Both the position numbers and the translations under genes were made by a program. Below, piece after piece: positions 1 through 35,561 of a DNA stretch of 35,561 nucleotides (within the stretch, counting starts at the first letter, position 1; each line of letters opens with the position of its first letter). The DNA is from Cryomorphaceae bacterium (lineage in GTDB: Bacteria > Bacteroidota > Bacteroidia > Flavobacteriales_D > Crocinitomicaceae): contig JAJTDQ010000005.1 of assembly GCA_021300505.1 (NCBI GenBank), positions 1 to 35,561 of the forward strand, written 5' to 3'. The notes under the pieces are model-generated. The model was not told the origin of the DNA. It searched no databases and worked only from the letters and a program-made list of their open reading frames with translations.

Positions 1-1169
1 GTGGTGTCGCAACGAATGGAAACAAAACATTGCACGTGGGATGTCAAGGAACATGGTGTATTGGCGCAGGCGCTACCTACAATGCGGGGGACGGCGGACT
101 TGGATTTTTCGCATCTACAACAAATAAACGTACGGTTTATAATTCAAACATTTCAACAGCTGGTTATTCCAATCTCACGCTTTCTTTCGATTGGATTGGA
201 ATTGGTGCCGCAGGAACAGATTATTGCTCGGTGCTCTACAGTACCAATGGTGGAACAACATGGACTACATTGCAAGCAATGACAGGAGGTACAACTTGTG
301 GTAATGGTCAAGGATTATGGCAAGCTTCAAACATCACTTTACCTGCGGCCTGTACTAACATTGCTAACCTTCGAATCGGATTCAATTGGCAAAACGATAA
401 TGACGGCGCTGGAACGGACCCTTCCTTTGCAGTGAATAATGTCCGTATCACAGTTCCTGGAGCAACTCCACCTGTTGCTGGTATATTGAACACTGTTTCA
501 ACACTATGCCCAGGAGAATGTGTATCATTTAGTGACCAATCAACAGGAACGATCACATCATGGACATGGGATTTTGGTGATGGCACAACATTCAACCAAC
601 AGACACCACCTCCTCATTGTTACAGCACACCTGGAAACTATACCGTTACATTGACTGTTGGAAACTCAGGTGGAACGAGCTCTCAAACAGTGAATATCAC
701 GGTAGCACCACTGCCATCCACTGCAACCTCTGTTACAAACACGACAATCACAGCACTTCAATCGGGCGCTGTATACCAATGGGTAGAGTGTCCATCGTTG
801 TCTCTTATCCCTAATGCAAACAACATCACCTATACAGCGACCACAAACGGTGATTATGCTGTAATTGTCACAAATGCTCAGGGTTGCGCTGACACATCTG
901 CATGCACAACGATTAGTGGACTTGGAATAGATGAGGACATAAACGAGCAGTTTCAAATCGCACCAATGCCATTTTCGACAGAGCTTACCATCAGTGGTTT
1001 GAAGGATGGGGATTTCACACTTTCAATTTATTCGATTGATGGTCGTGAAGTTTATTCAATTGGACATGCAACAAACGGAACTTATGCGATCGAAATACCT
1101 TCTGGGCAATACATACTAATTGTAAGTACTGAAGATGGAACGATTTCGAAAAGAATCGTTCGTGAATAG
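1..1169 (+). CDS. Secreted PKD-domain protein with T9SS type A sorting tail (5' partial)
   Basis: The reading frame is open from the first bases of the window. The ORF-track start at base 30 is a TTG inside the frame, so the true N-terminus lies upstream. The visible part begins with a beta-rich region resembling a jelly-roll or adhesin module. A PKD domain follows (about residues 155-225 of the ORF-track protein) with the classic SWTWDFGDGT core and a YTVTLTV strand. The last ~75 residues match a T9SS type A C-terminal sorting domain: a P-x-P-F entry motif (IAPMPFS), an IYSIDGREV strand, a G-x-Y-I-L-I-V strand and a terminal K-R-I-V. By family knowledge, such proteins are exported by Sec, cross the outer membrane through T9SS and are anchored to or released from the cell surface. 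The enzymatic or adhesive role cannot be read because the N-terminal domain is missing. Confidence 0.88.
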   Translation, partial: GVATNGNKTLHVGCQGTWCIGAGATYNAGDGGLGFFASTTNKRTVYNSNISTAGYSNLTLSFDWIGIGAAGTDYCSVLYSTNGGTTWTTLQAMTGGTTCGNGQGLWQASNITLPAACTNIANLRIGFNWQNDNDGAGTDPSFAVNNVRITVPGATPPVAGILNTVSTLCPGECVSFSDQSTGTITSWTWDFGDGTTFNQQTPPPHCYSTPGNYTVTLTVGNSGGTSSQTVNITVAPLPSTATSVTNTTITALQSGAVYQWVECPSLSLIPNANNITYTATTNGDYAVIVTNAQGCADTSACTTISGLGIDEDINEQFQIAPMPFSTELTISGLKDGDFTLSIYSIDGREVYSIGHATNGTYAIEIPSGQYILIVSTEDGTISKRIVRE

Positions 1170-1203
1170 ATCGTTATCTCAATGAATATGGACTAAATTT
1201 ACA

Positions 1204-1653
1204 TTAGTCAAATTTCGGGTAAACACAGAAATTAAAATATTCACCTATTCTACCATCAATCATGTGCTTAAACTTGATGCAATCAAGTGCACCCTTTTCG
1301 CCATTGAACACCTTACCATGATTGGTCTTTCGACCTATAGACTGAAAATGAAATAGTTCCATCAAAGCAGAAAATCCTGAAACATCCAATCCTGTGAATG
1401 GGTTTTCTGCAGACATCCCGATGCCAGCTATAACTTGTCTACATCCGTGCTGTAAAATAGCGATATCCTCCTCATCGAAATCGGATGGTGGTTGATTAAA
1501 AAAATCATCTTTACGATAAAGTTCAGCTCCAATTTTTAAAAATTTACTCGCTTTTGAGTAGATATATGGAAATTGATTTTCAATGGCGTAATTCTGCTGT
1601 TCTTCACTCATGGAATCAAAGAGTGCGGTAATATTTACAACGTTACTATTCAT
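1204..1653 (-). CDS. Hypothetical protein, about 149 aa
   Basis: A short soluble protein that I do not recognise. It has no signal peptide or membrane segment. The N-terminal half is acidic and helical, and the C-terminal half ends in aromatic-rich strands (YFNFCVYPKFD). I chose the ATG at 1653, which overlaps the upstream gene's stop by only 8 bases (ATGAATAG). An in-frame ATG at 1677 would give 157 residues with a 32-base overlap and cannot be excluded. The overlap implies co-transcription and translational coupling with the 1646-2569 gene, so the two probably act together. It converges on the PKD/T9SS gene with about 34 bases between stops and no evident terminator hairpin. Confidence 0.7.
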   Translation of the reverse strand: MNSNVVNITALFDSMSEEQQNYAIENQFPYIYSKASKFLKIGAELYRKDDFFNQPPSDFDEEDIAILQHGCRQVIAGIGMSAENPFTGLDVSGFSALMELFHFQSIGRKTNHGKVFNGEKGALDCIKFKHMIDGRIGEYFNFCVYPKFD

Positions 1654-2569
1654 GGGTTTTGTTTTGATTAATTTCATTCGGATAGTTATAGAGCTGAGCG
1701 TAGTCCTTTTTCGATAAATGATAAAATGTAATTTTCTTTAAAAATGTAAACGTGTATCGTTTAATCGCCTCAATGACTCCACTATAATTACCATCCATCC
1801 AGGGCATTAAACCAAGGGATTGAATTTCATTTTTTTCACAATAATCCAAGATTTCGATCATGGACAGTCCTTGTATGTCAAGCGTTTTTTGTTTTTCGAG
1901 AAAGTAGGACCTGATATTCGGTGAACGATGTCTGAAAATTTCACTTTGACTAGAAATACTTACACCAATCAAATCCAACTCATCAGTATCTTGCCAGATG
2001 CTCTTCTGCTTCACTTGAACGTGAACACCCGGATTGAGTGCTAAACTTTTTGATTTCTGTATTCTCTTCAGTCGAAAGACCTCACCAAAGCTGTCGACTT
2101 CCTTATACACTCCATTTCTATAAGCCTTGTGAGTGAACAGGCAAGGATTCAGAAAGTCTTCATCACTACGTGTCAATTTGGTAAAATCAAATCCCCAATC
2201 AAGCTTTTTAATTTTCCCTAAAATACGCACGGACTTGTAATAATTTAAATCGCTTACTAAGACAAACTCATCCAAGAGACATGGCGACAAATATCCCATC
2301 ATGAAGTGGGAGAGCATAACAAAGGATCCACCTCCTTCTTGCAGCCCTTCATTGATATTCACCAAGCAAGAAATTTTCAAGTTTCGGCGCTTCAAACGTT
2401 CAACGGCATCGAGCACATTACAACTCCAACATTCAACCTTTTCACCTAATTGATCATTTCTGAATGCGTGATAATCGATTAATATGATTTTATCAAAGGG
2501 CAATTTCTCGTATTCGGCTCTATATGGTCCAGATGCGAGATACACCAATACTTTCTGTTTATCCCTCAT
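1646..2569 (-). CDS. Hypothetical protein, 307 aa, with Rossmann-like N-terminus
   Basis: No family is recognised with confidence. The N-terminus (VLVYLASGPYRAEYEKLPFDKIILID) alternates a beta strand, a glycine turn, a helix and a second strand ending in an acidic residue. That is the general layout of a Rossmann or SAM-methyltransferase-like nucleotide fold, but the glycine motif is not canonical and a function would be a guess. The rest is mixed alpha/beta with several cysteines (CWSCNV) and no membrane segment. It is the first gene of a two-gene minus-strand unit and overlaps the 1204-1653 gene. It is divergent from the OmpA lipoprotein gene across a 146-base spacer. Confidence 0.75.
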   Translation of the reverse strand: MRDKQKVLVYLASGPYRAEYEKLPFDKIILIDYHAFRNDQLGEKVECWSCNVLDAVERLKRRNLKISCLVNINEGLQEGGGSFVMLSHFMMGYLSPCLLDEFVLVSDLNYYKSVRILGKIKKLDWGFDFTKLTRSDEDFLNPCLFTHKAYRNGVYKEVDSFGEVFRLKRIQKSKSLALNPGVHVQVKQKSIWQDTDELDLIGVSISSQSEIFRHRSPNIRSYFLEKQKTLDIQGLSMIEILDYCEKNEIQSLGLMPWMDGNYSGVIEAIKRYTFTFLKKITFYHLSKKDYAQLYNYPNEINQNKTHE

Positions 2570-2658
2570 TACTTTTTCAGGTATTTCATTTGGCTTTGTG
2601 TCGATTGTTTACGCCAAGTTGTTTTATTCATAACAGTTGCCGTATGATCTTTTGCATT

Positions 2659-2686
2659 TTGATTGTTTAAATCAATTTTAGCTTTA
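2659..2686 (+). promoter_or_regulatory. Candidate Bacteroidota promoter for the OmpA lipoprotein gene
   Basis: TTG at 2659-2661 is followed by 17 bases and then TAGCTTTA at 2679-2686. This matches the flavobacterial -33 TTG / -7 TANNTTTG pattern at seven of eight -7 positions. It sits 29 bases before the ATG at 2716, which leaves room for a short leader. This is pattern matching only. Confidence 0.45.
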
Positions 2687-2715
2687 TAAAGAATGAATTT
2701 ACTATTTTCGTTTAT

Positions 2716-4176
2716 ATGGTAAAGACAATACTGGTAGTACTTTGTGTTATTCTCCTTGCGTCATGTTCACGTTTTCATATACAAAAAGGAGAATCGTATT
2801 ACGACCACGCTAATTATCCGATGGCTATTGCTCACTTTACCGCTGCAATGAAAAAAGGGAAGAAATCAGAAGTCAGGTTTATGCTTGCGGAATGCTATGC
2901 AAAAATGGGGAAACTTGATCTTGCCGAACAACAATTTAAGGAAGCTGCACATGTTGGAATGTATGTTTCACCCTTTCATCATCTGGAGTATATCCGTGTG
3001 CTCATGGAACAAGGAAAATTCGACCAGGCAAGCAATCAACTTCTAAACTATACGAAGGATAATACGAATGATCTATCGGCTTTATTTATGTTCGCCATTT
3101 GTAGGTCCTTCGTCCATGAAAACATCCATTATCCAATGACTTTTCTGAGGGCTTATTGGTTAGATAGGCCTGTTCATTCAAACAACTACAGCAATCTCTG
3201 GATTCAACAGCTGTATCAAAGTGAAAAGAAAAACACGACTGTCTTTATACAGAAAAACTCACCATTCTGGTTAAGTCCACTGTATTTAAGAACTGACATT
3301 GTGAGTCGTTTTGAAAATGGTGCTATTCTTCAGAATGCGTCGGACTTGCCGAATTACTCTCGAATTCATCCTTGGTTATCCAGTGATGGTTCAAGACTTT
3401 ATTTTATTGCTAATTTGCCCAATGGCTTTGGTGGAACCGATATATATTGTTCTAACTTCACAAATGGTCAATGGTCAAGTCCGGTTAATTTAGGTGCTGA
3501 GATAAATACGAGTGCCAATGAATTCTTGCCCTATAGTTCAGAAGATGGCTCACTCTTCTTTTGCCGAGACCACAAGGATGGATTATTCAGCTACATTACA
3601 ACGCAACAAGACCGTTACTGGTTAACACCAATCCGGCTTCAGCAAAACTATTATAACCCTATTGAAGTCAAGACAGACGATCTTGTTTCTAGCGATTTTA
3701 TTGGAAGTTTCCCCGGTGCTCTTCAAAAGGTAAATTCACCCCAAAAATTCAACTTTTACGCAAGCACAAGATGGTTTGGCACTCAAAATTTTGAAGTTGA
3801 AATTATTGAGTTAGATAAACCAATTCTACTCAACTCAATTTACTACGATTATGATAAGTTTAACCTCAGGGAAGAGGCCATTCAAGAGCTCGATAATCTG
3901 GTAAAAATGATGAAGGACAACCCTCAATTATTCATCGAGATTGGCTCCCATACAGATAGTCGTGGTTCAGCCCAATACAATTTGACGCTTTCTCAGAACA
4001 GAGCGCAATCTGTCGTATCCTATCTTATTGCTAAAGGAGTTGACCCAGTTCGTTTGAGTGCAAGGGGTTATGGAGAATCGATGTTACTTAATGGGTGTTC
4101 AGATGGCGTAAAATGTACCGAAGAACAACATCAACTCAATCGAAGAACGACATTCACTGTTCGAAAAAGTCTTTAA
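2716..4176 (+). CDS. TPR-PD40-OmpA lipoprotein, PorE-like
   Basis: An outer-membrane lipoprotein predicted to bind peptidoglycan. It has a lipoprotein signal with lipobox LASC, so the lipidated residue is Cys17. TPR-like helices follow (about 25-130: YYDHANYPMAIAHF, AECYAKMGKLDLAEQQF). PD40/beta-propeller repeats come next (about 215-300: HPWLSSDGSRLYF, GGTDIY, EFLPYSSEDGSLFF). The end is an OmpA-like domain (about 375-485) with the binding-loop motif IGSHTDSRGSAQYN-LS-x-NRAQSV and the C-terminal LNRRTTF. This domain order is that of PorE, the periplasmic T9SS-associated lipoprotein, but at 486 residues it is shorter than PorE, with fewer propeller blades and no clear carboxypeptidase-regulatory-like domain. 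Calling it a T9SS component is inference; many Bacteroidota carry several paralogues of this architecture. Confidence 0.85.
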   Translation: MVKTILVVLCVILLASCSRFHIQKGESYYDHANYPMAIAHFTAAMKKGKKSEVRFMLAECYAKMGKLDLAEQQFKEAAHVGMYVSPFHHLEYIRVLMEQGKFDQASNQLLNYTKDNTNDLSALFMFAICRSFVHENIHYPMTFLRAYWLDRPVHSNNYSNLWIQQLYQSEKKNTTVFIQKNSPFWLSPLYLRTDIVSRFENGAILQNASDLPNYSRIHPWLSSDGSRLYFIANLPNGFGGTDIYCSNFTNGQWSSPVNLGAEINTSANEFLPYSSEDGSLFFCRDHKDGLFSYITTQQDRYWLTPIRLQQNYYNPIEVKTDDLVSSDFIGSFPGALQKVNSPQKFNFYASTRWFGTQNFEVEIIELDKPILLNSIYYDYDKFNLREEAIQELDNLVKMMKDNPQLFIEIGSHTDSRGSAQYNLTLSQNRAQSVVSYLIAKGVDPVRLSARGYGESMLLNGCSDGVKCTEEQHQLNRRTTFTVRKSL

Positions 4177-4199
4177 TTCCTCTCGATTTTATTGGACAT

Positions 4200-4412
4200 T
4201 TAGAACATTCGAATCGCCCTTACACGGTAGGTATATTCTTTGGGGAAATTACCCACTTCGGTTTGGTTGATATTGAAGTTCACACTTCCAGCGGTTGCTC
4301 CAGTAAATTGATGTGAGGACCAATACCATGAAGGGAAGAAATTCCCTATTCCATTGAGTAATAAATTTTGACGCATTTTTCGCAATTCTTCGTAAGTTGG
4401 CAAGTACGCCCT
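4200..4412 (-). pseudogene. Out-of-frame C-terminal remnant of the FISUMP/DUF1566 domain
   Basis: In a different frame from the preceding lipoprotein ORF, this stretch encodes YLPTYEELRKM, then LNGIGNF, then SWYWSS, and ends with YRVRAIRMF. These are the hallmark blocks of the C-terminal half of Lcl/DUF1566 (FISUMP) domains: LP-x-x-x-E-L, YWSS, Y-V-R-A-(I/V)-R. The lipoprotein ORF carries the matching N-terminal block (YGDSVFGG) only a few codons earlier. The two halves are therefore separated by a frameshift, and the usual tens of residues between these blocks are missing. The fragment has no plausible start of its own; the ORF-track Met is a TTG coding for the Leu of LPTY. It is best read as the stranded 3' end of the 4346-5146 gene. 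Confidence 0.75.
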
Positions 4413-5146
4413 CCGAAGACAGAATCTCCATAAGTCAATTGTCCTAAATCTGATGTTTGAAAGGTTAACTGCTCGCCATACGAAGTCGCAATCGCATTCG
4501 TCGCAAAGGCGCGAACATAATACAAAGTACTCGGAATAAGATTGTCGACTTTAACATCAAAAGCACCTAGTCCACTGCCAACAACAACTGATGAATTGCT
4601 TGTTGTAGGATTGGATACGGTTGACCAACAAAATCCACGTTGAGTAACGATTTGAGCACCCTGGGAATAAACGGTTCCATACAACCTAGTTGAGTTGATT
4701 GTCGTTTCACTTGGTGCCAATGTATGCACTTCAGGCGAACCAATTGCGTTCCCTGTAGTAAATGATACAATTTTACTACACGACAAGCCTGCTTCACCTA
4801 TCACAAAAAATTTCATTTCGTAATAACTCGACAACTCAAAATTCAACAGCTTGAAATACGCTGACTTATCATCGAATGAAACAGGGTAAAGTGTGTCGGC
4901 TTGAAGAAAATCATTTCCTTTTACGACGATCAATCCGCGTTCTGTAATTTCACCATGATTTTCATTTAGAATATCCCCTTTTATTACGATTGAATCGTTC
5001 GACGCACTGAATACAGCCACAGACAAATCCGCCTTAACCGGCAAATCCCAACGTCTGTACTTATCGCAACCTACTGAAAGTAAGATGACAACAACGCAAA
5101 GTTGGAGGCTTACTAATTTAAAACTGAACATACTCTTTGAATTCAT
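4346..5146 (-). CDS. Lipoprotein with fibronectin-like repeats, C-terminally frameshifted
   Basis: A probable lipoprotein. A hydrophobic leader ends in LLSVGC, a slightly atypical lipobox. Two fibronectin-III-like modules follow with the recurrent Bacteroidota pattern ERGLIVV / TQRGFCWS, a Thr/Ser-rich turn, then STLYYVRAFATNAIATSYGE and a terminal TFQT strand. The protein then reads GQLTYGDSVFGG, the usual entry into a FISUMP/DUF1566 domain. After this the frame runs into unrelated residues (RTCQLTKNCEKC) and stops. The rest of the domain is found in another frame (4200-4412). I use the ATG at 5146 because the track start at 5152 is TTG. It overlaps the end of the 505-aa gene by about 29 bases and is the last gene of the envelope operon. 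It is either a decaying gene or a sequencing frameshift, but a one-base error alone would not restore the missing middle. Confidence 0.75.
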   Translation of the reverse strand: MNSKSMFSFKLVSLQLCVVVILLSVGCDKYRRWDLPVKADLSVAVFSASNDSIVIKGDILNENHGEITERGLIVVKGNDFLQADTLYPVSFDDKSAYFKLLNFELSSYYEMKFFVIGEAGLSCSKIVSFTTGNAIGSPEVHTLAPSETTINSTRLYGTVYSQGAQIVTQRGFCWSTVSNPTTSNSSVVVGSGLGAFDVKVDNLIPSTLYYVRAFATNAIATSYGEQLTFQTSDLGQLTYGDSVFGGRTCQLTKNCEKCVKIYYSME

Positions 5147-6635
5147 CAACAATTATAAGTTTGTCTTTTCGAATCGCGGACCGTATCACCCTTTCTTGAA
5201 CGTCATTTTCTATGCCTAGTTTTATTACCCATGAAAACTGAAACAGCCATGCGACAGCAGACACTCCAGTAGAAATTAACGATGCCTTATGCCATGTATT
5301 TGCGCGCACATAATTGGGAGATGATCCTATCGGAGCATCACTCGTTTCGTTATAGTATTTTTGGTAATAATGTTGCGAAACAACTTCCGATGTTAACGCA
5401 AAAATGGAAGGTAAAGCAACCATTCCAAAACAAAGCATTGATTTTTGTAAAGAATTTGACACCCTCCTCATTCCTAATCCCGGAACAACGGCAGAAAGCA
5501 AGCCATTTGCCCATCCATAGGCTCTATATTTTAATAGCTGAGTTGAATGAAATATAGAATCATTTACAGTGATGTATCTTTCTCGAATGGAATATTTGCC
5601 CAATGGGAAACCAAGATCACTTAAAATCGGTACTGAGTAAAAATTTTTTCGCCGAATCACATTGATTTCTGATGTGCGCACAGACATGCGAATAGGATAT
5701 TGCGCATTGACAAACTGACCACATAAAACACTAGGATAATGAAGGCTTAAAAGGATTTTTGCATTGTCAAAAGGAGGAGTTTCGCTTTCGGTAGTGTGCA
5801 GCGAAAAATGAGATTGATTTATTCCTTCACTTGTGTAAGCGATCGAAAAAGTAGTTGAGAATTCATTTTGCTTTGATATTTCACTGAAACGAATTCCATC
5901 GTAAATCAAACTTCTCTTTATCGAATTTGTCTCACTAGGATTCAACAGAGAATAATCAAAAATTTCATTATTTAATCTCATAGCATTCTGACCCGTGAAA
6001 TAGGACAATTCTGATTTATGAATCACCACATTACCATTGAAGGAAACCAATTCTGAACTTGCCCCAACGACTTGTCCAATAGGTATATCCCCATTGAAAA
6101 GAAAAAGATTTAGCGGCGTAAATGCCGCCCTACCAAATTGAAAGGTCTGAACTTCGCCACATCTGTTAAGCAAAAAAACCTCCTTGGAATTTAACCAAAT
6201 AGATTCAAAGAAAGAACGGATCAGATCTACAGAAGATTTGGACCTCAGATAATAGGATACTCCATTAAATACGAATGGATGCACCTCACGGTTGTTTTGT
6301 TGCACATAAAAACTCCTATCTTCCTGCTTCAGTGCAATGGAATCGAGCAATTGCGCAACGCGCGCTCCGAGGCGAAGGTAATCTTCCTTTCCTTGAATAC
6401 TTATTTTGAAAGAGAATAAACCTGTAACACCTTGGTTCGGATCACTCTCCTCAATTGAATAACTAAAGGCGTTTAAAGGATTGAATTCTATTTGCGCGAG
6501 GTTAGTTCTTAGAAAATCAACTTCTGCCTGTCCATCGATGCGCAAATTCAACGACGCAGCATGACACTCGTGCAAATTAAATTTGAACGTAAGAGATAAA
6601 ACGATAAATAAAAGAATCCTAAATGGGTGAGTCAT
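5118..6635 (-). CDS. Exported protein with C-terminal membrane hairpin, 505 aa, function unknown
   Basis: An N-terminal signal peptide (ILLFIVLSLTFKFNLHECHA) is followed by about 350 residues of beta-rich, presumably periplasmic sequence without a recognised domain. A C-terminal membrane region follows (about 370-480). It begins GLLSAVVPGLGMRRVSNSLQKSM, the (S)A(V/L)-x-PG-x-G pattern seen at the start of many Bacteroidota proteins with a DUF5683-like membrane tail, then hydrophobic segments (MVALPSIFALTSEVV and STGVSAVAWLFQFSWVIKLG), then a short charged tail. It is one of the last genes of the minus-strand envelope operon, 15 bases after the 4-TM gene and overlapping the lipoprotein gene. 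I infer it to be an envelope-spanning partner of the DUF4407 set; no catalytic motif is visible. Confidence 0.72.
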   Translation of the reverse strand: MTHPFRILLFIVLSLTFKFNLHECHAASLNLRIDGQAEVDFLRTNLAQIEFNPLNAFSYSIEESDPNQGVTGLFSFKISIQGKEDYLRLGARVAQLLDSIALKQEDRSFYVQQNNREVHPFVFNGVSYYLRSKSSVDLIRSFFESIWLNSKEVFLLNRCGEVQTFQFGRAAFTPLNLFLFNGDIPIGQVVGASSELVSFNGNVVIHKSELSYFTGQNAMRLNNEIFDYSLLNPSETNSIKRSLIYDGIRFSEISKQNEFSTTFSIAYTSEGINQSHFSLHTTESETPPFDNAKILLSLHYPSVLCGQFVNAQYPIRMSVRTSEINVIRRKNFYSVPILSDLGFPLGKYSIRERYITVNDSIFHSTQLLKYRAYGWANGLLSAVVPGLGMRRVSNSLQKSMLCFGMVALPSIFALTSEVVSQHYYQKYYNETSDAPIGSSPNYVRANTWHKASLISTGVSAVAWLFQFSWVIKLGIENDVQERVIRSAIRKDKLIIVDEFKEYVQF

Positions 6636-6650
6636 TCTTCTTAACCAAAA

Positions 6651-7127
6651 TTAGAATGGCAATTCTGGATAAGGAATAAATTGAGAAGCGATAGAGATCA
6701 ATACTGGTGCAATAACAAAAGACAAGGTAATCAGAATAATACCATGTAATCCAGCAATTTCTCTATTGTTCATCGATAATTCATGTTTTTCAACTTGCGA
6801 GGTAAACATCCCAACAAGAAAGAAACTTATCCAGAAAAATGCAAACGAGAACACCCACATACCAACAAAAAAGCCGATGGAATAAAGTATTGCGTTAACG
6901 AAATCTTGCTTATCGAAAAAGAAGGTAAATGCATTGGTAGAAATTTCCGAGATGTGATACAAATTCACCCCTGCCGAAAGTAAAGCCGAAAAATAGATCA
7001 TCAAAATGGCCATATTCTTTGGCGTAGAAATTTTATTCAGGAACTTACTAATTACGATTGAATAGGTAAACATATAAGCTATTCCAAGCAGAACAATAAT
7101 GACTAAGTTAATTACAGAAGTACTCAT
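6651..7127 (-). CDS. Small integral membrane protein, about 4 TM segments
   Basis: A 158-residue, highly hydrophobic protein. Segments are visible at about 6-28 (LVIIVLLGIAYMFTYSIVI), 37-58 (MAILMIYFSALLSAGVNLY), 75-107 (long, possibly two passes, around GFFVGMWVFSFAFFWISFFLVGMF) and 127-150 (IILITLSFVIAPVLISIAS). A charged loop (QVEKHELSMNNREIAG) separates the last two. The general size resembles DUF350-type proteins, but I cannot confirm membership. It lies between the second transglutaminase-like gene (25-base gap) and the 505-aa exported protein (15-base gap), so it is almost certainly co-transcribed with them. Confidence 0.75.
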   Translation of the reverse strand: MSTSVINLVIIVLLGIAYMFTYSIVISKFLNKISTPKNMAILMIYFSALLSAGVNLYHISEISTNAFTFFFDKQDFVNAILYSIGFFVGMWVFSFAFFWISFFLVGMFTSQVEKHELSMNNREIAGLHGIILITLSFVIAPVLISIASQFIPYPELPF

Positions 7128-7152
7128 TTTTACGTTGTTTTTTCGTTTAACA

Positions 7153-8043
7153 TTAATTTAAATAGGATTCCCAATCATTTCCTTTTACATCATACCCTAG
7201 CTGAAAGTCGCGTGCGGTAAGTTCCCATAAAAAGTATTTTTTACCCGAGGCATCTTTTCCGTAGCTTGGATAGGATCTGTTTTTCAGGTGAACACCCAAA
7301 ACACTGTGTCCCTCCTCCATACTTACCATCACCGCCACATCGAAACCGAGTTCGTTTAAGATTGTGTAAGCGAATAATGAACGCGTGTCACAGTCCCCCT
7401 TTTTGTGGTACATGAACTCTGCTGGAGCATATACCCCATTTGGCATGACTCCGCTACAACATCCTCGTCCATCACTTTGCACCTTACAATCTGCACTGAA
7501 ACTACCGAAAGGCATTTCACATGGACAATCTTCTTCATCACCAAGAACCAGTGTGTAGGGAATAAATTGAACCGCAGAGGCGATAAGTTCCATTGACTTC
7601 ATATATGCTTCGTCTCTTGGATAATTTTGCCGTTTAATTTCGGCTTTAAATGCCTTGATCATCGGATCCATGATCGGCAAGCTGTTGTCATGCAATTTGC
7701 CGTAAAGTACATTTAGAATATTCCCTTGTGACTCTCTAAATCCAGGTACTTGATTCAACTGCACTGAATCAACCGCAAAGGATATTTTATGCCATTTCCT
7801 GTCGTAATCCTGCCATTTCCAAACAATATTTATCTTGCCATTAACGGAACTCGTATCTTCCTTCTCCGTATCGCCCCATTCGTCATCTTGCTTATCTTCT
7901 GCCTTTACTTCCTTTTCCCATTCTTTCACCATTTTTTCATTAAAGAAAAAATGACCAAAAAAAGGAATGAATACAAGAAACAAAAAGAGAAGCAATATCC
8001 AGAAGACAAGGTTTCCAATGTTAAAATACTTCTTATTATTCAT
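7153..8043 (-). CDS. Membrane-anchored transglutaminase-like protein (copy 2)
   Basis: One N-terminal transmembrane anchor (about 10-32, LVFWILLLFLFLVFIPFFGHFFF) is followed by a charged linker (EKEVKAEDKQDDEWGDTEKED) and a papain-like transglutaminase-core domain. The catalytic Cys lies in KKGDCDTRSLFAY (about residue 218), the His in EEGHSVLGVH (about 246), and a late acidic partner probably in LWELTARDF. Extra cysteines (CPCEMPF, DCKVQ, GRGCCSG) suggest disulfides or a metal site and hence a periplasmic domain. By family knowledge such domains are thiol proteases or transamidases; the substrate is unknown. It sits directly after a DUF4407 gene (11-base gap). A second transglutaminase-like gene starts the same operon, so component types occur twice. 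Confidence 0.82.
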   Translation of the reverse strand: MNNKKYFNIGNLVFWILLLFLFLVFIPFFGHFFFNEKMVKEWEKEVKAEDKQDDEWGDTEKEDTSSVNGKINIVWKWQDYDRKWHKISFAVDSVQLNQVPGFRESQGNILNVLYGKLHDNSLPIMDPMIKAFKAEIKRQNYPRDEAYMKSMELIASAVQFIPYTLVLGDEEDCPCEMPFGSFSADCKVQSDGRGCCSGVMPNGVYAPAEFMYHKKGDCDTRSLFAYTILNELGFDVAVMVSMEEGHSVLGVHLKNRSYPSYGKDASGKKYFLWELTARDFQLGYDVKGNDWESYLN

Positions 8044-8054
8044 TCGAAAAAATT

Positions 8055-8996
8055 TTACCTGTTAGGTCGCTTTGTCCGATTGTAAAAATCAGCATAAGAT
8101 CTATTGGACAACCATTTTACATATTCCTCTTTTTCAATAAGAATAAATCGTCTTGACAAAATGTAATGGTCATTGGTAATTCTCAACTCTTGTACTACCA
8201 ATTCTCTCATTACCGGTCCTTTCAAAAACTCAGCACTTTTATTCAACAGAATGATAGGAAACAAGAAGATGATGAGGACAATAAAATCCATTAAATACTT
8301 CCAATACCCCAACCCTCTTGATAAAAATTCAAGATCTACAAGAAGTGAATTTGAGTTAATCAGTAGGAACTCTTTTCCTTTCGCCGCAGTAAATATGTAT
8401 TTCTTCGACCATGGATCGACCACGACTTCTTTCGATTGCAATAACTGGTCAATGGATTCATTTATTTGTCCACGAAACAGGAAAAGTTCTAATCCATTCG
8501 CTACGATAATCCCAAACAAAACCAATATGAGAACGAACATTAGTTTACCTATAAACTGATTGACAAATCCCGTTTTTCGCTGATTGAAATTTGCTGTAGC
8601 ATTTCTTATGGCGATTTTCTTGTCGGTGAGAAAAGCTTCGCGGTCCGCTTTGGATTGAAGTTCCATCACTTTAGCATCTGTCAAATCCTCAAATTCTCTT
8701 TTTTTATCAATCCAATTCAAGTAAAGCAACTCATCTTGAGGTGACAATGAAGCAATAATCAATAACCGTTGGAAATTATACATGACTAGACCAAGAAAAA
8801 CTCCAGTAAGTAGTGCTATGAGATAGGATTGAAAAACAATTGCCGCAAACAAGAACATGGAAAATGCAGCAAGTATTGATGTAACACTAATGAAAATGAC
8901 CAAGCGAGAGTAAATCTTTTTTTGACGATCAGCTTCATCAGTTGTGAGTGTCTCGAAAATCCCAGGACCTATGCCGATTTGTTTGTACAGTTCCAT
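8055..8996 (-). CDS. DUF4407 family membrane protein (copy 2)
   Basis: It resembles DUF4407 proteins: two closely spaced N-terminal transmembrane helices (VIFISVTSILAAFSMFLFAAIVF and ALLTGVFLGLVMYNFQRLLI), a charged helical and probably coiled-coil stretch (LYLNWIDKKREFEDLTDAKVMELQSKADREAF), a third TM (FVLILVLFGIIVANGLELFLF), then a further TM (LMDFIVLIIFLFPIILLN) and a charged C-terminus. The NFQRLLI segment replaces the N-x-DR-x-I block seen in copy 1. I chose the ATG at 8996 because it overlaps the preceding stop as TAATG, a coupled start. The track start at 9026 would add ten residues. No function is known for DUF4407; two copies in one operon suggest a hetero-oligomeric membrane complex. 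Confidence 0.78.
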   Translation of the reverse strand: MELYKQIGIGPGIFETLTTDEADRQKKIYSRLVIFISVTSILAAFSMFLFAAIVFQSYLIALLTGVFLGLVMYNFQRLLIIASLSPQDELLYLNWIDKKREFEDLTDAKVMELQSKADREAFLTDKKIAIRNATANFNQRKTGFVNQFIGKLMFVLILVLFGIIVANGLELFLFRGQINESIDQLLQSKEVVVDPWSKKYIFTAAKGKEFLLINSNSLLVDLEFLSRGLGYWKYLMDFIVLIIFLFPIILLNKSAEFLKGPVMRELVVQELRITNDHYILSRRFILIEKEEYVKWLSNRSYADFYNRTKRPNR

Positions 8997-10426
8997 TATT
9001 GAGGGCATATTAATTTGTAATCCCATTCCGTATGAGGATCTGGTCCAGGTGTCAATTTCACCATAAATCGAGTAGGCTTTCCTTTTTCTGCCTCATAATT
9101 CCATGAAATAGTTCCTGTCCCTGAAACCAAACCATTCGTGCTTCCAACCAACTCTCCATCGTAATACACTTCCATCATGTCCTTGGCATCAATCATGTTG
9201 TAGACAACGCCCACAATGCCTGACTTATCGCCTAATTCGTAATAATCGACAGTCACCTCATTTGTTCCATTCGCCTTCTTAGATGCACATGGTTCAACCT
9301 CAATTTTCGTGTCGTCAATTTCTTTTTTCTTTCTTTCAATCTCCTCGTCATATTCTTTGATCAAACGTTCACTTTGCGCCTTTTCGTAGTAGCATTGGAA
9401 GTGTCGACCTAGAGACGTACATTGTTTGAGTAAAAACAAAAGGAGTAGTAAAAGAAACAAGTATTTCAACCAATTTAAACACCCCTTATTTCTGCAACCA
9501 GCCTTTGCCTTGTCTATGGCATCTGTAATGGGCGAATTGGGGTTGTTTGGGTCCTTTACGCCGGTCCCTCCATTGTCTGGATCATTTGTATTCACAGGAT
9601 CATCACCTGCATTTGACGGTAAATTGGGTGGGATAAAATTGGGGCAAAATAAAGTGTAATCCCAAATGGTATCTGGTTCTTTGCCGGTCACAACAACTGA
9701 AACAGTGTTATCCTTATTGAATTTGTAATCGAAAGATTTCCATAACTCCGTTGATTGGTTACCGGAAGATAAATCTCCTCCAATGAAACCATCTACATTC
9801 GGGTGTACTTCATAGGTAGACCATATTCTTTTTCCCTCATAGTTCACCTCTAGTCGATCTATACGTTGTACAGGATTGAATCGCAGCCAAACTTTACCAG
9901 ATTCGGGTCCAAGATAAATTTCTCTTTGGTCAACGCCATATCCTCCCGATTTGTTTTCAGCATTGCATTGCAGACATGGCTCGTCTGGTGTTGGCTTGGG
10001 CAAGGGGGTGTCGATTGGTGGATTCACCTTACGCTCTAAAATTGATCCATAGAGCGTCCCTGAAATTTTAACATAGGTTTCGTCATTTTTCAAAGAAGAA
10101 TGAACACCTTTTTGAAAATTAGGTTGTTCAAATTTCACCTCATCCAAATTGAATTCGTAGAAATCAAAAATTCTTGGGATTTCGAATGGCCATTGACCAC
10201 CGGGTTCAATTTGAATGTTATGTACTTGATAAAATTCAAAATCAGTTTTTGGCAATTTAGCTTCTAAAGGCAATAACTCAACCTCAGTAACATGTCCGCG
10301 ATAGATATTCATTGAATGAAAATCATTCGGAGTGATTTCCTTTGAAAAATCATGGACATCTTTTTGCTGCGTAAAGAAATGGCCATCAAAGTGCGCCTTA
10401 ATCTTGTGAAGAACCTTATTTTCCAT
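8996..10426 (-). CDS. Single-span protein with two related beta domains flanking the membrane segment
   Basis: The N-terminal domain (about 1-135, opening HFDGHFFTQQKDVHDF) is homologous to the N-terminus of the OmpA-ended neighbour (GDLDGYFYTDQDKAVDKLF). A Pro-rich linker follows, then a beta domain ending TIWDYTLFCPN (about 265). A second linker (NTNDPDNGGTGVKDPN) leads to a KGCLNWLKYLFLLLLLLFLL membrane segment, a coiled coil (YDEEIERKKKEIDDTK) and a C-terminal beta domain ending TEWDYKLICPQ. The two beta domains share the closing motif (T-x-WDY-x-L-x-CP) and a V-x-Y-(D/E)-G strand, so they look like an internal duplication. No enzyme motif is visible. It overlaps the previous gene by 11 bases and the next start by one base (TAATG). 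Confidence 0.75.
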   Translation of the reverse strand: MENKVLHKIKAHFDGHFFTQQKDVHDFSKEITPNDFHSMNIYRGHVTEVELLPLEAKLPKTDFEFYQVHNIQIEPGGQWPFEIPRIFDFYEFNLDEVKFEQPNFQKGVHSSLKNDETYVKISGTLYGSILERKVNPPIDTPLPKPTPDEPCLQCNAENKSGGYGVDQREIYLGPESGKVWLRFNPVQRIDRLEVNYEGKRIWSTYEVHPNVDGFIGGDLSSGNQSTELWKSFDYKFNKDNTVSVVVTGKEPDTIWDYTLFCPNFIPPNLPSNAGDDPVNTNDPDNGGTGVKDPNNPNSPITDAIDKAKAGCRNKGCLNWLKYLFLLLLLLFLLKQCTSLGRHFQCYYEKAQSERLIKEYDEEIERKKKEIDDTKIEVEPCASKKANGTNEVTVDYYELGDKSGIVGVVYNMIDAKDMMEVYYDGELVGSTNGLVSGTGTISWNYEAEKGKPTRFMVKLTPGPDPHTEWDYKLICPQ

Positions 10427-11573
10427 TTTTCGACTTTAAAATGAAAATTTCCACGCGCATATTTCGATTGAACCACCTTCCTTTGCCATCTAATTGCCTT
10501 TCGTTACTGACAATTGGGGTCTTGTTCCCATTACTTTTCAAACGCAAACGTGACGATTCAATGCCATTGTCTCTCAAAAATTTGGCGAGGCTTTCCGCTC
10601 TTTTCAGATCGGTACCTGCTTTTTCTCTAGGTGCTGGATTTTCGTAACCCTCCAACGAAACAGAAATTTTAGGATACTTCTTCATGAATGTTAGCACTTG
10701 TTTAAAAGCTCCTACGGATGATGGATTCACATCGGCTGAATTTTCGTAAAAATAGACTTTCGAAATATTCGCCAACTCATTCGCTAAATTTGTATCGTAC
10801 ACCTTTTTCAAGGAGTCCAATTCTCTTTTGCGCTCGGTCTCTTTCAGCTTCATTCGATCGGCCTCATCACATGTTCGCTGTCTACCTTCATCGTCATTGC
10901 ATTTGCGAATCAACCACAGTAATAAAAGCAATAACAAAATCCATTTTAACCAAGATAAAATAGTGGTTAAACATCCCCTTCCTGAGGAAAGACAGCCCTT
11001 ACCTTTGTCTAGTAGGCCAGTGAATGGATTATTAGATCCAGGGGCATTGCCTCCTGGAACATTACCAGGACCATTACCAGGACCATTACCGGGACCATTA
11101 CCACCCGTGCCATCACCTCCTGTTTGCGGCGGAGCTACTTTCTTTAATGGCATTGGTTTCACCGTTTTTCCAATGACTTTGGAACGAACGTGGACATACA
11201 TTTTTCTTTGACCAGCCCTATCCTTAGAGCTAGACTTTATCAAATCTCTATCCGTGAACCAATGTTCCACATACTCTGGATTGATCAGCACCAAAGAACT
11301 AAAATCCAAACTTTCATCTTTATTGGATGTTGGAAATGACTTGAGCGTTAATCCTTTGACACCTGAGAGTATAATACTTTCATAATTCTCATATTCATGA
11401 GGTAAAAACTGATTCTTTATCTCAATATTCGTTATGTCACCCGAGTATAAATTAACGTTGAATTTATGCGCTTTCGAATCATGTTTTGTTTCAAATAGTT
11501 TATCTACAGCCTTATCTTGATCGGTATAAAAATACCCATCCAAATCACCGTATATCACATATTCTTCCGCCAT
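10416..11573 (-). CDS. Single-span protein with C-terminal OmpA-like domain
   Basis: The N-terminal domain (about 1-135) is shared with the 476-aa neighbour. A low-complexity Gly/Pro/Asn linker follows (repeats of GNGP), then a Cys-flanked segment (GKGCLSSGRGCL) and one very hydrophobic helix (LSWLKWILLLLLLLWLI, about 210-227). A coiled coil (KLKETERKRELDSLKKVYD) and an OmpA-like domain (about 265-380) complete the protein: KVYFYENSADV, ISVSLEGYENPAPREKAGTDL, KRAESLAKFL, NRNMRVEIF. In canonical OmpA the loop is a GHTD motif; here it reads EGYENP, so peptidoglycan binding may be altered or lost. There is no signal peptide, so the order is N-terminus inside and OmpA domain outside (inference). 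It lies between a DUF4407 gene and the 476-aa gene in the envelope operon. Confidence 0.82.
   Translation of the reverse strand: MAEEYVIYGDLDGYFYTDQDKAVDKLFETKHDSKAHKFNVNLYSGDITNIEIKNQFLPHEYENYESIILSGVKGLTLKSFPTSNKDESLDFSSLVLINPEYVEHWFTDRDLIKSSSKDRAGQRKMYVHVRSKVIGKTVKPMPLKKVAPPQTGGDGTGGNGPGNGPGNGPGNVPGGNAPGSNNPFTGLLDKGKGCLSSGRGCLTTILSWLKWILLLLLLLWLIRKCNDDEGRQRTCDEADRMKLKETERKRELDSLKKVYDTNLANELANISKVYFYENSADVNPSSVGAFKQVLTFMKKYPKISVSLEGYENPAPREKAGTDLKRAESLAKFLRDNGIESSRLRLKSNGNKTPIVSNERQLDGKGRWFNRNMRVEIFILKSKNGK
11056..11103 (-). repeat. Four 12-bp tandem repeats in the Gly-Pro-Asn linker
   Basis: On the plus strand the unit is GGACCATTACCA, repeated four times with single-base changes (GGAACATTACCA first, one ACCG variant). 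It encodes the GNGP linker of the OmpA-ended protein. The repeat length is a multiple of three, so slippage would change linker length without breaking the frame. Confidence 0.85.
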
Positions 11574-11626
11574 TACTACACTTTACAAGTCGACAAATCC
11601 ATCTAAATCAATAACTTAAAGATTAC

Positions 11627-12898
11627 TTACCCCCCTTTTTTCGTCTTGTCATCAAAAAACTGACTTGGGTCGTCTTTAATTTTTTTACTTTCCTCGTCAG
11701 CAAAAACTGTTATTGCCTCTTTCGCATTTCGCTCTTCCAATTCATTTTGGTGTTTGACAACTTCAATAATTCTTTTTGGATTGTAATTTGTGCCTGCCCA
11801 AATCAACTTACCATGTTCATCTTTAATTGGCTCATAATAAATACCCTGTTTGGCGATAAGAATTTGAGTCACATTGTCCTGCATGTACTCATATGCACTT
11901 TTCACCATGAACATCTTCAACAATACTGGTGCTACCTCGAGAAGAACGAATAAGAAACGAACCAAATTAATTGGCCACCACGCATTTCCATAGATTTCTT
12001 TAACAACAGGTTTTCCATTTTCCATTTTAATTTTGCCCGTAGTAGGATCATAGACTTCAACCAATTTACCTTCACTTGACAAGCGTTCAATCATCATAAT
12101 TTTATCCAGAAAACCAGGTTTTAGCGCCTTTATACTATCTGCAGCGTTGTTTAGCATTAGCACTCTTTTGTCCTCAAAGGATGCCAACACTCGTTTCAAA
12201 CTGTCTAATTCACGCTTTTTTGAATTAAATTCGGCTACTGCGTTATCACGAGAATCATATAGTGCAATGTGTCTGGGATTTGAACATGAAGTACCATCTG
12301 TACAAACTTGACCGTTCCATCCAGATGTAGTGAGCAAATCGATGTTATTATTCGCTTCAATCTTTCTCTGTTCAATAGGAATTAATTCGATTGAATCCTT
12401 TTTAATTTTGTCTGCTGTTGAACGGTATTCTCCAGTATTTAAAAACTCTTGCTCTACCTCGTATCGTCTTTTAATACTCATGTCCATCTTGGCATTTTCC
12501 CACTCACGATCAATTTCCTTGTCAAAAATCTCTGTCTCGAGTGGTGCGGAAATGGTGATCCCAATCAGTGCCGCCATCAACAAACGAGGTGCTGCAGCCT
12601 TAAGCTCTTGCCAACTCATCTTCTCATCTCCATCGCCTTTATTTACTGAGACAATGAACCTATCCAAATTGAAAATGATCAAACCCCAAATCAGAGCAAC
12701 AGGAATCGTTACAATCCATGACCCAAAAATGGTCTGCATTGCAAAACCCATTGCAAGTGTTGCCAGTACTGCAGTCGCAAATACTACTCCACCAATCCCC
12801 ATCATTTTCATGTGGTCGTAATAGCTCGCATATTGCATAATCTGCTCATCTCCACCTGCACATTTCCACAAAAAACGAGCAATCTTTTTGCCCCACAT
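11627..12898 (-). CDS. DUF4407 family membrane protein (copy 1)
   Basis: A clear DUF4407-type protein. The N-terminus (KKIARFLWKCAGGDEQIM) is family-like. Paired TM helices follow (GIGGVVFATAVLATLAMGFAM and IVTIPVALIWGLIIF), then the family signature NLDRFIVS, a third TM ending APLE (MAALIGITISAPLE), a roughly 180-residue charged helical region likely to form a coiled coil on the non-cytoplasmic side, and a final TM (LVRFLFVLLEVAPVLLKMFMV) with a charged cytoplasmic tail. I prefer the ATG at 12898 because the track start (12913) is TTG. A CTDGTSCSNP insert may form a disulfide in the outer loop. It is third in the operon, 23 bases after the single-TM gene. Confidence 0.85.
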   Translation of the reverse strand: MWGKKIARFLWKCAGGDEQIMQYASYYDHMKMMGIGGVVFATAVLATLAMGFAMQTIFGSWIVTIPVALIWGLIIFNLDRFIVSVNKGDGDEKMSWQELKAAAPRLLMAALIGITISAPLETEIFDKEIDREWENAKMDMSIKRRYEVEQEFLNTGEYRSTADKIKKDSIELIPIEQRKIEANNNIDLLTTSGWNGQVCTDGTSCSNPRHIALYDSRDNAVAEFNSKKRELDSLKRVLASFEDKRVLMLNNAADSIKALKPGFLDKIMMIERLSSEGKLVEVYDPTTGKIKMENGKPVVKEIYGNAWWPINLVRFLFVLLEVAPVLLKMFMVKSAYEYMQDNVTQILIAKQGIYYEPIKDEHGKLIWAGTNYNPKRIIEVVKHQNELEERNAKEAITVFADEESKKIKDDPSQFFDDKTKKGG

Positions 12899-12921
12899 TT
12901 TGTCAATATCCAACTTGTAAT

Positions 12922-13713
12922 CTACATTATTTCCTGATGCATTTTGTCACGAACCACATGAAAAAGGTGCTTCCCATTTTCTGTGTACTTTTGTGAATTC
13001 AAAAAATTCAATTTTACTGTATTTTGCTCTTCCAACAGGGCCGATAACACCTTGTTCCTATCGACGCCTTGAAATGGTGACGTATAATTCAACCTTTCAT
13101 TTATTGGATACGGAATTTTCGCATTGGGATAGGTGATACTCACCTTGGGCTGGGAATGCGTAAATGCAAATCCTGTATAAGCTGCACGTGTAAATTCCTG
13201 AGTAGTTGGTTGCATCAATGCTCTCGTCAAACCCATCTTTTGATTCACAAGTTTGGTTGTATTTAAATCCAGAATTTTATCAACCGGAAGATGCAAAATC
13301 TTCTTTTTCTTGCCTTGCAAGGTATAAATGGTCATTTTGAAAGTCGGTCGCTTGCGGTTCACAACGGTATAGGCCCCATTTCCTTTCAAATTCTTCCCTA
13401 CTCCATCGATATCTACACGATAAGCTCCAGTTACTCTCCAAGTTAGTATGATGCTCCCCCCATTCAATAGAAAACCTTGATCATCGGGCAACTTATAATA
13501 CTCCTTCCCATTCAAGGTAACTAAATAATGGTCTGGCGTGATGTCAAATTCAAAGTCAAGAATTTTCCCTTTTTCTTTGCGGTACCAGAAGCCAATGCAT
13601 TTGTAAATAATGCCAAAATAGGGCATCAAACCAAGTACAAGCAAAACCACAATGAATAACAATACCCCTTGAAGCACACTTAAACTAGCAAACCATTTGA
13701 ACACTTCTATCAT
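12922..13713 (-). CDS. Hypothetical single-TM protein, 263 aa
   Basis: One or two hydrophobic helices at about 13-42 (LQGVLLFIVVLLVLGLMPYFGIIY) are followed by about 215 soluble residues. The soluble part opens with a beta-rich region in which GGSIILTWRVTGAYRVDIDGVGKNLKGNG resembles an Ig-like fold that adds a bound strand. The rest is basic and mixed. I do not recognise a family. Its start overlaps the stop of the transglutaminase-like gene as ATGA, and it precedes DUF4407 copy 1 by 23 bases, so translation is coupled within the operon. Its position next to a transglutaminase-like gene parallels that of the 4-TM protein beside copy 2, though the two are not obviously homologous. Confidence 0.75.
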   Translation of the reverse strand: MIEVFKWFASLSVLQGVLLFIVVLLVLGLMPYFGIIYKCIGFWYRKEKGKILDFEFDITPDHYLVTLNGKEYYKLPDDQGFLLNGGSIILTWRVTGAYRVDIDGVGKNLKGNGAYTVVNRKRPTFKMTIYTLQGKKKKILHLPVDKILDLNTTKLVNQKMGLTRALMQPTTQEFTRAAYTGFAFTHSQPKVSITYPNAKIPYPINERLNYTSPFQGVDRNKVLSALLEEQNTVKLNFLNSQKYTENGKHLFHVVRDKMHQEIM

Positions 13714-14678
13714 ACGGCAACAGGATAAAATTCAAGATCAGAAACATCAGCCATCGGATAATCATCAGGAATATGCGGGGTAGTTGTCTCTATAAAATGA
13801 TATGTTTTTCCATTGTGTATTTTTGTCGATGTTCTTCTAAAGGGCATTCCCGCAACTGCAATGAACATATGCCCCCCCATTTCACCAGGAATATTCGGGT
13901 TTTCCATTTTACAGCTTACCAAAAGAATGTTGTCCTCTTCTATCAATTCCTTTAAAATTGACGCCATTAGTACGGATTTACTATCGCAATCACTGTAGCT
14001 CAATACAAATGATTCATAGGGCAAGGCCAGTTCTATATATTGAAATGGGGGGATCTCAAACTTAGGAATGCCATACGGCAAATGCTGTACAAAATTCTTT
14101 GCAGCTAACACTCTCGATACATAATCGTCTTTACCCAATTGCTGCAAATTCTCAACAATATGCGCTGCAATTTTAGCTGCAAACTGATTACTCAAATCAA
14201 CAACATAGGGATAATTCGTGTCAATAGTTACTTTACCATTGTTCGTTCTAATTTCAATACCTTTTAATGTATTCAAATCCTCAGTAGCTCCATATCCATC
14301 AATAACTTGTGAAACCTCAGTTGGATTCAAACAAACAGAAAAAGTCACGCTTTTACCTTTTATTATTGGGTATGTATAGCTTAAGTCAACATCTTGACCA
14401 TTGGCATTGATGCTTCCATCCACCTTGTAACCGAATTCATTAAAATTCTCTGGACCGTTTCTGTAATTTTTTCTAAATGTTTGGAGATGTTGTGTCAGGT
14501 GCTCGATAAGCAATAGATTGTTCTGGATTGAGGAAGGAACGTTTGTTGAACCGGTACCGTCAGGTGAATTCGGATCATTCGTAGAACTAGCAGCTCCTAA
14601 CAAATCAAAATTGCCATTAAATGCCAAATAAAATGACACAATTAGACATAAGCCCAGAATAGCAATTAGTTCATTCAT
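13710..14678 (-). CDS. Transglutaminase-like protein (copy 1), first gene of the envelope operon
   Basis: A signal anchor (about 2-22, ELIAILGLCLIVSFYLAF) is followed by a Ser/Pro/Gly-rich linker (SSTNDPNSPDGTGSTNVP) and an extracytoplasmic domain with the papain-like triad order: Cys231 in SYSDCDSKSVLMAS, His270 in GGHMFIAVAG, and an acidic residue in YHFIETTTPHIPDDYP. The C-D-S-K-S-V helix is typical of transglutaminase-like cysteine proteins (compare GDCDTRS in copy 2). I use the ATG at 14678 because the track start at 14693 is a TTG that lies inside the -7 box. Substrate and reaction are unknown; processing or crosslinking of an envelope partner is a reasonable inference. The stop overlaps the next start (ATGA). 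Confidence 0.82.
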   Translation of the reverse strand: MNELIAILGLCLIVSFYLAFNGNFDLLGAASSTNDPNSPDGTGSTNVPSSIQNNLLLIEHLTQHLQTFRKNYRNGPENFNEFGYKVDGSINANGQDVDLSYTYPIIKGKSVTFSVCLNPTEVSQVIDGYGATEDLNTLKGIEIRTNNGKVTIDTNYPYVVDLSNQFAAKIAAHIVENLQQLGKDDYVSRVLAAKNFVQHLPYGIPKFEIPPFQYIELALPYESFVLSYSDCDSKSVLMASILKELIEEDNILLVSCKMENPNIPGEMGGHMFIAVAGMPFRRTSTKIHNGKTYHFIETTTPHIPDDYPMADVSDLEFYPVAV

Positions 14679-14679
14679 A

Positions 14680-14698
14680 GTTAGTACTAACAAATATA
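14680..14698 (-). promoter_or_regulatory. -7 box and palindromic operator for the envelope operon
   Basis: Read on the minus strand, TATATTTG (14698-14691) is a perfect TANNTTTG -7 box. It directly abuts a perfect 12-bp palindrome GTTAGTACTAAC (14691-14680), which ends one base before the ATG at 14678. The layout suggests a repressor site on the transcription start, with a near-leaderless transcript. A TTG lies upstream but at a long spacing (about 26 bases), so the -33 element is uncertain. Confidence 0.5.
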
Positions 14699-14999
14699 AG
14701 TAATAATTAAAAAGTCCTTATATCCAAAACATTAATTTTCGAACTTCTCCAATTTAAATTTCTTACAACTAAAAAATCCCTAGCCATGGTGTTCCAAGAC
14801 TAGGGATTTAAAAATGTGGTGAAATTTTACTTTGGAACGCAATATTGCACTCTATTGTTGCGGAATCAAATTCTAATTAAACTTTATTGTTCGCCAAAGA
14901 ATAGGCGAGAATAATCACTGACTCTTTTCACGACAAGCGAATCGCTTGTCAAAAATGCTAAAATCTTTGCCACCACACTTGAGGCAAAAATAGAGAATT
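14699..14999. other. Gene-free, hairpin-rich intergenic stretch
   Basis: About 300 bases separate the two minus-strand operons. Besides the terminator at 14771-14809, I see a TCGCC/GGCGA stem (14891-14908), a 19-base near-perfect palindrome GACAAGCGA-a-TCGCTTGTC (14932-14950), a TTTGCC/GGCAAA stem (14966-14988), a self-complementary GCAATATTGC (14839-14848) and a pairing between GTTCCAA (14791) and TTGGAAC (14832). This is dense for random AT-rich DNA. It may be the structured 3' UTR of the RT operon or an independent small RNA. No known RNA family is recognised. Confidence 0.5.
14771..14809 (-). terminator. Probable intrinsic terminator of the RT/MoxR/vWA operon
   Basis: A perfect 10-bp stem AAATCCCTAG / CTAGGGATTT with a 16-base loop is followed on the minus strand by further T residues (six Ts in all at the end of the stem). 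It lies about 190 bases after the vWA stop, so the operon would carry a long 3' UTR. Confidence 0.65.
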
Positions 15000-16205
15000 T
15001 TACTCAACACGAATGACCTTTCCAGGTAAATGATCCGTTTTTTCGATACCACCATAGACGCACCACAATACCGGCAATGAAACACTTTCTCTAGGTTCAT
15101 TGGCATACGCATCCGTGAAATAAATTAGGCCATTGTACATTCTGTGTCGTTTACCCCACCTCAAAACAGGATCAAATGAGGTCCCGCCCCCGCCCCTAGG
15201 CTTGGGCATTGCCATTTGATTGCGCACATCGTAAACATGATGAATTTCAGCATCGCACTCCACCACGGTAACGAGTGTTCCGGTCTTGGAAATTGCCATT
15301 ATCTCGTTCCAAAACTCCTGAAACAAGGTGTTATTAATAGAGCCTGAGGTATCTATGGCAACAACAATTTTTCTCAACCGTTTAATTCTCACCCCAGGAC
15401 TACCTTCAAAACGTCGACTTTCTTTACGTCTTGTGGTTCGCAATACGGTTTTACCACAGGCAGAATTGAATAGTTTTACCACATGTTTCCAAGAGATTTT
15501 TGGTGGAGCCAACATCCCTTCGATTTCTCGTCTTATTCCCGCTGGCAAGCTTCCCCAGAACTTCGCATCCGTTTTTTCTTGCGCTGATTTCAATATATTT
15601 TTTAAAGCTCTTAGTGCTTTCTCCGAATGAACAGATTCTTCATCCTTCTTGGACCATAATTCGTGCGATCCGATGCAACTCGACGTTTGATGGCTTTCAT
15701 CTTCGGAATTGAGCTTTTGAAATAATTCATAACTCTTTGGATATTTCTCCGCCGCATCTTCTTTTTTCAATTCCAAGAGTTTGTTGTAGTAGTATTCGAA
15801 ACTCTCTTGTTTGGTTAGGCACAAATCTGGAAAGGAACTTATCAAGATAGCACCCTCAGGTAATGGCCAAGGATCAACGTATTGATTCACTACCAAATCT
15901 GCAGCGATATTCTCTATTTTTGGAAATACGCCTTTGCCACGAAAAAGATGGCTAAAAACGAGGTGTAAAAGCTCATGCTTCAAAACGGCCACCCGCTCCA
16001 ATTCATTTAATTTCTCGCTTATAAAAGTTGGATTTACCCAAAGTGTGAATGCTACATCATTATACGAAACAGCCATTGTTGGCACTTTGTCACCAATTAC
16101 GCGTGTTAATCCGGCAAATATATGAGCATAAAAGGGTTCAGGCCTTAATAGCTTTACAGCACTGCGCGATAGTAGAAATTCAGCCTCTGTTGTGACGGAT
16201 TCCAT
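15000..16205 (-). CDS. vWA protein with HExxH metallopeptidase-like N-domain (DUF2201-type)
   Basis: The N-terminal domain has the zincin motif KHELLHLVFSH (His77, Glu78, His81) and the family-typical follow-up NIAADLVVNQ (about 99-108). A helical middle follows, including LPAGIRREIEGMLAPPKISWK, and then a C-terminal von Willebrand A domain: VVAIDTSGSI (MIDAS Asp285, Ser287, Ser289), the GGGGTSFDPVL threonine loop (about 340-350) and YFTDAY. This is the two-domain architecture of the VWA-like/DUF2201 metallopeptidase family, which normally partners a MoxR AAA+ ATPase. Here it begins one base after the MoxR stop, which supports a physical pair. It is the last gene of the RT operon. Whether the zinc site is catalytic is unknown. 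Confidence 0.88.
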   Translation of the reverse strand: MESVTTEAEFLLSRSAVKLLRPEPFYAHIFAGLTRVIGDKVPTMAVSYNDVAFTLWVNPTFISEKLNELERVAVLKHELLHLVFSHLFRGKGVFPKIENIAADLVVNQYVDPWPLPEGAILISSFPDLCLTKQESFEYYYNKLLELKKEDAAEKYPKSYELFQKLNSEDESHQTSSCIGSHELWSKKDEESVHSEKALRALKNILKSAQEKTDAKFWGSLPAGIRREIEGMLAPPKISWKHVVKLFNSACGKTVLRTTRRKESRRFEGSPGVRIKRLRKIVVAIDTSGSINNTLFQEFWNEIMAISKTGTLVTVVECDAEIHHVYDVRNQMAMPKPRGGGGTSFDPVLRWGKRHRMYNGLIYFTDAYANEPRESVSLPVLWCVYGGIEKTDHLPGKVIRVE

Positions 16206-16206
16206 C

Positions 16207-17355
16207 TTAGAGCATTTTCATAAACTGACCTAATATCTCTTTATTCGTGACCACATTGTGTATGACTTTTAGTGAAGGACTATTGCTCAACTTGGCCTTT
16301 ACCAAATCGAGGTGAAAACCATACCTTAAATCAACCGGAATCTGATTTGACAATAATACATGAGCAAGTACTTTTTCAGCATTCTCAGTCGGTTCAAAAT
16401 TTTCCGACTTAAGCTTTAATACCACACGATAGAGTAACGTATTGATCAAGTCCAAACGAAGCCCTTTCGTTGTTTGCATCAAGTTGCCGATGGTTGAGTC
16501 TAAAGTCTGTGTATTGCTTTCGTCTAAGAACGATTCAGGTGAAGGCAATTGACCAAGACTATCCTCAATAAAGGTGATAAATGTATCCGCCACCTCTTGG
16601 TCGAGGCATCCTTTAGCAAGAATCTCAACAAGGTGAATATGTTGCTTTAAATCAGGAATTTGCTTTGTTTGACCAAAAAACTGAACCAAGGTACGTGGCG
16701 TAGTTCTTTTCATTGTCACCATTTCCGGGTAAGTCAACACAAAATTCACACCTCTTGCATCGATTCCCGCACCCAAGGCCCATTCGGCCCAAGCTTTCGC
16801 ATCGAATTTCAACGTTACGTGAATCATTCTTGTCAACATGGCCTCATCCATTGGGGTAACAGAGTAGTCTCCTGAATCCGGGTTGGCGGTAGCAATGATT
16901 TGCCAATTGGGTGGCAAGGACCACGAGAACATTTCAAAATTCTGAAGCAACTGCATGGTTCCTCTCAAAATACGGTCATCCGCTCTATTGATGTCATCCA
17001 ACAACAAAATTCCTGGGCCTGGATCTGTAGGCACCCATTCTGGTGGCAAATACACCGTTCTTTCATCCCCCACCACTGTTGGATCTGGATCAATTTTAAA
17101 GGGAAGTCCATGCAAATCACCCATCTCCTCAAATTGAGCAGGAGCACAATACGCCACTTTCCATTGTTTTTCTCTGGCCACTTCCATGGCAATCTCCGTT
17201 TTTCCCAAACCATGTGTACCCCAAATACAAATTGGAGTTGGTCTTCTTCCTGTATTGGCTTCAAACTGAAGATTAGATTCTAGAATACTATCTAAGAAAT
17301 CCACCAACCTTTTACCATCAATCGAAGCACCAAAACAACCGTCATTTTTACTCAT
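16207..17355 (-). CDS. MoxR-type AAA+ ATPase
   Basis: An AAA+ ATPase of the MoxR/dynein-like class. Walker A is WGTHGLGKTE (about 46-54). A long insert follows with FEEMGDLHGLPF and TVYLPPEWVP, Walker B is ILLLDDINRAD (about 116-126), sensor 1 is ATANPDSGDY (about 155-164), and an arginine-finger region is DEAMLTRM (Arg176). All catalytic residues are present, so it should hydrolyse ATP. By family knowledge such ATPases act with vWA partners as remodelling chaperones that insert metals, activate complexes or gate effectors. It overlaps the LRR gene stop as ATGA and precedes the vWA gene by one base, so the three products are probably made in fixed proportion. Confidence 0.92.
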   Translation of the reverse strand: MSKNDGCFGASIDGKRLVDFLDSILESNLQFEANTGRRPTPICIWGTHGLGKTEIAMEVAREKQWKVAYCAPAQFEEMGDLHGLPFKIDPDPTVVGDERTVYLPPEWVPTDPGPGILLLDDINRADDRILRGTMQLLQNFEMFSWSLPPNWQIIATANPDSGDYSVTPMDEAMLTRMIHVTLKFDAKAWAEWALGAGIDARGVNFVLTYPEMVTMKRTTPRTLVQFFGQTKQIPDLKQHIHLVEILAKGCLDQEVADTFITFIEDSLGQLPSPESFLDESNTQTLDSTIGNLMQTTKGLRLDLINTLLYRVVLKLKSENFEPTENAEKVLAHVLLSNQIPVDLRYGFHLDLVKAKLSNSPSLKVIHNVVTNKEILGQFMKML

Positions 17356-18626
17356 AAGCTACGAATATACATTCTATTATTCATTAACATTCTCTTGTCA
17401 TCAATCTTCAATTGATTGCCCCTCAAAAACAATTGAGTATGGATTCTGCTCAAATCATGCTCCTCTAGTTGAACGTCTTGTATTCTGTTGTCTTCTAAGT
17501 TTAAGCGAGATAGATTCACCATTTTCAATAGTTCACTTGGAATCGTATGGAGTAAATTTTCACTTAAATCCAAATGAACCAACGTAGAAAAATTGCTCAG
17601 GTCTTTCGGAAGGTGTTCTATGTAATTTTTAGACACATTGATCACTTCAATGGCAGATAATGGCGAATCGAAATCGAGCTGAGTAAGTTTATTTTCAGTC
17701 AAATCAATTTCCATCAAACTATCACCAGCCGCACCAAATTTGGGCAAACAAGTTAGCCTATTACTTCTTAGGCTAACTACAGAAAGCTGAGATAAAGCAC
17801 TAAGGTCAATCTCTTCTATTCGTTGATGGGACACATTCAGTTCCCTGAGATTTACTAGTTCTTGAATACCCCTCGCATCCCCAAGCTTACCATCAACAAT
17901 GTGTAGCGATGATAAATTTCGCTTTGGAAGCAGTGTAAAGTCGAATCTCTCTAAAGGAATTGATTCCAACTTGAACGCCTCCAATGTTTGGTATTGCATA
18001 TCGAAAGTAGGCTGAGTTGTCAACTCGCAGAAACTAAATTCTAGATTTCTTAAGCCATGCATTGCACTTAGATCCTCAGGCAGAATATCACCCTTAACGT
18101 TCTCGAAAATTAATTCCTCAACATAAGGACTTTTGTACAGAGAAGCTGTCAGCTGATAATCTGATTTCACATTTTTAATCTTTATACTTTTTAGTTGTTC
18201 TTGGCATAGTTGAAAATCCAATGGAAAAAGCACATCGATCAACTCTATGTCAAGGATTTCCACTTTTTGAATGGCCAACGCTTGAATGATTTGATACAAC
18301 ACACCCTTAGGACATTCCGTTAACAACAAGGGTAAAATCAAGGTGTTTTTATCGACTAAAAATTTTAATTCACAGGCGCGCAATCCGAAACGAATATCCG
18401 CAGGCATAGAACCATCTGCCCCAAAGGACAAAAGTGCCAATTGAATCATTTCAATTTTGTCAAGAAACAAATTCCTGTCCTGATCAGAGACAAAAGGGTA
18501 GGTTCTATGCCAAAGTGCGTCCGTTTCCTCCACCGAAAACAGCGAAATGAAAAGTGAATTTTGATCCCAATTTCTAAGATCAAGTATTAATTCTAACAAT
18601 TTAGATTCATTGTCCGCTGTGTCCAT
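17352..18626 (-). CDS. Leucine-rich repeat protein, 424 aa
   Basis: The N-terminal ~140 residues are helical and unrecognised. A solenoid of leucine-rich repeats follows to the C-terminus, clearest in the last 200 residues: LRELNVSHQRIEEIDLS, LSVVSLRSNRLTCLP, LMEIDLTENKLTQLDF, IEVINVSKNYIEHLPKDLS, LVHLDLSENLLHTIPSELL, LSRLNLEDNRIQDVQ. There is no signal peptide or membrane segment, so it is cytoplasmic, with a protein-binding role expected for LRRs. It lies between the RT-LRR fusion (11-base gap) and the MoxR gene (ATGA overlap). The same repeat style occurs inside the RT protein. A sensor or adaptor linking RT and ATPase is inferred. Confidence 0.9.
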   Translation of the reverse strand: MDTADNESKLLELILDLRNWDQNSLFISLFSVEETDALWHRTYPFVSDQDRNLFLDKIEMIQLALLSFGADGSMPADIRFGLRACELKFLVDKNTLILPLLLTECPKGVLYQIIQALAIQKVEILDIELIDVLFPLDFQLCQEQLKSIKIKNVKSDYQLTASLYKSPYVEELIFENVKGDILPEDLSAMHGLRNLEFSFCELTTQPTFDMQYQTLEAFKLESIPLERFDFTLLPKRNLSSLHIVDGKLGDARGIQELVNLRELNVSHQRIEEIDLSALSQLSVVSLRSNRLTCLPKFGAAGDSLMEIDLTENKLTQLDFDSPLSAIEVINVSKNYIEHLPKDLSNFSTLVHLDLSENLLHTIPSELLKMVNLSRLNLEDNRIQDVQLEEHDLSRIHTQLFLRGNQLKIDDKRMLMNNRMYIRSL

Positions 18627-18637
18627 TAAACGCTTGT

Positions 18638-21600
18638 TTACTTTTTAATATCCTCTCGAATCTCAATTGTTCGATCTAACTTCTTACACAATTCTCGAAG
18701 CTCCTTACCCATGCTGTCAAATTCATTAAAGTGGCTAACATCAATAAAATTCAACTCCAGACAATGTTCAATAATGGTTTTAAAATGCTCCGGCATTAAA
18801 AAGTTCGAGCAGCGGGCATAAAGTTTTTTCAGTTTTGGGAACTTTGAGCAAAAGATGTTAATGTCTCCCAAGTTACTGGCGTTCAGACCGTCAAAGTACA
18901 GCTCTTCACAAGACGGAAATAGTGGGACATTGGCAATGTTAAAAAATCGAGTGAAGGATAATTTCAAGGTCTTTAAATTGGGCATTGAAGGCAATGTCAA
19001 AGGCTGAGACAACTTCAAATAGGATAAATCCAAGCAAACACAATCCAACGCAGCCTCATCAGATATATTCAAACTCATGTAGAACCCATTGGCGTTAAAA
19101 TACTTTTTCTCTATGGCATACTTCACAAAATAGTCGTAATATTTAACGCTCATACCTGCTCTATTTCCTAGAAAAAATGTGAACAATTCTTGCTCAATCG
19201 ATTGTAAATCAGATAATTTTGAGTGTTCATTTCCCTCATGAACAAATGTATACATACCCTTCGTGTCATAGGAAACTCTCCTGTAAATTTGATTCAAGAT
19301 GTAATACAAATCTTGTGCTGCATACTTTTCAGTCAAATAATTCGCCACAGCTGGAAGCACCGCATTTTTCCTTCTTTTTTCCTCTCTAATCGTCTGATTT
19401 AAGAAAACAAGAATTCTCAAGCTTCGCTCAAGTGCTGCAAGTACAAAGGAAGAATTCAATTTGAGACTTGGATGAGCAAGAATAAAACTAAACGGATTTC
19501 CATAAATTGCTGCCAGCATGATTTCTTCATCCTTAAACATTCTTCTCGAAAGCTTGAACGGATCGATCGCTCCTTGTTTCAAGTTAGCCAATAGATCCTC
19601 CCTATTCAACGAACCTATCATTGGATCATTGGCGTGTTGTTTCCGTTTAATGACATACTTCTTTCTCAAAATGGATGGCAAAACTTGCAGCCTCTTAGCA
19701 GCATCGTCATACAGCATTGGGAAGATGGAGATTCTGTTCAACTGATTCATTTGGCTCAGATCGTATTTGGTAGAAGAATGAAAAACAGAAAATTCCGTCC
19801 TCCCCTCCGACATCCTTTTTAGAAGTCCTGTTTCCTCATTTAAAACTAGACTATTCCTATACTCCGAAACAACCCTGAACATCGTTCGAAACGGCACACT
19901 TAATTTATACACATCGTATTTTAAACTATACCCGACCAAAGGGAAATTGAAGAAGGTTTTGGATTTGCCTAATCCAACAATTTTATTGTAGGATCTGCCT
20001 TGCGATTGCGCAACACCTTTGAATGCTTTTGACCCAGGAAATAAACTGAGAACATTCCCCCGTCTAACACTCCTTTTTTCGTTATTCGCACAAACCAGCA
20101 CAAAATTTTCAACATGAAATTGCTTTGTGGGTAAAATGTCAAAAAGCACATTTGTTTCTTGCTCGAAAAGTAAAGAATTGAGTGGATAAAAAATCGTTAA
20201 ATTTTGAAATTGACCATTCGAAAAATAATCTGATGGACAGGCTCCTCGAACACCAATAATCTTTAGTAGAAGATTTGGACGATGATAACTTTCAGATGTA
20301 GCAGGTAAATCCGTTACTTGAATACCAGGATGGAGTAAATGGTATTTTTCAGGTTTGACATTAAAATTGCCGTTAAAAACCAAATTTGGCAGCCATGAAA
20401 AATCAATAATCAAGGAATGTATGCAGTTTGATTGTAAATGTTCAGGATAGAAAACGTGTTTTTTTGAAAGCAATTCTGCATCTATCGGATCAACAAACAA
20501 TTCACTTTGGCTTTGATCAAGTCCGACAAATTCGTTTAATTCCAATAAACTAGATAAGTGAAAGACTTCAGCGTTCTTTAAAATGGTCAGTCGGTTTCTT
20601 AAATCTTCATGAAAAGGTTCAAAAAGTATGGATAATGTTTCTAGACCTTTAACTTGATTTAATCGCTCGAATAAACGGGTACTTTCTATTTTATTTGAAC
20701 CGATTTGAACCGTTACTTGCAGTGCAACAACTGTAATTTGTTGTTGAATTAATTGATCTAATTCTTCGTCTGAATCACATCGATAGAACATCAATTCTAA
20801 CGCATTTTCATACAATTCAGAAAAATCAAGCGTTGGTAGTTCAGGCGCATCAAGGGTAAATTCGTGTAGCCTTGGAATCAGTTTTTTGATCGGAACCACC
20901 ATATCCACCAACTTTGTATTTTGATGCAAAATCAAATGTTTAACACTTGAAGGCAGCAAATTAACATCAAAATTCTCTAGCTCATTGTTGCTTAAATCAA
21001 TTCTATTTACCGGGGCTAATTGTTCCAAGTCAATCGATGTCAACTTATTATTTGCCAACAGAATGGACGAAGATTGCCAGTTTATCAACACATTGGATGG
21101 AACTGATGCTATACCCAAATTACCTAAATCCGTGGAATGCTTTGCGGTAGAAACCGAATTCCAAAAATGAACGGACAAATCAATAGTTTTCAGTTTCGCT
21201 TCGATATTTAACGAACGAACTAGTCGCAATGAAAATGCGGATGAATACGTTTGTGTTTTTCTGTATAAACTAAATAACCGAGGATAGAAATGTCCATCGC
21301 CGTCCGATACCGTTCCGCTTAATGAAAGGAAATCATTCACGGGGATGTAGCCAGACGTCCTACTACATTTTTTGAAACGACGATTCAATGATGCTTTATA
21401 TCCTCCTTTTTTTGGTAAAAAGAGAAATACATTTCTTCCGAGCCTCGTGTTGGATTGAGACATATGGGGCAAATGGGTCATACTCGACGTCCAGTAGGCT
21501 GCGACTTTATTGAATGCTCGTGCATGTGTAATTGAATTGAAGAACCCATTGTACTGTGGATCCATAGGAATGCGTAACCCTAAACGTTGACGGTCTTCAT

Positions 21601-22996
21601 ACAGCGTTTCCTTCAGGTACAATTCAAATTCGTCTGTACTTGGTAGACGCCAACCATCATTTAATTTGGAGACAATTTCTATCATCGAGGCCTCTGTATA
21701 CAGCGTACGGTTTTTTCCCCATTTACTCAGTTGCACAAGCCCCTCTGTGGCTGTTCCAGACTGTTCGACTGCCAATTCATCTTCCTTTTTCCATTCAACA
21801 TCTCCAATGATGGTGAATTCTTGAGTATTTAATTTTGCCGCAAGTGCCTCAACAGATTCGATGTAATCAACCGCTTCAGTGATTTTCTTATTGGCTTCAC
21901 AAAACCGAATGATGATGCTCAATTCTCCAAAATAACGATGGAATTCGGCATTGGCTTTCTCCACAGATAGAACCCAGGAAATTTCACCTTTGATTTTTTG
22001 TAAATATTTAGGCCTTGTTGTTTTGAGCTTTTCAATGTGTTCTTCCCCAAATTTTTTCAAATAATACATTTGCTGACGCAGACCGCGCTTCAATGTTTTT
22101 GGTACTGATTTTTTCTCATTGACCACTACACCAGTAACAATTTGACGCTGATGCTTACGCAATACACGCGTCTTTGTCCTATTCAACTGCAGCTGTTCCA
22201 GTTTAATTAGTCGATTTATTGTCCCTAAAACGGCTTGTGGTTTAAGTTTATCTTTAGATCCAGAAACCGTAATGTCATCCGAATAGCGCGAGTAATTGAG
22301 TCCATTTCGAATGCAGTAATCGAGGAAAAATTTATCAAAACGAACGAGATAGTGATTGGCTAAAATTCCACTTGTCGGACTTCCCTGAGGAAGAAAACCA
22401 TTCAAAGAAATGACATTAACCAGCTTTTTACTGAGTTTCGTTAATTCAACCAGTTTCTCTTCCTGTGATAATTCCCTAGCCAGGATGCCTAGTTGATATA
22501 AGTAATGTGATTTTGTCGACAATAAATTCAACCAAAATGGAAGTAGTTTGTCCGTTTTAACACTGCCAAAAAAATCCTTGATATCCAATTTCATTACCAG
22601 CTCATTCGCGACATGAAAATTGGCATTGCGAACCACTGAAATTCCAGGTCTATACGCGACAGCACAATCCCGCAAAATAAACTTGTTCACTTTACGTGGG
22701 TAGCGTCGATTTTTCCACTCCTTATTTTCGTTTGTATAGATAAATTGCAACAATTGACCTTGCACCTCTTTCAAAACGGGCTTTGGCTCATGCAATATCC
22801 TCAGCTTACCGTTTTGTTTTTTAATTGTGTGTTTTGTGTAAAACTCTTCCGTAAGCGGTCCATCTATTTCTAACTGATGAACTAAACAAAGTGCATTAAA
22901 CGTGGGCAAATTGGGTATGTTATCGAATGACAATACCTCCTTACCTAAATCCTGATAATTAACCAGACTCACTTGACTCACTCTTCGCACCCTCAT
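18638..22996 (-). CDS. Retron-like reverse transcriptase fused to FISUMP, LRR and DUF4116-like regions (1452 aa)
   Basis: Residues about 55-365 form a reverse transcriptase: KKQNGKLRILHEP (fingers), AYRPGISVVRNANFH, motif A LDIKDFFGSV (137-146), LPQGSPTSGILAN (202-214), the active site YSRYSDDITVSG (YSDD at 238-241), and VTGVVVN (287-293), which is typical of retron-type RTs. A helical thumb follows. Residues about 420-597 are FISUMP-like: GWRLPSTDEF (448-457), YWTSS (501-505), FSLRLVRSL (588-596). LRRs occupy about 600-700 and possibly further. A segment with KDEEIMLAAIYGNPFSFILAH resembles DUF4116. A second LRR-like block is at about 1325-1430. Both catalytic aspartates are intact. There is no signal peptide. 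It starts 10 bases after the protease stop, so no retron ncRNA fits directly upstream. I know of no named RT class with this architecture. Confidence 0.9.
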   Translation of the reverse strand: MRVRRVSQVSLVNYQDLGKEVLSFDNIPNLPTFNALCLVHQLEIDGPLTEEFYTKHTIKKQNGKLRILHEPKPVLKEVQGQLLQFIYTNENKEWKNRRYPRKVNKFILRDCAVAYRPGISVVRNANFHVANELVMKLDIKDFFGSVKTDKLLPFWLNLLSTKSHYLYQLGILARELSQEEKLVELTKLSKKLVNVISLNGFLPQGSPTSGILANHYLVRFDKFFLDYCIRNGLNYSRYSDDITVSGSKDKLKPQAVLGTINRLIKLEQLQLNRTKTRVLRKHQRQIVTGVVVNEKKSVPKTLKRGLRQQMYYLKKFGEEHIEKLKTTRPKYLQKIKGEISWVLSVEKANAEFHRYFGELSIIIRFCEANKKITEAVDYIESVEALAAKLNTQEFTIIGDVEWKKEDELAVEQSGTATEGLVQLSKWGKNRTLYTEASMIEIVSKLNDGWRLPSTDEFELYLKETLYEDRQRLGLRIPMDPQYNGFFNSITHARAFNKVAAYWTSSMTHLPHMSQSNTRLGRNVFLFLPKKGGYKASLNRRFKKCSRTSGYIPVNDFLSLSGTVSDGDGHFYPRLFSLYRKTQTYSSAFSLRLVRSLNIEAKLKTIDLSVHFWNSVSTAKHSTDLGNLGIASVPSNVLINWQSSSILLANNKLTSIDLEQLAPVNRIDLSNNELENFDVNLLPSSVKHLILHQNTKLVDMVVPIKKLIPRLHEFTLDAPELPTLDFSELYENALELMFYRCDSDEELDQLIQQQITVVALQVTVQIGSNKIESTRLFERLNQVKGLETLSILFEPFHEDLRNRLTILKNAEVFHLSSLLELNEFVGLDQSQSELFVDPIDAELLSKKHVFYPEHLQSNCIHSLIIDFSWLPNLVFNGNFNVKPEKYHLLHPGIQVTDLPATSESYHRPNLLLKIIGVRGACPSDYFSNGQFQNLTIFYPLNSLLFEQETNVLFDILPTKQFHVENFVLVCANNEKRSVRRGNVLSLFPGSKAFKGVAQSQGRSYNKIVGLGKSKTFFNFPLVGYSLKYDVYKLSVPFRTMFRVVSEYRNSLVLNEETGLLKRMSEGRTEFSVFHSSTKYDLSQMNQLNRISIFPMLYDDAAKRLQVLPSILRKKYVIKRKQHANDPMIGSLNREDLLANLKQGAIDPFKLSRRMFKDEEIMLAAIYGNPFSFILAHPSLKLNSSFVLAALERSLRILVFLNQTIREEKRRKNAVLPAVANYLTEKYAAQDLYYILNQIYRRVSYDTKGMYTFVHEGNEHSKLSDLQSIEQELFTFFLGNRAGMSVKYYDYFVKYAIEKKYFNANGFYMSLNISDEAALDCVCLDLSYLKLSQPLTLPSMPNLKTLKLSFTRFFNIANVPLFPSCEELYFDGLNASNLGDINIFCSKFPKLKKLYARCSNFLMPEHFKTIIEHCLELNFIDVSHFNEFDSMGKELRELCKKLDRTIEIREDIKK

Positions 22997-23006
22997 TTAT
23001 TCAAAA

Positions 23007-24218
23007 TTACTTCGAATTTACTCTTTGCATGGTTATGTCCACTATCATCCAATCATCTAAATACCCCACAAAATCAAGTCTATCATCTATGGCGTCAATT
23101 TTGTGCAAAAAATAGGACAAAGTCCAATCAATCACGTCTGCATTTTGGTCATCCCTAGCCTCAAGTAAAAGTACTATTTGATTTTTTAAAGTCTGTTGAA
23201 TATCATGGATATATTCCTCCATGACCAAAGCGCTAAATTTTTCTTGCAATTCCAAATATGGAAGCCTATCTGGACAAATATCGGACAGGAAACCAAGATA
23301 GTGCTCGTCTTCATATTCGTACAATTTATAGAAATCAGAAAAACTAAATTTTGTTGATTCTAAAGGATTTAATTGACTAAAAAACGAGAACATCCAATCA
23401 GCCTGAAACTCAATTTTGTTTGTATGATAGTATTTAAACAGGTAGGTAATCCACTCAGAAACATCGATATCAAAGGCTATTTTCAGAAGTTCATTGTGTT
23501 CTGCTGAGCGATTATTTGGATACAGGTTATTTACAACATCCCGCATAATCAAACCCGCATAGTCTTGAAGATGATTACAAATCTCACCAAATCTTTGATA
23601 TGAGGTTTGTCCATTGATTTCAGATTCACAAAAGGAGATCAAGTAGTGAAAATCTTCTTTAAATTGAGTCAGATAACGACCATTCACACGTGGACTATCC
23701 GAAAAATAGAGGTATTCGGCATACATTGCTACACCTTCATTCCGTAAACTCGAAATATAATGCATAAAAATCCAAAAATTACTGGACGTCTGTGGAGATA
23801 TGAATGTTTGATTTTTACGCGTAAGGTATACCGACCTAGATTCACAAATCACTTGATGATCCAAGGCATGAATCAATTCATGAAGTACGGCTTTTTGAAT
23901 TTCAATTTTATTTAGAGTTAACTGATCATCTCCTAACCAATTAGAAACGATTTGATTAAAGCAAATTTCAAAATACCTTGGTGATGAATTTTGCGCATTG
24001 TACATTGCAATCCATTCGTTTGGAAATGAATTTGCCGGAAGAAAATGAATATCTATTTCCAAATCAGGATGAAGAAAAGAGGAGAAATGCTCTAAAAAAT
24101 AAGTGAACTCTTCAACTAAAAACGCTTCCAATAAAAGGTGTTTATTCTCTTTTGGGAAGTCTTCATTTTCATGTAAAGCGTTGGTAAACCTATATTTCGC
24201 CAAACTATTTTTTATCAC
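23007..24218 (-). CDS. Gluzincin-like metalloprotease, first gene of the RT operon
   Basis: The protein carries KAVLHELIHALDH (His113, Glu114, His117) and, 44 residues after His117, LRNEGVAMYAEYLY with Glu161, which resembles the NEG-x-A-x-Y third-ligand helix of gluzincins. The three residues fit a zinc site with a catalytic glutamate. The rest is helical, aromatic-rich and acidic, without a signal peptide or TM, so a cytoplasmic protease is likely. The start is GTG at 24218: an in-frame stop lies a few codons upstream and no nearby ATG exists. It leads the minus-strand operon with the RT fusion (10-base gap). It is divergent from the orphan/sigma-factor genes across 116 bases. The substrate is unknown; a protease effector or activator is inferred. 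Confidence 0.8.
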   Translation of the reverse strand: MIKNSLAKYRFTNALHENEDFPKENKHLLLEAFLVEEFTYFLEHFSSFLHPDLEIDIHFLPANSFPNEWIAMYNAQNSSPRYFEICFNQIVSNWLGDDQLTLNKIEIQKAVLHELIHALDHQVICESRSVYLTRKNQTFISPQTSSNFWIFMHYISSLRNEGVAMYAEYLYFSDSPRVNGRYLTQFKEDFHYLISFCESEINGQTSYQRFGEICNHLQDYAGLIMRDVVNNLYPNNRSAEHNELLKIAFDIDVSEWITYLFKYYHTNKIEFQADWMFSFFSQLNPLESTKFSFSDFYKLYEYEDEHYLGFLSDICPDRLPYLELQEKFSALVMEEYIHDIQQTLKNQIVLLLEARDDQNADVIDWTLSYFLHKIDAIDDRLDFVGYLDDWMIVDITMQRVNSK

Positions 24219-24334
24219 GGAAGAGGAGTGTTTTTAGATTGTTTTCTAAATTAGAGGAAATTTTCAAATGAATTGTTATTCTAAACTTTTCTATGCGTAC
24301 CAACTGAAATTTTGAAAATTAAAAACTAATACAC

Positions 24335-24958
24335 ATGAACAATTCGGTTAATTCAGAAAATGGAATACTTTGGGTCGGTGACAAAGCACTTGAAACGTAT
24401 TTGAACACAGACAAAAATGTATTGAAAGCGTACACGAATTATTTATTATTATTCGATTCAAGTTACTCGAAGACAGATCGTGAAGTGACGTATTTGAGTG
24501 ATTTTGAAGAATCGGGTAAACTTGATTATGACTCCAACCAGCTATCGGAACCCATTCAGAAGTATTTTTCAACGATTGAAAACAAGAAAATTGATTTAAT
24601 GATTGGCAGTTCGTATGAACTACTTTTTCAAAAAATCATTGATATGGCGAAGGAGGTGAAATCGAGAGAAACGGTCAAAAACGACAAGGAGGAATATCAA
24701 TTGTTTTCGTTTCAACATTTCAGAAACAGAACGGAAACCGAATTTGATTTTTCAGCAAAAGACACCCTATTCTTAGAGCAAAACATTCCCTTCAAGGATA
24801 TGATTTCCGATTCAAAGAATACCATAAAAAAAGCGAAAAAATCTTATCGTAATGTTTTAACGACAAAGAAAGACATTGCTGAGATCAATGAGTTTTTATA
24901 TCGTTTTAGTGAGATGACTGGCGATGTAAGCAACTGTACGGATGTCGAAATAATATAA
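24335..24958 (+). CDS. Hypothetical protein upstream of the sigma factor, 207 aa
   Basis: A soluble, acidic, mostly helical protein that I do not recognise. It opens with ILWVGDKALETYLNTDKNVLKAY and has a lysine-rich middle (DSKNTIKKAKKSYRNVLTTKKD). It has no signal peptide, TM helix or cysteine pair that would mark a classical membrane anti-sigma factor. It lies 15 bases before the sigma-factor gene on the same strand and is divergent from the protease that starts the RT operon, so the two plus-strand genes form a unit. A regulatory partner of the sigma factor is a reasonable but unproven guess. Confidence 0.75.
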   Translation: MNNSVNSENGILWVGDKALETYLNTDKNVLKAYTNYLLLFDSSYSKTDREVTYLSDFEESGKLDYDSNQLSEPIQKYFSTIENKKIDLMIGSSYELLFQKIIDMAKEVKSRETVKNDKEEYQLFSFQHFRNRTETEFDFSAKDTLFLEQNIPFKDMISDSKNTIKKAKKSYRNVLTTKKDIAEINEFLYRFSEMTGDVSNCTDVEII

Positions 24959-24973
24959 TAACGAAACAAAGGG

Positions 24974-25546
24974 ATGAATAGGAGATTACTTTTTACAGAA
25001 TTAATTCGGAGACATGAATCAAACATCCGTAAAACGATCCGTGTGCGCATCAAAAATAGCATGGATGCGGATGACGTTTTTCAGGACCTATCTATGCACA
25101 TCCTTGACAAAATTGAGCGTGAATCAGAAGACCAATTGTCAAAATGGGATTCAAAAAGTTGGATGGCAACAGTGACCATCAATTATTGTTATTCTGTATT
25201 GCGAAAAGTGACATCGAAAAAGAGCCGTCGTATGACCGATTTGCCGGATGACGAAACACTTGAACGGAAGGCTTACCAAAAAGGAGAGGCTGGTATGCAT
25301 CAAGAAGATCCTTCGCGCAGTGTAAAACATTTCCAAATCGATGATATCCTATCCTTGCTGAACGAAAGAGATCAAACGATTATCATCCTTAAGCTTTTCG
25401 AAAATCGGTCAATGGAGGAAATTGATGAAATTACAGGCTTGACCAATAGTTCTCAATATTACAAAAGAGCAATTGAAAAGATCCGCACTAAAATTGATGT
25501 CGATGGATTCAAGGACCAATACGACGACTTTTTCTTTGATGATTGA
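24974..25546 (+). CDS. RNA polymerase sigma factor, sigma-70/ECF-like
   Basis: Region 2 spans about residues 10-80, with the core-binding MDADDVFQDLSMHIL and the DNA-melting/-10 helix KSWMATVTINYCYSVLRK. A longer than usual basic and acidic linker follows (KKSRRMTDLPDDETLERKAYQKGEAG). Region 4 (about 125-180) reads LLNERDQTIIILKLFENRSMEEIDEITGLTNSSQYYKRAIEKIRTK, a helix-turn-helix for the -35 element. There is no fused anti-sigma or SnoaL domain. It is translated 15 bases after the orphan gene, and its stop is 4 bases from the stop of the convergent 851-aa membrane gene. Location makes it a candidate regulator of the RT operon or the neighbouring membrane genes; no target promoter is proven. 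Confidence 0.88.
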   Translation: MNRRLLFTELIRRHESNIRKTIRVRIKNSMDADDVFQDLSMHILDKIERESEDQLSKWDSKSWMATVTINYCYSVLRKVTSKKSRRMTDLPDDETLERKAYQKGEAGMHQEDPSRSVKHFQIDDILSLLNERDQTIIILKLFENRSMEEIDEITGLTNSSQYYKRAIEKIRTKIDVDGFKDQYDDFFFDD

Positions 25547-25550
25547 TTGA

Positions 25551-28106
25551 TTAATTTTTTAAGTCGATCCCGACATCTTTTAAATTCGAATGCTTCCCTG
25601 TGGAATAGGAAATAAAATGCTTGGTGCCGTTTTCTTTCCGTTCACTGAACAAGTATGCTTTGCCATTATTCACCTGAATAAAGTTCTCCAGATTCCAAAT
25701 CTCATTAACCTCTTCATCTTGTATGTACCAATACATCTTATTCAATACTAGCTTCTCTGAAATTTGCTTGATTTCAGTGGATATCTTTTCCAATTCAATC
25801 AATTCAGCATCCTTTAAATAAGGATTTAGGTACTTGTTTCTATCCTCCCATTGCTCGGGAACCATGGTAATCACTCCACCCGTTTTGTAGGATAGAGCAA
25901 CAACATCATTTTTCTCCGTCTTTACCAGGTTGACCATATTCCCGGGGAAGAGCGAAAATTGATTCAATAAATGCAAAACAATCACTTCTAATTCAACATA
26001 TACCTCGAAATCAACCTTTGTCATTGCGCCATGACCTCTGGTCTTATTCCTTACACTCGTAATGAAGTCCAAGAAGGTTTGAATAGTCACTTTTCCTTTT
26101 AATGGTCTTTTCGCATTTTCGCCTATCGTTAAATCTAAAAAAGCAAAGTCACTCAAATGATCAAATTGACACAAACCGCTAAGCGGAAAATGTAAAAAAT
26201 CATAGAGCTGTTTTGCCAAAATTGAAGTATTTTCTTGATGATTGAACTCATTCATCCAGAATCTCAATCTGCTCATGATTGCACCAAAAGAAACCTGATT
26301 AGGCATTTCCGTGTTCTTATTTTTTTTGTCCTCAGAAACCATCCAGAAAGGCTCTCCAGTCACTTCATTTTTAGCATAGAGAATGGCCATACAATAACAA
26401 CTCAAAATTTCGCACAGATTGATAATTTCCATGAATCGTGTTGAGGGAGAAGGATCCTCATGCATCTGTCGAAAAATGGTTGACAATTCATGAATGCCTT
26501 TCTTTGAAATCGTTTTCACTGCATCAATTTCCGCTTGTTGAAACACAAATTTCAATAAGTAATGGTTGTGTTTGCTCCCCTCCAATGAAAGTTCGATATT
26601 GATCTTTTCTTCTAAAGGCAAGCTCATTTTGTTTGCTGCATCATTTCTTATCAATAACTCATCTGTGCTGGCAATCTTCTCATAGGCGGCCTCCATCTGA
26701 AGTCGAATTCTATCCAATGACGTACTAAGCAAATAACCTTCCTTTTCTTTGGTTGCCAAAAGCACGTCAAAATCGAAAAAATCAATACAGCAATATACAT
26801 TTTGCAAAGATTGATTCAACTGGTATTCAGTTATCGAAAGCACCTCCTCATCCAAGCCTGTTTCCAATTTTAGATGGTCATGGACAAAAATAATGTTGCG
26901 CACATTTTGGTTGCTGATTTCCGTTGTTGAGAAAGTAGATTTATACAGTCTGTAATGAAAGGAAAATGCATTAAGCACGATCAAATCATTGGATATTCCA
27001 TTGAATAACGACTCCAATTTACTAAAAATAGTCGTGTTCTTATTTGGATTTACGTATACCACCCTTCGGTACAGCCTTAACGCAAGTTTATTAAATTTCA
27101 CACGAGCAGATGGATCGACAATGAGGTAAAAATTGTTTGTTTCATCAAACTTTCGCGCACGCTGTTTTCTGAGTAAAATCATAAGAATGACAAAGAGTGC
27201 AGCTATTGGCACAATGACTTCAACCTCTCTGGAGAAAAAAGCAATTGTCGCCAGTATCGCGCCCAGCAAAATTCCGATATATTCGAATGGCACTCCGTTG
27301 GTATCGAAATAGCTAATTTTTGAGCTCGTCAAAGCAGAATAACCATCTGTAAAACTTAATTTCCTTAGGTAAACAAAGAACAAATGGCACCCAATCAGAG
27401 GGATAATAAATGAAAAATCATCGATAGTCATCAACATCAAAGCGGTCATTAACTTGTAGAAAATATCGATGTATTCGTGGCTTTCCCGTATGGAGAGGAG
27501 CTCGACCGTAAAATACCTACGGTTATAAAAATTGTTCGTGTCGGGGATATTGATTGGCGCAAAGAAGAGCACTTTTATTCGAAGTAAAAGCAGAACAAAG
27601 GTGATTGACAATGAGAATTTTACTATCCATGAATCGAACATGGTAATACCCAATACAAACAGCATTCCTATCGTCAGTAAATCAAAAAAATCCCTGAAAT
27701 ATAAAATCAAGTTGGTTCGTCCGAAGATGATCGGAATCGATTTTAGTAGAAATCCAAAAACAATGATGAGAAAAATATACGTTTTCAACTCATAACTCAC
27801 AGGAGTGTAAAAGAGAAAAATCAAATTACTCAATAAATCAACAGCAAACTTTGGTGCTTTAAAGACCAGCTCTTTGCGCCAAAATGTTTTTTCAATCAAT
27901 TGAAAATCAGGCAAACTTGCTAAATCATTGATATACTCAACAGTAGTGAATTTGCGGTAGACAGCGTTAAACCAAAGATGTACGAGGACCCAAACCACCA
28001 CAAACCACAATGGGTTAATGAGATGGATTAGTTGATTAAAACGTTCTGTAACGTAATGCACATCATTCCAAAATTCCATTTCCAAAGCACATTTAAATTG
28101 AACCAT
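25551..28106 (-). CDS. Multi-pass membrane protein with large cytoplasmic domain and RN-x4-GH-like motif
   Basis: The N-terminal ~320 residues hold several TM helices (PLWFVVVWVLVHLWFNAVY, YIFLIIVFGFLLKSIPIIF, IGMLFVLGITMF, FSLSITFVLLLLRIKVLFF, LMTALMLMTIDDFSFIIPLIG, YIGILLGAILATIAFF, VPIAALFVILMILL). About 530 residues of soluble sequence follow. Near residue 690 it contains ITSVRNKTRGHGAMT; R-N-K-T-R-G-H fits the R-x4-6-H pattern of HEPN nucleases, inside a helix pair, but the overall HEPN fold is not demonstrated. I use the ATG at 28106 because the track start is TTG. It is divergent from the 1611-aa NTPase gene (about 130 bases) and could be regulated with it. No family is recognised with confidence. 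Confidence 0.75.
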   Translation of the reverse strand: MVQFKCALEMEFWNDVHYVTERFNQLIHLINPLWFVVVWVLVHLWFNAVYRKFTTVEYINDLASLPDFQLIEKTFWRKELVFKAPKFAVDLLSNLIFLFYTPVSYELKTYIFLIIVFGFLLKSIPIIFGRTNLILYFRDFFDLLTIGMLFVLGITMFDSWIVKFSLSITFVLLLLRIKVLFFAPINIPDTNNFYNRRYFTVELLSIRESHEYIDIFYKLMTALMLMTIDDFSFIIPLIGCHLFFVYLRKLSFTDGYSALTSSKISYFDTNGVPFEYIGILLGAILATIAFFSREVEVIVPIAALFVILMILLRKQRARKFDETNNFYLIVDPSARVKFNKLALRLYRRVVYVNPNKNTTIFSKLESLFNGISNDLIVLNAFSFHYRLYKSTFSTTEISNQNVRNIIFVHDHLKLETGLDEEVLSITEYQLNQSLQNVYCCIDFFDFDVLLATKEKEGYLLSTSLDRIRLQMEAAYEKIASTDELLIRNDAANKMSLPLEEKINIELSLEGSKHNHYLLKFVFQQAEIDAVKTISKKGIHELSTIFRQMHEDPSPSTRFMEIINLCEILSCYCMAILYAKNEVTGEPFWMVSEDKKNKNTEMPNQVSFGAIMSRLRFWMNEFNHQENTSILAKQLYDFLHFPLSGLCQFDHLSDFAFLDLTIGENAKRPLKGKVTIQTFLDFITSVRNKTRGHGAMTKVDFEVYVELEVIVLHLLNQFSLFPGNMVNLVKTEKNDVVALSYKTGGVITMVPEQWEDRNKYLNPYLKDAELIELEKISTEIKQISEKLVLNKMYWYIQDEEVNEIWNLENFIQVNNGKAYLFSERKENGTKHFISYSTGKHSNLKDVGIDLKN

Positions 28107-28238
28107 CAAAAGTATTCAATTTACTTTCTAAACATGTTCAAGAATAATAAAAACTGTTTCTTGATTTTGAACAAATTATCGCCTTAAATTAAATATATTT
28201 AATGCCTAGAAAAAGTTGTTAATAGTAACCTTTATAAA

Positions 28239-31200
28239 ATGAATACAGCTCAGGCAAAAGGCAAATTTAATCTCAAAGAAATACTTGGAAAGAAAGCGCT
28301 ACACCTTACCATTATTTTGACAATCATCGGTGTACTTGTGGCTTTGTTTTTTCACATTAAAAATTCTGTCAATGAACAATTGGTCAGAACTCAACTTGAA
28401 AAAGAAACGCCATCCGAAATTTTAAATCACGCGAATACACTTTATTGGTTAGGGAGAACATACGGAAACACAACCCATGAGTTTGAAAAGTCCGAAAAAC
28501 TTGCTCTTCGTGTTAAAGAAATGTTGGCAGGAAAGAACGATTCCATAAGTACGTTAACACGCATCAAGGCGGATAAAATCATTTCCAACTCTAAACACAA
28601 TAGAGAACAAAACGCGTTAACAGTTAACAACAAATACCCCTATTTCCTAGACTTCGCAGGACTCAATGAGTTACCTGAAGAAGACCAACCATTGGAAGAA
28701 ATGGATCGTGTAACAACGATTCGCGTATTAACGAAGCTCTTGGATTTACCAGAACAAAATTCATCACGGCCATTGCGTGACTACCCCTACTTCAGTATTT
28801 TAGTACACAACACCAACGACGCACAACTTCATGAGGCGGGCATCCAGTACCTCAATTTAACCACCAAACAGTATACTATTTCCGAACATGAAATTGCACA
28901 AATTACTGGCGTGAAAAATTTCAAGGTAGAGCAAATCTTAAAAGACACTATCAATGTTCGCAAGATTTGTGATTTTTTCAATTGCAGTGAGTTGGCGATC
29001 ATCAATGTAAACAAGCAAGATCAGTACGATGGAATTTACTACTATGGTGCAAATATTCGCCTCATTTCACCAAACAGCAACGAAGTAAAAGTCTCTCGAT
29101 ACACAGAAGCCTTCACTACTGCCAGAGGATACAATGCCATGCTTGGCATTAAGATTCCCCTTCTCATTTCTTACCTTTTGCTCCTCATTTTAGGGGTTGA
29201 ATTGCTCTCGTTACTCAATCTTTTCGCCTATTCTCGAATCAAGTGGCATCGCTTTATTCTCGTAGGGATCATATCCATGGTCATTAACATTGTTTCGATA
29301 GAAGCACTTGCTTATTTTTGGAACCCAGCATCGGGTGAATTTGCTGAAACAGACAAGGCGATGGTCTGGATATTTGCGGTAGCCTTGAGTTTTACACTTA
29401 TTCCAATAATCATAGGTCATCTCACAGTTGGTAAATTGGACCGATTTATCAGTTCTTTTGATTCAGGCTTGGATGATAAAAATGGGCTGTTCAGCGTTAT
29501 TTTCCCAGGATTAACAGTATATTCAATTTCAATAACGTATTACAACCTACTGCGTTTTGGCATTTCCGAAGACCTCTATTTTGCACTGTACGCCTTTGCT
29601 TACTCCGTAGTACTATCTTACCTCTTGAGTTATTATTGGAAAAAGGTGAAAGAGCTTCCATCCAAGTCATTTTTATTTCACCAAATTTCCGTTTACACAT
29701 TACTTGGGATCATTGTCCTTTGTGCGATCTTATTTCCTTACTCAACATTCGGGAACTTAGATCCATCCAACACATTGAATGCGTTTATTCTCTTTGTTTG
29801 CATTCCACTATTTCTATCCTTAATGAATGAAATCATTCTAAAAGTCTATTTTTCGAAACATACGAGTAGTGAATTGCAAAAAACAATTGATATTGACAAT
29901 ATTCATTACGTCCCAAGTCTTTTTGAGGATGAGATGCGCGGCAACTTGAAAGATCAGGGTGTTTTAGTCTTGTATGGCGCAAAAAAAATGGGGAAAACAT
30001 GGCTTGCAAAAAAGATAGCTGAACGTTTGTTGACTGATAACACATATGATAATTTGGTGTATATTGATTTTTCTTTGTCTCAATCAGAAGAAGAAAAAAA
30101 CAAAATCAACTATTATCCTTTCGCGGAAGGATTTTCGCATCTTTTGCCTAAAAATGTTTTCAATGACCAAGCGGAAGAGGCAAGAAAATCAGGGAATATA
30201 TTGGGGAAGCTAATAAGTTCAATTACCTCTGCAGGTGATTTTCTAGTAGACGAAAGTGAGTCAAAGCCTGCAGAATTGTCGAAAATTCGAAAAATAATCA
30301 CAGATAAAATTAGTGAGCACCCGCAAACATTAATTGTGTTCGATAATATCCATGTGGCGCAAGGCGACAACAAAGAACTATTCCTATCCTTCGTCAATGA
30401 GATACACCGCATCAATGTAGAGAATAAGAAGGATTCGGAACAAAAAAAATACCCGCTTCTGCTGTTCACTTCGACTCAAGGTTTTCATTTTAAGCGTGAA
30501 TTCGAAAATATTATCGAGGGACTTATCAATGCTAGAAATTCGAAACAGAATGCGACATTTAAACTGGAGGATAAAATTATCGCACTTTCTCAAGAACAAA
30601 ATTGCCCGCCTTTTTATACGATCTCGTCTGATCCACAATTTTTGAACAAATACCTTAACAAATTTAATATTGGAATTTTTGACCGGAAAATCATTTTGGA
30701 AAAATTCAAAAAATCAGAAAAAGATAAAGCGCCAGGTCTAGTAGCTGAAATACTAAAGTCCCTCGACGACCTTCAACAAATATCTATAAAGGACAAAACA
30801 ATAAAAGTTAGGCACCACGACTTTGAAATTCCTGACATCGTTGAGGAGTTGGACTTTTTCGAACAGGTTGTTAAGACACTGAGTCCTGAGCTGATCGATA
30901 TCTTGCGCTGCTGCGCCTACTCCGCGATGGACGATGGTGAATTTGAGGTAGCAGCAATTAGCTTCATTCTGGAAAAGAAACGATTGGATATTCTACATCA
31001 CTTGAATATCGCCGAAAACTTAAATATCGTATACGACACCAAAGACAAAAATGATTGGTACCGATTTAACGATGTTCGATTTATCATGGTACTAAAAAAA
31101 CAAGATAGTCAAGGGATAAACCAGTTATTTTCTCAGCTTGGCAAGGAATATTACCTAAGGTGGGTGAATTTCTATTTTGAGCATTTCGAAGACTTAAAAA

Positions 31201-33074
31201 AAGATGTTATCAATCACCGCCAAACACTCATCTCATTAGCTGAAAGATCCTATCTATTGAATGAAATTCAACCTGAAAAGTCTTTAATGATCTTAAAGAA
31301 AATGGGATATTTCTTTTTAGAGCCACAGATTAGCCTTCTCGAAAACGCAAAGCAATCATTCCAAAATGCGATTTCGATAATGACAAGAAAAAATAGCACT
31401 AGTCTTAAGGCTGAACTATATGAGATTCAAGTGAAAGGTTTGCTGAGGACCCTTGATGAAAAGAATGAACTCAACGAAACAGAAGCATATGAAATTCTTT
31501 CACAGAAAGAGGAAATAATTGACTGTTGTCCAGAACTCGCTTTCGATTTGTACTATACAGAAAAATTGGCTTTTGCCAAGAGTACCTCCTACCATCCAGA
31601 CGTTGCCACGAAGTACATTGATGAAATCAATACAAAGCTGACCAATGAAAAATTGGATGATGTCAATGAATTAAAACTTCGATTTTTAGTACTTATTCTC
31701 GAACCGATGGGTGGTGCTAAATTTGAAACTCTGCAACGATTGTGTGTATCATACGAAGCATTGATAAACAGAATTCAACAGAGCAATCAAATTGACGTAT
31801 ACCTGTCAGGTGGCATCTATCAACAACTTCTCAATAATTACGGTGGAAATATTATTGGAGATAAAATGATTGGGCACGATGAATTAAAAGATAATCCAGA
31901 AGCTAGATTGGAACTCTTTTTAAAATCAATTCAAATATTAACACTTCGTGTACGCATTGAATTGGATCGTTTTGTAAATAACGCACAACATGAACAACTT
32001 GTGGAAGGCCTCCAAAAAATAAAGAATATTCAAGAGTCGAAGGAAGTACGTTCGTTTGAAGATGCCTTAGTGATTATCCGACAAATTGTCGATGTTTTAA
32101 ACTACAAGGCTATTACTTATTTCGTTGATCGAAAGGGCTTGAGTTATACAGTGAATTATTTGACGAGATCTCTTTATTATTATTGTGTTGATAAAAACGT
32201 GTTGCGCATCTCTTCCTCAGAATTAAAAACCATAATTGAGGACCTTTCTGACTATGCCTATTCCTTGAATAGTGATGTACAAGATTCGATGGGTATCATC
32301 ATGTCTTCATCCTTTAAAGGATTGATCAAACAAGATTTCAACTCTTCAAAAGACGCGAAGCAAATCAGTGAAGCCTTCGGTTGCTTCGAAGAATCATTTG
32401 CTCAAGCATTTAGTACACAATTCTACCAATCGGTTCTTGCACTCAATAATATGGCGAACCTTGTTGCGAGCTCGGAGAGCAATACAAGCTCTAAATTAGC
32501 TACAAAACTTAAGTCTAACAGAAATTTATTCACCCAGCGTCACCTCCTGAATCACTTTGATAAAGTTGATTTGGATCAAAATGGAAGCACGGCAAAACTA
32601 GAGGAAGATAACGTAATCGAGAATAAGGCTGACTTATCGAAATTAACGAAAGAGCCCGGATCAAAATTTCATAAGTCGGCATTTAAAGATCCACAAGACG
32701 TTATCGATTTCATCGAAGATCTGGTGAAAAATCAACCCAGCTTGTTTGTTAAAGAAAATGGCAAGGCATACTTACAAATAGAGCTGGACTATGTCGTGGG
32801 AACAAATAATGTGATCGCTATCGCGGAACTCCCAGAAGGCGCTGAAGTTAAAACAGGAAAAAGAAGGGACTTCAATGACGCAAAGTTAGTCTCGGGTATT
32901 CCCTACCCAGAAACGAAATGCTTTTCCGCCGTTTTGTCCAAAGATTTGGATTACATAGAAACAGCTCACCCCGGTCCAATTTCTCCACAGTTTCCGTCAA
33001 CAAAGCAACCATTGGAAATACAAAAGGCCAATAGCGATTATTGGAATAAGCACGCTTTTATCATTAATGAGTAA
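28239..33074 (+). CDS. Membrane-anchored STAND-like P-loop NTPase, 1611 aa
   Basis: One N-terminal TM (about 25-47) is followed by a ~250-residue extracytoplasmic domain and then about seven TM helices between about 305 and 545 (LLISYLLLLILGVELLSLL, ILVGIISMVINIVSIEAL, MVWIFAVALSFTLIPIIIG, YTLLGIIVLCAILFPYSTFG, AFILFVCIPLFLSLMNE). A P-loop NTPase follows: Walker A YGAKKMGKTW (about 580-588), Walker B TLIVFDNIH (about 697-704). A winged-helix-like region (about 880-960) and a long helical-repeat region with TPR-like character come after that. The C-terminus (about 1480-1611) is a distinct mixed domain. This combination of sensor, membrane bundle, NTPase and helical repeats resembles STAND signalling ATPases, but with unusually many TM helices. 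It heads a four-gene operon (gaps of 3-13 bases). Confidence 0.8.
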   Translation: MNTAQAKGKFNLKEILGKKALHLTIILTIIGVLVALFFHIKNSVNEQLVRTQLEKETPSEILNHANTLYWLGRTYGNTTHEFEKSEKLALRVKEMLAGKNDSISTLTRIKADKIISNSKHNREQNALTVNNKYPYFLDFAGLNELPEEDQPLEEMDRVTTIRVLTKLLDLPEQNSSRPLRDYPYFSILVHNTNDAQLHEAGIQYLNLTTKQYTISEHEIAQITGVKNFKVEQILKDTINVRKICDFFNCSELAIINVNKQDQYDGIYYYGANIRLISPNSNEVKVSRYTEAFTTARGYNAMLGIKIPLLISYLLLLILGVELLSLLNLFAYSRIKWHRFILVGIISMVINIVSIEALAYFWNPASGEFAETDKAMVWIFAVALSFTLIPIIIGHLTVGKLDRFISSFDSGLDDKNGLFSVIFPGLTVYSISITYYNLLRFGISEDLYFALYAFAYSVVLSYLLSYYWKKVKELPSKSFLFHQISVYTLLGIIVLCAILFPYSTFGNLDPSNTLNAFILFVCIPLFLSLMNEIILKVYFSKHTSSELQKTIDIDNIHYVPSLFEDEMRGNLKDQGVLVLYGAKKMGKTWLAKKIAERLLTDNTYDNLVYIDFSLSQSEEEKNKINYYPFAEGFSHLLPKNVFNDQAEEARKSGNILGKLISSITSAGDFLVDESESKPAELSKIRKIITDKISEHPQTLIVFDNIHVAQGDNKELFLSFVNEIHRINVENKKDSEQKKYPLLLFTSTQGFHFKREFENIIEGLINARNSKQNATFKLEDKIIALSQEQNCPPFYTISSDPQFLNKYLNKFNIGIFDRKIILEKFKKSEKDKAPGLVAEILKSLDDLQQISIKDKTIKVRHHDFEIPDIVEELDFFEQVVKTLSPELIDILRCCAYSAMDDGEFEVAAISFILEKKRLDILHHLNIAENLNIVYDTKDKNDWYRFNDVRFIMVLKKQDSQGINQLFSQLGKEYYLRWVNFYFEHFEDLKKDVINHRQTLISLAERSYLLNEIQPEKSLMILKKMGYFFLEPQISLLENAKQSFQNAISIMTRKNSTSLKAELYEIQVKGLLRTLDEKNELNETEAYEILSQKEEIIDCCPELAFDLYYTEKLAFAKSTSYHPDVATKYIDEINTKLTNEKLDDVNELKLRFLVLILEPMGGAKFETLQRLCVSYEALINRIQQSNQIDVYLSGGIYQQLLNNYGGNIIGDKMIGHDELKDNPEARLELFLKSIQILTLRVRIELDRFVNNAQHEQLVEGLQKIKNIQESKEVRSFEDALVIIRQIVDVLNYKAITYFVDRKGLSYTVNYLTRSLYYYCVDKNVLRISSSELKTIIEDLSDYAYSLNSDVQDSMGIIMSSSFKGLIKQDFNSSKDAKQISEAFGCFEESFAQAFSTQFYQSVLALNNMANLVASSESNTSSKLATKLKSNRNLFTQRHLLNHFDKVDLDQNGSTAKLEEDNVIENKADLSKLTKEPGSKFHKSAFKDPQDVIDFIEDLVKNQPSLFVKENGKAYLQIELDYVVGTNNVIAIAELPEGAEVKTGKRRDFNDAKLVSGIPYPETKCFSAVLSKDLDYIETAHPGPISPQFPSTKQPLEIQKANSDYWNKHAFIINE

Positions 33075-33079
33075 GTAAC

Positions 33080-33430
33080 ATGAAAAAGGAAAACAATAAA
33101 TACGAAGAGATCGGAAAAGATGTCATTGAATATGTCGATACCCGAATTGAACACACTAAACTCCAATTCATCGCGAAAACGATTGAAATTGGGTCCTATA
33201 CATTCAGTTCGCTTATTATTATCCTTTTGTTCTTGGTATTTTATTTTTGTTTAGTATGTGGAACTGCACTTTGGATAGGTCATTATTTAGGTGCACTGCA
33301 CATTGGTTTTTTCATCATTATGGGGATTCATTTGTTCTTTTTGATTTTACTTATTCTGGTGAAGAAATACTTGGTTGAAATACCATTACAGAATAAACTC
33401 ACTCGGATCATTTTCAATTCTAAAAAGTAA
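33080..33430 (+). CDS. Small two-TM protein, phage-holin-3-6/YqjE-like
   Basis: An amphipathic N-terminal helix (YEEIGKDVIEYVDTRIEHTKLQFIAK) precedes two TM helices (SSLIIILLFLVFYFCLVCGTALWIG and IGFFIIMGIHLFFLILLILVKKYLV), ending in a short basic tail. This matches the outline of the phage_holin_3_6/YqjE family of membrane proteins, which despite the name are usually chromosomal and not lytic. It begins 5 bases after the NTPase stop and is followed 3 bases later by another small gene. An accessory membrane partner of the large NTPase is inferred. Confidence 0.8.
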   Translation: MKKENNKYEEIGKDVIEYVDTRIEHTKLQFIAKTIEIGSYTFSSLIIILLFLVFYFCLVCGTALWIGHYLGALHIGFFIIMGIHLFFLILLILVKKYLVEIPLQNKLTRIIFNSKK

Positions 33431-33433
33431 AAC

Positions 33434-33763
33434 ATGGAAATCAAGAAGTTTGACGATATCCGATTCGAACTTGTTCGACTTGAAGCAAAGATGGATCAGC
33501 AAGAGAAGTCCATAAAACAAAAGTTCAACGATTTGTTTGTACAAACACACCCTTTGACAATTGCTGCTCAAGTATTAACAGGTTCTTTTAAAGACATAAA
33601 GAACGACCGTTGGGTACGTGTTTTCAATTTAGTTATGTATGCCTACAAACAATTCAATGAAACAAAATCGGAAGGCTCAGACAACCCGATTGTTGATACG
33701 ATATTGAAGGTCATTGATATTGATTCCATCATTAAGGATGATGAATCTGAATCAGAAAAGTAA
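33434..33763 (+). CDS. Hypothetical small helical protein, 109 aa
   Basis: A short protein with a coiled-coil-like N-terminus (IRFELVRLEAKMDQQEKSIKQKFNDLF), a middle with a weakly hydrophobic helix (PLTIAAQVLTGSF) and a very acidic C-terminus (IKDDESESEK). There is no TM helix. Small proteins of this kind often follow YqjE/holin-like genes in Bacteroidota; the role is unknown. It lies 3 bases after the holin-like gene and 13 bases before the AAA+ ATPase start. Confidence 0.75.
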   Translation: MEIKKFDDIRFELVRLEAKMDQQEKSIKQKFNDLFVQTHPLTIAAQVLTGSFKDIKNDRWVRVFNLVMYAYKQFNETKSEGSDNPIVDTILKVIDIDSIIKDDESESEK

Positions 33764-33776
33764 TTACACAATTATT

Positions 33777-34949
33777 ATGGAATTAATAGCAAAACGATTT
33801 ACAGCTGGCAATCTACTTTTTGTTAACTCAATACATTCAGACGGCGAAACACTCGTACTCAAATGGCCGGGTCTGTTTTCCAATAAAAAAGAACGAATTG
33901 ATATTCTCGGGTTGAAGGTCATTCAAGTCGAGGGCAAATCATCAAGGAATGAACTTGTTTCAATTCTTGTTCGTGATTTTTTTGACTCTGAATATAAGAT
34001 CGACGGATTCGATGTTAACGAAGCAGAAAAATTCTGTCAGGAAGTTCACCATGTTAAAAAGGATATTGAGAATAAACGCCAAGATTCTTTAAAAAACAGT
34101 ATTCACCAACTCGAAGCGCTACAGGGCTTAGAGGAGCTAAAAGAAATCGTTAAAGACACGATCAAACTTCGTCGGTATTATAAAGAAACAGGCGAAAATA
34201 GTATGCTATCGATGCACATGGTTTTTAAAGGGAATCCTGGAACAGGAAAAACGACTGTGGCAAGACTTATAGGTGAGATTCTTTACCTCGAGGGGGTGCT
34301 TCATTCAAACAACTTTGTGGAGTGTAGCAGGGTTGACTTAGTCGGTGAATATATCGGTCATACAGCGCCTAAAACATTGAAAATGTGCGAAAAGGCACTT
34401 GATGGAATTTTATTCATTGATGAAGCCTATACACTTTCTGGTCAATCGGAGATGAAGAATGATTTTGGAAAGGAAGCCATCGAAACCTTGCTGAAATTTA
34501 TGGAAGACAATCGTAATCGAACGTGTGTCATTGTGGCTGGATATTCTGATTTAATGAACCAATTTATTGCATCCAACCCAGGTCTCAAATCAAGATTTAC
34601 CCATTTTATTGATTTCTCGGATTTTAATGAAAAACAGCTATTTCAAATGGCAAAAGATTTCTTCGAGAAGGAAAAAATTGAATTTTCTGATGGGGTTGAA
34701 AGCGAATTTTTTGGACAAATAAAATCCATTTACGACCATCGAGACAACAATTTTGGCAATGGGCGTGTTGTGAGAAATCTTTGTGAGGCAATCGTTCGTA
34801 ACTACGACCTTCGAATGGCTGAATCTCTGGACTCAAAAGAAAACACACTCAACAAAAAACTTATTTCAGCTGATTTTCATCTTGTTTTCGAGGAGTATTT
34901 CTCGTTGAATAAGCGCGTTGAACCAACAAATGATTCAATCGGTTATTAA
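33777..34949 (+). CDS. CbbX/SpoVK-type AAA+ ATPase
   Basis: The AAA+ core has Walker A FKGNPGTGKTTVARLIGEIL (about 150-170), the pore-loop-like region VDLVGEYIGHTAPKT, Walker B GILFIDEAYTLS (about 208-219), sensor 1 CVIVAGY and an arginine-finger region NPGLKSRFTHFIDF. These are the signature blocks of the CbbX/SpoVK/EccA family of remodelling ATPases. The N-terminal ~115 residues are a separate unrecognised domain. I use the ATG at 33777 (MELIAKRF) because the track start at 33714 lies inside the previous gene. It is the last gene of the operon headed by the 1611-aa NTPase and converges on the topoisomerase gene with one base between stops. Confidence 0.9.
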   Translation: MELIAKRFTAGNLLFVNSIHSDGETLVLKWPGLFSNKKERIDILGLKVIQVEGKSSRNELVSILVRDFFDSEYKIDGFDVNEAEKFCQEVHHVKKDIENKRQDSLKNSIHQLEALQGLEELKEIVKDTIKLRRYYKETGENSMLSMHMVFKGNPGTGKTTVARLIGEILYLEGVLHSNNFVECSRVDLVGEYIGHTAPKTLKMCEKALDGILFIDEAYTLSGQSEMKNDFGKEAIETLLKFMEDNRNRTCVIVAGYSDLMNQFIASNPGLKSRFTHFIDFSDFNEKQLFQMAKDFFEKEKIEFSDGVESEFFGQIKSIYDHRDNNFGNGRVVRNLCEAIVRNYDLRMAESLDSKENTLNKKLISADFHLVFEEYFSLNKRVEPTNDSIGY

Positions 34950-34950
34950 C

Positions 34951-35561
34951 CTAGAAGAGCGTCATTTGGTCTTCGTCGTCCTTCTTCGTTAAATCCCACT
35001 CTACCGTGGTTCCATCCGGTACTCCATCGTCTGGATCTTCTGCTCCATCAACACCTTCAATGGCATCAACATCTGCATCAAGTTCTTCAGGTTCTTGGAT
35101 TTCATCTGGCCATGGTTCCGTTCCTTCAATGGCATGGGTCAATACAATTTCCTTCACTTTTAGCTTCGTCAACTGATTCCCTTGAGCCTTCATTCCTTTG
35201 ACCTCAATAAAATCAGCGATATTCACTTCATTGTCTGGCAAGTTCTTGGTTTCCTTAAGCAACTTATTGTATACAATGCGTACATTAGGCCTATATGCTG
35301 TGGATACAGTATCCATATATGAACCCGCAGATTCGCTAATGAAGAGTACCTTTTTATCGATGGTCACCTCACAATGGAAACGTTTCACAAAGTGTAAGTC
35401 CTTTTCTGCATCGTAATAAACCGCCGAAATGGCATGATCTGGATTCCACTTTTCGATGTGAATCATGTCCTCATCAAAATGATTCGACAAATCGAAATTA
35501 CTTAAGCGGTATTCACCCGATTTATACAACGTTAAGATCTTATCTTCGCCTTTGAATGAAC
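34951..35561 (-). CDS. parC: DNA topoisomerase IV/gyrase subunit A, C-terminal part (5' partial)
   Basis: The frame is open to the window edge; the track start at 35529 is a TTG inside it, and the extra upstream codons read SFKGEDKILTLYK. The sequence carries beta-pinwheel blades of the GyrA/ParC C-terminal domain in the Bacteroidota style: GEYRLSNFDLSNHFD, IEKWNPDHAISAVYYDAEKDLHFVKRF, VLFISESAGS and GMKAQGNQLTKLKVKEI, followed by an acidic tail (DADVDAIEGVDGAEDPDDG) typical of these subunits. The protein wraps or contacts DNA as part of a type IIA topoisomerase that decatenates or supercoils DNA. The catalytic tyrosine domain lies outside the window. ParC is preferred over GyrA from blade spacing and tail, but not proven. 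It marks core genome at the right edge. Confidence 0.8.
   Translation of the reverse strand, partial: SFKGEDKILTLYKSGEYRLSNFDLSNHFDEDMIHIEKWNPDHAISAVYYDAEKDLHFVKRFHCEVTIDKKVLFISESAGSYMDTVSTAYRPNVRIVYNKLLKETKNLPDNEVNIADFIEVKGMKAQGNQLTKLKVKEIVLTHAIEGTEPWPDEIQEPEELDADVDAIEGVDGAEDPDDGVPDGTTVEWDLTKKDDEDQMTLF

Follow-up and report, generated by a model that had tools for sequence, protein, structure and literature searches.

Our analysis identifies a cassette built around a pair of DUF4407 genes as a real, undescribed and widespread gene set. That its products belong together is well supported, and the eight genes of the version studied here, a set found in other genomes throughout the phylum, probably encode one membrane machine. 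These genes lie in the window, i.e., the whole stretch of 35,561 nucleotides that was analysed, which comes from the metagenome-assembled genome of a lake Bacteroidota (2.4 Mb, 85% complete). A preliminary description of this DNA had proposed a ten-gene operon. Ten consecutive ORFs do run along the minus strand from position 14678 to 4346, spaced in that order by -4, 8, 53, -11, -31, 11, 25, 15, and -29 nt, but the unit that recurs in other genomes comprises only eight genes, at 6651-14678. Read from the first gene to the last, they encode the transglutaminase (TG)-like protein TG1, the Ig-like protein MP263, DUF4407a, two proteins with a common N-terminal domain (N1 and N2), DUF4407b, TG2, and the small membrane protein MP158. 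Curated Pfam and NCBIfam cut-offs were reached, among the ten products, by the two DUF4407 proteins and the OmpA-bearing N1 alone.

The two remaining ORFs belong to the flank, not to the core. The first (5118-6635, minus strand) encodes a protein of 505 aa found in the two nearest relatives, L057 and L058, alone. The second (4346-5152, minus strand) is a broken lipoprotein gene with an intact relative of 400 aa in L057, which ends in an Lcl/FISUMP-type domain. About 82 residues are missing from the window copy, and a tblastn search with the L057 protein places the C terminus, displaced into another frame, at 4203-4406 of the same strand.

Recurrence and architectures of the cassette

We scanned 84,980 species genomes with an alignment of DUF4407a alone, which gave 80 loci with their flanks, added 20 further regions from genomes of the same order, and detected partners with profiles built from the window proteins. 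Since the query was blind to the partners, their recurrence is no selection effect. The survey of DUF4407 neighbourhoods in Bacteroidota that the preliminary description had proposed gives a split answer: family-wide, DUF4407 genes are mostly single and unlinked, but in the clade of the window pairing and linkage hold for 87 of 90 untruncated loci, and almost all of these continue with a protein that has the N-domain and the TG domain and with a small membrane protein. Nine loci had a single DUF4407 gene; in six of them a contig end interrupts the locus, so that three are truly single.

The architectures fall into a few forms, which we write with T for TG, I for Ig-like, D for DUF4407, N for an N-domain protein, and M for MP158. 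A minimal form, D-D-(N+TG)-M, was found in 27 loci and a middle form, D-D-N-(N+TG)-M, in 12. Twenty loci have the window-type form of seven to nine genes: 10 are T-I-D-N-N-D-T-M, 3 have an extra gene, and 7 have one N protein. Counting the window, 13 distinct loci have the same eight genes in identical order. In addition, the distance matrices of four partners (DUF4407a, DUF4407b, TG, and MP158; 60 loci) correlate with each other (r of 0.48 to 0.81, with 0 of 2000 permutations as high), although part of this correlation is the mere common descent of the genomes. Gene order and agreeing matrices together indicate that the set is more than chance.

The distribution of the cassette is patchy. It occurs in 18 of the 199 genomes of the order, and within one genus any DUF4407 gene at all was found in 2 of 5 genomes. 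The TG head is missing from the cassettes of six loci (L107, L108, L113, L116, L118, and L132), so not every version includes the enzyme. Genes for an acyl-CoA thioesterase, HSDR_N, SNase, and DUF6804 recur in the flanks and were considered as further members, but they are too inconstant to be part of the system. The plasmid search revealed no plasmid-borne cassette, and no phage-borne cassette was found either: the DUF4407 genes of Lak megaphages and of two IMG/VR contigs are solitary.

The DUF4407 pair and its membrane partners

The window had been described as encoding two DUF4407 proteins, and both exceed the Pfam cut-off of PF14362 (31.3 bits). DUF4407a (11627-12913, minus strand) scores 159.2 bits (E value of 1.8e-46) and has four transmembrane (TM) helices, whereas DUF4407b (8055-9026, minus strand) is a divergent partner with a shorter loop on the putatively periplasmic side, scoring 33.9 bits (2.8e-8). 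A search of the whole genome of the window revealed no further DUF4407 gene. Five residues within predicted TM helices or at their ends, D84, R85, E126, E326, and K333, do not vary in any of the 85 copies of DUF4407a, a count that, like those for copy b, omits L126 and L099, where the a gene is split in two. The conserved TM-associated charges of PF14362 are thus present in copy a, but copy b lost two of them: E326, in TM4, is replaced by Phe in 67 of 85 sequences and D84 mostly by Tyr or Leu, with P329 kept in 84 of 85. Such a pattern, in which b would keep the scaffold and lose the working residues, is what one may expect of a dedicated heteromeric partner.

A maximum-likelihood tree of 88 sequences places the a copies in one clade (support of 100/99), two intruders apart, and groups the b copies elsewhere; nearly all solitary DUF4407 proteins fall outside both. 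Nine window-type rows form one clade within a (100/99) and another within b (100/100). Since the two groups are separate and each contains its own window-type clade, a and b stem from one ancient duplication and have been inherited together as a pair, which agrees with the earlier view of the locus as one gene set and not a simple tandem duplication. Several b rows are long-branched, leaving the fine order of these copies unsure. In one locus (L042), DUF4407b is fused with an N-domain (E value of 2.9e-6). The AlphaFold2 model of DUF4407a, built from 49 sequences, is confident (pLDDT of 84) and comprises two membrane helices, a third one, long helices at 131-262, TM4, and a helix at the C terminus. 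The long helices, which lie between TM3 and TM4, would be periplasmic judging from the positive-inside rule. Foldseek found no PDB match to this model below an E value of 0.04, which leaves no known structure to suggest a mechanism, and the sequence searches gave no credible solved relative of DUF4407 or of the TG proteins.

N1 (10416-11573, minus strand) and N2 (8996-10426, minus strand) had been proposed to share their N-terminal domain, and we can substantiate this: they match each other in phmmer (4e-12, within the window) and align over about 120 residues and the TM helix, with an invariant GC before the helix and a near-invariant C after it. N1 combines this domain, presumably cytosolic, with an OmpA-like head. 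In N2, the N-domain is followed by a beta-sandwich, a TM helix with the Cys pattern of N1, a coiled coil, and another beta-sandwich, this one of the GOLD/jelly-roll kind. The model of N2 (pLDDT of 77, pTM of 0.40) gives GOLD/jelly-roll-like sandwiches with a local TM-score of 0.6 to the GOLD domain of p24, a match that is meaningful for the local domain only and not for full-length comparisons. In most cassettes the N-domain is fused to a TG domain, and the N terminus of these fused proteins belongs to the N1/N2 domain family (hhalign E value of 1.1e-6; window N2 against that profile, 3.7e-5). The heads behind the N-domain anchor vary between OmpA, beta-sandwich, TG, a TPR region with a DUF3761-like end (L107), and a Cys/His-rich end (L113 and L116).

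The OmpA-like domain announced by the preliminary description is present in N1 (32 bits against a cut-off of 27.2; E value of 1.6e-7), but the structure from inner membrane to cell wall that had been read into it is weakened. In OmpA/Pal structures, an Asp and an Arg bind the diaminopimelate of peptidoglycan. N1 of the window has GYEN in place of GHTD, with the Arg kept and the binding Asp gone. This Asp is mostly lost in the OmpA heads of window-type cassettes and kept in the middle form, where the domain is canonical; the minimal form has no OmpA protein. Judging from these motifs, the middle form is likely to be anchored to the wall, and for the window such anchoring is doubtful because the Asp is lost.

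TG1 (13710-14678, minus strand) and TG2 (7153-8043, minus strand) were rightly taken to be a homologous pair, as they match each other's profiles and have the Cys, His, and Glu in common. Both have one TM helix, N-terminal in TG1, followed by a predicted periplasmic domain of the transglutaminase/papain-like type. For TG1 the ATG at 14678 is preferred as the start over a TTG at 14693, and profile searches of the loci confine this protein to window-type cassettes; TG2 stands behind an N-domain in most of its relatives. The triad, C218, H246, and E274 in TG2, is invariant in 100 of 100 domain-bearing sequences of both families. Relatives weakly match CEPT76_peptidase, Transglut_core, and Transglut_core3 of Pfam; the window proteins match none of these. 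Going by the triad and these weak matches, we take the TG domains for cysteine peptidases or transferases that are probably active.

The two small membrane proteins do not form the pair that had been suggested. MP263 (12922-13713, minus strand) is predicted by the positive-inside rule to have one TM helix followed by a cytosolic beta domain, whereas MP158 (6651-7127, minus strand), usually the last gene of the cassette, is a four-TM protein, and neither matches the profile of the other. In many loci a relative of MP263 immediately precedes DUF4407a, and its Ig-like domain is linked to DUF4407 also in L041, a locus with PP2C and kinase genes.

Neighbouring genes and solitary DUF4407

Upstream of the cassette, at 15000-22996, lie genes encoding VWA (DUF2201), MoxR, LRR, and RT proteins. 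It is very improbable that they and the cassette make up one system, with the cassette as its membrane arm. L058 does have such a module on the upstream side of its cassette, like the window, and MoxR/VWA genes adjoin the cassette in L072; the MoxR subfamily, although rare with 4 of 199 genomes, occurs in two of the three genomes of the order that have a window-type cassette, one of the two being the genome of the window. But the closest relative, L057, has an intact cassette with no such module beside it, another genome (G161) has module and cassette on different contigs, and a third (G145) has the module and no DUF4407 gene. These three cases largely refute an obligatory single unit, and we regard the VWA/MoxR/LRR/RT genes as a separate accessory module. 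A terminator-like hairpin, AAATCCCTAG...CTAGGGATTT followed by T's, separates the two in the interval between the VWA gene and TG1 (14774-14809, minus strand); it was read directly from the sequence, its loop exceeding the limit of the terminator scanner, and was not seen in L057, the locus lacking the upstream module. An element TATATTTG at 14691-14698 (minus strand), 12 bp before the ATG of TG1, resembles the Bacteroidota -7 element, and L057 has TAAATTTG at the matching position. This assignment, likewise read from the sequence, is weak, with no clear -33 element.

Outside the cassettes, DUF4407 genes are much more common. In a survey of Bacteroidota, 121 of 396 genomes exceeded the DUF4407 cut-off; about 100 of these carriers have a single gene with a high score, of the solitary type, and at least four have a pair or a known cassette, the latter number being a lower bound because copy b often escapes Pfam. 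The solitary genes form a clade distinct from the paired, linked clade of the window. Their products are mostly a-like, with D84, R85, and P329 common and E126 and E326 mostly kept. They occur in varied, ordinary chromosomal places, including loci with VWA, PP2C, and kinase genes (L041 and L150; in the latter the gene order is VWA-PP2C-kinase-DUF4407), as well as in Lak megaphages. A Methylococcaceae MAG encodes a DUF4407b fused to a caspase domain (2e-33) and another DUF4407 fused to DnaJ, both next to a DUF4407a gene and a gene for a zinc-ribbon/N-domain/OmpA protein. The kinase loci and these fusions hint at signalling or conflict. The openly searchable literature naming DUF4407, subscription journals lying outside its scope, reports no function for the family, in agreement with the preliminary description. 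A DUF4407 gene is included in a list of PhoP-dependent genes of Riemerella anatipestifer, which carries no cassette information (PMC9603813).

Possible functions and comparison with known systems

The assembly of the cassette products into a complex is moderately supported; its function, its topology, and the direction of signalling are what we infer. We tentatively propose, with slightly less than even confidence, that the eight products form one accessory complex of the inner membrane, through which a signal from the cytosol reaches enzyme heads in the periplasm. Its core would be a heteromer of DUF4407a, with its four spans, periplasmic helical stalk, and membrane charges, and the degenerate DUF4407b. 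Single-span subunits with a common cytosolic N-domain and TM helix would bear exchangeable outer heads, e.g., OmpA-like, beta-sandwich, or TG-like. A signal could arrive at the Ig-like domain and the N-domains, the DUF4407 core could then change state, and this change could position or release the periplasmic Cys-His-Glu enzymes, which may cleave or cross-link envelope or incoming proteins. We favour one complex because the cassette recurs, the a and b copies are ancient and co-inherited, and the loss of charges in b is asymmetric. The fusions of DUF4407b with the N-domain and of the N-domain with TG, the interchangeable heads, the invariant triad, the linkage of the Ig-like domain to DUF4407 in L041, the VWA-PP2C-kinase-DUF4407 genes of L150, and the confident model of DUF4407a argue in the same direction. 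The cassettes lacking TG and the lack of a structural match for DUF4407a count against it. A bolder version, which we consider improbable, would make the cassette a transmembrane signalling machine of a new class. Cytosolic sensors would gate its paired DUF4407 core, and the core would switch on periplasmic TG-like proteases mounted on interchangeable anchors or, in one lineage, a caspase that is fused to DUF4407 itself. The machine would serve a programmed response that attacks the envelope or acts against invaders.

Alternatively, the cassette could be devoted to the maintenance of the envelope or to its response to stress, the TG heads processing periplasmic or wall-associated proteins and the OmpA and beta-sandwich heads positioning them, with no role in conflict. 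The heads would indeed face the periplasm, the OmpA domain of the middle form is canonical, and the solitary genes, common in related families and placed in ordinary settings, fit a housekeeping relative; the PhoP-dependent DUF4407 gene of R. anatipestifer counts on the same side. Still, patchiness within one genus and the swapping of heads between lineages are unusual for housekeeping, and we think this explanation unlikely, if worth keeping in mind. We also judge it unlikely, at roughly one chance in five, that the cassette is an anti-phage or conflict (suicide) system, whose cytosolic parts would sense infection and whose periplasmic or cytosolic cysteine protease would damage the cell or block entry. 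The patchy distribution across the order, the proximity of some cassettes to NACHT/STAND genes, the caspase domain on DUF4407b, the operons with VWA, PP2C, and kinase genes, and the adjacent MoxR/VWA pair, which is the core of published conflict systems (PMC7159879), all speak for it. But no cassette protein matches any PADLOC component model, plasmids gave no match, and the DUF4407 genes of phages are solitary and of another clade. Moreover, 92 neighbours of the cassettes match 19 PADLOC families, whereas 92 control genes from elsewhere in related genomes match 158, both samples being small and family counts differing from protein counts. With no PADLOC excess over the control genes, a location in defence islands was rejected.

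We consider it very unlikely that the cassette works as an ion-driven motor of the MotAB, TolQR, or ZorAB kind, with DUF4407 forming the channel and N1, through its OmpA head, acting as the peptidoglycan-bound partner. The resemblance lies in a polytopic protein, here with conserved TM glutamates, next to a single-span protein with a periplasmic domain of the OmpA type. The single-span subunit ZorB has an essential TM Asp, D24/D21 (PMC11890865), whereas the TM helices of all N proteins are leucine-rich and devoid of it, and neither MotA nor ExbB nor ZorA was among the top 50 Foldseek matches of DUF4407a; on these two grounds a Zorya/Mot-like motor was rejected. Furthermore, OmpA is dispensable, being absent from minimal cassettes and having lost its peptidoglycan-binding Asp in most window-type N1 proteins, and the cassette has TG enzymes and N-domains in addition.

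In the openly searchable literature we found no described system sharing the core of the cassette, and the nearest kind, the Mot/Zorya motors, fails these comparisons. The solitary proteins are of the same family, PF14362, with D84, R85, and P329 in common, but in most carriers there is one per genome and no a/b pair, N-domain, or TG protein goes with it. In the MoxR-vWA ternary conflict systems, the third component is VMAP, iSTAND, FtsH, or a beta-propeller (PMC7159879). Their MoxR and VWA parts were identified in the neighbouring module, and VWA-PP2C-kinase genes beside solitary DUF4407, but none of these lies within the DUF4407-pair cassette and the association is occasional. The TG proteins resemble transglutaminase-like cysteine peptidases (Transglut_core and CEP76-type) in their Cys-His-acid triad, GDCDT-type motif, and weak Pfam matches, but differ in falling below every Pfam cut-off, being anchored in the membrane, and having Glu as the acid. 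Genome context provides a concrete hypothesis for what one branch of DUF4407 does and sets this branch apart from the solitary genes, which are much more common. A domain of unknown function thereby becomes a defined gene set whose partners are fixed, with a pair of paralogues that is ancient and asymmetric, intramembrane residues that can be tested, and a testable enzyme. The single domains of the cassette are mostly known folds.

An accessory module with a reverse transcriptase

The genes for a DUF2201 VWA protein, a MoxR-like AAA ATPase and an LRR protein (window 15000-18626, minus strand) form one rare accessory module with a gene for a 1452-aa reverse transcriptase (RT; 18638-22996, minus strand). 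The MoxR subfamily of this module occurs in 4 of the 199 genomes of the order, and the module adjoins the DUF4407 cassette in some cases, not in all. The RT most closely resembles retron type III-A RTs and carries, C-terminal to its RT domain, an Lcl-like stretch plus leucine-rich repeats. Two genomes of the same order, G145 and G161, encode full-length relatives with 35-36% identity. Since only 10 bp separate the RT gene from its upstream gene, there is no obvious room between them for a retron RNA.

Other neighbors of the cassette

The region at window 24335-33074 encodes a 207-aa protein, whose gene precedes that of a sigma-factor-like protein of 190 aa, and a membrane AAA/STAND-like protein of 1611 aa. 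Both smaller genes are kept in L057, one of the window's nearest relatives, and in the locus L083; the 1611-aa gene is conserved in L057.

The lipoprotein gene (4203-5152, minus strand) is broken relative to its L057 counterpart, which encodes 400 aa with an Lcl-type C-terminal domain. Alternatively, the break could be an assembly error in the MAG.

An acyl-CoA thioesterase (4HBT) gene lies next to or near the cassette in ten loci (L046, L058, L061, L063, L073, L074 and four more), on one side or the other and in varying orientation. This proximity may reflect a hotspot or a functional link.

DUF4407 fusions and phage copies

At L126:11065-14396, a Methylococcaceae MAG encodes a caspase domain fused to DUF4407, adjoined by a DUF4407-DnaJ fusion. 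Lak megaphages, translated with TAG as Gln, each carry a solitary full-length DUF4407 gene (L157:9977-11236 and L158:9956-11251) downstream of a TonB-dependent-receptor-like gene.
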